DNA of 64,000 nt from NCBI GenBank assembly GCA_963565915.1, contig OY751488.1, positions 2,728,001 to 2,792,000 of the forward strand. Reading direction: 5' to 3'. Source of the DNA: Entoloma clypeatum. Taxonomy: Eukaryota > Basidiomycota > Agaricomycetes > Agaricales > Entolomataceae. The position numbers and the translations under genes are program-made. The notes beneath the pieces were generated by a model. That model made no database searches. It had not been told where the DNA came from and saw only the letters and a list, made by a program, of their open reading frames with translations. This document shows positions 1 through 64,000 of this stretch, piece after piece. Each line of letters opens with the position of its first letter. Positions within the stretch are counted from its first letter, which is position 1.

Positions 1-762
1 ATTCGGCCTTCAAGGGCGTCTGGAATCTGCAATGACTCCAACGCCACAGTCTCACACAAAGAAAACTCACTTTTCGAGAAGCAGAATGGACTTGAGAACT
101 AAGTTCTGTATGCTCCCTGTAATATTTACTACGTTGAGGCGTAACCGGCGGGGCAGACTCCCCTCTACCTCCCTGGCAAAAGCGTGAGCCACGATAGTAG
201 GGACGACGGGTCGATTTGTATCACAAACCTGTAAAGGAGCGGGCCCTTTCCGAACCCCGCTTTCAAAAGCACCTTCGCGTTCTTCTACGAGGTTACCATG
301 GCTTGGATCAGAATGTGACGCGGCATCGAACGGAGGGGATGGTGGCCGAGGTATGATTGTTTTTGCCTGATTTTCGCGTTCCTTTTCTCGTCTTCCCTTT
401 TTCTCTTTCCTGCTCTGGCGCCTCTGACGTTCAATCACCATCTCCATACTATCAAAATTACGCAGGGCGGCTGAACTTTCAGTGACTTCCGTCTTGATTG
501 GTGTTGTTGGAGGCGTGACATCGCGAAACGAGCTTGCTCGAGACCTTGTACGCGTCAAACGATTGGTCGATATGGCCGGCTTGGAAAGTGAGGTAACGCT
601 TGGTTTATGGGACGGGTTCTTGTTTTCGGTGACGCGTGACGACTTTGCATTCTCTGCAGTCAGGAATTGGCGCATCTGATTGCTACGGTTTTCAAGGTCC
701 TCGCGAGTAATTCCGAGAGTATGAAGCAGCTGTGAAATAGGTGATGTCGGAGGGTCAGGCAT
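1..762 (-). CDS. Unrecognised protein, 5' part only
   Basis: The first exon runs from an ATG at 762 down to about 71, where a GTGAGT donor follows. A TTGCAG acceptor near 27 suggests that a second exon runs off the window. The visible 230 residues start with MPDPPTSPISQLLHTLGI and are mostly low complexity. They include Ser/Arg-rich and proline-rich stretches, and a highly basic coiled-coil-like segment of Arg, Lys and Glu around residues 110-135. There is no signal peptide, membrane segment or catalytic motif. I do not recognise the family. A nuclear regulatory protein would fit the basic and disordered composition, but that is only a guess. The gene lies tail to head with the ligase IV gene, about 240 bp from the ligase stop codon. 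Confidence 0.5.
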
Positions 763-1000
763 ATTTTATCACTGTGATCTAGCTGCTGAAAGCGAGGGAG
801 ATGAATGTGGCCGTTGCTGAATCTAGGAAACAAGAGGCGTTTTGATGGGTCTTGAGCAGGAACGAGGCGCTCGGAGCGCGTTTCTTCCGGTTCCACATCA
901 TGATCATCATGTTGATCACACGCATACACAGTAGACTACATACAGCAAGCGGGCATACATATAGTAAGAACTCAAGGCATAAATTCTAAATTGAATGATA

Positions 1001-4000
1001 TCAATTCATGGATGGAATACAAAGTTCCATGAATTTCACCTTCTTCGTCGAGGAGTGTCTGCTCGTCCAGACAGGCTTGAACGTATTCCGACACAACAAG
1101 ATGTCGATGTTTCGGCCTATCTGAGTTAATTCAAGTAAAAGCGCAATAGATAGGACTGACTTGGAAGTACGTTTCATCAGATCCAGACGACGACTATCGT
1201 CACGCTTGTCGATGACCACATGTGTTAATTTAGGTTCATCGAGGCCTACCACCCTGCCTCCATTCGCCCGTATCGTCTCAGCGAGTGTCTGAAAGCTGAT
1301 AACACACATGTCAATAGATTGGGCGGCTTGGGGTGACAGCACTAAAAATAACCTCTTGTTGAGGTCTGCCTCAAATCTCGACTTCACTGGCTGGCCATTC
1401 TTTGTCGCATTTTCAGGACTGTCTAGGTAGAAACAGCTGGCGACGGATTATGGTGGCAGACATGGGTGAACCACTCGAACGTACAGATGTTTGAAAATGT
1501 GTTCTTGATCGTATTCCATCGCAGTTTCGATTTCCCCCATCTTGACATCCTCAAAACTGCCTTGAGACTAGGCCTCTCGGACATCAATAGAGGGAGCATC
1601 AAAGAGTAGATATGGAGATCCTTCACCTTGCTGTCAAACCAGTCATCGAGGTCAATGTCCCCACCCTCCTCTGTGACATCAGCATTATCAGACTCCGGGT
1701 CAGTTGCTGAATCTGGCTCATTCTGGAGACCCTCGTCTTCTTCGAATTTCTTGTAGTCAATCTTTAACCAGTCTGCGAGAGCAGGATCCATATTGTCTTC
1801 TTCCTTCACAACTGGTTCTGGAGACTTCGAGCCCACAGATATGGTCATGGCAGGTGCAGGGGCGGATACGTCAACTTCGTCTTCGCTAGACTCTTCCTGG
1901 TATACAGCTGTTTGACTGCGCGTTTTGCTTGCATGGAAAAAATACCTGTAATTTAGAAGTGTCATGGTAGGATTTCACAGGATAAACACTTGAAACTACT
2001 GTTTTTGCAATGGCACGAGCTCTCCAAGGCTGGCCGAATCCATCACCCACCCAGGCTTAATGACATCGTAAATTCCCTTATCGATCAAGAGTTTGAGGTC
2101 ATAAGCTGGGCACACATGGGCTCGATGTCCAATCAAGGGCTGGGGCGACGCACGGATGACTTTGCCCCCATACACAATGAAGAGGTCTGGTTGGTTCGCG
2201 GCAATTTGAAGACATGTGCCGCCGTTCTTGTGTATGCTGTGAGATAGTCAGGTCACAAGCGATATGCAAAGGGGGAAGAGGACTGACAGCTTCGCTAGTT
2301 CTTTCTTATCTTCTTCACCTGTACGACTCTTCGGGTCGGAAATGACCACTGGTAGAGATCAGTTCGGGCATAGGAGAACTAGACAAGAACTGTACCGAAT
2401 TTTATGCCTTTGAAAAGGTCTGTCTCTACCTGCACGCCCTTGAGTTTAGGTCCTTGATATTGGGAGAGTACCGTGGCCTACGGACGATCAGAAGTGAGGA
2501 TTCAGAGACATAGATTTAAATACCTTTTTAGCTACTCTCTTCTGCTTCTTCTTGGTAATTCTGATGGGGGGGATGTCAGTGAACGTAGGGGTGCCCAAGC
2601 GACATTGCATACCCCATATCACTCTCCATTTTCCGCTTCTTTTCAAACCTCATGCTTTCAAGCACAGCTATCCCTCTAATCAAATATAATCACAAGCCTG
2701 AAAACAGGACGAACCTGTAGCGGTCATACAGTCAGCTAGCGTGAGGTCGTCACGAATGGATAAGGCTCTAGGGAAGCGCATTGTAAAACCCATATCATAT
2801 TGGTCTGTGATGAAGAAGTGCATGTCAGAGATAAGAAAAAAACACAAGGGTAGTAGGTATTACCGGATGCCACGATTTCTGCTGCCTTGACCTTCAGGAT
2901 AAAGGAACTGAAGTCCCATTAGGATATTGATCATGAATCTATGCTCATGACTGACTCTTCAGGTTCAAGATAGACGTCCCCCTTGTCTTCATGTGATCGC
3001 TTGGCAGTCAGCAGAAATTCTGGGGGGTGTTTTGGGTCCCAGTTTTTCCATGGCTTGTCTCTTACCCAGACATAATCGGCGAACGATAAGCCGGAACCTA
3101 TTCGGACAAAGGTGCTGTATCTGAACATGATGGTTACGATAACTGCACACGAGAACTTCCTGACTCACTTGGGTTCTTCATCCTCCTCTGTTACCCGTCT
3201 GTCGTCTAGGACTGCACATATAAGCGTGGAAACCCCACCACCGCGCTTTCCACTACCGTAGTTCCCAGCTTCCATGTCTGAGTCTCGGAGGGGTTTGAAA
3301 GTAATCAGAATGAGGGCTCACCGACTACAAGCACGTCCAAAGTCTCCCCCATATTATCCTTTAAATCATTTCCATTTGAGCGGAAGTATATCTCCTGAAT
3401 TCCGACGCACCATATATTCAGGCTTAACCTGCCGAAAAGAAAAACAGGATTAAATAGCTGTGGACAAGTCGTCTAACTGAAGATAGAAGGCTCACCTTGA
3501 TCCAGTCCATATTCCGCCCATTCAAAACATACTTGGACAACGGGTGCTTAATCACCAAGCCCTCACCCCGTGCAGCCATGACTTCATCCATCCTCAGCCT
3601 GACATCCTTTGCTGTTATCCCCTTAAATTCCACAGCGAACTCGAGACGTCCTGTTATCTCCTTCAAGCAACTCCGTAGGTTTTTCTTACGGAAAGACGTC
3701 GATCTGTGCAGCAGTGATTGTCCGTTGAGATAAAGAAGATCGAAAACCTTGACTTTTTTAAGAAAAAAAAAATCATGAAAAACTCGTTTCGAGAATTGAA
3801 AGATCCTCACAGCACGGCCGGGGGTTGAGTTCCTTTTTCGATCTATCTACAGGGGACATCAGCAAAAGGTTTGTAGGAGGAGCAATGTCGATCAAACCCA
3901 AAGCGGCGGTCTTCAAGGTCCCAAATGGCAAGTTACGCTCCGAAACAGGATCCCACACAAGCATTTCACCGTCAAGAATGATGCTGCACCCGGGATCTAG

Positions 4001-5434
4001 TCAGAGAGATGCTTCATCTAGGTTACAGGTCACGAACTTATCGATGCGAGGATCGAAGGCTTGGTCAATATGAGGGGTCAAACTTCCTATTCCAACGTGC
4101 TTTCCGTAAAGATATGTGTAGTCCTTCCCCTTCCTTTATTGCCTCTGAGCAAAATGTTCATCAATGGGAAGCAGAACAACTCACCGGGAACAGTAAAAGT
4201 ACTCGTTACCCCTCTTATGCAATTGCATTCTCTCCCCGTCCAGTTTTTCTTCAATAAAGAATTCATGCCCACCCATCTCTCGAACGGATTCTTCGATCTT
4301 CTTGGTTGGTCGTTTGCACAGCATCGGAGCGAATGCGTGGAATAGCTGAGCCGTTTTGTCCTAACCGAAGTGCCTGTTAACGAAGTGGGGAGGGAAGGGG
4401 CCGGTCTCCCAAAAAACGCACCTCCGCATTCAGCCGGAAAGAAGGATCCCAGAGATCCCATGCAACCTTTTTGAGATCCGAACATGTATTGTAGAGATCT
4501 TGTGCGTCCGGATGAAATACGGAGAACACAGTGCTCTCCTTGACAGATATGTTCATGTCTGGAATTTGCTCCGTAATTCACAAAGCGCATTTTCGATAGC
4601 TGCCTATTACCTTTCAGAATGATGCGCACAATCCAGCGTTGCTCTTCTGGGGTCGACCTGTTGTAAACTCGTTGAAGGATTTTAGATTGAACATCCCTGC
4701 AGCTTTTTAGGCACCCTGCAGAAACGCAGATGATAGCAGGACACACTGTTTCCCCATATTTTTGGATAGTTCATCGAGAATGTCGTTCAGCTCGTCGATT
4801 GACAATGAGCCCTCGATGACTGACGACCGTTTACTGACGACCTCAAGCAGAACAGTTGGGAAGTCCCCTGATGTTTTCTAGAAAAGTGATAGGTTATCCT
4901 GAGAGAGAGAATCACAGATTTGTACGTACATCTCTTTCGGTTGGTTTTTTCCAATTGAGGAGTCGGATTGCATCGGGATCTTTCATTCCCAAAGGAATGA
5001 GTTTTATATACGTCTTTGCAAGGTTCTTCTCCTTTAAACCGTACACCGCACGCTCCCGGTCTTTCTAAGAAAGAGGGTGGTGGTGCTCAGCTAGTCCACA
5101 AAGACGCTCTGGATGGATACCTGCGGAAGCATCAAACGAAGCACGGGGTAAAGATTGTACCCTTTCTCTTCTCGCCAATGCTGTGAAATGCTGGAGCTTA
5201 AAATTCCTGGAGATGCATGGGCCATACATTGAACCAAGCATCTATCAACTTCTTTCTCCTGTCCTGTTTCCTTTCAGCTTGGAGCTTTTCAAAGAGGCCG
5301 ACTAATATTGCAAAGGGAGCGGTTCCTATGTTTTGAGGAGGCGCAATGCATGTAGTGGACACATTTGAATCTTCTTGTTGGGGGTGAGCCTTGGGGGAAG
5401 TGGGAGGAACAGAGGGTGCAGGTGTTGCTTGCAT
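1001..5434 (-). CDS. LIG4: DNA ligase IV (ATP-dependent, end joining)
   Basis: Multi-exon gene for the nuclear ligase that seals double-strand breaks in non-homologous end joining, normally with an XRCC4/Lif1 partner. The N-terminal exon (from the ATG at 5434) carries the ligase N-terminal fold with PFAILVGLFEKLQ. The adenylation motif I, EEKLDGERMQ, has its catalytic Lys codon at 4244-4246. Further along are the EMLVWDP segment, motif III VFDLLYLNG, motif IV GEGLVIKHP and motif V WIKV (about 3500-3960). The C-terminal part holds two BRCT domains joined by an acidic linker (about 1420-1960). The last BRCT exon, with its GGRVVG turn, ends at the TGA at 1001. Many 50-60 bp introns break the frame, so exon edges are approximate. 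The gene is divergent from the kinase gene, with 91 bp between start codons. Confidence 0.93.
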
Positions 5435-5525
5435 GAGATAGTGTGGTACTTACGTCAAGTCTCTAACCCATGTGACTCACGCGTTCTTTGGTTCTGTTTA
5501 TTCCAGACAGCCTTCCCTCCTGATA
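5435..5525. promoter_or_regulatory. Short shared promoter between ligase IV and Nim1-type kinase
   Basis: Only 91 bp separate the divergent start codons (127 bp if the kinase starts at its second in-frame ATG, at 5562). Both 5' leaders and the core promoters must fit here or overlap the coding exons. No clear TATA box is visible. A co-regulated bidirectional promoter is an inference. Confidence 0.45.
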
Positions 5526-7928
5526 ATGGTCAGCCGCATCCTGTATTTCTTTCACAACATCATGACTGACCTGGGCTTCCCCTTAGCGCCCCGGAAAAAA
5601 GCAAAAGACCCCAAGAGCATTGGTTTATGGAAGATTGGCCGAACGATTGGAACTGGGAGTTCCGGTATGTCTCCGTTTGTGAGCCAGATCTTCCACATAC
5701 GACTCGCTTTTTCAGGCCGAGTAAAAATCGCACGTCATTCCAAAACCGGTCAATATGCTGCCATCAAGATAATCTCGAAAGTCTTGCTCGATTCGCGAAC
5801 ATCGCTCAACCACCTGGCTGATGAAACCGAACGTGCTCGCTTAGCCATAGAACGAGAGATAGTCGTCATGAAGCTCCTGGACCATCCGAACGTGATGCGG
5901 CTCTATGATGTCTGGGAAACCTCTTCCGAACTCTTTCTCATCCTCGAATATGTCCAAGGCGGTGAACTGTTCGATTATCTCTGTCAAAAAGGCAAGCTTC
6001 CTGTCGCCGAGGCTTTAAACTACTTCCAACAGATTATCGGCGCGATGGACTACTGCCATCGGTTCCACATTGCCCACCGAGACTTGAAGCCTGAAAATAT
6101 CCTCCTGGATAAGGACTACACTATCAAGATAGCCGACTTCGGGATGGCGGCTTGGCAAGGTGACGAAATCAACGGCATGCTCCGTACATCATGTGGTAGT
6201 CCACACTATGCTTCTCCGGAAATCGTCAATGGCCAAGCATACAATGGGTCAGCTGCCGATATCTGGTCTTGTGGTGTTATCCTGTACGCACTTCTGACAG
6301 GTAAACTCCCATTCGATCATGAGGATTGTGGAGTTCTACTTGATCTAGTTCGAACGGGCAAATATGACATTCCTGCCGATGTCGACCCTCTGGCCCAAAG
6401 TCTTATTCGGCAAATGCTCCGCCTGGACTCAGTGAAACGGATAACTATGCCCGAAGTCATGCAACACCCTTTTTTCACCCTTTCCAAGCCCAAGTTGAAC
6501 AATCGATCTCTGCTGCATATAGTTGATATGGCACAACCCAAGGAATGCGCCCCTATTGATCCCCACATCTTTGCGAATCTCAGAGCCCTCTGGCGTGACA
6601 CACCGGAACAGAACCTTATCGAAAGTCTCCTCGGCCATACGCCGACATTGCAGAAGGGGGTTTATCATTTGTTAATGGAGTATAGATCTAAACACTCTAG
6701 CATGTATCAAGATGAAGAGGAGAAGATTACACGAGAGAAGCTCGAACGTCGTAGGAGCAGGAAGACCGAAAAGGAAGCAGTACTGGAGACATCCTCCATA
6801 AGTGCAAATAGAGAATCATCACTCTGGTTTCTACCACCTCGAGACGATCCTCCCACTCCCAGAAGGGCCGCAGGATGTCGAGAGTCTGATCAGTCTATTT
6901 GCTATCGTGGAACCAATGTCGCGGCTCCGATTTTCGAATCGTCTTCATCTCCACCGCCCCCGCTCGATTCCACCCTGAAGGATGGTTTGCAGCTGCTGAG
7001 CGTCCCTGAATCGGAAGACGATAAGATGGAAGCATTTTTCCATCAGATCGTCCACCATCTCAACGCTCTGGAACCAAGAACGGCGGCTCGTCATGATCAT
7101 AGCCTCGGTAGTCCTTCAGACGGTCACAGCCATCAAGGAAGTCAAGCACCACCCCCAACCCCTACCAGTGTCCTTCGTCGCTTCCCAGTTCACAAATTCG
7201 TAGGAGAACGTCCCACCCCTCATATACTATCGCCGCACAGTGCAACGAGGCCGTTGAGTGTCCGACGCAAGCCCCGGTCAGTACAGCATTCCATCGATAT
7301 CGGCGATAAAGAAAACGCGTTTGAAGTGGCGAAAAAATCCTCTCTCAAAAAGGGTAAGAGACCGGGCATCGGAATTGGTGAAAAGAGAGTACATATTCTT
7401 GAGCCTACAGAGCGAAGAGCATCGACATTCATCAAAGAAGGGGACAAAAGGATCGTTTCTCCAGACTGTACGGATGTCGGATCGTCCATTCCATCGTCTC
7501 CTCCGGCCATATTTTCTCTACCGCCATTCTCCGCTTCCTCGCCGAAACGCACATGGTTTGGTCATGTCTTCAACTTCCGACCTGCGACTTTCAGTCTAAT
7601 ATCAGCGCATGACGCTCAGACCACACGAAGCGAGTGTAGGCGGTTGCTGATAGGCATGAACATCCGACTTATGCCGGAAGATCCTGATGGCCTCGGTTTT
7701 TTTAGGTGCAGGTTAGACGAGGTGAAAGAACCAACCGGGGTCATGAACGTCTTGAAAGCTGTCAAGTTCAGGGTAGTGTTCCAACACCCGCAGTTATGTG
7801 GCGACGGACATGAAGAGGTCCTTATGATGTCGTTGACGTTGATTCACGAGAAGGGATCAGTGGAGACATTCCGAGAGGTCTGTAGCCGGCTAGAGCAGGA
7901 TTGGACTTTGGAAACTATGAACAATTAA
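5526..7928 (+). CDS. Nim1/Gin4/Hsl1-type Ser/Thr protein kinase
   Basis: CAMK-family kinase that in yeasts links septins and cell size to Wee1/Swe1 and mitotic entry. The kinase domain has a glycine loop IGTGSSG|RVK, Lys in AAIKIISK, HRDLKPEN, DFGMA, a GSPHYASPE activation segment, and DIWSCGVILYALLTG. A long Ser/Pro-rich tail follows. The last 90 residues resemble a KA1-like membrane-binding domain (FRVVFQHPQL to SRLEQDW). A 51-bp intron (5665-5715, GTATGT to TTCAG) splits the glycine loop. It has no stop and a length divisible by three. ATGs at 5526 and 5562 are both possible starts; the MTDLGF start at 5562 is the more protein-like. Which paralogue (Gin4, Hsl1, Cdr2) cannot be told here. 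Confidence 0.88.
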   Translation: MVSRILYFFHNIMTDLGFPLAPRKKAKDPKSIGLWKIGRTIGTGSSGMSPFVSQIFHIRLAFSGRVKIARHSKTGQYAAIKIISKVLLDSRTSLNHLADETERARLAIEREIVVMKLLDHPNVMRLYDVWETSSELFLILEYVQGGELFDYLCQKGKLPVAEALNYFQQIIGAMDYCHRFHIAHRDLKPENILLDKDYTIKIADFGMAAWQGDEINGMLRTSCGSPHYASPEIVNGQAYNGSAADIWSCGVILYALLTGKLPFDHEDCGVLLDLVRTGKYDIPADVDPLAQSLIRQMLRLDSVKRITMPEVMQHPFFTLSKPKLNNRSLLHIVDMAQPKECAPIDPHIFANLRALWRDTPEQNLIESLLGHTPTLQKGVYHLLMEYRSKHSSMYQDEEEKITREKLERRRSRKTEKEAVLETSSISANRESSLWFLPPRDDPPTPRRAAGCRESDQSICYRGTNVAAPIFESSSSPPPPLDSTLKDGLQLLSVPESEDDKMEAFFHQIVHHLNALEPRTAARHDHSLGSPSDGHSHQGSQAPPPTPTSVLRRFPVHKFVGERPTPHILSPHSATRPLSVRRKPRSVQHSIDIGDKENAFEVAKKSSLKKGKRPGIGIGEKRVHILEPTERRASTFIKEGDKRIVSPDCTDVGSSIPSSPPAIFSLPPFSASSPKRTWFGHVFNFRPATFSLISAHDAQTTRSECRRLLIGMNIRLMPEDPDGLGFFRCRLDEVKEPTGVMNVLKAVKFRVVFQHPQLCGDGHEEVLMMSLTLIHEKGSVETFREVCSRLEQDWTLETMNN

Positions 7929-8212
7929 AGGGAATCATCGATTGATCCGGCTTTAATTGCTCGAAAGAATAAATCAATGGCATGCTGGTACTGTAAACAA
8001 GTGGAACCTTCAATTTGAAGCAAGCATCACTGTGCGGTATATTGACGGAAGCAAAGCAGTATCCATGTGGACTCACCCTCCAACCTACCACGTGCACACA
8101 TCTCGTCTTCCTCCTTTGCATACTTAAGGTAAACGCGTTGTTGTTCCTATATACACACCCACACCTCCATCCTACGTCTACAGATCCCTCTTTCGCCCTC
8201 CAACAATTCCCA

Positions 8213-8687
8213 ATGGCCGAGAAACAGGACACGACTCTGTCCACCGATGCCGGCACAGGCGCCCGAGACGGCGGCAATGGCAACGCAGGGCCCAAGGCTA
8301 TCATAAAGAACGTTGATATGAGCGAAGAGATGCAGCAGGAAAGCGTGGACATTGCCTCTGCGGCTCTGGAAAAATATAACATCGAGAAAGATATTGCCGC
8401 ACAGATAAAGAAGGAGCTTGACCGTCGACATGGACCAACATGGCACGTCGTCGTGGGGAAGAATTTTGGCAGCTATGTCACTCATGGTGAGCTCCTCTGC
8501 AATATTCCTTCCTGCTCATAGCCCAATCCGATCTCCGTCCTCGCGATAATCTACTCGGGTCATCGAAAATCTTCTCAACTCATCTCGTTACCTGTGGCTG
8601 CGATGCTGATGTTGTGACGCCACAGAAACCAAGCATTTCATCTACTTCTACGTTGGCAGTTTGGCCATTCTCATTTGGAAGTCGTAA
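8213..8687 (+). CDS. Dynein light chain LC8 (DYNLL type)
   Basis: Two exons, 8213-8486 and 8626-8687, separated by a 139-bp intron (GTGAGC to CACAG). Together they encode the complete LC8 fold. Helices lie in [20 protein letters not shown] and in the [14 protein letters not shown] stretch. These are followed by the hallmark [16 protein letters not shown], then [11 protein letters not shown] and SLAILIWKS at the C-terminus. LC8 is a homodimeric hub that binds the dynein intermediate chain and many other partners in the cytoplasm. Oddly for this very conserved family of about 90 residues, there is an extra N-terminal stretch of about 36 residues, rich in Thr, Gly and Ala, before the core. An internal Met could be the real start. 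Confidence 0.93.
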
Positions 8688-8920
8688 GGAGGTCGATTGG
8701 ATTCGGGAATCGCAGGCGGCTAGATGTGTGACGATTATCACTCTCTTAGTTGCACCCAGACTTTCGAAAAATGTTTTTCACGCATCCGATATGACTGCAG
8801 GAAGATAGCAATGTGCATTGAGATCAATCAGTCCATATAGTAAGGAGTAAGATGATAGTGGTATAGACTATAAAGCTATCGGAAACCATGAATAGTTTGT
8901 CCAGAATGTACATAACTCAC

Positions 8921-11776
8921 TCAACGCCACTTGACCACTTCAATGGTCACTGTTTTAATACATAAACCATCGGCATCATAGACTCCAAGTACGATCTTGC
9001 CTATGTCAGTATATCCAGGTGACCCGTGTAATTCGATGACACTTCTAGGTCCATTATCGACATGCAAAAAATTTGGAAGCGGCTTTCCTGTAACCAACTT
9101 GACATCGAGCTTTCCTGGGGTGATTGAATTTGCTGGAAGAAGCACGCGAAACCTGAACTTTTCCCCAGACCTCAATAGCATCTTCGTATCCTTCGGGATT
9201 GTACGATCGGATGAGACACCTCCCACAGGCGGTCGGTCACCTTTAGAATCTTCGGTCTGAACGGTGCCCGTATCTCCACCCAGCCGTTGGACATAATGGA
9301 TGCCCATACTGAGTTCATCCCCGCTTCCGCTTTTCGCTATGTCTTCTAGATTTCCAGCATGTGTCGGTGGTCTCCTCCATATCTTCGCAGTTTGACTGTT
9401 TATCCTTTTTGGGCCGCCATGTAAATTCTCGCTCAAGCCAGGAGGAGTTGCAGGCCGGTGAGGAACTGGAACCCGGGTCTCGCTCGTGAAAGGAACAAGT
9501 CGCGGTCGGGCGGTAGCGACTGCTGGTGGCGACTCCCCAGCATTTACCAGCGAAAAGGAACTGGTATTCATACCGCTACGGAGGCCGATTACCTTTGATA
9601 CGGTCCTCACAACAGCTTCATTCGCGTGTGCCCTCGTAGACACATTGGACAGAGATGAACCAGTAGAGCCTGAGGACGTCTGCCTCGATAGTTGGTTTTC
9701 CTTGAAGTGGACCTGCGCAGGAGATTTCGGGCGTTCAAAGTCAGGCCTCCGGCGAGGAATCGACTGTTCTCCCGTGGACGTAGAGGGTGAATTAGACATA
9801 ATAGTGCTTCCAGGATGACTTTGAAAACCAGGCCCATCTAGCGGTATCGAAGCGGACTCCGCGACAGTGGACGTTCCACGATCAGGGGGGGTTCTCGTGT
9901 GATGAGATAGCAACATGGGGCGGCTGATCATGGGCCGTTGACGAGGGTTTTTTCTATTGCGGGCTTTGTCGCTCACCACGCGGACGGTACGCTTGATCTT
10001 GGCGATAAATTCACCTTTGCTCATAACACCTGGGCTTCCTATTTCTGACTGATTGCGCTCTGAAACTCGACGTAATCCAAGACCCAAAGTTGCATAATCA
10101 GCTTCACGGGCATGAGAGACTCCGTGTCCAAATGCGGGCTGTGACTTGTCCGTAAAATTAGCATCTCCAGCCCATCCATCGCCTTCTTCGCGCGCCTTCT
10201 GCAAGCCAAGGCTATACCATTTTTGGTCCTGTTCAGTCCAGACGTTTCTCCCTTCCTCGCCTCCTATGGCTGTGTCTGGAACCCTTGCCCAATGCCGAAA
10301 GACGGCCAAAAGTCCAACGATCAGGCACAAGCCCCCAAGGACACCAAATGCGATGCTTAAGCCCAGCACCAGTCTGGCATGTGACGCGGCAGATCTCTCA
10401 GTAGAGTGTGAATCAATGCCATTTCTGGTATGCCCAGGCGGTGAAAAAACAATCGACAAACGGGTGTGTGAGGTCGAGTGCGTGATAGTGGAGTAAGCAG
10501 TAAATGTGACTATGATATGACCGGCCGAGAAATTTGTAGGGATGGCGCCCGTTAGCTGCGCCGTCTTCTGATCGAACTCCAGGTATTGTGCCGCGCCAGG
10601 GTCTTCAAAAGAGGCCGTCAAGTGGATTTCATCGGGGCAAGTAGCATTGGAGAAGTATTGCGCTAGGTTAAACTGGATCAAATCGCCTTGAATTCCCTCG
10701 ATAGTTGGTAATTCGGAAGAAGAGAAGTAGGAGGGTACGACATGTAAAGACACCAGCGTTTGGATGGATTGGTTAAAGACGGTGATCAGCGTCACTGGCA
10801 TGGGTGAATGTGTTCCAGGCGGGAGAGAGGCGTTTCCTGGGTCTCCAGAAAGAGTCCGGGTCGTTTGGTCATACTTCAGCCAACCGGCATACTGGGAGGT
10901 ATCGATCTTCAAGTCGAGGACTTCATGTGGTTGGATACTTTCGCCATCTACAAGAACTCCTGAGTAATCTGCTGGAGAGAAAAGACTGATGCTAAAAGGC
11001 GTGGCTGCCGTTATGTTGATAGTAGGGAGAGAGCTTGTGGATGTAGACAATTCGTGGGCCGATATAATGATGTCGAAAGGGAGGGACAAGGCGCCATAGC
11101 TCTCTTGATCCGAGCAAGACAGAAAGAGAGACAAGACCATCGGTTGAGCAACGGAACCCTCGTTTGGGACGACTCCGTTAACAGTTATTGCTTTCTGATT
11201 GAAGAACATCCACCCAGGTAGATCGGAGCCATCACGAAGTCGAACGTCATAGAAGAGCTGACCATTAGCCTGGCATGTTCCATACTCAAAACCAATGCTG
11301 AAGGACCATTTTGGAGGAATCCGCAGAGCTGGGTTCTGTGTCGCAAGTGCCGAATTCGCTGCAAGCGAGAAGACAGAGGATATAGAGGGCTGCGGTAAAA
11401 CAAACTGATCCTGGAGGGCGAGGGAGATCTTTGGCTCGGAAGATGTTGTCACGCATAGGTTGAAGGTCGAAGATGCGGTTGAATGTGAGTCTTTCGCAGT
11501 TACCGTAATTTTTGTGTCTCCTTCATCCTCCGATGATGGTGTCCCGAAGAAAGTCAAATGATCGACATCGAATGAAAGCCATGTAGGTAGAGACGACGCT
11601 GAATATACCAAAGACCCGATTGCTGGACCGAATGTGTGACTCGAGAACGACCAAGAGTAAGGATTGTTCACACGAGCGACGAGAGGAAGTTGTCCATCCA
11701 ACGGCTTTTGTACAGTCAAGCGCGTAGAAAGTACGGTTACAGCCAGAGCCAGAATGTTCAAAAGAAGGACAAGCAT
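8921..11776 (-). CDS. AXL2: Axl2-like cadherin-fold transmembrane protein
   Basis: A single uninterrupted reading frame of 951 residues, unusual here because most neighbours are full of introns. It has an N-terminal signal peptide (Leu-rich, residues 1-17). The extracellular half carries dystroglycan-type cadherin-like (CADG) repeats with recurring WLSFD/YLEFD and 'F.GTP/LTGAIP' turns and several N-glycosylation sites. One transmembrane helix lies at about 468-492. The long Ser/Pro-rich cytoplasmic tail ends in another beta-rich segment. This is the architecture of yeast Axl2/Bud10, which marks axial bud sites and interacts with septins; its role in a filamentous basidiomycete is likely in polarity or septation. 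The neighbourhood also holds a septin-linked kinase and LC8, which may be chance. Confidence 0.85.
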   Translation of the reverse strand: MLVLLLNILALAVTVLSTRLTVQKPLDGQLPLVARVNNPYSWSFSSHTFGPAIGSLVYSASSLPTWLSFDVDHLTFFGTPSSEDEGDTKITVTAKDSHSTASSTFNLCVTTSSEPKISLALQDQFVLPQPSISSVFSLAANSALATQNPALRIPPKWSFSIGFEYGTCQANGQLFYDVRLRDGSDLPGWMFFNQKAITVNGVVPNEGSVAQPMVLSLFLSCSDQESYGALSLPFDIIISAHELSTSTSSLPTINITAATPFSISLFSPADYSGVLVDGESIQPHEVLDLKIDTSQYAGWLKYDQTTRTLSGDPGNASLPPGTHSPMPVTLITVFNQSIQTLVSLHVVPSYFSSSELPTIEGIQGDLIQFNLAQYFSNATCPDEIHLTASFEDPGAAQYLEFDQKTAQLTGAIPTNFSAGHIIVTFTAYSTITHSTSHTRLSIVFSPPGHTRNGIDSHSTERSAASHARLVLGLSIAFGVLGGLCLIVGLLAVFRHWARVPDTAIGGEEGRNVWTEQDQKWYSLGLQKAREEGDGWAGDANFTDKSQPAFGHGVSHAREADYATLGLGLRRVSERNQSEIGSPGVMSKGEFIAKIKRTVRVVSDKARNRKNPRQRPMISRPMLLSHHTRTPPDRGTSTVAESASIPLDGPGFQSHPGSTIMSNSPSTSTGEQSIPRRRPDFERPKSPAQVHFKENQLSRQTSSGSTGSSLSNVSTRAHANEAVVRTVSKVIGLRSGMNTSSFSLVNAGESPPAVATARPRLVPFTSETRVPVPHRPATPPGLSENLHGGPKRINSQTAKIWRRPPTHAGNLEDIAKSGSGDELSMGIHYVQRLGGDTGTVQTEDSKGDRPPVGGVSSDRTIPKDTKMLLRSGEKFRFRVLLPANSITPGKLDVKLVTGKPLPNFLHVDNGPRSVIELHGSPGYTDIGKIVLGVYDADGLCIKTVTIEVVKWR

Positions 11777-12058
11777 AGAGATAGATAATGGCGGGAAACT
11801 GTCGTGGACTTGATGCGTGGCGAGGAAGTCGACCAGCGATCTTCAGTATAACTTGGTACTCTAGTGGTGTTAATTATGTAAATCGGCCTCTCTCCTCAGT
11901 CACATGCACCGTCGAAAACATTCCCTTTATTTCAATGTGGCAAAGAGAATATATTCGAGCAGAGACTTGCGTAGATGATGGCATTCAACGAATCCAGGAT
12001 AACATATGACAAACGTGAGGTGAAAAACCAGACCAGAAGTGAACAATCGCCGCCAACT

Positions 12059-15000
12059 CTAGGCACCCGGCAAGAATACAGCCAAGCCAGATGCTTGCAC
12101 TTTCGCCGGATCCTCTGCATTCAAAGCTGCTATCAATTGGATAAGCTGGCCTCTGATTTCATCCCCAATTTGATCTGGTTTAGTGGGATCCAAGACGTGT
12201 GCAAATACTTGTAACAAGCGGTCTATGAAAGGAAGGAGCACAGCTGCATTCGTGTTGAAAAGGTGAAAGATGGAGCGGAAAACAGGGCGGTTTTCCAAAT
12301 AGTCGTTCTTCAAAGGAAGAGCATCCACAAAGACAGAAAGAACTTGGTCAAGTGGAATTGCCCCGGTGTTCCGTATAATGAGGCGTCCAACAGCACCTGC
12401 CGCATTATCCTTGGCGTTCAGTTTCGCCGCAGGCGCATCAAGGTTGACGGTGAATAATGGCAGGAGAGCCTGGAGAAGGTGGATATATTGAGGAGAGAGA
12501 TCCAACTCAGTGTTCTCCACGAGTTGGCCAACAGCAAACGCGGCATTGCTTTGTACCTCTGCTTCAGGATCGCTGAGGGCTTGGTAAAACAGTTCTAGGA
12601 GAGGCTCCGTCGAGAGAGTGACAGCATTCTTCATTCCTGCTATTATTTCAGCAAGACATCCGATGGCAGATGATCGGTCGCTCAGGGAGCGATTTTTTTT
12701 CTAGAGGAAAGTGAGCAAACGAAACAACGTGAAATTATATAAGGAGCTCACGTAATATTTAGCGATCAGAGGGAAGAATGTAGCAAAGGCAGGAGCAAAG
12801 TCGGCTCCCAAAGCATTGGCAAGGGCAGCAACCAAATCACCAGCGGATGAGATCAAAACTGAATCATATTCTGCCTGATCTTCAGGTGCCTCTTCATCTT
12901 CATCTTGGTCAGGATCTTGTTGACAAAATGCCTTCTGTTCCAGGATTTGGACCGCGATACTGCAGATCGCTTCAAGATCTGATATCAGGGTTAAGATGAG
13001 GAAGTCAGCGAACAATACGAGGTAACATACGGCCTCCAATAAAACCAGGGCCAACTTTGTTAATGGTCTCCGCAAGGCCCATACACAGACCAGATACAAC
13101 GGATCTGTTGGCCAAAGTAATCAGTGTTGAATACAGAAATCATGACTATGCCACACAAGGGGAACATCGAACAGCTCTCCCGTTTTTTGCCACAGCACGC
13201 CAGACCGGGTGCGCTATGAAGCGGAGTGTGACAAAAGTATTCTTGATGACTTACTTGTTGTCTTCAGTCTCATACATCTCCAGGAGCGGAATCAATATAT
13301 GGCCGATAAGCTCCTTGACGTTGGGACTCAGGGGAACCGTCTGGAAATACATGAGCAATCTGCCATCAGGGGAACAAATAACTCACCACTGGCCGTCCGG
13401 CTTGCCATTCTGGAGGATTGCTTAAATCGTAGAAGGTTCTCACAATTTCCAGAAGGGACTCAGTTGCACTCTTCCTAATTCCCTCGTAATAATGGGGTAG
13501 GAGGGCGACGAGCTCGAGAGCGCATGGTTCAACATAGGGGAAGAAATGACCTTGCGTCGCAGTGAACAGAGTGCCGATAGTATCGGCAGCGATCTCTTTT
13601 TCAACAGCAATAGCACTGTTGACATCCAACAGCTTGTCTAAATCAACGTCTTCCAGCTCAACGGATGTATTAGCGTCGTCGGAGACAGATATGGCGTTCG
13701 AAGGTGATGTTCCCGAAGCAAATGCTGAAGAAGCATCGGAAACAGAGACTACAAATGAATGATTAGACAGGTAGGATTTTACGTTGTTGAGGAGGCCTAC
13801 GTGATGTGGATTCCTCGCCATGCTCGTCTTGCTTGCAACTAGCCAGGAGTGGGGGAACGACCTGAGGGAGATATACAGCAAACTCCTCGCCGAATACTCT
13901 TGCCATAACGCCAAAGAAGAGAAAGCTACATTCCCGGAGCCTAGCGCTTCCCATATCGATGCCTTGGAATGCCTGCTTCATCATATCGGGGAAGAACGGC
14001 CTGAAGACATCTTTGCCGACAGCTTCTGCGAAGGTCCCGATGGCATCCATCGTGATACCCCGAAGCTCGATTTCTTCGCCCTCTCCGGTCAGAACGAGGA
14101 AGTGTTGAAGACGGCCCATGATGGGATTAAAGTATGGGAGGAAACTACCTTTGGAAGCATGTGCTGCACTACCGATGGCTCCAGTCACAACAGATTTCAC
14201 TGCGATCGGAGCAGATTCGAGGAGAGCCCCTAGGCGTTCCATAATGAGATGCAAATATTGTTCGATAACGTCATGAAGTATCTCAAGGAGCGCATCCAAC
14301 GCAGTGCAGGCAGAGCGCTGAGTTTCCGGATCATTGATGAGGTCCATGATGCCCTAACATGTGTTAAGCACAAGATCATGGATGAGGTGATCAACGTTAC
14401 TGGGATGAGGACAGCGTGTTTCGCAGCGCACTCTTCTTCCAGCCATTCACAAAGGCAACTGACGGCAACGCAGGTGGCCTTCCGGACGGTGACATCTTGG
14501 TCCCGCAGACCAGCTTCAATGATGGGCCAGACTTCGCTTATTAATGGCGTCATGAATTCACTGCACCCTTCGACACAGACACCGAGCGCAAGTATCGCGC
14601 CGCGGCGACGTGCCGGGTCAGGGGATGAGAAATACTGGAGTATCAAAGTACGGAGAGCGGGGAACACTTGCGTTGGGGGGAGATTAGTTGAGAGGCCATC
14701 AATGATGCGGAGAGCAGACTAAAGAGAGTTGAATAGGAGCTCCTGTATGGCTGATAAAAATACATACGCGGGAAGGCGCGTCATCATCGAGATCTTCGGG
14801 TTCATTTTCAGTGGTAATTGGCATGAGACCCTCCAAGATGGCGGGCGCAAGATTGTGACTTTGAATTTTGGATTTTTTGCTGCGAAATGATTTATTCAAA
14901 GCTCGTGGACAAAAAAGGAAAGGTACGCACTACTGGACCGTCCAGTTAAGGGCATTGAGAGCAAGGACCCGTAATTCACCCTCGAACGACTGATTGCCTC

Positions 15001-16174
15001 CACATTGGAGGAGGAATGAAACAAGCTGAGGAATGTGTTTTCCAAGGATCGGAACTTCCTAAAGATCTGTGAGTTGCTGCCCAAAGCAATCTTCCGTGTG
15101 CTAACCAGGATAAGGAGCGTTTCAAGCACGTCAAACAATTGTCTCGCCCCGTTTTCATTCGCGGTTTCCACAGTCTGGCGAATAACCTCGATCATGGCGG
15201 GAAGGAGTGTTTGGAACGATTTCTGCGATTTAGGAATTGGATAAGTCAATCTTCTCTTCTCACAAGGCTGTCAAATCCTATCTCACAAGATCGACTTTAT
15301 CATCTGCATCGATGTATTGAGCGATGACTCCCAAGGCTCTGATGCCTAGTTGAGTTCTGGAAAGAGAAGAGGCGAGAATAATACCTAACGGTCGTGATCC
15401 GTACTTCAATGCTTGCCGGATCAGTCAACAGCTGTCCAAATAACTTGAAGAGACTCTGGAGGTGCTCTTGGAAACCTTCAACGATATTCTCCAGGACAGT
15501 AAATAGAATGTAGACGCCAACTTCGCGATGTGCGACGTGCGAGGATTCACACGTCTGGCGAAGAAATGGCAGAAGGTCGGGCCATGTGCCGAGCGGAATC
15601 TCGATCGATGCGATTGCTGCCACAACGCGAGCAGCTGAGTGACGAACGAGATTACTGAACAAAGACGATACATATGAGAAACCTTGAACAATACTGGACA
15701 TACTCACTTCACTTCAGCCAAAATGACTTGAGGAAGTTTTGACTTGATCTGCTCGCGTTCGTCTTGCGGTAAGGTTGTCCATAAATTGCCGCTGTTTTGG
15801 GTGACGCGTTTCCTAAGCTCAACAGCAGAAAGTTGGCGTATCTGATCAAGATAAGTCATGATAAAGTTTCCTCGTTGATCCAGACTTACAGATTCTTGGG
15901 GTGAACTTGCTAAGATATTTGCGAGAGCAGGTATACATGATGGGCTCTTGTAATACTCTCGATTCAGTTGCGCGGTGGCCTTATTCGCGTCGTTTAGCAC
16001 TCTCATAAATCAAATCGGCGAAAGACTCACTGCTTTGACGTGTGCAGTATCATTGGATGTTGTCTGAACGAGAAGATCGTGCAGTCCGTTGAGGAAATTT
16101 GGCTGATAGTGAAAGGGGGACCGTTTTTTCATTCCTTGCTGTGATAAATGATATAATGGAAGGCTTACATCCAT
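12059..16174 (-). CDS. KAP123: Karyopherin beta Kap123 / importin-4
   Basis: Multi-exon HEAT-repeat nuclear import receptor, typically carrying ribosomal proteins and histones into the nucleus. The N-terminus reads MDPNFLNGLHDLL, followed by the importin-beta N-terminal signature with RQLSAVELRKRV. HEAT helices fill the rest, including an acidic insert near 12900 (about DPDQDEDEEAPED) and the C-terminal AAFAVGQLVENT repeat. The first coding exon appears to be only six bases (ATG GAT, 16169-16174). A 66-bp intron (16103-16168, GTAAGC to TATCAG) separates it from CCAAATTTC. This start reproduces the MDPNFL N-terminus expected for the family. The stop is the TAG at 12059-12061. Confidence 0.9.
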
Positions 16175-16382
16175 GCAGAAAGGAGAGAGGGAAGGGAAGA
16201 TGGGAGAGATGAAGATCGTAAGAAATATCGCGACAAATCACACAATTTTTTGGTCGGAGTTGGCCGACCCTCATCTTACCGGATTTGGTGAGTAGATTAG
16301 CCATCAAATTGATCGCAATCACATTATTGTTCTGGGCACAGTGTGCACAACTCATGTACAGTAGAAAATAAGTTTCTCATAT

Positions 16383-17728
16383 TTACAGAGAGACCGGCTT
16401 TGGAGTTTCCACCATAGAGTCCAGTCGAAACCAAAACGGTATCAACTTCCACATCTTTTCTCTTTCCTTCGTCGCCCAAGCTTCCAAAGATTTCGCACAA
16501 GCTTTGCACTCCGAAAATTCGGCACTCTTTAGCTGTCCCAACTCCTCTGCAACATATAGGGGGTCATAGCAGCCTCGCTCCCGATCAAAGATGTAATGGT
16601 GGGTCGCTAACTCTACCAACTCCGAAAAATCTTTGCGACAAGCAGCCGCAGAGACGCAAACACCTCCAGGAATGGTTTTTCGCATGTGCGAATGGGTCGA
16701 CGATTGAGCTTGCCGCACATTTTGACTGCTGCCCATGGCTGTGATCAGCGATGTGATGGTTTGTTGACCAATTTCTTTCCCAAGGCAGAGCCTCTGCATG
16801 TCAGCTGTTGAGAGGCTCGACGGACAAGGCAGCAGTGGCCGGCACAAAATATCGTCATCTGCGCTCTCGAAAATCTGTGTGTACGGATAGCGCGATAGGT
16901 CATAGAATGCAGCGGGCAAAAGCGAAGGAGCGTCCACCTCCCTCGCTAGATTGATAACTTCCTATGTAGAAATTGGGTAAATACAAGCGGCCATTCTGAG
17001 AACAGTTGAGCAGGCGTACTATGGGATGAGGATAAAGACGGGAGAACGCATTCGAGGCAACCTGGGTTTCATATCTCCGGGCCAGATCCTCCCGTGTCTC
17101 CCAACCCTTGAGTGTCAACGGCCATGCAACGCTGAGATGCAGCAGTGCTCTGGCTCGTAAGCTATCAATAATGTATTTCGTTGACAAGCGAAGAATTCCA
17201 GATACAACGCAAAAGTCATCTTGATCGTTACACCCGAAGTTCCTTCGTTCGCAAATTATACGGTGGTAGAAAAACACGAGGATTGGAGACGTACGGGCCA
17301 TCATATAGTGCGGTAAGCAGGTTGCCTACATCCTCCGCTTTATCGTATAGATGTATAACTGGCAGCTTCTCTTGTTCATCCACATTCAAAGCAAAGGTGG
17401 GTCTCAGTTCCGGTTGAGGCAAGGAAAACATATCCTTGAAGAAAATCGAGTGTCTTGACAACTGCGAGATGTGGACTTTGAAGAGTGTCTCCTCTGCCCG
17501 GCATATCACACTGCCATCGTCGAACCACAGGTCAGGATGTTTCGCAAGGACTTCCTTCCCGGTGTTTGGTACTGGATCTGACTCCGAGAGCTTTAACCTG
17601 TCCATTCCAAATCCTTGTGGTCGTGGAGTGCATGACAATTTCGGATTCGGTGTTTCCCTGATGGTGATGCGTGGAGGCGGAGGAGAAGACGAGGAAGGGA
17701 GGTTCCGATGTTCTTGTAGTGCTGACAT
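16383..17728 (-). CDS. BTB/POZ domain protein
   Basis: Spliced gene with an N-terminal Ser/Pro-rich leader starting MSALQEHRN (ATG at 17726-17728), then a BTB fold. The fold includes HPDLWFDDGSVICRAEE, FKVHISQLSRHSIFFKDMF, and VIHLYDKAEDVGNLLTALYD. After an intron come GILRLSTKYIIDSLRARAL and a C-terminal Cys/Trp-rich helical part ending at 16383. This layout is common in large families of basidiomycete BTB proteins of unknown substrate; by analogy it may be a Cullin-3 adaptor or a dimerising scaffold. A zinc finger is not evident. The gene lies tail to tail with nothing and directly follows the KAP123 start on the same strand (about 200 bp). Confidence 0.8.
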
Positions 17729-17933
17729 GTGTGAGTAACCTACCTCTTCGGTTTTCAGACATTCGCCGTGGTAGTCATATACATAATTCGGGAGGAGCAA
17801 GCTTAACGCATCTGAGGGGTCTTGTGGTCCCACCTTGTTATACGTACGTCTCGAAGAATTCTGCAAATTTCACGATACGATCTACATTATGTGTTGGAAT
17901 TCATCTACTGCGTGGAATCCCCCAACTATCATC

Positions 17934-19622
17934 TCAAATCTTCTCATCAAGTTTCTCCAACAGTACTTGCAGCTCCTGCGCCTCCGAGATGAGTTGTTTG
18001 ATGTTACTTTCGACTTCAGCCTTTGGCATGTCGGACCCAAGTTTGAAGCTCAACTCATCTACGGCCTCTCTCACGACTTGAGCCCATGTCGTCCCTTCTT
18101 TCTTCAAGTGTTCAGCAAGTTCATCTTTTACCCTTCGGCAGAATCCAACACCGTCATAACCGAATCCTGTGTAAACTTGGACCAGGGATGCTCCAGCTCG
18201 GGCGAACTCAAGCGCATCAGCGCCTGTTAAAATACCACCACATCCAATCATAAGAATGGATGGTGGGAGTTGAGAACGGAGGGTTCGCAACGCCTTCAAA
18301 GAATATTCCTTTACAGGTTTCCCAGACAGTCCACCAGCTTCAATTTTGTTTGCTGTATTGGTCGATTATTAAAAATCCTAGTTATGATTCAAGAAGGCGC
18401 AGCCTCACAGTTGATTAGATGTTTGGGTCGCTGCGTCGTCGTATTGCTTATGATGACACCATCAACACCACTATTCCGGATGACCTCTGCAATGTCAACG
18501 AGTTGCGACTCCTCAAGATCTGGTGCAATTTTTAGGACGAGCTTCGGCCGTTTGGCTGTTAATGGTGATAATTGGAGTTCGTCACGCGCTTTGGTCACGC
18601 CGTTGAGTAAGGTTTCCAAAAGTTTTCGGTTTTGTAGCCCTCTAAGGTGTTTGGATCAATATCGTCTTCTTATGTCTGCATATAAACCCACCGCAAGCCA
18701 GGTGTGTTGGGACTGGAAATATTTACCACCAGAACATCTGCGTAGGGTCCGAATGTGCGAACGCCACGGACGAAATCATCGATGGATTCCACCGAAGCTT
18801 CTTTATTTTTTCCCAAGTTCACTGCCAGCATCGACTCTGGACGAAGGGCGGCATTGTCGTGGTTCGGTTGAAAGACAGGGATACGTGCACGAAGGCGAGA
18901 CAGAACGGAGGTGTGGCCTTGTGACGGAAAGCCATATCGATTTATGAGACCAGAATCTTCAGGTAGATGGAAAACACGCGGGCGAGGGTTGCCGGGCTAT
19001 TTGCCTTTCGCTAAGCTGACAGAAGTTACTTCAAATGCCCAGAACGTACTTGTGGCTTTGGAGTTACACTGCCAATTTCCACCCAGCTGAAACCAAGATT
19101 GAAGAGCCCTTGAAAGCCTGGTCAGGCGCAGGAACATAGGGGATGTGTATGGACGCACCGTCGATGGCCTCTCCGTCTTTGTCAAATCCTGCTGCGAGTC
19201 CGACAGGATTCGAAATTTCCTGGCCCCATAGCTAACGGCGGGAATACATGCAAATGTGAGTACATGAGTCGCAATGATTTCAGTCATACCTTCGACTTCA
19301 AGCGTGGGTCGTCAACAACGGGATCTCTCGGGCCAAGTCCACTTCTCAATACTTTCACTGCAATCCTATGGCCAGTCTCGGCATCGAATAGATTTCGTAA
19401 AACGGGCATCATGATGTATCGGTGGAGAGCCGAACGGGCATCATAATAATAAACTGCAAGGAGACCAGTCGACAACACGAAAGCAGCCGTGTAGAGACCG
19501 GTACGGGCGGGTGAACGCGGGGGTTGTTGGTCGCCTCGAGTAAACAGGAACCTGGAAGAGGCGGTGTTCGTTCTCACAGGAATTGCAGTCCTTTTGAGGA
19601 TTCCCCGCTGAAGTCCTTGCAT
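17934..19622 (-). CDS. Dihydroorotate dehydrogenase, class 2, mitochondrial
   Basis: Oxidises dihydroorotate to orotate in pyrimidine synthesis and passes electrons to ubiquinone at the inner mitochondrial membrane. The first exon (ATG 19620-19622) has a basic mitochondrial leader. A membrane helix [19 protein letters not shown] follows, then the class 2 entry helix [15 protein letters not shown]. Later exons carry [19 protein letters not shown] (substrate-binding Asn/Ser), [20 protein letters not shown], the PVKEYS region, LMIGCGGI, and [12 protein letters not shown] (FMN phosphate loop). The N-terminal membrane region marks class 2 and rules out the cytosolic class 1A enzyme of budding yeast. 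At least four short introns. Start codon is only 73 bp from that of NBP35. Confidence 0.93.
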
Positions 19623-19695
19623 TGGAGATGTTGAAATGTGCGATTATATACCAACGTTCAACTCAAGCTTATTTATGTAATCAGCAACTACACAA
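19623..19695. promoter_or_regulatory. 73-bp divergent promoter, DHODH / NBP35
   Basis: The whole region between the two start codons is 73 bp, so both promoters and leaders must overlap. The sequence is AT-rich, with TATATACC and TTATTTATG stretches that could seat transcription factors in either direction. Shared control is an inference from distance alone. Confidence 0.45.
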
Positions 19696-20822
19696 ATGCA
19701 ACTTGAATCACAAGCAGAGGTTCCCAATCCTCTTTCGATCCCTTCCAATGCGCCAGAGCATTGTCCAGTATGTCCTTTACACCATTTCAAGATCATTTAC
19801 CATCAGAGTTCGGTTAGGGCACAGAATCTGAGCTCGCTGGAAAGGCAGATGCATGCTTTGGCTGCGCCAACCAAGATATTTGTGCTTCCAATGTGCCCAA
19901 AGGACCAGACCCCTCCTTGCCACTCATAACCGAGAGAATGTCAGGCGTGAAACGGAAGATCTTGGTACTATCAGGAAAAGGAGGGGTTGGCAAGTCAACC
20001 TTCACGGCTCAACTGGGTTGGGCGTTTGCCTCTGATGATCGCATCCAAGTACGTAGCAGAGACGGATTATATATTGATGATTCAAGTGAACAACCCAGGT
20101 CGGGATAATGGACGTTGACATCTGTGGTCCATCGATCCCCACCATCCTCGGCATAGCCAGCGAGCAAGTCCATTCGTCATCCTCCGGCTGGTCTCCCGTT
20201 TTTGTTCAAGACAATTTTGCTGTGATGTCGGTCGGTTTCATGCTTCCATCTTCAAAAGACGCTGTCATGTGGCGCGGCCCCAAAAAAAACGGCTTGATAT
20301 CACAATTCCTCAAGGATGTGGACTGGGGGGACCTAGATTACATGATCGTTGATACGCCACCCGGCACATCCGATGAACATCTGAGCATCGTTCAATACCT
20401 CAAAGAAAGCACTATCGACGGTGCCGTCGTAATAACGACACCCCAAGAGGTTGCCTTGCAGGATGTACGACGAGAGATCGATTTTTGTCGAAAAGTTGGA
20501 ATCAAGGTTCTCGGTCTCGTAGAGAATATGTCTGGATTTTTATGTCCTAATTGCAAGACGGAATCTCAAATATTCAAGCCTAGCACGGGTGGAGCGAAGA
20601 AGTTATCGGAAGATATGGGCGTGGAGCTTTTAGGTACTGTGCCACTGGATCCCCGGATTGGAAAAAGCGCAGATTATGGTGTGAGCTTTTTGGACGAATT
20701 CCCAGACAGTCCCGCCAGTATTGCATACTTGGATATAATCAATCGTATGTTTTCAGTAGGCTCAAGATCTCATCTTTTTCTGACATCCGTATCCAGGAAT
20801 AAAAGAGATACTGCGGTCATAG
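19696..20822 (+). CDS. NBP35: Cytosolic Fe-S assembly P-loop NTPase Nbp35
   Basis: Scaffold ATPase of the cytosolic iron-sulfur assembly machinery, acting with Cfd1. Four exons are deduced, with introns 19768-19817, 20049-20098 and 20745-20796 (50-52 bp each). Splicing the first gives the family-specific N-terminal cluster motif CX13CX2CX5C (EHCPG... to [10 protein letters not shown]). Then come the deviant Walker [19 protein letters not shown], the switch [10 protein letters not shown], and the C-terminal CPNC metal site in SGFLCPNC. The last splice gives INRIKEILRS then TAG at 20820-20822. The N-terminal cluster separates Nbp35 from Cfd1. The gene is convergent with the MAP kinase, 106 bp away. 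Confidence 0.94.
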
Positions 20823-20928
20823 GTTGGTAGACTTTTGCATCTATGATATGTGTACAACGAACATTCTCTTGCAGGTACGACAACAAGTGGATCCTCTAAC
20901 GGCTCGAAGAATGCGGAAACGAAGACTA

Positions 20929-23623
<2,695 letters not shown>

Positions 23624-23907
23624 GGAAAGAAATAAGATTTCAGACGAGCGTTTTGGTAATGGCGACTTGAAGGAATGCGTGAATGCGAATGATTTAACCA
23701 CTGGATTTGACGAAAAGGTAGTAGTCCTAAAACATGACGTCCACGCGGGGAACGAAAGTGGCAGATGAGCGTAGGCTGAGTTTGCTGTAACACGCCTCAT
23801 TTCATTTCCTTGAAACATAATCGCATTATGCACAAATAGAGTGCTTGCCTAAGAACAACAGTGTCATAAATACACACTCGCGTCGCGGTTAAATCGTATT
23901 CAATAAT

Positions 23908-26900
23908 CTACAAAAGTCCTGGTTCGGGAGTAGAGGGATCATCAAAAGGAGTGGAAATTGGCACAAGAGACGCAGTATCCTCCTGTTCGCCAAAGATGTC
24001 CAAAAAGCCCGTAACACGAGCCTTGTTTGTGGCCTTTTTGGTCACATAGTCTCGGAGACCAGACTTCAGACTGGGCTGTTTGTCGACGAGTTCTCGCAGC
24101 TGGTCTTTCGGCAGCTGAAGAAGGGCTCCGAAGCTGGCTGGCGCAATAACCTTTGCGCATCGGATAAATCCTTCCCATAGTGGCGGATTTGTCCATATCT
24201 TCTTCGTGATCAGCCGCGAGAGCAGAGTCGTGGATACAAAACCAACAAGAGACTTGTATGTTGTCACTGCTTGTATTACCTGGGTTACCAGGAAGAGTGG
24301 TCGGCTTTATATCGAAGAGCCGACTTGCTTCACTTACCGTGCGAAGGAATAGGACGGGCAGGACCGGTTCATCCATGATCTGCTGCATTACAACTGCGAG
24401 AATTTCAGAACGGAAGACATCAGTCATAGAAAAACAAATGCCAATGGCTGCGTCAGGATCAGGCAAATGAGAAAAATATGCCGAAATATACCGAGTGACA
24501 TACCTTCAATAGCACTTTTGAGGCCGATCTCCTTCTCAGAATCGTGGAGAAGCACCATAAGTTCCGCAGGTGTCAGAAGTTCACTTTGCCGTACGCGAGG
24601 CAAATTAGAGGTGACACTGCCAAAGGTTTGGGGAGGGGTTGTAACAACTGAACTGAAAACAGATCGAACTAGATTTTTTGGTTCAGTTTGACCATTGAGG
24701 ATAGAAACAATGCGTGGCAGGTGGCGCAGAATATCCGGCTAAGCGAGGAATGAGATGAACTTCTGACGATAGGAAAAAAAAACATACCTTATCCATTTCG
24801 GCAATGATAGGGATAAGGAATCGTGCATCGAGATTCCGTTCATTAATCAGTGCTTTGACAAGGGCTACCAATTGAGAGCTTGGTCTTCCATTTTCCGTGA
24901 ATATAGTCAAGACGCGGAGAGCCAGAGACTCAGCTCCATGTGGACAGGTGCGCATCAAAGTCAAAAGTTTTCCATGACTTGAACCCAGGGATCGAATAAG
25001 AGCCGTAATGAGGTCTTGAATGGCTTCCTGTACCGATACATCCATTTGGCCGTACGCTGAAAAGATTCTGTCCGTTGCTTTTTTAGAAAGGCAGACAGGA
25101 ATAGATAGAGTCCATACTCATCCAAGAATTCTGGCACCTTGACGGATAACGCAAAGAGAAGCTCAACATGTTGCAGTACCTGGGCCTTCTTTGCAGGCAG
25201 CTGGATGCGTTCAGGAAGGTAAGGAGTATGGACCAATGCTTCTGGAGGGATTTGCCCATCTTCCATGTTTTCATCCTGTCGAGTCTCGAGTCGATGACTA
25301 TCGTCGGAACTGTCAACCTGATTGTCCACATCCCCATCCATATTCACATCTGCATCCAATTTTGACTGGACGGGCTGTGACTGAAGTTTTCTGAGCATTT
25401 GCAGAGCAAATTCGCGGACCATGCCGTCCATCGGCTGCGTGTTGGGCACCCACATCTTCACCGAATTAATGGCGGCAGCTCGGGTTTTCTTTTCTGTATC
25501 CAAACATCAGATAATGAAAATAATCTTTAGCTGCCGACGAACCGGGATGTGTCGTGAGTTCCAAAAGAACAGTCAATGCTTCCGCCCTCATTGAGGGCCT
25601 TTGTATTACAAGACCGCGAAGTGTAGTAAAGCCAACTTGCATCCTCTCAGGACTGGGGGACGTGAGCTGAATACCTAAAACGAAACGACATAGTTACCTG
25701 CTGGAATCCAGGCAGAGGTCACGTAATAGATCAAGAACTTCCCCGGGAACATGAGGCAGATCAAGAAGAAAACGAGCAAATGCTCTATCTTTGCCATCAA
25801 GCAGGGTTTGATATGATGATACGATTTGGTTCAACCACGTTTCGTAATTTGGACGCTATGTAATAGAGTTAGGCACATTGTCCACAAATTTCGAAGGATG
25901 GAATTGTACCCAGGCCCGGTCCTTTGAATGCCTCACTTGGTCGTTGTACCATTCTTCGTTCATCCATATGGTAGCAAGCCCTAATCTAGATGAGGGTTTC
26001 AGTAATCGCCATCGCTTAAAGTTAGAATACCTACCTCGAAGGAAAGTCCAACATGATATAATCACACAGAGTCTGACGTTTTTGATCCTGTCTCGCATAC
26101 AAGTCATACACGACTGATCCATTGTCGTTAGCGTCCTCCATGACGATATCTTGTTCTGCTGGTGGTGGGTATGCTACACGAGTCACCATCCTTACCAACA
26201 GTAGCATCCACAACTCAATCGCCGTGTGTCCAGAAGCTTGAGCGGAAGCTACATCAGTACTGACTTTGAGCTCTTCTGCATCCTTCCATATCCGTTGAAC
26301 AAGTCCGCCAATCTGACGCATTCGTTCATCCTCAGATAGATCTCTTGGTGGCGGGAGTTTGAAATTGATGAGTCGCACATCTGTGGTGGCTGCCAGTTCA
26401 GCATCCATCGCAAACATTGCAATTGGAAGGTCCCTGGAAAGCTGAAAGTAGAAGATACGGATATGGACTTAATTAACATCACACAGGGAGATAGGTGACA
26501 GACCTCTTCATTCAGTCTATCTGGCTCGTATTCAATTTCATCTTGATCAATATCCATCTGAAGAGGGTCTACTGGCTCGTCTTTTACGGTTGAAGGGGCA
26601 GCAGGTGCAGAGGAAGATGATGAATCGGGCGGTCCAAAATTCTGTGGAGTGCCTGCGCGGTCGGCGTCTTGTTGGGCATTCCCGTCGGACGGAGAAGGAG
26701 TGTCGTTCTGAGGGGCGGTTTGGCTGAAAGTGGGAGATGCAGAAGAAACGGAAGCCCCCAAACCGCGATTTTCTCGAAATGCTTGCACAAGACTAACGAG
26801 CGCAGGTTCAGCAAATGCTTCCAGGTTGGCAACAATAAGTTCGGTTATCAACGCCGCGGGAAGGGAAGTGAAATCGAATGCCGCAAGGAATGATGCTGAT

Positions 26901-28252
26901 GCAGTTGCACTAGGGTCTGGTTCTAGTTTCGGCCTCTTCGCCTCTGTTGGTTCGACGGGTGCGGATGGTGGCCTTTTGCGGTTGTCTGAGGTCGAAACAA
27001 GGGCTGTAGCCTTTCGTTTTCTTTCTTCTGAGGCAGCTTTATCCATACGGACCCCCTGTTGGGTCAAGATATCGTTGATTTGCGGAAGGAATTGAGCATG
27101 GTTTGGTATTCTGTCGTGAAGGTGTGAGTGATGCACGTTACTTATTCTCTGGGAGGGGACAGATACCGGGACATATGCATTAGCAGTATCCGAATTGTCT
27201 TTTCAACACTTTTAATACTCGATGCAGGAAGACCAGCGAGAGCCGCAGGGGTCCACTGTTTTAGTGCGGCGACGACAATAGGAACCAATGCTGGTCTAAG
27301 CTTCACCAACGTCGACCAACTGTTGAGCATAGCAGATAGGAGATCGACACTTCTACAAACCAGCTTCAGTGAGAATCCACAAGGAAGTTGAATATTACTT
27401 ACTGACTCGAATAGAGCATGGCAAAAACTCCTTCCAAGAGCTTCTGCCCTTCACTTTCCAGCTTCGCAACTGCTATGAACGGATGGTCCGCAGGACAGAA
27501 CGACAAATTCGGATCGTTCTTGTTCTGAAGCTATAAATTTTTGACAAACGAAGATTCAGGATAATGCGTCCATTGGTATAAAGATGAACAATAGGTTACT
27601 ACCCTAGGATCAGAAATACCACGAGTTTGAACGATTATAACCCGGTGGACAAACTTCATTGCGGACAATTTCACACCAACGCTAACGGTCGGCGACCAGA
27701 CGAATTCAGTGATGCGGGTCTTGGACGTTGATAAGGTATTCCAGAGGACATGGTTGTTGCGGTTTGTACATCTGAACACCTAGATCAATGGGAAGCCAAG
27801 CTCATCCAGGAAGGCTCACGCACAGCAATCGAAAGAGGAGTGGGTAGACAGTCGTCAAACATTGTATAGCCAATTTGACTATGGCAGGGTTCGAATCATC
27901 GACAAACTGCGCAAGGGTATCGAGCGCTTGAGAGGACACTGGATAAAAAGGGTACATAAATTTAAAAATGTCTACAAGAAGGCGTCGACTAACTCTGAGT
28001 TCGCTGTTCTAGTGACAAAGTCGACCGGCATATTGCAAAGTGAAGTAGGTCGATGACCCATCTTTTGAGCAGAGAATCTCCAGCATTGACGATGATACCA
28101 ATGAGGGTTTTGACGAGAATGGGAATAGGCGCTGGATGTTTTTCAAGTGATTCACGTAAAGTAGCAAGTAAATCTGCCTGTTCCTTTGAATTTGCTTGCA
28201 CGGTCAAAGCTGCTTGGAGTGTCTGCAAAGGGTCAACCGGGTTGCTTGCCAT
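23908..28252 (-). CDS. PTA1: Symplekin / Pta1, mRNA 3'-end processing scaffold
   Basis: Large spliced gene for the scaffold of the cleavage and polyadenylation complex in the nucleus. The start MASNPVDPLQTLQAAL (ATG 28250-28252) opens the N-terminal HEAT domain. That domain continues through LKRWVIDLLHFAICR and MLNSWSTLVKLRPALVPIVV to IRILLMHMSR. A disordered Ser/Pro and Pro-Lys segment (about 26580-27050) follows. Helical repeats lead to the symplekin C-terminal domain, with VSTTLLSRLITKKIWTNPPLWEGF and FGALLQLPKDQLREL. The end at 23908 gives GEQEDTASLVPI and a short acidic tail. Exon limits in the middle were not fixed. It is followed 160 bp upstream by RPS15 on the same strand. Confidence 0.88.
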
Positions 28253-28412
28253 TGGAACAACCGTCAACGGGGCGACCACTGGCTGGCCCAAATACATTGC
28301 GCAGTCATGTGACTTCTCAAAGTCTTACTTAGGCGAGCATATTGGATGTAATTTTTTTGGATGATATACAACAAGTAAGACATAACGTGCATAACGCCTC
28401 GGTCGCATGATT

Positions 28413-29275
28413 TTACTTGAGGGGAATGCTATAACATGATCAGCGAGGAGGACCTAACTTGAATCGACGGGCTTACAATCGGGATGCTGGACATTCAGAG
28501 AAAGAAATACGAGTGAGTGAAAACAGACAAATAATCAATCCGAACAGTACTTACAGTGCGTCGCACCAATCTGTGAGAATGTGTTAAGCGGAGGGAAGGT
28601 TTGGAAGACAGATCGGAGAGACGTACACCAGGGCGACCGTGCTTGACAGGCTTGTAAGAGCACGAGAACTCGGCAAGGTAATGGCCAGTCATCTCAGGTT
28701 TTATCTCGACAGAGTTGAATACCTAGAAAAACCAACGCTCGGTTCGCTTATGAATCACAAATTCTCTATTTTGAACACACCTTTCCATTGTAGATTCCTA
28801 CTACGCTGCCGATCATCTCAGGGACGATGATCATGTCACGGAGATGAGTCTTCACGACGGCAGGTTTCTCATTCGGGGGTGCCTCCTTCTTGGCTTTGCG
28901 CAGCTTTTTGATAAGTCCCATAGGGCGGCGCTTGAGACCGCGCAAGAAGCGACGGCGAGCGCGGGCATGAACGAGCTAGAGGAGAAACTCAATAAGTGTG
29001 TCCTTTTCGAGGTGACAAATATGTACCTCAACGAACTATCTTTCGCCAGTCAAAAATCGGTGAAACTTTAGCATTATAGCAGACGCACGTCTTCGTTACT
29101 CAGATCCAGAAGTTTCTCCAGCTCGACACCTCGATAAGAGAATGTACGGAAGGTGCGCTTCTTCTTCAGCTCAGCGGCTAATGCTGGGTCGGTTACACTT
29201 GAATCAGCCTATCCCGACATTTGATAATTAACGAGTGCTCTCCGGCGTATATTTTTCTTGGACAGTGCGTACCAT
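28413..29275 (-). CDS. RPS15: 40S ribosomal protein S15 (uS19)
   Basis: Small-subunit head protein near the decoding centre. The first coding exon is just the ATG (29273-29275), followed by a GTACGC...GGATAG intron. The next exon then starts GCTGATTCAAGT and reads [20 protein letters not shown]. Then come [71 protein letters not shown] and the tail GATHSSRFIPLK. The last few residues are spread over three tiny exons: one ends in GCGACGCACT, the next is CATCCCGATT, and the last CATTCCCCTCAAG ends in TAA at 28413-28415. No single reading frame shows the gene whole. Divergent from RPP2, as a ribosomal protein pair. Confidence 0.93.
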
Positions 29276-29624
29276 GGTCGTCGATCGGTCGGTCGGTCGG
29301 TAAGGTGGGGCGAGCGGGGTGTGAATTGTGCCTACTGTGGCTGAGGATGGGAATTTGCAGCACGTGGTACTGTACAGTACCGAGCGCAACACGAAAGTTT
29401 TGGAGGCACTGATGACACTCGTCAATTGCCTGGATAGAATCCACCAGTCTTCCCTTTGCGGATTAAATGTGAGGCTACATCGTGAAGGTGGATGCGATTG
29501 TAGCTGACCCTTCACCTCGTATTTCCAGTGATTTGTGGCTATCGCAACCCATTCAAACATCCAAAAAAGTATGTTTCACAGGCGGACAAGGAACCAGACA
29601 AGTTTTCTTACATGTGCACGCCAG
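29276..29624. promoter_or_regulatory. Divergent ribosomal-protein promoter (RPS15 / RPP2)
   Basis: A 349-bp gap between the two ribosomal protein start codons. It contains four tandem CGGT units near 29283-29300, a G-rich stretch, and a CTGTACAGTAC near-palindrome at about 29370. No named ribosomal-gene element is identified with confidence. Coordinated expression of the pair is expected from their function. Confidence 0.5.
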
Positions 29625-30071
29625 ATGCGCCACATTGCTGCCTACTTGCTTCTCCAAATCGGCGGGAACGCCGATCCTTCTGCGTCTGACATCAAAAAGC
29701 TTCTGGGAACTGTTGGAATTGAAGCAGACGACAGCCGTTTGGAGACACTGATCTCGGAGCTCAAGGGCAAAACCATCAACGATGTGGGCTCAAATCTAGC
29801 TTGTCCAAGCCATCACTGACACCGCGGACAGCTTATCGCAGAAGGCTCCTCCAAGCTTGCGTCCGTGCCTTCCGGAGGGGGAGGGGCGCCTGCCGCCGTC
29901 GCTGCCGGTGGTGCGCCTAGTGCGGGGGCCGCGGCGGAGGAGAAGAAGGAAGAGAAGGTAGAGGAAAAGGTCAGTTGGTCCACTCTGGTCGGATTCCATC
30001 GGTTGTTGAAACAGGGACATGAATGCAGGAAGAGTCGGACGAAGACATGGGCTTTGGTCTGTTTGATTAAG
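29625..30071 (+). CDS. RPP2: 60S acidic ribosomal stalk protein P2
   Basis: Stalk phosphoprotein that recruits elongation factors. The start [20 protein letters not shown] (ATG 29625) is followed by the P1/P2 dimerisation helices with [12 protein letters not shown]. An intron from 29784 (GTGGGC) to 29831 (GGACAG) leads to [16 protein letters not shown]. An Ala/Gly hinge with [11 protein letters not shown] follows, then a second intron (GTCAGT to ATGCAG). The final exon gives [13 protein letters not shown] and TAA at 30069-30071, the conserved P-protein tail. [10 protein letters not shown] and LIAEGSSKL mark P2 rather than P1. Length is as expected for the family. Confidence 0.94.
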
Positions 30072-30257
30072 GGTAGTAAAGAGAGAATAGATGATTTTTG
30101 CCGCAGTGTCATGAGTTTGATGTGAAAATAAGGTTGGAGCGGGGTAGGAACGTGGGAGTGCCGGCGGACCGGGAGTGCAGGGGTGACGGCATGTGCCGGA
30201 TATGAGACCGGCGGGATGTGTGAGAGGCTCGTCGCTGAGCAGCCCTGCACGCACTGC

Positions 30258-32983
30258 ATGGATTCTTCCTCAACCGCACCCATGAAGGCCCCAAAGCGTA
30301 AGCGTCTCGCAAAGGCACGTCCCCTCCCCCTCCCCCCGCTGTCATCACCCCTCTGATCGATACAGGCCTGTGATGCATGCCACAAAAGCAAGCGTCGTTG
30401 TGACGGAACCGGTCCGTTTCTACCCCGCCTCCATTTCTTGTCTCCTCATCGCTCCTCCCAGCGCCCTGCAGCAACTGGTCGGTCCAGGCCCCTTGCTGAT
30501 GTTCCACTACTCACACCGCAACAGCTACTACGCCTCCAAAACATGCACCTATACCGACGCTTCTGGCCGCCCAGTCCCCGCACCCCGACCGTTCAGGCAA
30601 GAGAGAGTCGACCCCGATTTTCGCCCCATTCAGCCCGGACATGTTTCCGCGCCCCACGACCAAGATCACGTTGCGGATGTTAATCACCAGCCGCAGAACA
30701 ACCACACCCCACAAAACGGCATCCCACGAAAGCGGTTTAGACACGACCGCGGATCCGCCGTTCACACTGACACGATCTCTACCCCCGCCCCCCGTCCCTT
30801 GATGAATGGACCCCCGTCAATGACTCTCGACAAACCTGCCCCCTTGGAGCTTGACCATCCACTCACACGTGAACTGACCAATCGCGAGTTTAATCACCAC
30901 GCTGCCGCGTCCATGTTACTCATGTCCCATCTCTCCAGTTTTCTTCACACACTGCCATCCAGCCCAAGCTATCATCCACAAACCGACCTTTTCTGCCTCG
31001 CTTGCTCACAATCGCGTCCCCGCATATCTTGTTCATGCCGTCTGTGCTCTCGCCGCCCCGCTCTCGAAACAACCTCGTCTCCGCACCAACCCCACACGTT
31101 TTGCTGGGAAGCCCTTTGCACAAGAAGCGCTCTCTCTCATGTTTGATGGCGCCGGAAGGCTGGTTTGCGAGCGCTCTCTCGCTACAGCACAGGCACTTTG
31201 TCTCCTACAGGTTCATGATGTAACAACAAAGGATAAGAACACGTACTGGGACTCAAGGTACCATGGTCAGCAGTCTGATCCCTTACATAGCAGACACCGG
31301 TCTACTCAGCTGAACTGTCCAGATCTGGCTCTCCAAATCGTGGAATCTCTGAACGTCTATCAACCTGATTATCCAACCTTGACGCCCGTACCCTCTCCCG
31401 AGTTCATTCAAGCATCCATCGAACGTGAAGCACTGCGGCGAATATTTTGGCTTATCCATCTCACGGACGTTCTGGGTCACATTTTTTACAAGAAGCCCAT
31501 CGTAAATTTGCGGGAGCAGGGCTTGCGACTTCGTTTACCAGCCGATGAGACGACCTTTGAGCTTGGCGTTTCGACACTTCCAGGCAAGTCACTTCATCTC
31601 ACCGCGACTTCCGGTCTATCAGGCTGATTTGTAATCCACCTGTACTGGAACAGAATATCTGTACCTCCCGGCCGTAAGGACGCAGTACTCTTCCGAATTT
31701 GGCCACCTCATCCGCGTCCTCACCATATATGCCAAGATAGAGGTTGCCCTGAATGAGTTAGTTGGTGAGCGATCCGGATTCTGCGCCTCTCGACCCAGAG
31801 CCCATGACCTACCTAGATCCCCAATCCGGCACGACGCAGGTGGCAGCTCTTGGGGAGGCCGAACAGTTGCTAGAGGTTCATGAGGCAATTCCTTCCCTTT
31901 TCACTATGGCCCTGATCATCTTCATCACAGTCTTGGGCAGGATCACTTTCCGACCATCTTCGCTTTTCAGAATCGACTCTTCAAGTCCAACAGTCCATGT
32001 TTGAAACCAGCTCGAATACGGGCGCCTGGTGTTGGTGCCTCATGCATGTAATCCACGCAGCTTCTGCCCTGGCTCTGAATACCGTCCGTGTCTATCTTTC
32101 TTTCAACCCTCGTAAACAGCCCTCAACACCCTGCATCCTACAGGCTAGACAACGTTGTCAGAAAGGCCCGAAGACAGAGCTGCAATGGGCTATGAATGTT
32201 CTCAATTCGATCATGCAGATGCTCGGTGACCGGGCGAAGAACAGCTTCCTCAGTACGCTTTTCTATAGAAACTCGCAAGGTTCCCTCCTTCTTACTTTGG
32301 TTCGCTGAATCAGTGGGTGCAATTCTCTGGGTACGCATCGGGTGTCACTTCTGCGATCAAATATGCTGTTCTGACAAGTAAGACAGAGTTTTATAAAGTA
32401 CTGTGACCGAGACGACAACCAAGTACGTGGGTGGTGCGCTGAGTACGAGGACGCATGTGGTACCCGTATGCGAGATCTGGCCATGGATTGCCTGTCAGAT
32501 TCCCCTTCTGCCTCCCAGCAGAATTACTTGCCCACACCTCAACAACACGAGCAGCAACAACAAAGACATGGAACAGAAAGTCGTAATCCCCCTGTCACCA
32601 ACGGCCGACCTGCTTTACACCAGCACGACTCCTCATATAGTCGCAAATCGCCTACTGGTGCCTCGTCACCACCTTCGCTAAGCAAGCACCAATACAATTT
32701 TGATCAGCTTTTTCAGAACGGCACTAGTGGAGCCAACATGGGCAATAATGGTGGCGATGGGGGACGTGGCTTAGGAGATGGCCCGCAATCACTCCCTTCA
32801 CTCAAGTCAAGCGGGTTGTTGGATTCATGGAATCATACCACGAGCACGCAACCAGTCAACATGACTCAACGGCAGTCGCCATCACAGAAGCCCACGTCCC
32901 TTCCCTACGAGCTGGATCCCCGAGCGACATCTCTAGTTAGTATGCCGGTTGGACTACAATGGCTTGCAAATGAGTCAAGATAG
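30258..32983 (+). CDS. Zn2Cys6 fungal transcription factor
   Basis: Nuclear regulator with an N-terminal binuclear zinc cluster, CDACHKSKRRC then DGTAP then CSNCYYASKTC (CX2CX6CX5CX2CX6C). The cluster becomes visible only after removing three tiny introns: 30315-30365, 30412-30461 and 30478-30524. The first seems to be a GC-AG intron. A basic segment RPVPAPRP and a Pro/His-rich linker follow, then the fungal-specific transcription factor domain. That domain includes LDHPLTRELTN, ALSLMFDGAGRLV, ATAQALCLLQVHDV, and REALRRIFWLIHLTDVLG. The C-terminal part is Gln/Ser-rich with a QQHEQQQQRH tract and ends in a TAG at 32981-32983. The target pathway is unknown. Convergent with the V-ATPase subunit G gene, 130 bp away. 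Confidence 0.88.
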
Positions 32984-33113
32984 CGGGTTCCATTATCGTT
33001 ATGGCTTCTGTCTCTGTTTGTATCTTCTGGTTTGAGTTTGTATCGTGGTATAACTTCGTCTAGTGTTGCATCAATCCACTGGAGAATTCCATTTCGTAAG
33101 TGCACATAGAATA

Positions 33114-33653
33114 CTACACATCGAGCTTCTTCAAGTTACGATGAAGCTCGGGATTCACGAGAACAACCCGATTGAGCAGCTTCTCGACGACAGCATCCCG
33201 CGCCTGATTGAATGATGCCGTTATGGTGTTGAGCTTGTGTTCAGTCTCCCGGTCCACAGCGCTCTGCGTAACTGACGTCGTTCCGGCATGCTAATGGGGG
33301 GTGAAAGTCCAAGTGGTGGTCGAATCAAAGAGCTGGGCGTACAGCAGATTCAAAGGCTCTGAATTCTTGTTCTTTTGCTTGCTTATATTGTTCTATCTCT
33401 TTGCTCGCCTCGGCTCGGGCATCCTTGAGCTTCTGCACGCGGTCTATATGAAACGTCATACGATGAGAATAATCCACGGGTCACCAACAGAGCGGCTGAA
33501 GTAAGTGATGAAGACACACATTGGCGAGCTTGTTGCACGATCTTCGCGGCCTCTTTCTCGGCCTCGAGGAGAGTCTGTATCCCTTGGGATTGTTGGGCAG
33601 CCTGCTTTTATTTCAGGATCGGTGAAAATGGGCCGGGAGGAATAGCGTACCAT
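33114..33653 (-). CDS. VMA10: Vacuolar H+-ATPase subunit G
   Basis: Peripheral-stalk subunit that pairs with subunit E in the V1 sector of the vacuolar proton pump. The first coding exon is only the ATG (33651-33653). Its intron (GTACGC to AAGCAG) leads to GCTGCCCAACAATCC, giving MAAQQSQGIQTLLEAEKEAA and KIVQQARQ, the family's signature start. The next exon reads DRVQKLKDARAEASKEIEQY then KQAKEQEFRAFE. The last exon reads SAVDRETEHKLNTI and LLNRVVLVNPELHRNLKKLD before the TAG at 33114-33116. About 115 residues, normal for subunit G. The exons are too short to stand out as single reading frames. Divergent from the dsRNA-binding gene with 63 bp between starts. Confidence 0.9.
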
Positions 33654-33716
33654 ACAAGTTGAAAGTCTTCGAGGAAGTACCGCCGCACTGAGTATTAATT
33701 GCAACTCAGCCGAAAC
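33654..33716. promoter_or_regulatory. 63-bp divergent promoter, VMA10 / dsRNA-binding protein
   Basis: The start codons are about 63 bp apart, the tightest head-to-head spacing in the window. The stretch is pyrimidine-rich on one side, with an ATTAATTG core. Start choice for the plus-strand gene is uncertain, so the gap could be longer. Confidence 0.4.
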
Positions 33717-34224
33717 ATGGTTGCAAATCTAAACATCTCTGCAGATGGTTCATTGACCCCAGATAACACCTTGGCCAAACGATCCCGAAGCAACCTCTAC
33801 ACAATCCCAATGACTAAAAGCGGAATTTCCGCCGCAAGCTCATGTTCGCCTACCGTGACATTTGTGCCACCCAAAAACGATTACATTGGTGCTCTTCACA
33901 ACTATCTTCAAGCGAGGCAGGAGGCCAGTTTGCTTAGCTGGGCAGAGTCTCTATCTTCGTCTTTCAAGGGTCCTTCCCAATGGACAGCCCAGTGCAAGAG
34001 TAGGCTACGGTACATCTTCTCTTGTCCTCAATGCCAATCTGACCACCTCTCGTGACTTAGTTGGCGGACAAGTCAAGGGCATAGGATCCGGGACATCCAA
34101 GGTTTTAGCTAGGCAAGCAGCGGCTCAGCAGGTCTGTGAGGTAGGTGATTTCAGACCCATTATATCACCCTGCTCTCATTGAAATTGGATACTGCAGGCA
34201 TTGTTTTGTTTACAGCTCACCTGA
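33717..34224 (+). CDS. Small double-stranded-RNA-binding (DRBM) protein
   Basis: Starts MVANLNISADGSL (ATG about 33717). A Ser/Thr-rich leader precedes one dsRNA-binding domain. Helix 1 and strand 1 are NDYIGALHNYLQARQE... to SQWTAQCK. Removing a 61-bp intron (34000-34060, GTAGGC to CTTAG) gives KIGGQVKGIGSG, then helix 2 TSKVLARQAAAQQVC with the basic K-V-L-A-R face. A second intron (34141-34197) gives EALFCLQLT and TGA at 34222-34224. It looks like a stand-alone DRBM of about 130 residues with no catalytic domain. It might act in RNA silencing or RNA editing complexes, but no function can be assigned. It is the last host gene before the transposon region. Confidence 0.75.
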
Positions 34225-34492
34225 TGTATCTTTGGCACATCAAGTATGGCAACACAATGTGCCATACTACCAGATCTTGGCCACACCACCCAGCTTTTTG
34301 TATGTATGCCATACATCCTAGATACTAGAATGCACTCATATGGTTGTACCATTCATTTTTTGCAACATAATATTTGAGACATAAAAGCCCCTTTAATGTA
34401 GTTCATTTCATTAAACAAATGATAATGTGATACGAAACAATAAATAGAATAGGGTTCAATGTCGTGGACGCCACATCTCTTGCTCTCTCCTG

Positions 34493-34781
34493 TGTTGAGG
34501 CAACGCTAAGTCAAACGACATCGCGAGCCCAAACTTAGGAACGAAGTGGAAAGATGATAAGAGAACTGTATTGCCAAGAGACCCAGCGGGAATCTCAAGA
34601 GAACAAGCTATCGAATACAAGTGAAAGTACCCTACTTATATATGTAAATTCCATGAGGCTGCGTTGTGGCAGCATCATGCTGCGCGATAATGATAAGATG
34701 TCCTCATGTATGATATGATGTAGATAAGATAAGATCGAGATAAGATAAGATAAAGTGAAAAGTGAAAATATGATCATAACA
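34493..34781 (-). repeat. 3' LTR of element 1
   Basis: 289-bp LTR, the 3' LTR in element sense. It matches 40400-40688 at 276 of 289 positions; all 13 differences are transitions. It contains GATAAGATAA direct repeats and the AGAACAAGCT segment (34600-34609). Confidence 0.95.
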
Positions 34782-34792
34782 TTACCCCCTTT

Positions 34793-37700
34793 CTAGATCT
34801 CGACTTCCAGGCGAGATATGATGTCGTCCGGGGTGTCCGTGAAATTCTCATATGGTTTAAATTCCAATCCTTCAAAGATGTTTGCACATAAGCGCCGGGG
34901 TGCATTTGGGTTTAATTTAAAGAAGTCCTCCACTGCTTCCTTGGCATGTTCTAGGTGATCTTCGGGTTCCCACGTGTTGTGGTCCTGAGTCAGACCCTCC
35001 CATTGCACTAAATATTCCAGCTTTCCTCTCTTCAACCTTGAGTCAATAACTTTAGCAATATCGTACTCCTCTTCGCCATTGATAACTGTCGGGTTTGGTG
35101 CCTGCACCCTTTGTGATATAAATAGTGGTTCCTTAAATGATCGGACCCGTGATACATTGATGACCGGGTGGATTTTCCAAGTTTTTGGTAACTTAAGTTC
35201 TACAGCGTGTGACGAAATGATTTGGGTTATGGTATAGGGTCCAATCCATCGTTCGGCAAGTTTCTTTAAGGGTCGGTTCAACTTTAGGTCTTTAGTTGAT
35301 AACCAAACTTTGTCGCCAACTTTGTAAACTGGTGCATCATCCCGTTTCAGGTTCGCATACCATTCCATCTCTTCTTGTGCTTTTACTAGCACTGCTTCTG
35401 CCTCCTCATGAATCTTCTTCATTCGCTCCGCGAATTCTTTTGCCGGTTCTGACTTTTCTGCCCTCCGAGGTTCTACGCCCATCCTAGGGTTAAACCCATA
35501 ATTTACATAGAACAGTGAAAACTGAGTTGCCGTGTGAATTTTATTATTATAGGCAAACTCCGCGGTTGCCATCCATTCGGGCCAATCTGTTTGCCAATGG
35601 GAAATAAATGATCTTAGATATTGCTCCAACTCCTGGTTGATGTGTTCCGTCTGTCCGTCTGTTTGCGGATGGTACGCCGTTGATAATTTAGTTGTGATCC
35701 CCAATATTTTATTTAGTTCCTTCATAAATATTGCCGCAAATTGTGGTCCTCGGTCTGACGTTAACGATTCCGGCAGTCCATGAAGTTTCCAGACTTCGTC
35801 CCAATATAGTTTAGCTAATCCTTCTGCTGAGACTTCATCGCGTGTTTTGATAAAGTGTGATTGCTTTGTCGATCTGCAAGCCACAACTAATACTGTGTTG
35901 TACTCCTGAGCTTCTGGGAGTCCTATGATAAAATCTGCTGTAACATGTTTCCATGGTCCTGCATGTTCCGTGTTTGCTTTTAATTTACCGGCTAGCGGTT
36001 GAGGCACATTTTTTGATCATTGACATCTGTCGCAGCCCTCGACGTATGCTTTGACCATGTTTGTAATACTAGGCCACCAATAATTATGTGTAACCAATTC
36101 CAGGGTCTTCCACTGCCCTGGGTGTCCTGCAACTGGGTTGTCATGGTGTAATTTAATTATTTCCTCCCTGAGTTCCTGACTTTTCGGAACATAAACCTTT
36201 CCTCTATGTAACCAGAGTCCCTGCTCTTCGTGCCATTCATCTGCGCGCAATGTTTTGGTATTTGTTTTTTTTAACTCTTCCACTGCTTTCAACACTTGTT
36301 CATCAAACTCCTTGGCATCCCTGATGCGTTTTAATAGTTTACTTTCTTGTCCATCAATAAGTATGTGACCTCGATCCATTGCTCGCAAGTGGAAGTATTC
36401 AGGTTTTAATAATGTTACGTCTTCGTTGTCATTTTCCACCCCCTTTCTATGATCGACCCTTCTCGAAAGAGCATCCGCCTTTCCCATTGAGGTGCCAGCC
36501 TTGTGTATTAATTTGAAATTGAAACGTGTTAGATACAACACCCAGCATGCTTGTCTGCGATTCAGCTTTTGTCCCTGCATGAAGTACTTGAGGTTTTTAT
36601 GATCGGTCCAGATCTCGACCTCATGTTTGGCTCCTTCAAGGTGGTGTCTCCATGCTTCCAGCGCTCGAATTATGCCCAGCATTTCTTTATTGTGTATGTC
36701 GTAATTTTGTTCCACGTCATTCAATCCTTTAGATAGAAAGGCACATGGCCTCCATTTCTCATCCTCGCATTCCATAGATAGAATTGCACCTGTAGCAAAG
36801 TCCGATGCATCTGATTCTACTCTCAACTTCCAATCCAGATCGATAGATACTAATATAGGTGCTTCCATAAATAATTTCTTTAGCATATCAAACACTTCCT
36901 CCTGTTCCTCTTTCCAATTCCAGATTGTTTCTTTCCTTGTTAATTTATGTAATGGCCCTGCCACTTTAGAGAAGTCTTTGACAAATCTTCGATAGAAATT
37001 GGCCAATCCTAGAAACGACTGGACTTCTTTGACTTTCATTGGTCTCGGCCATTGTTTGATGGCATCTACTTTTGAAGGATCCATTTGAATTCCGTCTTTC
37101 CCAATAATTAACCCTAAGAACTCTATTTCATCTCTGTCAAAGAAACATTTTCCCGGTTTTAAGAATAAGTCGTTTTCCCGTAATCTTTTTAGAATTTCCT
37201 CCATGATTTCACTGTGTCCTTTTTCTCCTTCAGTTGCTACCAATATATCATCAATATAGATAACTACGTCTCCTTGATCAATCAAGTCTCTAAATATGTC
37301 GTTCATCATGGTTTGAAATGTGCTTGGGGAATTATTTAATCCGAAGAACATAACTGTTGGTTCGAAGGCTCCATCTGGGGTTGTATATGCCGCTTTCCAC
37401 TTGTCTCCTTCTTTGATGCGTACATTGTTATACCCCCATCTGAGGTCCATTTTGGTAAACTTTTTCTTTCCCTTTAATTTATCGATCAATTCCGGAATCA
37501 ACGGAAGTGGATAATTATTGCGAACGGTCCAGCTGTTAATATGTCGGTAATCCTGTACCATTTGTTTCTTTCCGTCTTTTTTGGGTATAAAGAATACTGG
37601 TGAAGTTTGTGGTGACTTGGTAGGTCGAATATATCCTTTGCGTAATTGATTGTTTACAAATCTGGATACTTCTTTCCTTTCATCCGGTGACAGGGGATAG

Positions 37701-38680
37701 ACTTTGGCCTTTTTTGGTACGAAATCCGGTTTCAAGTCTATAGCGTGATCCCATGGTTTCCTGACTGGTAATCTCTCAGATGCTTTCTTTTCAAAGACTG
37801 ATAGATATTTGTGATATTTCCGGGGGACAACCTGTTCCGCCAGTACTTCATCTGAGGGTTCTCCCTTAGCTGCCCTGAGCATGTGGATTACTTCCTCCTT
37901 CACTTCTTCCTCATTTTTTTCTACTACTTCTTCCATTCTTCCACCCCATCTGGTCCTTGCAGTTTTATTTAAGTAACATGTTCGACGCATGCCACATTCT
38001 TCTGGGCATCTTGATAATTTAATTTCCGCTTTTTCCCAATCGATTTCTGGATTATGACGTTTCAGCCAAGTATGTCCAACGATAATTTTAGCTTTTCCTA
38101 GGTTGCATGCTTCAAACACTGCTATCTCCACGTGTCCTTTATACCACATAGCCATGACTGCTTCATGCGTGATCAAACCTCCTTGGTTAAGCGTGCCATC
38201 AACATTGTAGACCCGAATGGGGAAAGGTAGTTCCCTTAATTTAATGTTGTTCTTTTTGGCGAAGTCCAGATCTATGAACATCCCTGTCGCCCCTGAGTCT
38301 AATAATGCTTCAACATCAAATGTGCGTTTGTCCTGCAACGTTTCCAGCGTGATTTTCATCATAAGCTCCTTTTCCACAGAAGCGGATCGAATAAAAGATG
38401 GTTCCCCCATAGAGTCCGTTTGCCTAGTTAAGTTATCTGATTCTTTGCAACAGGGAATTAAGCATTCATCCGTAGGGGACAAACCAAGCCTCATTGCCGA
38501 GGGCTCCCCAATGATATAGTTTACAAGCGTATCTAAGTCCGATTCATCTGTGCTATTTTTTTGGGTTTTTACCTTTTTGGGTTTGTCCAATAGTATTTTA
38601 TTGTATGTAACTGCTGCGTCCGTAAGCTTTTGAAACCAAGAATTTACAGTGTCTTTATGTATGTAAGAGTCTATAGGCAA
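34793..38680 (-). pseudogene. Element 1 pol, interrupted by one TGA
   Basis: Polyprotein of protease (ALLDSGATGMFID), reverse transcriptase (YIDDILVATEG, with the preceding MFFGLNNSPSTFQ), RNase H (ESDASDFATGAIL), and the integrase zinc domain (HHDNPVAGHPG... CDRC). Then come the integrase core with DFIIGLP, TSDRGPQF and the QTEHINQELEQ Glu, and a C-terminal chromodomain (EYLVQWEGLTQDHNTWEPE). A TGA at 36017-36019 falls between the zinc domain and the integrase core, and the frame continues unchanged beyond it. Pol lies in the -1 frame relative to gag and is open from before the gag stop. The sequence around the TGA fits loss of an Arg codon CGA. Without stop readthrough, no integrase is made. 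Confidence 0.92.
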
Positions 38681-38715
38681 TTGTTCATATCGATTTGTCA
38701 GAGCCAGCGGGGGAA

Positions 38716-39819
38716 TTACTGGGTGATGTTTACAAAATCCTGCTGCGCTACAGCCTGTCCATTGTTCTGAGCTGGTTGGCCCTGCCGTCCATTATTAGCT
38801 TGGCGCGCTTGACGCCTCACATTGATTTGTCTCAAAATTTCCTCCTCCTCTTGTTCGTCGATCTGTTTGATCATTGCTGCTTGTACCCTGCGCTGCGGCC
38901 GTCTGCAATCTCGGGCAAAATGCCCCTGTCCGCTGCAGTTATAACAATTACCAGGAGCGCGTCTCTGGTTCCTATCGATGTTCATTGCATTTGGATCCCG
39001 TCGTGGTTGCTGCTGTTGTTGTTGTTGACCGTTTTGTTGTTGAGGACGGTACCCCCCATTCTGTTGTTGCCCAAAGGGCCTCTGTTGCTGCTGCTGCTGT
39101 TGTCCATATGTGGGCCAATTGCCCCATGTGTTACGTTGTTGTCCAAAGTTATTGCCAGTCCTCATGCCTGGTCTTGCTGCAAAAGTCTCTTCCGCTCTGC
39201 CGATTGCCAAAGTTTCTTCACAGGTGCCCTGCACCGTGGACTTTCTCCTCCCTTGCTGGAAGAGTTGTTGCATGATAGATTCCTTGGCATTCCTTTCCAA
39301 AAGGGTTACACCGTGCCTTTCCTCGATCTTGCCCTTGATCACCAGGGTCCCGAATTGCATAATCCAATCATCGGTCTTCATTGAACCTTGCTTAAAGCTC
39401 TTGATTTTGGATTGGGCCCATTCGATCTCAGTGGTGGGACGAAATCTCGTTGTGATTTCACTGACTAGCTCTCGGTACGTTGGCCAATCTTCTGATTCCA
39501 TACATTGATTCAAACGGGTTTCCCCGTAAACTCCTGCCGTGGGACCGTCCAATCGCGACCACACTGCAATGCACACTTCTTCTTCTCCATTGAATAGCTC
39601 TTGGTTTACCCTGAGCCATGCGAGCATCTTAGTCCACCATACTGTGAACGTTGCTTTGGATCCATTGTATTTGCCGGGATCCGCGGCGACTTCTAATTTC
39701 CTTCCACGATTGTTGTTTTGTGGGGGGGGGTGATTGAACAGTGGTATCAGAGGTAAGGGTGATGGTGCGTGGTGTTGTTCAAATTCTTCGTCAAATTGGG
39801 CATTGGTGCCTTCAGCCAT
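38716..39819 (-). CDS. Element 1 gag, 367 residues
   Basis: Structural protein that builds the particle. It has a proline-rich N-terminus, then the retrotransposon gag fold (KATFTVWWTKMLAWLR... SEITTRFRPTTEIEWA). A glutamine-rich stretch follows, with runs of up to seven Gln encoded by CAG/CAA repeats (about 39000-39110). A single CCHC zinc knuckle, CYNCSGQGHFARDC, comes next, and then a basic/acidic coiled tail. The frame is intact. It ends in TAA at 38716, and pol follows in the -1 frame. I see no classical X XXY YYZ slippery heptamer right before this stop, so how pol is expressed is unclear. Confidence 0.92.
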   Translation of the reverse strand: MAEGTNAQFDEEFEQHHAPSPLPLIPLFNHPPPQNNNRGRKLEVAADPGKYNGSKATFTVWWTKMLAWLRVNQELFNGEEEVCIAVWSRLDGPTAGVYGETRLNQCMESEDWPTYRELVSEITTRFRPTTEIEWAQSKIKSFKQGSMKTDDWIMQFGTLVIKGKIEERHGVTLLERNAKESIMQQLFQQGRRKSTVQGTCEETLAIGRAEETFAARPGMRTGNNFGQQRNTWGNWPTYGQQQQQQQRPFGQQQNGGYRPQQQNGQQQQQQQPRRDPNAMNIDRNQRRAPGNCYNCSGQGHFARDCRRPQRRVQAAMIKQIDEQEEEEILRQINVRRQARQANNGRQGQPAQNNGQAVAQQDFVNITQ

Positions 39820-40399
39820 GATGGTGTGATGAGGGGGGGGGTGGTTGTTTTTGGAACAGTAGTACCTTGCGTCGGGTGTGCGACCCTGTTCTAACGCTTA
39901 GGCGAGAAAAAATCTAAAAGAAAAAAAACCCAAAGAGCGATCTGTTTACCCAGGTAGCCGATTTACCCGAGCAAAGGAAGATCTAGGAAAAATGAAGTCC
40001 ACGCAGTCAGATCCCCTACACACGCTGGACTGGTCGATATCCTGAAATAGGGTCAGGGGTTGGAACACCTTTTGCGATCTAGACGTGTACGGTCTGCTCT
40101 CTCCAACCGTCACACGCGCCAGCAGCTTTCCTGAAGGTTAGTTGCGTCGGCCTTTGGTCACCTCGACACGGGACGGGCTCAACGTTTCCCTATGTGTCTC
40201 AAACGGCAACACTAGATATGGTGGGTGCACCAAGCGTTTCTCTTCTTATCCCTGAAGTCCGGGAGATCCCCCTTAACGCTAGGGTCCGTGTGTAATAATG
40301 AAGTGGGACTTTTAATGCAAAAGTGCGAAACGGCGGGGATAGTGATGATGGAGTGGGAAGTGTGTGTTTGGGCGGGCGAATAGAAAGAGCTTGTTCTTC
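39820..40399 (-). other. Untranslated leader of element 1
   Basis: 580 bp between the 5' LTR and the gag ATG, with no coding signal. It holds the primer-binding region next to the LTR, an A-rich stretch at about 39905-39930, and G-runs just upstream of gag. It is the likely site of packaging signals, by analogy with other elements. Confidence 0.7.
40388..40397 (-). promoter_or_regulatory. Self-complementary primer-binding site of element 1
   Basis: In element sense, AGAACAAGCT lies 2 nt inside the 5' LTR. It is the exact reverse complement of AGCTTGTTCT within the LTR (complement of 40507-40516). That LTR segment lies about 33 nt downstream of a TATATAAG box, so it should be the first bases of the transcript. 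No tRNA-type TGG start is present. This matches the Tf1/sushi self-priming layout. Confidence 0.7.
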
Positions 40400-40688
40400 T
40401 GTTGAGGCGACGCTAAGTCAAACGACGTCGCAAGCCCAAACTTAGGAACGAAGTGGAAAGATGATAAGAGAACTGTATTGCCAAGAGATCTAGCGGGAAT
40501 CTCAAGAGAACAAGCTATTGAATACAAGTGAAAGTACTTTACTTATATATGTAAATTCCATGAGGCTGCATTGTGGCAGCGTCATGCTGCGCGATAATGA
40601 TAAGATGTCCTCATGTACGATATGATGTAGATAAGATAAGATCGAGATAAGATAAGATAAAGTGAAAAGTGAAAATACAATCATAACA
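40400..40688 (-). repeat. 5' LTR of element 1 with promoter
   Basis: 289-bp LTR, the 5' one in element sense. A TATATAAG box sits at about 40542-40549 (complement). The predicted transcript start is about 40516. GATAAGATAA repeats fill the upstream part. Confidence 0.93.
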
Positions 40689-41911
40689 TCCTGCTTCCCG
40701 CGTGTCGTCTCTAAAGATCCTCACAAGCGCGTCCCTTGGTGACCCCATTGTGTCTCTCTGAGCATTGTGGTGTGGTGTGGAGGCTTACCATGGTGTGTTG
40801 TTATGTCAAGTGGAGTGAGGAGGTGTTGTGGGGGATGAGGGACGAGGGGGAGAAGGGAATGTGAGGGACTTCGAGGGCGCCAAGAAGACATTGGTTGACA
40901 TGGCAACATGTCAATATTTGGCACCCTCCAAACTCCATCAACCCTGAGCCGGCAACTTCCGATGTTGAACATTGAATGTTGAACCGCAGTCAGAGTGCCT
41001 TGTCGCCTCTGTCTTTTTCCCCGATCACCTACCTCCCCATAAGTATGCATCTCCCCCCTCATTTTCCTTTTCTTGCAATGCCTCTCACTCCCTTTGTCGC
41101 ATGGTAAACCACTGACTTGTGTGGCACCCTCTAGGTAAGTCATTCATTGGCCATGCCACATCACAAATGCATCACTCACTGTTTTAACAGACTAGGTTAC
41201 CTATTCAGCAGACACTGGTAAGCCCCCACTGCCATGCCGTACCACAGTACTTGCTGACCACCTTCTCCATAGGCTTGTACCACTCTCAACATTCACGTGA
41301 CTGGTCTGCGATTACATGCCCAGGCATGTGTGCATGTCTGTGGCGATACACAAGGGCCGGGGAGGTTAGGGCCATCATCTCGAGAAGGTGCAGAAGGGGG
41401 GGTGTCACTGAGTGGCATGTGATGCGTGAGGAATGGATGACATGTGGGGGGCAGCGGGGGCATTGAATTTGATGTCCCGTTATATTGTCTTTTTCATATC
41501 CAGGCTTGAGTATAGTAGAGTCTAATATAATGATTATTTCTCAATCTAATTCTGAATGCAAGGAGCATTAATAGGCCTAGGAAATGATTATGGTGGGATT
41601 ATGGCCAGAGGGTGTAGCCATAAAAAATGATGTGCTCGCGATGGTATATATGCTTCTATACTGAAAGATGGAAGTGTGGCAATGGCTGGTGATGTGATGG
41701 CGATGCTGGCTGGTCTGTTGCCATGCAAGCCAGCAGCATATGGGTTTGCTGATGCACCTTGCATAGCAAGGTCCCCAGCCGGGACTTTGCTCCATATAAG
41801 GCATCTTCTTCTGCCAGCTCAGATTATAACAGATATAAATACAATGTCATTGTCAATCTCGCTGCCGAGTTGAATGCCTTGAATGCATTTGAAAAGTAAA
41901 CTACATTATTA
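40689..41911. other. Intergenic DNA, no gene found
   Basis: 1.2 kb of non-coding sequence between element 1 and the MITE-like element. It contains GTG/GGT-rich stretches (about 40770-40860 and 41390-41460) and AT-rich patches. Open frames here (for example 40721-41143, minus) have low-complexity composition and no family resemblance. No repeat ends or RNA genes were recognised. Confidence 0.5.
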
Positions 41912-42289
41912 GAGCATATTTGCAATGGCTCCTGGGTCACTTTTCAAACAAATTGTTGAGAACTCGCTTAAAAGTGATGGCTCCACAAACTGGCTGAGTG
42001 ATCAGCGCATCAGCACATGAAAGCTTTGTGCCGACCATGGACGCGTGCTGACACCATAAGATAATCCTTGCCAGTGTTCTCCCACTTCTCTCGTCCTTGT
42101 ATTCTATCTCACAAAGCAAGGGAAAGCAATCAACAACTAAACAAGACATGTCTAGTCACTTGACCATAGATGCGTTGAATCAACCATCACTGATATACAG
42201 ATTTTACCGCATGATGGGCCTCCACTGCAGCAGCTGATGGTAACCTTTTGAAAAGTGAAACTGTCAAAAAGGCTGTTGCAAATATGCTC
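41912..42289. mobile_element. MITE-like element with terminal inverted repeats
   Basis: A 378-bp non-coding unit. Its ends are perfect 14-bp inverted repeats, GAGCATATTTGCAA and its complement. Similarity continues inward to a CACTTTTCAAA block on both sides. TA flanks each end (41910-41911 and 42290-42291), as expected for a Tc1/mariner-type target duplication. No transposase is encoded, so it would be mobilised in trans. Confidence 0.7.
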
Positions 42290-42368
42290 TATTCCACACC
42301 CCAAACTCCCAAGCCCCTTTCAAATCAATATTCGGGGAGGCCCCCACCGTTTAACAACCAGGAATGAA

Positions 42369-42913
42369 TGTCACGTAGCGTTTTTCTCAACGTTGGAAAA
42401 TGTCGGATGAGTCGGAGCGGAGTAGCGAATGAGCAGATGCGACAGATGCGACATCTGGCGGAAAGGACCTGGCTTCAACTTGTATGTTGCGCCCCACTCT
42501 TTGATGTGGTCCTTGATTTTGGATTGGTGGATGTCCGATGAGCGGAAGAGCGGATGAGTGGAGGTGACGGAGAGAATGCTCAAGGGCAAGTAGAGGTGGA
42601 TGCAAATGAGGTGTAACATATGATATTTGAACTGAGGTTCTATGACAGGTTTGGTACACTATTTATAGTGAACTAGAATGATCAGTATTACTATAAGTGA
42701 TGTGCAGATATTGGAGTTGACCATCGGAACATTCAGAGTACGGAGAGTAGCAAATGAAAAGTGAACAACATATGTCTACTTGTAAGTATGGTTGAGATGT
42801 TACATAGTAGAAGTATAATCAAATATAAATAGAATGTTGTCAGAGTGGATGTCGGATCGGATGAATTGTCAGAGTTGTCGGATAAGTCAGATGTGAATCA
42901 TATGGTTATGACA
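42369..42913 (-). repeat. 3' LTR of element A
   Basis: About 545 bp. In element sense it begins TGTCATAACC and ends CGTGACA. It contains a TATAAATAG box about 33 nt before AGTTCAAATATC, matching the promoter and transcript start of the sibling LTRs. The outer end is set by the TG...CA rule only, since no partner LTR exists. Confidence 0.7.
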
Positions 42914-43043
42914 GTATTTCCCTCTTAGGGCCAAACCCTGAGGCCCAATGAGGTAATACACATGACTGTTGGTTGAAAAACTTTGCGCGTGATTTTTCTC
43001 TCTTGTCACCCAACCACAACATCTATTCTGTTGCCTATCCGCC

Positions 43044-44065
43044 ATGTCCGCTGAGAACTCACCCCTTGCCACTCTCTGTGCTGAAAGGGAGCATCAGAAG
43101 AGAATCACCAAGGAGTTGGAGAGGAAGGTACAGGAGGCAGAGGAGCATGCAAAGGAAGAAGCAGAGCACGCAGAGGCAAAGAGGGCGGCGAAAGAGCGGA
43201 AACGAGCAGAGAGAAAGGCTGAGAAAGCGAAGGTGAAAGAGCCAGTTGCAGGTGCAGAAGCGGAAGCGGAGATGGCGGATGCAGAGGGGAAAAAGGTTAA
43301 GATGCAGGGAGTGTACAAGGACATGCTTGCGAGTTACAGACAGGGAAGTGAGGATTGCACCTCCTGCTTGAAGGTGGGGGACTTGTGCTTTTGGCCGTCG
43401 GAGTAAGTTCCCCTGTTTCTTTATAACTTTTCTTTATTAACTTGTTCTTTAGGAATGACAATGCTTCATCGTGCTGGTGGTGCCAGCATTTAAAATGAAG
43501 CTGCAGAACGGGAGTGGAAGCGGAGTCGGAGGTGAAGTGGAGGATGACCAAGGCAGTGAGGGTTGGTAAGACCAAGGTGGCAGGTGGTGTGACGAAGAAC
43601 GCAAAGGCGGGATCGTCCAAGGGAGAGGTTACCATGGAGGGATCACGGATGGCCACAGCATTGGAGGAGCTGGAGTTCATGCTGGAGGGGTTTGGTCCGC
43701 CGGAGGTGGTCATTGGGTTGGAGGTGGTGAAGGGGTTAAAGAACATGGTAAGAGAGATGCATTTGATAAAGGCGGAGTTGAGGGAACTACGGGAGATCAA
43801 GGAGCTCCTGTTGGTTGGATTGTTGCATGGAGGGAGGAATCAGAGGCTTCGGAGGAGGGATCTGATGAGGACAAGGATGCGGAGGAATATGATAGGGTAT
43901 TGGAGGAGTTGGCAAAGGAGGCAGAAGAAGAAGAAGAAAAAGAAGAAGAAACAAAGAAGAGGAAGCGGATGGAGGAAGCGGATGAGGAATCTGGATTGGA
44001 GTGGAACAAGGAGACGGAGGGGGTATCTAACAAGAAACAGAAAAAGTTGTTTTTTGTTAGTATAA
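43044..44065 (+). pseudogene. Antisense zinc-cluster/coiled-coil gene, copy A (one TGA)
   Basis: Runs opposite to the element's gag-pol, between pol and the 3' LTR. Exon 1 (43044-43402) gives MSAENSPLATLC, then a long Lys/Glu/Ala coiled coil, then CTSCLKVGDLC (CX2CX6C). A 50-bp intron (43403-43452, GTAAGT to CTTTAG, phase 2) follows. Exon 2 (43453-44065) opens with the second half-motif CWWC(x6)C, broken by a TGA at 43496-43498, then a coiled and acidic C-terminus. Spliced length is 324 codons in one frame. Its stop is about 31 bp from the pol stop. The paired CX2CX6C halves have Zn2Cys6 spacing with an 11-residue linker. Function unknown; a DNA-binding role is inferred. Confidence 0.75.
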
Positions 44066-44095
44066 AATATTTAATAGATTTTGCTTTTCTTCTTG

Positions 44096-45850
44096 TTACA
44101 AGCACAATAATGGGCCTGGTTTAGTTGGTTGAGTGGAGTGAAAGTCTGCTACCATATCTGCTGCATGTTCAAGCTCGGATGTGGGTAACCAAGAAAACTC
44201 TTCACTGGTGTCTTCATAACCTAACCAGCAGACGAGGTAAAGGAGTTTGCATCATCGTCTTTTATCAATCTTTGAGTTGATGAATTTCATATTCAGTTTC
44301 TCCTTCGATCTTGAGCGGAGGCAGAGGAGGTTGTATCTGGTTTGGAATCTTGTTGGGGGTTGCTGGTTTGAGCATAGATATGTGGAAGATGGGGTGTATA
44401 GCACGCATAGTGTCAGGTAGACGTAGTGTAAAGGAGTGCGTGCCGGGTTGGACTATGATTTCAAATGGGCCAGCATATTTGTCGGATAACTTTTGGGTGG
44501 ATCGTGTGGTGTGGAAGAACTTGGCTTTAACAAAGACTTCTTGTCCGACGCGGAGCGGAGGAGGTGGAGAACATCGGACGTCCGCAGGGCCTTGATAACA
44601 TTGTTGTGCCTCTGTGACAGCAGTCTTTAGTTCTTGATGTAAGTCATGTAAGTCGACGATGTATTGTCGAGCTTTATCGGATGCTAGATCACGTTCCAGA
44701 TGGAGTGTAATGTCGGGATAATAACCTTTGTTGGCGAAGAATGGTGATACACCAGTAGTGGCACTCAGAGTGTTGTTGTAAGCGAACTCCGCAAGCGGAA
44801 GCAAAGCGGACCAGTTGTCTTGCTGGTAGTTGCAGAAGATGCAGAGGTATTGTTCGAGTGTTTGGTTGGTGTGTTTGGTTTGACCATTGCCTTCAGGGTG
44901 ATATCCAGAAGTGAAGTGAAGTCTCATGTCGAGGGCTTTTGCAAGAGAGCGGAAAAAGCGGGAGATGAATTCAGGTCCGCAATCAGATGTGACATTTTGC
45001 GGAACTCCGTGCTTGGAAAAGACGTGAAGCACGAAAAGGTTTGCTAGGTCTTCGGATGTGCAATTAATGGTGGTAGAAATGAAGATGCCTTGTTTAGTGA
45101 GGCGGTCTACAATGACCAAAATCACATCGGAGCCAGCGGATGTCAGAAGGGGTTCAATGAAGTCCATGGAAATAGAATGCCAGGGACATTCAGGAATAGG
45201 GAGTTGTTTAAGCAGACCATAGGATTTATGATGTTGGGGTTTAGCGCGCATACAAGTGGTACATGACTTGCAATACTTTTTGATGAAGTCGCGCATTTCA
45301 GGCCAAGTGTATTCTTGTTGGATAAGACTAATAGTCTTATTTTGACCAGGGTGTCCAGCGAGGATATGGTCGTGCTTATTGTGGAGGATGCAGAGGCAGA
45401 GGTTGGATGAGTCGGGAACATAGATACATCCATTGTGGAGTAGATAACCTGCTTCATTCATGATCCAGCATGGATTAGGATTGTTGAGGAAAGAGGTGTA
45501 AATAGGATTGGTTGGAAGGGCGGAGAGGATGTCGGAGCGGAGTTGATCCATATCCATGATGATTGTGGCACAGAGGACAGGTGTATCTAACTCTGTTGCA
45601 TGAAGTGAAGTGGTGAGTTGTTCTTGTGTGAAGATGGGTTTGAAGTTGCTTGGATCGACGGATGAACAGTCGCTATTTCCCTCTTTAGGGTAGACATCCC
45701 ATCATCTACTTAAAAGATTGGGCTTTGTACCTAAACAGCCAGGGCGGAAGTGGATGATGAGATTGAACTGGCAGAGGTATTTGGACCAACGAGCAAGTAC
45801 TCAAGATTTTTGTGGTCCATTATGATATTGATGGGAGTAGCGGAGGCTTC
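44096..45850 (-). pseudogene. Element A pol remnant (RNase H to chromodomain)
   Basis: Starts mid RNase H (PINIIMDHKNLEY) at the 45850 breakpoint. It suffers a small deletion after EYL and has a TGA at 45702-45704 where intact element 2 has CGA (51285-51287). The integrase then reads well (44265-45557): zinc domain HKHD/H...CKSCTTC, core MDFIEPL, and TSDCGPEF, where the usual Arg is Cys. A frameshift cuts the chromodomain after EGETEYEI, although LGYED...FSWLP and the PGPLL end remain readable in another frame up to the TAA at about 44096. Arg codons are repeatedly changed to Cys or His. Confidence 0.85.
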
Positions 45851-46688
45851 AACCCTCCACTTCACCTCCGGTTACCACCCCGAAGGTGATGGCCAAACCG
45901 AACGCACTAACCAGACCCTCGAACAGTACTTGCGGATATTCTGCAACTACCAACAGGACAACTGGTCCGCTCTCCTTCCGATTGCGGAGTTCGCGTACAA
46001 CAATGCACCGAGTGCTACCACTGGCATATCTCCCTTCTTCGCTAACAAGGGTTACCATCTGAACATTACTGTTCACCCGGAACAAGACCTCGCCTCTTCC
46101 CGAGCCCGATCCTTCGTGACGGACTTAGACGAACTTCACCAAGAACTGAAAGCCACCATCTCTGACACTCAACGACGTTACCAAAAGTCCTCTGACAATA
46201 ATCGGATCGCACCTCCGATATTTTCTGTCGGACAACAGGTTTTCATCAAAGCACAGTTCTTCCACACAACACGCCCATCCAAGAAACTCTCAGAAAAGTA
46301 CTTGGGACCATACGAGATCATTGCACAACCCGGCACGCACTCCTTTACCCTCCGACTCCCCGACACATTCCGCGGTGTTCACCCCGTCTACCACGTCTCC
46401 ATGCTTGAACCCGCAACTCTGAACACCATTCCGAATCGGACCCAACCTCCGCCTCCTCTGATTGACATCGATGGAGAACTTGAGTATGAGATTGCTGAAA
46501 TAGTCGACTCAAAGATCGACCAACGATGTAGCTGCAAGCTACTATATTTTATCCGTTGCTTAGGATATGAAAACACTGATGAAGAATTTTCTTGGCTACC
46601 AGCCAATGAATTGGAAAACGCCCCCGAGCTTGTCTCCGACTTTCATTCCGCTTATCCTGACAAACTGGGTCCGCTCATGTCGCTCTGA
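45851..46688 (+). pseudogene. Element B pol 3' fragment (integrase end, chromodomain)
   Basis: Integrase from HFTSGYHPEGDGQTE (catalytic Glu) to the GPY/F-type module LGPYEIIAQPGTHSFTLRLP. Then comes a chromodomain-like end EYEIAEIVDS...CLGYENTDEEFSWLPA, stopping at 46688. The frame is open, but it lacks everything upstream of the integrase core. Arg to Cys changes are seen against element 2 (for example RCSCKLL for RRSCKLL). Confidence 0.87.
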
Positions 46689-47286
46689 AACAAGAAAAAA
46701 AAGTACTATTACTATCTACTTAGTACGTTGTTTCTTGTTTGACAGACCCTCCTCCTTGTCTGACTCCTCCTCCAACTCCGCCTTCTCCGACGGCTCCGAA
46801 ATCAACATGTCGGAATCATCCAACAGCTCAACTCCAACCTCTTCCTATTCACAAGATCCTCCCTAATCCTTCTCGCAATCCTCTTCTCCAGTCTCAACTC
46901 GTGCGTCTCCTCCCTCGTATCCATCTCCGACTCCGACCCTTCCTCCGACACCTCCAGCGACTTGGGTTGATACTTGATGTTCACCGAGCCTTCAACTGCT
47001 GTTAGCAGACGCCTCACCTGCCTCGTCTCTGCCAGTATCATCTTGAGGACACCCAAGACAGTGTCCTCTGACCCACTCTCCGATGGCATCTCCGATGCTT
47101 TCTTCTTCCCCTTATTCACCTTCACCGTTTTCTTCACCTCCGACTTTCCCTCCGATGCTCCGACCTCGCACTTCTTCTTGTCTTTGATACAACCCTTGCA
47201 GGACGACTTATTCCTAAATTAAAAGGTTAAAACAGAAAAAACAAACCAAAGAAGAACTCACTCATCGTGTTCGCACTCGACGCCCT

Positions 47287-48008
47287 TGTTATATCTGTCT
47301 CCGAATCTCCGATCCACTCCGATCGTCCTCCGACTTTCCGGACTTTCCGGACATCCGTTACCTCCACATCTCCGCACGTTGCCATCGTGCATTTCATATT
47401 CATAACTCCATGCCTTTATGCATTTCATATTCATATTCCCGTTTACTTATGCATCGCCTTTTCCGCATGGTCCGTTGACCGACATCTCCGATGTTCGTTA
47501 CAGTCGCTGGCAACTTACGCCACAACTCCGGACCTACTCCGACCATCTCCGTAAAGTAATCTCATTTAGATATTTAAGCTTGTACCATACCTGTAGTTCC
47601 TCAGTTCGAATATCAACAAAGTTCACTCCTCTACTCCCCGTTCATGCCAGAGATCCTCGCTGTGGTACAATACGCCGACGACATCCTCATCTACTGCTCT
47701 TCCTCCATCGTTACCCTTCGACGAGCTCAGTACTGTGTCCGAGTCACAACTCCGACGTCGTCCGACCATTTCCACGTCAACGTGTCTCTCACCGAGATCT
47801 TTCCGAGGACCTCCGCATCTCCGACCTCTCCTCCGACCTCCTGAAATTGGGACACCTTATCCAACAAACGGCGGCGCAACACATACGTTGAAGCCACGTC
47901 CCTCCCCTTCGTCGTTCCTCCGCATTCCCGGAGTTCCGCTCCGGCCTCAGTCCTTCGTCCGACCTCCAATGGACTCCGACGAAGCTCCGACTTTTCACCT
48001 ACTTAACA
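47287..48008 (+). repeat. 5' LTR of element 2 with promoter
   Basis: 722 bp, TGTTATATC to ACTTAACA. A TATTTAAG box (47571-47578) lies 32 nt before AGTTCGAATAT (47603-47613), the predicted transcript start. Rich in TCCG. Contains an out-of-place open stretch reading VVQYADDILIYCSS (about 47659-47700). Confidence 0.95.
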
Positions 48009-48010
48009 GT

Positions 48011-48021
48011 ATATTCGAACT
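48011..48021 (+). promoter_or_regulatory. Self-complementary primer-binding site of element 2
   Basis: ATATTCGAACT begins 2 nt after the 5' LTR. It is the exact reverse complement of AGTTCGAATAT at the predicted transcript start in the LTR (47603-47613). There is no tRNA-like TGG start. Confidence 0.72.
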
Positions 48022-48048
48022 CAAACCGTTTTTGGATTCCTGCTAGTC

Positions 48049-49206
48049 ATGGCACTCCGAAACACCAAGACAGCAAAAGCCGCAGAAGCTGGCACTTCTA
48101 GGCAACAGGTTCTACAAAATGTCGAACAACGTTTAACAGAACTATCCCCCGTAACTCCCACTACTCCGACACCTCCGGGTTTTCAGCCCATCACACCTCC
48201 GCATAATATTCCGATCCCCACTTCCCCCATAGAATCTGCACCCCCGTCTCCTCAGAATATTTTCGGCCCACAAGCCCTTGCGGATGCTTTCCTCTTAATG
48301 ACCAATGAACTCAAACGCAGCAAAGGTCACAAGCATCATAAAAAGGCTAAGGATCCGGACACCTTCGACGGTTCTGATCCCCGGAAACTGAACCAGTTCA
48401 TCCTCCAATGCACATTGTTCTTCCGCGACAACTCCGAGTATGACGATGACTCTGCCAAAATCACTCTCGCCATCTCTTTCCTCCGAGGCACAGCTCTCGA
48501 TTATTTCGAGCATTTCATCATCGAACCGGACCCGGATAACCCCCCGGACTGGTACGAAGATTGGTCCGCATTCCTCCGCACACTCCGCACGGAATTCGGG
48601 GTCATTGACCCCGTTGCGGATGCTGCCGACTCTCTGGACAATCTCAAAATGCGCAAAAATCAACATATTCTCAAGTATAATATCGAGTTCACACGCCTTG
48701 CTGCCAAAACGCACTGGGACAGCTCCGCCCTGCATCACCGGTACTACTCTGGGTTGGCGGAGCGGATTAAAGATGTCCTTGGGACTCAAGCAAAGCCAAG
48801 CACGTTACCAGCACTTAGGGAGCTAGCACAGACTATTGATGCTCGCCACTGGGAACGTCATCGTGAGAAGTCCCGCTCCGACAAGTCCGCATCCAAATCC
48901 GACAAATCCGAAGCTAAAACCCCCTCCGCAAACTCTGATAAAAACTCCAAAGCCAAACCACAGACACAGAACCAGGGCAAACAGTCGAAGCCTTCCTCCG
49001 CTCCCAAGTCCGACATCTCCGACAAACTCGGAAAAGACGGAAAGCTAACTCCGGAGGAACGCAAACGCCGTTTTGACAACAACCTCTGTATGTTTTGTGG
49101 CAAAGCTGGACACATCGCGAAAGATTGCCTGAAGTCTTCGTCCTCCGCCTCTAAGGCTAAGGCGCGCGCTGCCCAAGCCAAGACCACGGACGAATCAAAA
49201 AATTAG
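48049..49206 (+). CDS. Element 2 gag, 385 residues
   Basis: Starts MALRNTKTAKAAEAG 40 bp inside the 5' LTR. A Pro/Thr-rich N-terminus precedes the gag core (FDGSDPRKLNQFILQC, then WSAFLRTLRTEFG and LKYNIEFTRLAAKTHW). A Lys/Ser-rich linker (SDKSASKSDKSEAK) and a single CCHC knuckle, CMFCGKAGHIAKDC, follow. It ends DESKN and TAG at 49204-49206, right after a run of six A that forms a slippery heptamer. Confidence 0.95.
   Translation: MALRNTKTAKAAEAGTSRQQVLQNVEQRLTELSPVTPTTPTPPGFQPITPPHNIPIPTSPIESAPPSPQNIFGPQALADAFLLMTNELKRSKGHKHHKKAKDPDTFDGSDPRKLNQFILQCTLFFRDNSEYDDDSAKITLAISFLRGTALDYFEHFIIEPDPDNPPDWYEDWSAFLRTLRTEFGVIDPVADAADSLDNLKMRKNQHILKYNIEFTRLAAKTHWDSSALHHRYYSGLAERIKDVLGTQAKPSTLPALRELAQTIDARHWERHREKSRSDKSASKSDKSEAKTPSANSDKNSKAKPQTQNQGKQSKPSSAPKSDISDKLGKDGKLTPEERKRRFDNNLCMFCGKAGHIAKDCLKSSSSASKAKARAAQAKTTDESKN
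49197..49203 (+). promoter_or_regulatory. Putative -1 ribosomal frameshift site, A AAA AAT
   Basis: The heptamer is in register with the gag codons (tcA AAA AAT TAG) and directly abuts the gag stop. Slipping back one base enters the pol frame (TTA GCG GGC), which stays open to 52901. X XXY YYZ with A and T is a known class of -1 slippery sequence. A downstream stimulatory structure was not assessed. Confidence 0.7.
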
Positions 49207-52200
49207 CGGGCAGTCCACAGGACTCTGTACGGCCTGAGGACTGCGTTGAACCCATCCGTACTACCGCTCTACTCAACGCTTCCGCTCTTTCCGATCCCAA
49301 TTCCCTCCGTGTCCGACTTACATCTCCGCTTATCTCCGATTCTTCTCCGATAGCTGCCCTTGTGGACTCCGGCTCTACTCATTGTTTTATTGACTCCCGT
49401 TATGCTTCATCCTATAAACTCCCTTTCACCTCCATACCTCCGATCGAACTTAAATTATTTGACGGAACGTCCAACTCCGTCATTACTCATGCGGTTGATC
49501 TCCCTGTATACTTTTCCTCCGGTGAATATATGGCCATTACAGCCTACGTGACTCCGCTCGATTCCTCCTGTTCTATGGTTCTTGGATACAACTGGCTCAC
49601 CCGCTACAATCCTATGATTGACTGGGTATTGGGCAGTATTACTTTCCGTCCACAGCTCTTGAAGGAGTCTCCGACCTTGACGTCTTCTGCCAGGTCAGCT
49701 CCGCTACCTCCGCAGACCTCTCCCGATACTCCGACCTCCGACTCCGGCACACCCGCTGCTACTCCGGACGTTGTTCCGAATATTGCATTGATAAATGCAG
49801 CCGCATTTGTGTGCGCCTGCAAACTTCCGGGTGCCCAATCCTTCCGAATTCACCTCTCCGACCACACGATCTCCACCCAATCCGTTTCTATGTCCGAGGA
49901 ACCTCCGGACCTCTCCCATATCCCAGAGGAATATCACGATTTTGCCGATGTTTTTAGCAAGACAAAAGCAGACACCCTCGCTCCGCATCGTCCGTATGAC
50001 CTCCGCATCGAGTTAGAAGACGGATCGACTCCCCCTATTGGCCCTATGTACTCCATTTCACAATCCGAACTATCTGCCCTGCGAAACTTCATAGACGAAC
50101 ATTTGGCCATTGGCTTCATTCGCCCCTCTCGCTCTCCGCATGGCGCTCCGGTCCTCTTTGTCCGAAAGAAGGACGGTTCCCTCCGCCTGTGCGTCGACTA
50201 TCGGGGCCTGAACAAAGTTACCAAGAAGGATCGATACCCTCTTCCGCTCATCTCCGACCTCCTTTCCACTGCCGGAAAAGCGCGTGTTTATACCACTCTC
50301 GATCTCCGGCATGCATATCATCTTGTCCGCATTGCCGACGGAGATGAATGGAAAACCGCTTTCCGCACTCGTTACGGATCGTTTGAATGGCTTGTTATGC
50401 CTTTTGGACTATCCAACGCCCCTGCTGCTTTTCAGCGATTTGTGAATGACATCTTCAGTGACCTCCTCGATGTTACAGTGGTGGTCTACCTTGACGACAT
50501 TCTCATTTACTCCGACGACCCCGCCAAGCACCCCGACGATGTCAAGGAAGTTCTCCGACGTCTCCGCAAGAACGGACTTTACGTCCGCTCCGACAAGTGC
50601 GAATTTTCTGTCGACACAGTCGAATATCTTGGTTTCATCCTTTCTCCCTCCGGTCTCCGCATGTCCGAAACCAAGGTGAAGACCATTCAAGAGTGGCCTG
50701 AACCTCGGAAAGTGAAGGACGTACAGTCTTTCCTAGGATTCGCAAATTTCTATCGACGTTTCATCCACGGTTATTCGGACATCGTTGTTCCGCTCACCCG
50801 ACTCACCCGGAAGGGTACTCCGTTCCGTTTCTCCGACTCCGCACGGAGTGCGTTCAACGAGTTGAAGCTCGCGTTTACCAAAGCACCGGTCCTCACTCAT
50901 TGGATTCCTGATCGACCTATTATCATCGAGACGGACGCCTCCGACTACGCACTTGGTGCTATTTTGTCCATCCGGACCTCCGACGAGGAGATACACCCAG
51001 TAGCGTTCCACTCCCGCACCTTCACCGCCCCGGAACTCAACTACGACATGCACGACAAGGAGTTACTTGCTATCCATGAAGCATTCAAGGTATGGCGACA
51101 TTACCTTGAAGGCTCCGCTGCTCCGATTGACGTTGTCACGGACCACAAGAACCTGGAGTATTTCGCCACTACAAAGGTTCTCACCCGCCGACAGGCCCGG
51201 TGGTCCGAGTTCCTCTCTCAGTTCAATCTCTTGATTCGCTTCCGCCCCGGACGTCTCGGTACCAAGCCGGACTCTTTGACTAGACGATGGGACGTCTATC
51301 CCAAAGAGGGGAATAGCGACTATGCATTGGTAAACCCAAGCAACTTCCGACCAGTCTTTTCCCAAGAACAGCTGTCCGCATCTCTCCGAGCTACGGAGTT
51401 GTTCACCCCTGTTCTCCGCGCCACAGTCATAATGGACATTGAACAGTTGCACTCCGACATCCTCCGTTCACTCCCATCCGACCCAATCTATGCCGACCAT
51501 CTCAAGGAGCCCAAACCGCACTGGTCCGTAGACTCCGACGGTTTCCTCCGTCATAGTGGTCGCATTTATGTCCCCGACTCCGATAACCTCCGGCTCCGCA
51601 CCCTCCGCAACAAGCACGACCATATTCTCTCCGGACACCCCAGACAGAACAAGACAGTTAGTCTCATTCAACGAGATTATACTTGGCCTGGTGTTCGAGA
51701 CTTTGTCAAAAAGTACTGCAAATCCTGCACCACTTGCATGCGCTCTAAACCCCAACGCCACAAGCCCTATGGTATGCTGAAGCAACTCCCAGTTCCGAAC
51801 CTTCCGTGGAACTCCATATCCATGGACTTCATCGAGACACTTCCGACCTCCGGCGGTTTTGACGCAATCCTTGTTATTGTTGACCGAATGACAAAACAAA
51901 GCATTTTTGTTCCGACTACGATCCACTGCACCTCCGAAGATCTAGCCACCTTGTTCATCCTGCATGTGTTCTCCAAGCACGGAGTACCGGAGCATGTCAC
52001 CTCCGACCGAGGCCCGGAGTTCGTCTCCCGCTTTTTCCGCTCCCTCGGAAAAGCCCTCAACATGACTCTGCACTTCACCTCTGGCTACCATCCTGAAGGC
52101 GACGGTCAAACCGAACGTACCAACCAGACCTTGGAACAGTACCTCCGCATTTTCTGTAACTATCAACAGGACAACTGGTCCGAACTACTTCCGCTTGCGG

Positions 52201-52901
52201 AGTTCGCGTACAACAATGCTCCGAGTGCTACGACCGGGATCTCGCCCTTCTTTGCCAATAAAGGTTATCATCCGAACCTCTCCGTCCATCCGGAGCGCAA
52301 CCTCGCATCCGCCCGTGCCCGACAATTCGTCGTAGACCTGGACGAGCTTCACCAAGAACTCAAATCTACAATCCTAGAAGCTCAACGACGTTATCAAGGC
52401 CCCGCCGATCTCCGGCGTGCTCCGCCCCCTCCGCTCGAAGTAGGACAGCAAGCTTTTGTGAAGGCTAAGTTTTTCCACACTACACGACCCTCCAAAAAGC
52501 TGTCTGAAAAGTACCTTGGCCCCTTTGACATCCTTGCCAGGAATGGTACACACTCTTACACCCTCCGACTTCCGGACACCATACGCGGTGTTCACCCCGT
52601 TTTCCACATCTCCATGCTGGAGCCATCTGTTCCGAACGACATTCCAAACCGGACAGTAACTCCGCCTCCTCCGGTCGACGTTGAAGGAGAAGTGGAATAC
52701 GAAATCGCCGAAATCCTTGACACCAAACTGGATCGTCGGCGTTCTTGCAAACTGCTCTACCTAGTCCGTTGGCTAGGCTATGAAGGAACCGATGAGGAAC
52801 AGTCCTGGCTACCCGCCACGGAACTCGAACACGCGACGGACTTAGTCGCGGACTTCCACTCCGCGTATCCGGAGAAACCGGGCCCCTTATCACACCTATA
52901 G
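49203..52901 (+). CDS. Element 2 pol polyprotein
   Basis: Reached by -1 frameshift from gag. Order: aspartic protease (ALVDSGSTHCFID); reverse transcriptase (LCVDYRGLNKVTKKDRYPLP, GLSNAPAAFQRF, VVYLDDILIYS); RNase H (IETDASDYALGAIL, VTDHKNLEYF); integrase zinc domain (NKHDHILSGH... CKSCTTC); integrase core (MDFIETLP, TSDRGPEF, GDGQTERTNQTLEQYL). A GPY/F-type module and C-terminal chromodomain (LLYLVRWLGYEGTDEEQSWL) complete it. All catalytic residues are present and no stop interrupts. The chromodomain suggests targeting to methylated histone H3 heterochromatin, as in other chromoviruses. Confidence 0.95.
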   Translation, partial: LAGSPQDSVRPEDCVEPIRTTALLNASALSDPNSLRVRLTSPLISDSSPIAALVDSGSTHCFIDSRYASSYKLPFTSIPPIELKLFDGTSNSVITHAVDLPVYFSSGEYMAITAYVTPLDSSCSMVLGYNWLTRYNPMIDWVLGSITFRPQLLKESPTLTSSARSAPLPPQTSPDTPTSDSGTPAATPDVVPNIALINAAAFVCACKLPGAQSFRIHLSDHTISTQSVSMSEEPPDLSHIPEEYHDFADVFSKTKADTLAPHRPYDLRIELEDGSTPPIGPMYSISQSELSALRNFIDEHLAIGFIRPSRSPHGAPVLFVRKKDGSLRLCVDYRGLNKVTKKDRYPLPLISDLLSTAGKARVYTTLDLRHAYHLVRIADGDEWKTAFRTRYGSFEWLVMPFGLSNAPAAFQRFVNDIFSDLLDVTVVVYLDDILIYSDDPAKHPDDVKEVLRRLRKNGLYVRSDKCEFSVDTVEYLGFILSPSGLRMSETKVKTIQEWPEPRKVKDVQSFLGFANFYRRFIHGYSDIVVPLTRLTRKGTPFRFSDSARSAFNELKLAFTKAPVLTHWIPDRPIIIETDASDYALGAILSIRTSDEEIHPVAFHSRTFTAPELNYDMHDKELLAIHEAFKVWRHYLEGSAAPIDVVTDHKNLEYFATTKVLTRRQARWSEFLSQFNLLIRFRPGRLGTKPDSLTRRWDVYPKEGNSDYALVNPSNFRPVFSQEQLSASLRATELFTPVLRATVIMDIEQLHSDILRSLPSDPIYADHLKEPKPHWSVDSDGFLRHSGRIYVPDSDNLRLRTLRNKHDHILSGHPRQNKTVSLIQRDYTWPGVRDFVKKYCKSCTTCMRSKPQRHKPYGMLKQLPVPNLPWNSISMDFIETLPTSGGFDAILVIVDRMTKQSIFVPTTIHCTSEDLATLFILHVFSKHGVPEHVTSDRGPEFVSRFFRSLGKALNMTLHFTSGYHPEGDGQTERTNQTLEQYLRIFCNYQQDNWSELLPLAEFAYNNAPSATTGISPFFANKGYHPNLSVHPERNLASARARQFVVDLDELHQELKSTILEAQRRYQGPADLRRAPPPPLEVGQQAFVKAKFFHTTRPSKKLSEKYLGPFDILARNGTHSYTLRLPDTIRGVHPVFHISMLEPSVPNDIPNRTVTPPPPVDVEGEVEYEIAEILDTKLDRRRSCKLLYLVRWLGYEGTDEEQSWLPATELEHATDLVADFHSAYPEKPGPLSHL

Positions 52902-52971
52902 AAGCACGCAAGACTCTCATATTGCAAAAAAATAATAAAAAATAATGAAAAGAAACTAGAGGGGGGAGGGG

Positions 52972-53860
52972 CTACTGGGTTTTGGCCTTTTTGGCCGGCG
53001 GACCCTCATTCTCCGACCCTTCCTCCGACTCCTCCGTTTTTTCCCCTGTTTCTTCCTCCGCTTTCCTCGCCTGCTTTTTCTCCTCCTCCATTTTCTCCGC
53101 TTGCAGTTCCGCAAGCTCCCCCTCGTCCAACCCCTCGTCCTCTTCCTCGTCCTCTTCCGCACTTTTCGCCTCCCCTCCGTCATCCTCCGACTCCGGAGCC
53201 GCCGCCTCCAGCAAGAAGTTCCGGTAGGCGAGGTGGTTGTTTAAAATTTGCAGCTGCCGGAGCAGCGCCCAACCGACCCTCGCCGACCGCTCCTCTCTCT
53301 CCTCCAGAGCCTCCCGGAGCTCCCGGAGCTCCTCCGCGACCCCTGCGCCGCAGCAGTTCTTTGCCCCGCTCGGGCCCGCGACCTCCGCGACGGCCTCCTC
53401 CGTCTTCCCCCGTTTACGCTTCACCCTCGTCTCGCCGGTTTTCAGGCAAACCCGTTTGCCGTCTTTACACCGCTGGCATGCGGTGCCTTTCCCCTGCCTA
53501 AGGAGACTGTCAGTAAGAAAAAGAAGATGAAAAAAAAAAAGCGGGTACTCACAATGGCCACTTGCACTCCACCTTCGCCTGCGCACAGGCCTGACACGCC
53601 TCCCCCCGGACCTCCGATTCCTCCGCTCTGCTCTCCGCCCTCTGTTTCCCCGCCTTCTTCGCCCTCTTCCTCTCCGCCTCCGCCTCTGCCTTCTTCTTCG
53701 CCTCTGCCTCCCTCGCCCTCCTCTCGGCCTCCGCCTTCTTCCTTGCCTCCGCCTCCTCCTTTTCCTTGCGTATCTGCGCCAGACGGCGCAGGAGCTCCTC
53801 TTCGGAGTCGTCTAGGTTGGCGCTGGATCGGGGGGGCTGTGTGCTCGAGCCTTGGGGCAT
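52972..53860 (-). CDS. Antisense zinc-cluster/coiled-coil gene, copy C (intact)
   Basis: The undamaged member of the antisense family, in element 2 between pol (stop 71 bp away, convergent) and the 3' LTR (121 bp from its ATG). Exon 1 (53860-53553) begins MPQGSSTQPPRSSANLD. It forms a long Arg/Glu/Ala/Lys coiled coil and ends CQACAQAKVEC plus KWP. A 46-bp phase-2 intron (53507-53552, GTGAGT to TGACAG) follows. Exon 2 (53506-52972) gives CQRCKDGKRVC, a basic TRVKRKRGK stretch, a leucine-rich helix, and an acidic Glu/Asp tail with a final PPAKKAKT, probably a nuclear signal. 280 residues. Paired CX2CX6C halves with a 13-residue linker match Zn2Cys6 spacing. Its function is not known to me; nuclear DNA binding and dimerisation are inferred. 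Confidence 0.8.
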
Positions 53861-53980
53861 GTTGGTGGTAACTGGAAGAAACCCTTGAAAGCCGCTCACC
53901 TCCGTTAAATAACCGAGACCACATGACCTTGTTTATTTTCTCACGGTCTTCCATGGGTGTCAGACCTAAGAGGGGAATAC

Positions 53981-54702
53981 TGTTATATCCGTCTCCGAAT
54001 CTCTGATCCACTCCGATCGTCCTCCGACTTTCCGGACTTTCCGGACATCCGTTACCTCCACATCTCCGCACGTTGCCATCGTGCATTTCATATTCATAAC
54101 TCCATGCCTTTATGCATTTCATATTCATATTCCCGTTTACTTATGCATCGCCTTTTCCGCATGGTCCGTTGACCGACATCTCCGATGTTCGTTACAGTCG
54201 CTGGCAACTTACGCCACAACTCCGGACCTACTCCGACCATCTCCGTAAAGTAATCTCATTTAGATATTTAAGCTTGTACCATACCTGTAGTTCCTCAGTT
54301 CGAATATCAACAAAGTTCACTCCTCTACTCCCCGTTCATGCCAGAGATCCTCGCTGTGGTACAATACGCCGACGACATCCTCATCTACTGCTCTTCCTCC
54401 ATCGTTACCCTTCGACGAGCTCAGTACTGTGTCCGAGTCACAACTCCGACGTCGTCCGACCATTTCCACGTCAACGTGTCTCTCACCGAGATCTTTCCGA
54501 GGACCTCCGCATCTCCGACCTCTCCTCCGACCTCCTGAAATTGGGACACCTTATCCAACAAACGGCGGCGCAACACATACGTTGAAGCCACGTCCCTCCC
54601 CTTCGTCGTTCCTCCGCATTCCCGGAGTTCCGCTCCGGCCTCAGTCCTTCGTCCGACCTCCAACGGACTCCGACGAAGCTCCGACTTTTCACCTACTTAA
54701 CA
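53981..54702 (+). repeat. 3' LTR of element 2
   Basis: 722 bp, identical to 47287-48008 except for three C/T differences, each in a CpG in one copy. Followed by the second GCCCT. Confidence 0.96.
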
Positions 54703-55251
54703 GCCCTTCACAATGCACCTATCGCAGGTGCCGACCCCAACCCCAACTCCCGACCCCTCTCCGACCATCGCCGACACCTCCTCCACCTTCCTCTTCTTCG
54801 TTGTCCTCTTCTTCTTCTCTGTCTGCGGCTCCCCCGACCCCTTGCCCGACGCGCCTTGTGCAGCGGCCACCTCATCGGCCCTCTTCTGAGCCGCCAGCTC
54901 TGATGCCCGATGTGTTTCCTCCACTACCCGCGCCGCCTCCGCAGCCCTCTCTTCCTCCGCTCTCCGCTCCTCCTCAGCCTTCTTGGCAGCCTCCTCCTCC
55001 GCCGCTCGCTTCTTAGCCTCCACCTCCGTGAGTTTGGCCTGCAGCACCTCCAATTCTTTCTGGAAATCAGTTGCCAACATTTTGAGGATTTATCGGAAGA
55101 GTTTTTTTTCAAGCGGAAAGATAATGGGGGGGAACAAGAAGAAAGAACCACTCAGACGGTATTTTCAACCAATGCATCACATGACACAGTTCACGCGCAC
55201 CAGCCATCTAGGTCCTTAGGCCTCATGGGTTCGGCCCTAAGGGGGAAATAC

Positions 55252-55727
55252 TGTTACATTCCAATCAATTCTGACGATTTCTGACCAATCCCGACACCTC
55301 CGACATCTCCAACATTTTGACTAATACTTATTATGCATACTTACTATTATGAATCTCGTTACTACATACATTACTTACATCCGACCATGTCAAGCATCTC
55401 CGACAGCCACTCGTTATCCGACTCCGACGAAGCCACACGTCCTCCGACATAGTATTTAAACTTATGTAGAATCATGTATTAGCTTCAGTTGGAATATCAA
55501 CTTAGATTCGACATCACACCTCCCGTCCTCTTTCCGACTCTTAACTTGAGTCTGACCTCTGATCCTCCGATCCTCCGATCTTCCGAAATAAGGACACCGA
55601 CGAATTAGCGAGGGCGCAACACACAAGTTGAAGCCAAGTCCTTGCCCCTATGTTGCACGCGCTCCGACGTTCCGACGTTCCGACGCGTCCGACGTAGCTC
55701 CGACGTTTTGTCAATCAGTTCTTAACA
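55252..55727 (+). repeat. 3' LTR of element B
   Basis: About 476 bp, TGTTACATTCC to TTCTTAACA, preceded by a GGGGGAAATAC purine tract. A TATTTAAAC box and AGTTGGAATATC mark the promoter and transcript start by comparison with element 2. The GCGCAACACACAAGTTGAAG block is shared with the LTRs of element A and element 2. The partner 5' LTR is lost. Confidence 0.8.
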
Positions 55728-56439
55728 CTCATGGTCTAATAATAGTTGGAAGTGATAGAACTCATAAATAGATATGTATTCACCTTCTGAAGCACTTTGT
55801 ATAATTTTTAGAAGTCCAGATAAGATAGAAATAATGAAATGTGCAGATTTCAGTAAAAGTGTTATATCTCCCTAATGAATGAGCCAAATTTGAAAAACAA
55901 ATGTGCTGTGAGATCTCCTGAATGAGGAGAATCCAAAGCTGAAACAAAAAAGTTTGGTCAAATTTTCGACCTATTTTGCTCATATTCACCTCATCAAGTC
56001 CTTTAATTTTATTTGAAGGGTCTGAATAGGTTTACATACACTGTTTCAATAGCATATGTATAGTATATTTAGAGTACAAACATTGTGCAAAGGAGGAAGC
56101 TAGAAAATGTTGTTTGTTGTGTTTGAAAACACCATGCCACACTGTTCAGCATGATTTACATTGTATTTTGATGCATCAATTTGAAGCACCAACTTTCTAC
56201 CATCCATAGCTCATGTATATAACTCTATATATACTTCCTATGAGTTTCTTGATATGTCTACATAAGGTAAGAATTATTTTTGTGGGTTTTGGTGCCACAG
56301 TTTGGGCATCGAGGGCACGATTTCCAACGACGTGCATGGCTCAGCATTGATGCCGAGCATGCTCAGCAATCACTGAAAGTCAAACCATAACTGCCAGCAA
56401 AACCTTCCCACCCTTTTTTTATCCCCCACCACCACTCCA
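55728..56439. other. AT-rich intergenic DNA, nothing recognised
   Basis: About 700 bp of AT-rich sequence after element B. No coding signal beyond short chance frames, and no terminal repeats found. It may be an old degraded repeat. Confidence 0.45.
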
Positions 56440-57185
56440 CCCGGCCACCACATCTGCCCAAGGGCCACTACTCGCGCATAACGGCCACCACTCATGCCCA
56501 ACGGCCCTCTCTTCCGCCCTACGGCCACCTTTCATGCCCAACGGCATCCCTTTGCACCCAACGGCCACCTTTCATGCCCAACGGCATCCCTTTGCACCCA
56601 ACGGCGTCCCTTTGTGCCCAATGGCGTCCCTTTGTGCCCAATGGCGTCCCTTTGTGCCCAACAGTCCCGACTCATGCCCAACCGCATCCCTTCGCCCTCA
56701 ATGTGTCAACCCATGCCCAACGCTGTCCTTTCGCCCCCAACGCCATCCCTTTGCCCCCAACGCCGTCGACCCATGCCCAATGGCCGCCTTTCACGCCCAA
56801 CGGTCCCGACTTGCGCCCACTGCCATTGACCCACGCCACGCTGTTTCTTTGCCCCCAACACTGTCCCTTTGCCCTCAATGCCATCAACCCACACACAACG
56901 GCTGCCTTTCACGCCCAATGGCTGCCTTGTGTCCCCAACAGCTGCCCCTCTTGCCCAACTGCCCCGACTAGTGCCCAACTGCCCCGACTAGTGCCCCACG
57001 GTCCCTCTAATGCCCAACGGCCGCCTCGCGTCCTCAACGCCGTCGACTCACACCCAGCACCCTTCCTTCACACGCAACGGCCTCCCTTCACGCCGTACGG
57101 CACCACTCACCTGCCACGACACGTGCCCAATGGCCCCCTTTCACACCCAACAGCATTGAGTCACGCCCCAGAGCACATGGGGCCG
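56440..57185. repeat. 20-bp minisatellite
   Basis: A degenerate tandem array of a 20-bp unit, roughly ACGGCGTCCCTTTGTGCCCA, about 35 copies. Neighbouring units are almost identical near 56600-56650 and diverge outward. Because 20 is not a multiple of three, all three plus frames stay open, and staggered frames starting at 56494, 56534 and 56574 (two units apart) encode the same Ala/Pro/Asn-rich pattern. No real gene is indicated. Confidence 0.85.
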
Positions 57186-57443
57186 GGCTGAGCCCATGGA
57201 GGACCAATTGAGGGAGTACAACGCGCGCGCGCAGCATTGGGCTGTGCACACATGTCCTTAGTTGTAATATATTGGTTTAAACCGGTCTCACTTCTTTGAG
57301 GTAAATGGAACCGATGCACTGGTCTTGCATTGGTCCGGTTCAGTTCTTTTGAGATCATGTGAACTGAAAAATCGGTCTCGGTCTCGGTCTCTAAATTCTG
57401 AGGGTCAAAAACTGGACCGAACCGGACTTTTAAACATTAAATG
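57186..57443. other. Non-coding stretch with imperfect hairpin
   Basis: Contains a (CG)n run near 57220, an imperfect inverted repeat around TGGAACCGATGCA / TGCATTGGTCCGGTTCA (about 57307-57343) and CGGTCT repeats near 57375. No gene seen. Confidence 0.4.
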
Positions 57444-57660
57444 ACTGATGCAAGGTTGATTCGCTATGGACGGAAGAATATGCTGTCTATGTCATTGTTA
57501 GAATGGTTGAGTGTCATGTCGGTTCAAGATGAGTGCATTGAATACACAGGCAATGGTGCACTGCATAGACAAACAACTGACACAAGGTTGAGTTGTTACA
57601 GACAGCAGAATATGCTGTTTATGTCATTGGTAGAGTGGGGCTCTCAAACCTGTACATACA
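57444..57660. repeat. Diverged 132-bp tandem duplication
   Basis: The segment starting ACTGATGCAAGGTTGA (57444) recurs 132 bp later as ACTGACACAAGGTTGA (57576). Both contain a further shared block, AGAATATGCTGT.TATGTCATT. The second copy is incomplete. No coding role is supported. Confidence 0.6.
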
Positions 57661-57761
57661 TCATCAGGATCTGATCAGCTGATACACACGGTTGACGGAT
57701 GACTTTGATGAAGGCATATTCTGCCTCTCAATGACTTTATTGACACTGGTACATGCAAAAT

Positions 57762-58185
57762 TCACAACTCATGGAGCATGAGCAACACCTCCACCGCAAC
57801 AGCCAGGCGAGGATCATTCCTTATCTCAGCATTGTTGAGAGAAAACATATTAGCCCAGGTCACTTCAATGGCCGCATTGGTGATGGTCCTGTCAATCAAA
57901 ACACTGGCGAATAGTAAGTTGGTAAACCTAATGATCACAATGTAATACACTATCTACTCACCTTTTAGCTATGTCCTTATTGGCCATGACAATTGCCTCT
58001 TCACTCTCGATGGCATTCAGTTCCTCCAAAGCATCGAGCTCTCACACATGCTCCAAGACAAGCCCCGCCACAATTTTTGTCTGCTCATGAGTGAAACTGC
58101 AGCCTGCTCCACCGCAAGTATCACTGGCCAATGCTGCTACACTTCCATCCCAGTACGTCTGCTGAGCCGGAGGGCGTGGCGCCAT
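57762..58185 (-). pseudogene. Unknown small gene broken by TGA
   Basis: A two-exon reading starts at the ATG at 58183-58185 (MAPRPPAQQTYWDGSVAAL). It continues with ASDTCGGAGCSFTHEQTK, then a TGA at 58042-58044, then ELDALEELNAIESEEAI and VMANKDIAKR. A GTGAGT...GACAG intron leads to TITNAAIEVTWANMF, NNAEIRNDPRLAVAVEVL and TGA at 57762. The coherent helical protein and clean splice sites suggest a former gene of about 110-120 residues. Family not recognised. It may belong to a transposon, since no host gene lies nearby. The TGA fits a lost Arg CGA. Confidence 0.5.
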
Positions 58186-58265
58186 GGTCTCAAGCGGCAC
58201 TAGTGTTTTAAAGTCACATTAAGTCAAGTTAATGGCCTTAAAATCCATTAACCTAACCAGTACTT

Positions 58266-61024
58266 TGCACTCCCCCACATCCTCTAGAGGAATCCGATCA
58301 GATTCCTCAGGAACATCTGAGAACTGTCGGAATCCTTTCGGAATCTGCTCAGAATCTGCTTGGAGTCTGCTCGGCAAGACATATTCTGATCACAATTTTA
58401 AATAAGCCTTTATTTTATGATTATATAATAAATGAATTTTATTCAGAATATATATACACTAAATAATAACAAAAAACTCTTCCTGCCCTGGCAAGGGGTG
58501 TGAGGCAGGGGCACATTGTTCAGTTGACAGATAAAAATTCAATAAATTAATTACCCCCACATAAGATGGGGGGACACACGATATATACAGATTACAAAAA
58601 TTAATTAACAACCCCCCGCATAAGGCAGGGGGATGTACAAGACAAGGGGGGACACAGGGGAAGGGGAAGGGAGGGGAGGTGGTGATTGTAGGTGGTGGAT
58701 CAGGCACGGGTTTGGGTGGCAACAGGCCACGCGCGACGGTGGTCCGTGGAGGGGTGGTTGAGGTGTTGGGCATGGAGGCGGCTGGGGTGCTGTACAGTGT
58801 CAGGGCGGGCGCGTCTGGTCGCGTTCTGTGATGTGGCACATCAGAGAGGATGGTTGGAGGGTTGGGTGAGGCGGCTAGGGCATGCAGGCGGTACAGACGC
58901 TGCCCATGGTGACACGGGAGCTGTCAGGGGTCAGGCGCATGGCCGACATGGATGCTTCCCTGACATGGGGTGGCAGGGGGGGTTGAGAGAAGAGACATGC
59001 CTGGAGCAAGGAGGAGGGGGGCAGTCTGAGGGGTTGGTCATGTAGGCAGGGAGACGGTGATAGGGCCGCGATGTGTCTAGGCCTAAATCTGCGCATTTTG
59101 CATCATTTCACACTATCTCTAAGGGATGTAGAGAGTCCTAGATGAGCTCCAATTCTGAGGACTTGTGGCGACGTTAGAGAGAGATTTTAAAGCATTTAGA
59201 GACCATGGCAATGTAGGACATAGCGCTGGTCACCGCTATGGGCTTAGCTATGATACTCGAGAGCCATAGGATCGCCTCGCGAGATAGATAAGACTATCAA
59301 GCATCTCTCGAAACGAAGCGCGAAACAAGGAGATTGGTTATATTGGATTTATCGATGACACTAGCACTGTCTACTATACATTGAGGGCTTGACTGGAGAC
59401 ATTCTCGCGAGAGGCTTGGCAAATGTGCGCCTCGCTTCGCGTCCAAATTGTCCATATGGGGAATAGCCAATGACATCGGATCGAACAGACCAAGATCAGG
59501 TTTGATACACCACGATCAATGTGCATTACATGGCAGACATATTGATATGGATCGGTTGCTTACCGAGATGACCCTTAATCAAAGCATCTGATACCTCGCA
59601 GTAACTCGTTGGCATCGTCGCGAGGTGTATCAATAGACCGAGATAGTGGAATAGTGTCCTCACAAGCATGATAGAGGTAGAAAATGGAGAAAAGAACGTA
59701 CCTGTCGCATTGTCAACCACATGGACACATCGCGACGTCTCTAGCAAAGGCTCACTTGACTGGATACCCCTTAGCGAGACCACATGCATCCCTTTTCTAT
59801 ATTTATTGCAGCTCATGTATAAAGTCTCATAGTTTTGTCATAGATAGGTTAGGTTAGATTGTGCCCCAGAATTGATAGCATTTGTCTTGTGCATCTGTCG
59901 TCGTTCGCGAGTATCATTGAAGCCTCGAGATCGTTTGGTTTGCATCGGAAGTCAGTCGCAATTGTGTTTTGTGTGTTTGAGAACTTATCAATCGTCAAAT
60001 CATGTTATCTATTGGTCGTATTGGTCATTGTCGTGTTCGTATTTGGTTGAGATCGTGTTCGCGAAGTCTTGTTGGTTCGGAAATCACAAACCTCGGTTCA
60101 TTATCTATTGAGAACTATCTCTAAGTCTTGTTTGAGACCTATCGAGCCATCGCTAAACGAGTTATTCAATTGTTGTTTGGAAGAGTCGCATCCTGAGTGA
60201 TCCCACTCATCACCCCGAACTATATCGATTGAGAAGTACACATCGCGAGACTTGTTTGGTCTTCGTTGTTGTGTTTGGTGTTTGTGTGTGTGATAGAGAT
60301 ATCGCTCGCGCTCATCCCCAGACTCACTTCCTTCGTTTCAACGGGGAGACGGCAGTGGGGGGTGGGTGGAGGTGGACACAGCTGAACAGCATTGGGTGGT
60401 GAGAGGCAGCTGGATAGCAGTTGGGGGGCATTGTTGGCCACATTCTGTGATGTGGCACGGCGGTGAGGGTGGCTATGGCATGGAATGGTGGTTTGGTGAC
60501 ATGTCAGGGGGAGGGGGTTTGGGATGAGGTTGGGAGGGGGCTGGTGTTTCAGTGACGTGGAATGTCGAGGGCAGCTGGGCGACGTGGCAGCTGTTGGCGC
60601 TTGTTGTTTGGTCTGTCAGTGCATGGGTAGCGGAGGTTGAGGTGGGCTTACATGTCACAGCCGACAATGCCGGGCGTGGCGGTTGGCGGTCGTCAGCCTG
60701 GATGCATGCTGACATGGTGGATGAGAGGAAAAGGGTGGGGGGTTGTTTGTTTGTTATTTGTGATGGCCCTCGGGAGTTGCCAAGCGGTAGTGGGTGCATT
60801 CCAAAGGAATTCCTATAGGAATTTGAGAATTCTGAAAGGGAATTCCTATCAGAATTTCATTCTGCTCAGAATCCAATCGGATTCCTCTCGGAATTTTACA
60901 GCCATTTCCTGTCAAATATATGGCTGAAATTCTGATAGAAATCCAATCGGCTTCCTATCGGAATCAAAAATTCTGATCAGATTCTGATCAGATTCCGCCA
61001 GGGAATGTGGGGGGGGGGGGGTGC
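58266..61024. mobile_element. Candidate element bounded by TGCAC(C)CCCCACAT inverted ends
   Basis: Left end TGCACTCCCCCACATCC and right end GGAATGTGGGGG...GTGCA are inverted copies. Inside both ends lie dense GAATC/GATTC palindromic subterminal repeats (58290-58370 and 60800-61010). The inner flanks (58680-58870 and 60345-60600) share GTG-rich sequence and a TTCTGTGATGTGGCAC block. It interrupts a gag fragment on the right side at about 61025. No transposase or target duplication was found, and a solo LTR sits inside. The gene-free inner stretches 58370-59057 and 60341-60800 hold only low-complexity frames. Confidence 0.4.
59058..60340 (+). repeat. Probable solo LTR
   Basis: Its 3' end (about 60200-60340) is the reverse complement of the LTR remnant at 61910-62043, with a common end in TTTCA. 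A TG start at 59058 and a 4-bp ACGG on both sides (59054-59057, 60341-60344) give a 1283-bp TG...CA unit. No internal element DNA is next to it, so it looks like a solo LTR. The left end is less sure, because the flanking DNA is itself repetitive. Confidence 0.5.
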
Positions 61025-61695
61025 AGGGACCTCCGTTTTAGGGACATAATTTCATCTAGATTGTCTAGTCCAAGACGACTGTGCTCCTTGTAGATGCTCG
61101 ATAATCTGGCCAAGGTACCATCACGTCCGCTCACTACCACTGGATAGTTGTTTATTAACTCTTTCTTGTACTCTTCCCATGTTCCTGTAGCATAAGAATT
61201 GAGTGTTGTCCATTCTTCAGAGACACTATCTGCATAGCCTCTGATTAACTTTTTCTTTTCCATGGTATCGGTAATACCTGTGTGGTCTAAGCAGATTTCG
61301 ACTTCATTGATAAATCTTAAGAGCTCGGAGGCCTTTTCTTTATCAAATCTCAGTGCTCCTCATTCACTTCGACACTGCATTCTCAAACCATTCTTCGGTG
61401 CAGTTGCTGCAACATTCTGTGTATTGGTAGCCATTGTATATGTTGACAATTGACTGTTAAGATTTTGATTTTGAGTTTCTATTGGTTGCACAATGGATAC
61501 TGAATGCTCTCGTGATGCTAGTAGCCTTTCTGGTTCAAGGTTCTCTAATGTTCTCTTTTGAATATGCTTTATGGGCTCTTCAAGAGGTCCTACTAGTTCT
61601 GCTCCTGCTTTCAATAGACTACAGGTCACGCACTCGCAAGCTGTTTCAATAGATTGCAAATTTGTTGCTTTTGAAGATGACGCTTTTAGAGACAT
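61025..61695 (-). pseudogene. Retrotransposon gag fragment with one TGA
   Basis: From the ATG at 61695 (MSLKASSSKATNLQSIETAC) the reading runs to a TGA at 61360-61362. It then continues in the same frame as LRFDKEKASELLRFINEVEI and TMEKKKLIRGYADSVSEEW up to LDNLDEIMSLKRR, where the C-rich end of the inverted-repeat element cuts it off. It resembles the gag domain of a different gypsy family from elements 1, 2, A and B. The matching LTR remnant lies just upstream (61910-62043). Confidence 0.75.
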
Positions 61696-61909
61696 TGTCT
61701 TTGGGTTATGGCCACTCGCGAGACCTCTTTTGTGAACTGGAGGCTTCCACGAGTTTTCCTTAATGTATTTGCTGCTAGATGCAATAGTGGATTTGCTTGT
61801 AGAGGACAGGATTATCTCTCAAACAAGAACTATTGCTAAATTCTTTGAGAGAAACTGTATTGAACTGAAATTTGTTATTTTAGAACCACCCCTCGTGGTG
61901 GGCTCTAGA

Positions 61910-62043
61910 TGAAATGATGGAGGTGAGTCTGGGGATGAGCATGAGCGATATCTCTATCACACACACAAACACCAAACACAACAATGAAGACAGAACAAGT
62001 CTTGCACATACTTCTCAATCAATATAGTTTGATGAGTAGAATC
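61910..62043 (-). repeat. LTR remnant of the gag fragment's element
   Basis: 134 bp, reverse-complement match to the end of the solo LTR (shared GATAGAGATATCGCTC and TCATCCCCAGACTCAC). Truncated on the right by the LTR of element 4. The 214 bp between it and the gag ATG would be that element's leader. Confidence 0.65.
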
Positions 62044-62474
62044 TGTAAGGGCAACCACTTTCACTTTTTACTTTTCCTTTCCTTTCTTCCTTTCCTTTCT
62101 ATTCCACCATCTCCGACGTCCTCCAATCGTATCCGCTGTCTCCGACATCTTATCCGCCTCTCCGCATCCGACGACCGCCCCCATCCGCTACTCCGCACAT
62201 CGGATCGCAGGTACTATCATTCATCTTGTTTCCATTCATCCTTCATCGCTACTCCCGATCATTGCTCATCATTCATGCGTCTCGTTTTATCTCTTATTTC
62301 ATATCTCATTTTACTATTTATCGCAGCTAGCTTGCAGGGGAATCCTTAGAACTTTCTCTTCAGATCTCCCTTGCAAGGTGTGTGTTGTATTACTTATCAG
62401 ACTGCTCAATCTAAACTTCGGATCTCCCTTGCAAGTATCTGAGTTTGAGTCTTGGATCGTAAGGTCGCCCTTAC
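62044..62474 (+). repeat. 5' LTR of element 4 with promoter
   Basis: 431 bp with unusually long inverted ends: TGTAAGGGCAACC at the start and GGTCGCCCTTACA at the end (12 of 13 complementary). TATTTAT (62315-62321) lies 33 nt before AGAACTTTCT (62348-62357), the predicted transcript start. Pyrimidine-rich after the 5' end. Confidence 0.8.
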
Positions 62475-62476
62475 AG

Positions 62477-62486
62477 TAGAAAGTTC
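62477..62486 (+). promoter_or_regulatory. Self-complementary primer-binding site of element 4
   Basis: AGAAAGTTCT begins 2 nt after the LTR and is the exact reverse complement of AGAACTTTCT at 62348-62357 in the LTR. Confidence 0.65.
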
Positions 62487-62636
62487 TCTTCTAATTGGAC
62501 CGGGTCCGATTGCATCGTTGTCACGATTCCGCACTTCGGAGCAGCTTTGTCCACGTCCGACTCCGGTACATCTCACACCCCTTCCAGTTCTTCTAATTAC
62601 CTCTCTGTAACTGGTGATTCTGCTCCGCGCATAGTA

Positions 62637-63802
62637 ATGGACGACCCCAATTGCCTTGAACAGCTCGAGCATGAGTTCCAGGAACAACGTCAAACTCTCG
62701 CTGATATCTCAACTCAACTTGACCAACTCCTCCTCGCCTTCAACGCAATTCCTGACCCGCTCCTGCCCCAGCTCTGCCACCTATCCCACCTGCTCCCGCA
62801 CCCGCTATTATACCTGCTCCGCTCGCTCCAGCCAATCCGGGCATGCGTTGAGCAAAACCTGCCAATCCGTCAGACTTCGATGGATCACACGCAAATGGCT
62901 GGACCTTTCTAAACTCCTGTGAATTGTTTATGGGGCTGGCTCCGGAACAGTTCACAGATGACCATGCTAAAATTTATTGGGCCTTATCTTTCATGAAGAG
63001 TGGACGCGCAGCACGCTTTGCGGATCGCATTATCTGACAGGAGCGGAGAACCAGTGCTCTGCCTTATCGGACTTGGGTGGACTTCTGTGCAGTCTTTACA
63101 GCGGAGTTCACTCCAAAGAATGAGGAACAGGATGCAAGACTGATCCTCGAAGGAGAATCCTATTACCAAGGTCAACGGGATGTCAAGACCTATATTGACG
63201 AGTTCAAAGACTACATTGACAAAGCGGGCTATCAGGAGGATACCAACATTGTACTCAAATTCCGCCATGGTCTCCGTTCTGACATTCAGAACGAGATTGC
63301 CACCCTGACCCATGGACGACCTGCGGATGACAACCCCAATGAGTGGTACTCTGCAGCATGAGTCAATGACAACAATAGGATTGCCAACAAAGCCTTCAAA
63401 GCCACTGCTCCGACCCGCACCTCTGCCTTCCGCAATGTTGTCGGACCAAGAGTACCTGGCACCTCAGTATTCCCTCGCCCCTACATTCCATTCACTCCGC
63501 GCACAGCTCCGCTCACATCCGCATCCGCTCCGCTGACAAGGGACCCCAATGCAATGGACATTGATACTTCGCGCGTCAAAGGCAAGAATGCCAATGCATG
63601 CTTCAGATGTAACAAAACGGGTCACTTTAGTCGTGAATGCCCCCTTCGCTTCGATGTTCGCTTCATGACAACGGAGGAGCAGGATGAGTTTGTTATGGAA
63701 CAACTCGTGGTCAAGGACGCAGCAGAAGGCAACTCCGTTCTGCCCACGGAGTCTGCAGAGTCGGAGGAAGGACAGGAGGATTTTCCTCCCCACAGCGAGT
63801 GA
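62637..63802 (+). pseudogene. Element 4 gag with a frameshift and three TGA codons
   Basis: Starts MDDPNCLEQLEHEFQEQRQT (ATG 62637). After about 62750 the reading must change frame to give the Ala/Pro linker and ANPSDFDGSHANGWTFLNSC. Later blocks read WVDFCAVFTAEFTPKNEEQD and a knuckle CFRCNKTGHFSREC. In-frame TGA codons stand at 62849-62851, 63035-63037 and 63359-63361, each in a context fitting CGA. The TGA at 63800-63802 is probably the true gag end. Confidence 0.8.
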
Positions 63803-64000
63803 ACAGTGCGCCCTCGTTGTCTGCTAAAAATTGTTATGCTGCCTTATTTATGGAACAATATGATCCTATACCCTCCATCTCTAAGCCTGCAAACGATCCC
63901 ATAGTCGCACCCAACTCCGCAAATCCCATTCGCCTTTGCCTCTCTAAATGGGAGCGTCGGCTTCCAAAACAATATGTCCTCGCCTCCGCTCACTCCGACA
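63803..64000 (+). CDS. Element 4 pol, N-terminal part only
   Basis: In the -1 frame relative to gag, an open reading begins around the gag stop (SAPSLSAKNCYAALFMEQYD...) and runs off the window. The protease is not yet reached. Assignment rests on position after gag and the -1 frame. Confidence 0.55.

Follow-up and report, generated by a model that had tools for sequence, protein, structure and literature searches.

Elements A, B, and 2 of the window (the whole 64,000-nucleotide stretch of Entoloma clypeatum DNA analyzed here) are three sibling Ty3/gypsy families, and each carries an antisense gene that, judging from its pattern of substitutions, encodes a real protein under purifying selection. 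This gene, with its predicted intron, has as its product a predicted nuclear zinc-cluster coiled-coil protein that would bind CTCCGA/TCGGAG arrays and act on its own family, a reading that we prefer and hold tentatively, at slightly below an even chance. What appears to be new is an antisense, zinc-cluster-like gene with a predicted intron together with sense-strand CTCCGA arrays, as antisense accessory genes as such are already known. The features of the three elements are listed in Table 1.

Table 1 Features of elements A, B, and 2 in the window
Feature	Positions	Strand	Remarks
Element 2 5' LTR, 722 bp	47287..48008	+	TCCGA x15 (expected 2.3), TCGGA x0 (expected 1.0)
Element 2 3' LTR, 722 bp	53981..54702	+	3 mismatches vs 5' LTR; TCCGA x14 (expected 2.1), TCGGA x0
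Element 2 gag, DUF4939-like	48049..49206	+	28.6 bits, just below cut-off of 29
Element 2 pol (protease, RT, RNase H, integrase, chromodomain)	49161..52901	+	
Element 2 antisense exon 1	53553..53860	-	ATG at 53860; first CX2CX6C at 53596-53564
Element 2 antisense intron, predicted, phase 2, 55 bp	53498..53552	-	GTGAGT..CCTTAG
Element 2 antisense exon 2	52972..53497	-	Second CX2CX6C at 53478-53446; stop ends at 52972
Element A LTR side	41900..43039	-	Sense strand is minus; LTR ends not delimited; TCCGA x6 (expected 0.6), TCGGA x1 (0.6)
Element A antisense exon 1, with first CX2CX6C	43044..43402	+	
Element A antisense intron, predicted, phase 2, 50 bp	43403..43452	+	
Element A antisense exon 2, broken	43453..44046	+	End from alignment to intact relative
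Element A pol, 3' part	44265..45701	-	
Element B pol, 3' part	45735..46688	+	
Element B antisense exon 2, with second CX2CX6C	46802..47213	-	
Element B antisense intron, predicted, 48 bp	47214..47261	-	
Element B antisense exon 1, remainder past inserted element 2	47262..47286	-	Includes target-site duplication 47282-47286
Element B antisense exon 1, first part, cut by element 2	54703..55080	-	ATG at 55080
Element B LTR side	55245..55760	+	LTR ends not delimited; TCCGA x15 (expected 1.4), TCGGA x0

The pol gene of element 2 ends in a chromodomain (PF00385, 27.9 bits, cut-off of 25.1), as is typical of chromoviruses; this domain was not listed for A and B, whose pol genes are present only as partial pieces. 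In all three elements, the gene lies between pol and the 3' LTR on the opposite strand, with one CX2CX6C motif, a phase 2 intron, and a second CX2CX6C motif, just as the first-pass annotation had described it, and the charged N terminus, basic stretch, and acidic C terminus of that description are seen in the composition of four intact relatives. A KK-rich C terminus was found in 4/4 aligned proteins. A gene of 269 to 323 codons had been claimed for each element, but the only intact copy in the window is that of element 2 (53860-52972, 277 aa, open throughout). The copy of element A has an in-frame TGA (43496-43498) within the second CX2CX6C motif, followed by a frame change near 43.8 kb, and in that of element B, exon 1 is split by the insertion of element 2, which is flanked by a 5-bp target-site duplication, GCCCT (47282-47286 and 54703-54707). 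The intron length given earlier, 46 to 50 bp, holds for A and B, as do their linkers of 11 and 8 residues between the Cys motifs. For element 2, both values depend on the acceptor, with CCTTAG giving 55 bp and a linker of 10 and TGACAG, ending at 53507 and chosen previously, giving 46 bp and a linker of 13.

Across the host genome, the Cys positions are kept, as six Cys residues across a spliceable intron were identified in 74 of 84 loci (49/50 E2-like, 20/22 B-like, and 5/12 A-like). The intron script allowed lengths of about 30 to 90 bp and scored down phases other than 2, so the finding of phase 2 in 74/74 loci is biased toward that result. The linker measured 8, 10, or 11 residues in 59 of the 74 intact loci. 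An antisense gene lies downstream, on the opposite strand, at 145 of the 150 pol C termini most similar to that of element 2 (106 E2-type and 39 B-type), and a same-strand gene at none; these best 150 are of the E2 and B types only, with the placement for A resting on the window copy. Near-identical copies are numerous in each family.

Selection on a protein, which the first-pass annotation had proposed, is supported by both the codon-position pattern and pN/pS, as the two point to the antisense frame. The pN/pS ratio in this frame was 0.40 for E2 (13 pairs), 0.45 for B (8 pairs), and 0.41 for A (2 pairs), compared with 0.71 to 1.35 in frames that do not share its third position. The lowest values were those of the segment with the Cys cluster, 0.08 in E2 and 0.25 in B (0.11 and 0.32 without the Cys codons), the control values for the pol C terminus being 0.46 and 0.34, respectively. 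These values make it very improbable that the frame is incidental and that the antisense RNA itself acts, for instance as a source of small RNAs. Such a role would fit the long open frames that are also found on the other strand and the fact that retrotransposon antisense RNA can feed silencing, according to the available text of PMC7264820, but the constraint is specific to the frame and the Cys residues are conserved.

The Zn2Cys6 domain (PF00172) has the spacing CX2CX6C-X5-12-CX2CX6-8C, and the six Cys residues of the antisense protein follow it; the linker of 13 in 15 E2 loci exceeds the limit of 12 because the script picked the other acceptor. The GAL4-type label given to the gene earlier stands as a resemblance in CX2CX6C spacing and not as membership in Pfam Zn_clus, as 0/13 cores reached its cut-off of 21 bits (12 were listed at 7.0 to 18.0 bits and L082 was not listed; three of the 13 were rescanned with exact flanks). 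The two halves of GAL4, used as a control, score 20.2 and 27.4 bits. The stricter residue pattern PS00463 was matched by 33/49 E2, 0/20 B, and 0/5 A loci. A permutation of the zinc-cluster halves was considered, as the second motif of A resembled the first half of Zn_clus and the first motif of B its second half; it is not claimed here, since L087 (B branch) and L038 (an E2 copy) match in the normal order (profile positions 2-38 and 2-33). Like GAL4-type factors, the protein has paired CX2CX6C motifs, a linker of 8 to 11, and CGG in its candidate target; unlike them, it scores below the Zn_clus cut-off, has an intron between the halves, and lacks a fungal transcription-factor domain among its Pfam matches. 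Among 5.8 billion proteins, in a database that is perhaps poor in fungi, no homologues were found for E2 (E <= 0.001) or A (E <= 1), and the B query gave four weak matches (E of 0.012 to 0.78). A PDB sequence search with the A protein returned no Zn2Cys6 chain. Zinc binding by the six-Cys core is predicted.

The sense strands of A, B, and 2 bear CTCCGA arrays that are densest in the LTRs. This motif contains CGG, the half-site of Zn2Cys6 (GAL4-type) proteins. In element 2, CTCCGA is the first-ranked 6-mer under a second-order model (54 versus 18.7). A motif restricted to the LTRs was ruled out, as gag-pol of element 2 is also enriched (50 versus 10.1), with CTCCGA ranking third among its 6-mers. 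Codon use was rejected as the source, with CTCCG spread 25/20/17 over the three phases of pol, although TCCGA favors one phase (21/40). Genome-wide, in counts that are inflated by copy number, TCCGA triples in the same orientation number 4597 versus 13 for the reversed pattern, and mixed-orientation triples 552 versus 6, or about one-eighth of the former. The one-sided orientation is a strong bias and not a rule, since mixed triples exceed their control and TCGGA is raised on the LTR side of A (3.4 versus 1.0 in five relatives). Separately, positions 56300-64000 of the window have 15 TCGGA versus 6.6 expected.

The better controls for the arrays are element C (pol 35% identical and ending at its LTR), which lacks the motif and has 2 TCCGA versus 3.3 expected in gag-pol, and the copia-type element L093, with 6 TCCGA versus 7.1. 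The motif was also absent from eight control loci (L001-L008), which are weaker controls because of their little or no pol similarity to element 2 (no match in four, 24% identity in three, and 37% in one). Positions 1-34000 of the window contain 35 TCCGA versus 39.0 expected. A different case is family F, a chromovirus relative with one copy (L094) and a pol that is 38 to 46% identical, which has CTCCGA arrays at both ends and apparently no room for the antisense gene (array spacing of 5769 bp versus 6694 bp between the LTR starts of element 2). The arrays thus do not require the gene in cis, so a strict coupling of motif and gene is ruled out and a looser one is unproven. The gene and arrays of the three sibling families may come from one shared inheritance.

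By analogy with VANC of plants and HBZ of retroviruses, the antisense protein most likely serves as a self-acting regulator. Antisense transcription would start from a putative promoter in the 3' LTR, the transcript would be spliced, and the product, whose nuclear location and coiled coil were judged by eye from composition, would enter the nucleus and bind the CTCCGA/TCGGAG arrays in the LTRs and body of its own element. Binding would presumably switch on the family or keep it unsilenced. As the intron is on the antisense strand, splicing would leave it in place in the genomic RNA; this would account for the absence of a cleanly intronless copy among the 84 loci despite RNA-mediated movement. 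If this is true, a retroelement can retain an intron by placing it on the nongenomic strand, and jumping DNA carries a self-serving switch on its opposite strand.

VANC of the Arabidopsis VANDAL elements binds motifs that occur at high density and in one orientation in the element that encodes it, as far as the available text of PMC5735166 describes it. The dense, mostly one-sided arrays of short motifs described here resemble that system; VANDAL, however, is not an LTR element, the VANC arrays are tandem repeats in noncoding DNA while gag-pol of our elements contains the motif as well, and binding has been demonstrated for VANC and is inferred here. Our motif is not confined to elements with the antisense gene or their close relatives either, as it is shared by the single, apparently gene-less copy of family F. 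It is possible, though we find it less probable than the self-acting role as such, that a fungal LTR lineage makes a zinc-cluster factor of its own from the antisense strand and has spread CTCCGA sites for this factor through its LTRs and genes. Such a VANC-like self-recognition could also be captured by relatives that lack the gene, as family F apparently does. Our literature search found no such self-recognition in a retroelement outside plants.

The arrays of family F would also be expected if a host zinc-cluster factor binds them and drives the LTR, with the antisense protein serving otherwise, e.g., in the nuclear cDNA or integration complex. Zn_clus genes do exist in the host genome, where 18 six-frame matches were counted, but a host factor alone leaves the enrichment in gag-pol and the strong constraint on the cluster unexplained, and we regard it as rather unlikely. 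Somewhat less likely still is that the same protein acts on the same target with the opposite sign, repressing the 5' LTR and limiting copy number. This is the manner of HBZ of HTLV-1, which lowers 5' LTR expression, and the available text of PMC10186651 presents HBZ and the APH proteins as products of antisense genes that are read from the 3' LTR, have spliced transcripts, and act on the sense promoter, which matches the location seen here; both LTRs of element 2 have arrays. Against this, the many near-identical copies per family hardly point to strong self-limitation, and Pfam scans of the antisense proteins gave no bZIP match. HBZ also differs in being retroviral and in having a bZIP where the antisense protein has its Cys cluster. 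A nucleic-acid chaperone or packaging protein on the genomic RNA would account for an element-wide enrichment on one strand, and in element 2 the sense-strand motif is indeed enriched in LTR, gag, and pol alike. We consider this improbable, as the Cys spacing is unlike that of the retroviral zinc knuckle and the LTRs have the highest motif density.

The lack of any prior description, as stated in the first-pass annotation, applies only to the zinc-cluster type with an intron, which was not found in the literature search; in plants (Grande, RIRE2, and Retand) and in Boty of Botrytis (brtn), genes on the antisense strand between pol and the 3' LTR have already been described. The plant aORF-3R genes of Ty3/gypsy elements (Grande gene23, RIRE2, and Retand TRP28) share with ours the place, strand, and occurrence in most copies, and a DNA-binding and nuclear role is suspected for them, according to the available text of PMC7264820 and PMC11963269. 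The domain is different (theirs is TRP28, PF04195, with no match in any antisense protein scanned), Retand belongs to a plant nonchromovirus lineage, and neither intron nor zinc is mentioned in the available parts of these two papers, where the role of such genes is still called unknown. The gene described here is under clear selection, occurs in hundreds of copies, and has a recognizable predicted metal-binding core and a candidate target repeated in the same element, through which the question of function becomes directly approachable. Like it, brtn of the Boty-like elements of Botrytis cinerea, for which PMC7264820 and PMC8365987 cite Zhao et al. (2011), is an extra antisense gene in a fungal LTR retrotransposon.

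Element 2 is a chromovirus with gag and pol (protease, RT, RNase H, integrase and chromodomain), and its LTRs, 99.6% identical, mark it as a young nested insertion, sited in exon 1 of the element B antisense gene. Element A is found upstream, in minus orientation, and the Pfam scan listed no chromodomain for the incomplete pol pieces of A and B. In the gypsy element C, pol runs up to the LTR, with neither an antisense gene nor TCCGA enrichment. Open frames of a degenerate repeat at 56391-57191 read runs such as PNGVPLCPMASLCAQ. The searched host genome comprises 60.1 Mb in 20 contigs, the window being G000:C6:2728001-2792000. Its Zn_clus matches, together with the elements and the antisense gene, are the grounds for treating the host as a fungus.

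Features of the window and of two further host loci
Feature	Position	Strand	Remarks
Element 2, with target-site duplication	47282-54707		5-bp duplication GCCCT
Element 2 LTRs	47287-48008 and 53981-54702		722 bp each, 3 mismatches between them
Element 2 antisense gene	53860-52972	minus	277 codons, phase-2 intron, CX2CX6C - 10 - CX2CX6C
Element C, gypsy	34488-40689	minus	pol 35% identical to element 2 pol
Family F (L094), chromovirus-like, one copy	C1:3073579-3079382		CTCCGA arrays at both ends
L093	C1:1266000-1275500		copia-type element (by eye) nested in a relic with TCCGA arrays

The first-pass annotation placed an antisense gene of one plan in elements A, B and 2. The plan is present in all three, but the window copies of A (in-frame TGA, frame change) and B (nested element) are broken. 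The 46-bp intron and 13-residue linker it gave element 2 are available through an alternative acceptor nine bases earlier, the primary reading having a linker of 10. Host-genome matches, some of them fragments of one and the same copy, numbered at least 150 for element 2 (E2) exon 2, at least 163 and 154 for B exons 1 and 2, and at least 143 and 138 for those of A. The predicted conservation of the cysteines extends to most of the 84 loci read, with all six and a spliceable intron in 49/50 E2-like, 20/22 B-like and 5/12 A-like loci; no cleanly intronless copy was seen among them. Ten loci fail: both broken copies from the window (L039, L051), one locus each with a Cys-to-Ser (L070) and a Cys-to-Arg change (L089), and six A-like loci in which exon 2 is missing, the frame is shifted or stops occur. 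The lower intact rate of A-like loci may reflect their being picked for closeness to the decayed window copy. In three of the 12 (L051, L053, L058) the second Cys motif carries the same in-frame TGA, a pattern that CpG decay of a single codon could explain. Five B-like loci (L083-L086, L091) are 72-90% like the window B copy in exon 1 and only 61-67% in exon 2, which looks like recombination between sub-branches, with a switch, by eye, just past the second Cys motif.

Among the best 150 scored of 2123 candidate pol C-termini, 145 (106 E2, 39 B) have an opposite-strand exon 2 within 1.5 kb and none a same-strand one; the comparison used 140 E2 and 73 B positions out of the exon 2 matches listed, and the five misses are not proven absences.

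The antisense protein is under constraint. In disjoint pairs from 73 aligned copies (48 E2, 20 B, 5 A), changes at codon positions 1/2/3 were 193/200/373 in E2 (16 pairs), 121/117/223 in B (8) and 27/36/41 in A (2). Antisense-frame pN/pS was 0.40 (13 pairs), 0.45 (8) and 0.41 (2) for E2, B and A, below 1 as selection on a protein had been expected to give. The sense frame sharing the third position gave 0.49, 0.60 and 0.52, yet contains stop codons, and the four remaining frames gave 1.05-1.35 (E2, B) and 0.71-1.25 (A). By region (12, 8 and 2 pairs for E2, B and A), pN/pS was 0.37/0.37/0.16 in the N-terminus and 0.55/0.50/0.73 in the C-terminus. The six-Cys cluster gave 0.08/0.25/0.41, the A value coming from 14 changes; since copies were selected for six Cys these figures are biased, which the values minus Cys codons (E2 0.11, B 0.32) answer in part. 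The pol C-terminus, as a control, gave 0.46 in E2 (10 pairs) and 0.34 in B (1 pair).

In an alignment of four proteins, one each from A, B, a B branch and E2, the six Cys are common to all, as are the charged N-terminus and the KK-rich C-terminus (SNKKQRK, SNKKQCTK, SNKKQRTE and PAKKAKTQ); elsewhere low-complexity stretches make it weak. The spacing matches Zn2Cys6, as the proposed GAL4-type assignment required, but Pfam Zn_clus (cut-off 21 bits) scored 12 of 13 cores at 7.0-18.0 bits and left one unlisted; both GAL4 halves, used as a control, were listed. The five E2 cores scored higher with ADD_DNMT3 (11.7-21.2 bits, under its cut-off of 26), and A and B cores had other weak matches. As Pfam does not confirm Zn2Cys6, the cluster is called Zn2Cys6-like here, on the basis of its spacing, and is not assigned to that family. 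Literature searches, over a collection with few subscription papers, listed no antisense gene of the zinc-cluster type in a fungal LTR element, and two fungal surveys (PMC3248453, PMC2864245) lack the word antisense. The novelty first claimed would apply to the zinc-cluster type; relatives in kind are known, namely plant aORF-3R (PMC7264820, PMC11963269) and, as cited by PMC7264820 and PMC8365987, Boty brtn.

CTCCG or TCCGA is the top-ranked 5-mer in seven LTR-side stretches representing all three families. TCCGA reaches 20.8/kb in the E2 5' LTR, 29.1/kb on the B LTR side and about 10/kb in E2 gag-pol, with 0.4/kb in element C gag-pol and 1.0/kb in two other window stretches. On the LTR side of relatives, mean TCCGA versus expected was 14.8 versus 2.3 in recent E2 (29 loci), 11.4 versus 1.7 in old E2 (19), 16.8 versus 1.4 in B (11) and 8.2 versus 1.0 in A (5). 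Mean TCGGA, the opposite orientation, was 0.2, 0.6, 1.5 and 3.4, respectively (expected, 1.0-1.3), and is raised in A. Genome-wide, same-orientation triples numbered 2360+2237 for TCCGA and 986+807 for CTCCGA, versus 2+11 and 1+1 for the reversed pattern, and mixed-orientation triples 289+263 versus 1+5; copy number inflates these counts, but spacers nonetheless differ among listed arrays. The A, B and E2 LTR sides align only as patches of 29-108 bp. CpG retention in older E2 copies is slightly higher within the motif (0.76) than outside (0.66), a weakly supportive difference.

The gene, the constraint and the arrays are established. The gene would be transcribed from the 3' LTR and spliced; the predicted protein may bind zinc, form a coiled coil, enter the nucleus and bind CGG-core DNA, with activation or anti-silencing as the putative outcome. 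VANC (PMC5735166, PMC10398659) is the model for the arrays and HBZ (PMC10186651) for the place of the gene. Family F counts against coupling of gene and arrays. The alignment of its pol reaches residue 1177 of 1246 where the stretch read ends, about 0.3 kb short of the array, and its arrays are 5769 bp apart versus 6694 bp in element 2, so there is apparently no room for the gene. Either family F relies on the protein of other elements, or a different factor makes use of the motif. In 2.1 kb of the family F pol there are 14 TCCGA versus 2.7 expected, with TCGGA also up (7 versus 2.7). The copia-type element of L093 is itself unenriched in TCCGA (6 versus 7.1 expected). In the window at 56300-64000, TCGGA is up (15 versus 6.6) and TCCGA is not (8 versus 6.3). 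A mixed-orientation unit, TCCGAGCCTGTCGGATGGGTTCCACTCCGA, recurs many times genome-wide (e.g., C1:1287232, C1:1321674), in many cases with a second one some 1.8 kb away, and is another dispersed repeat.
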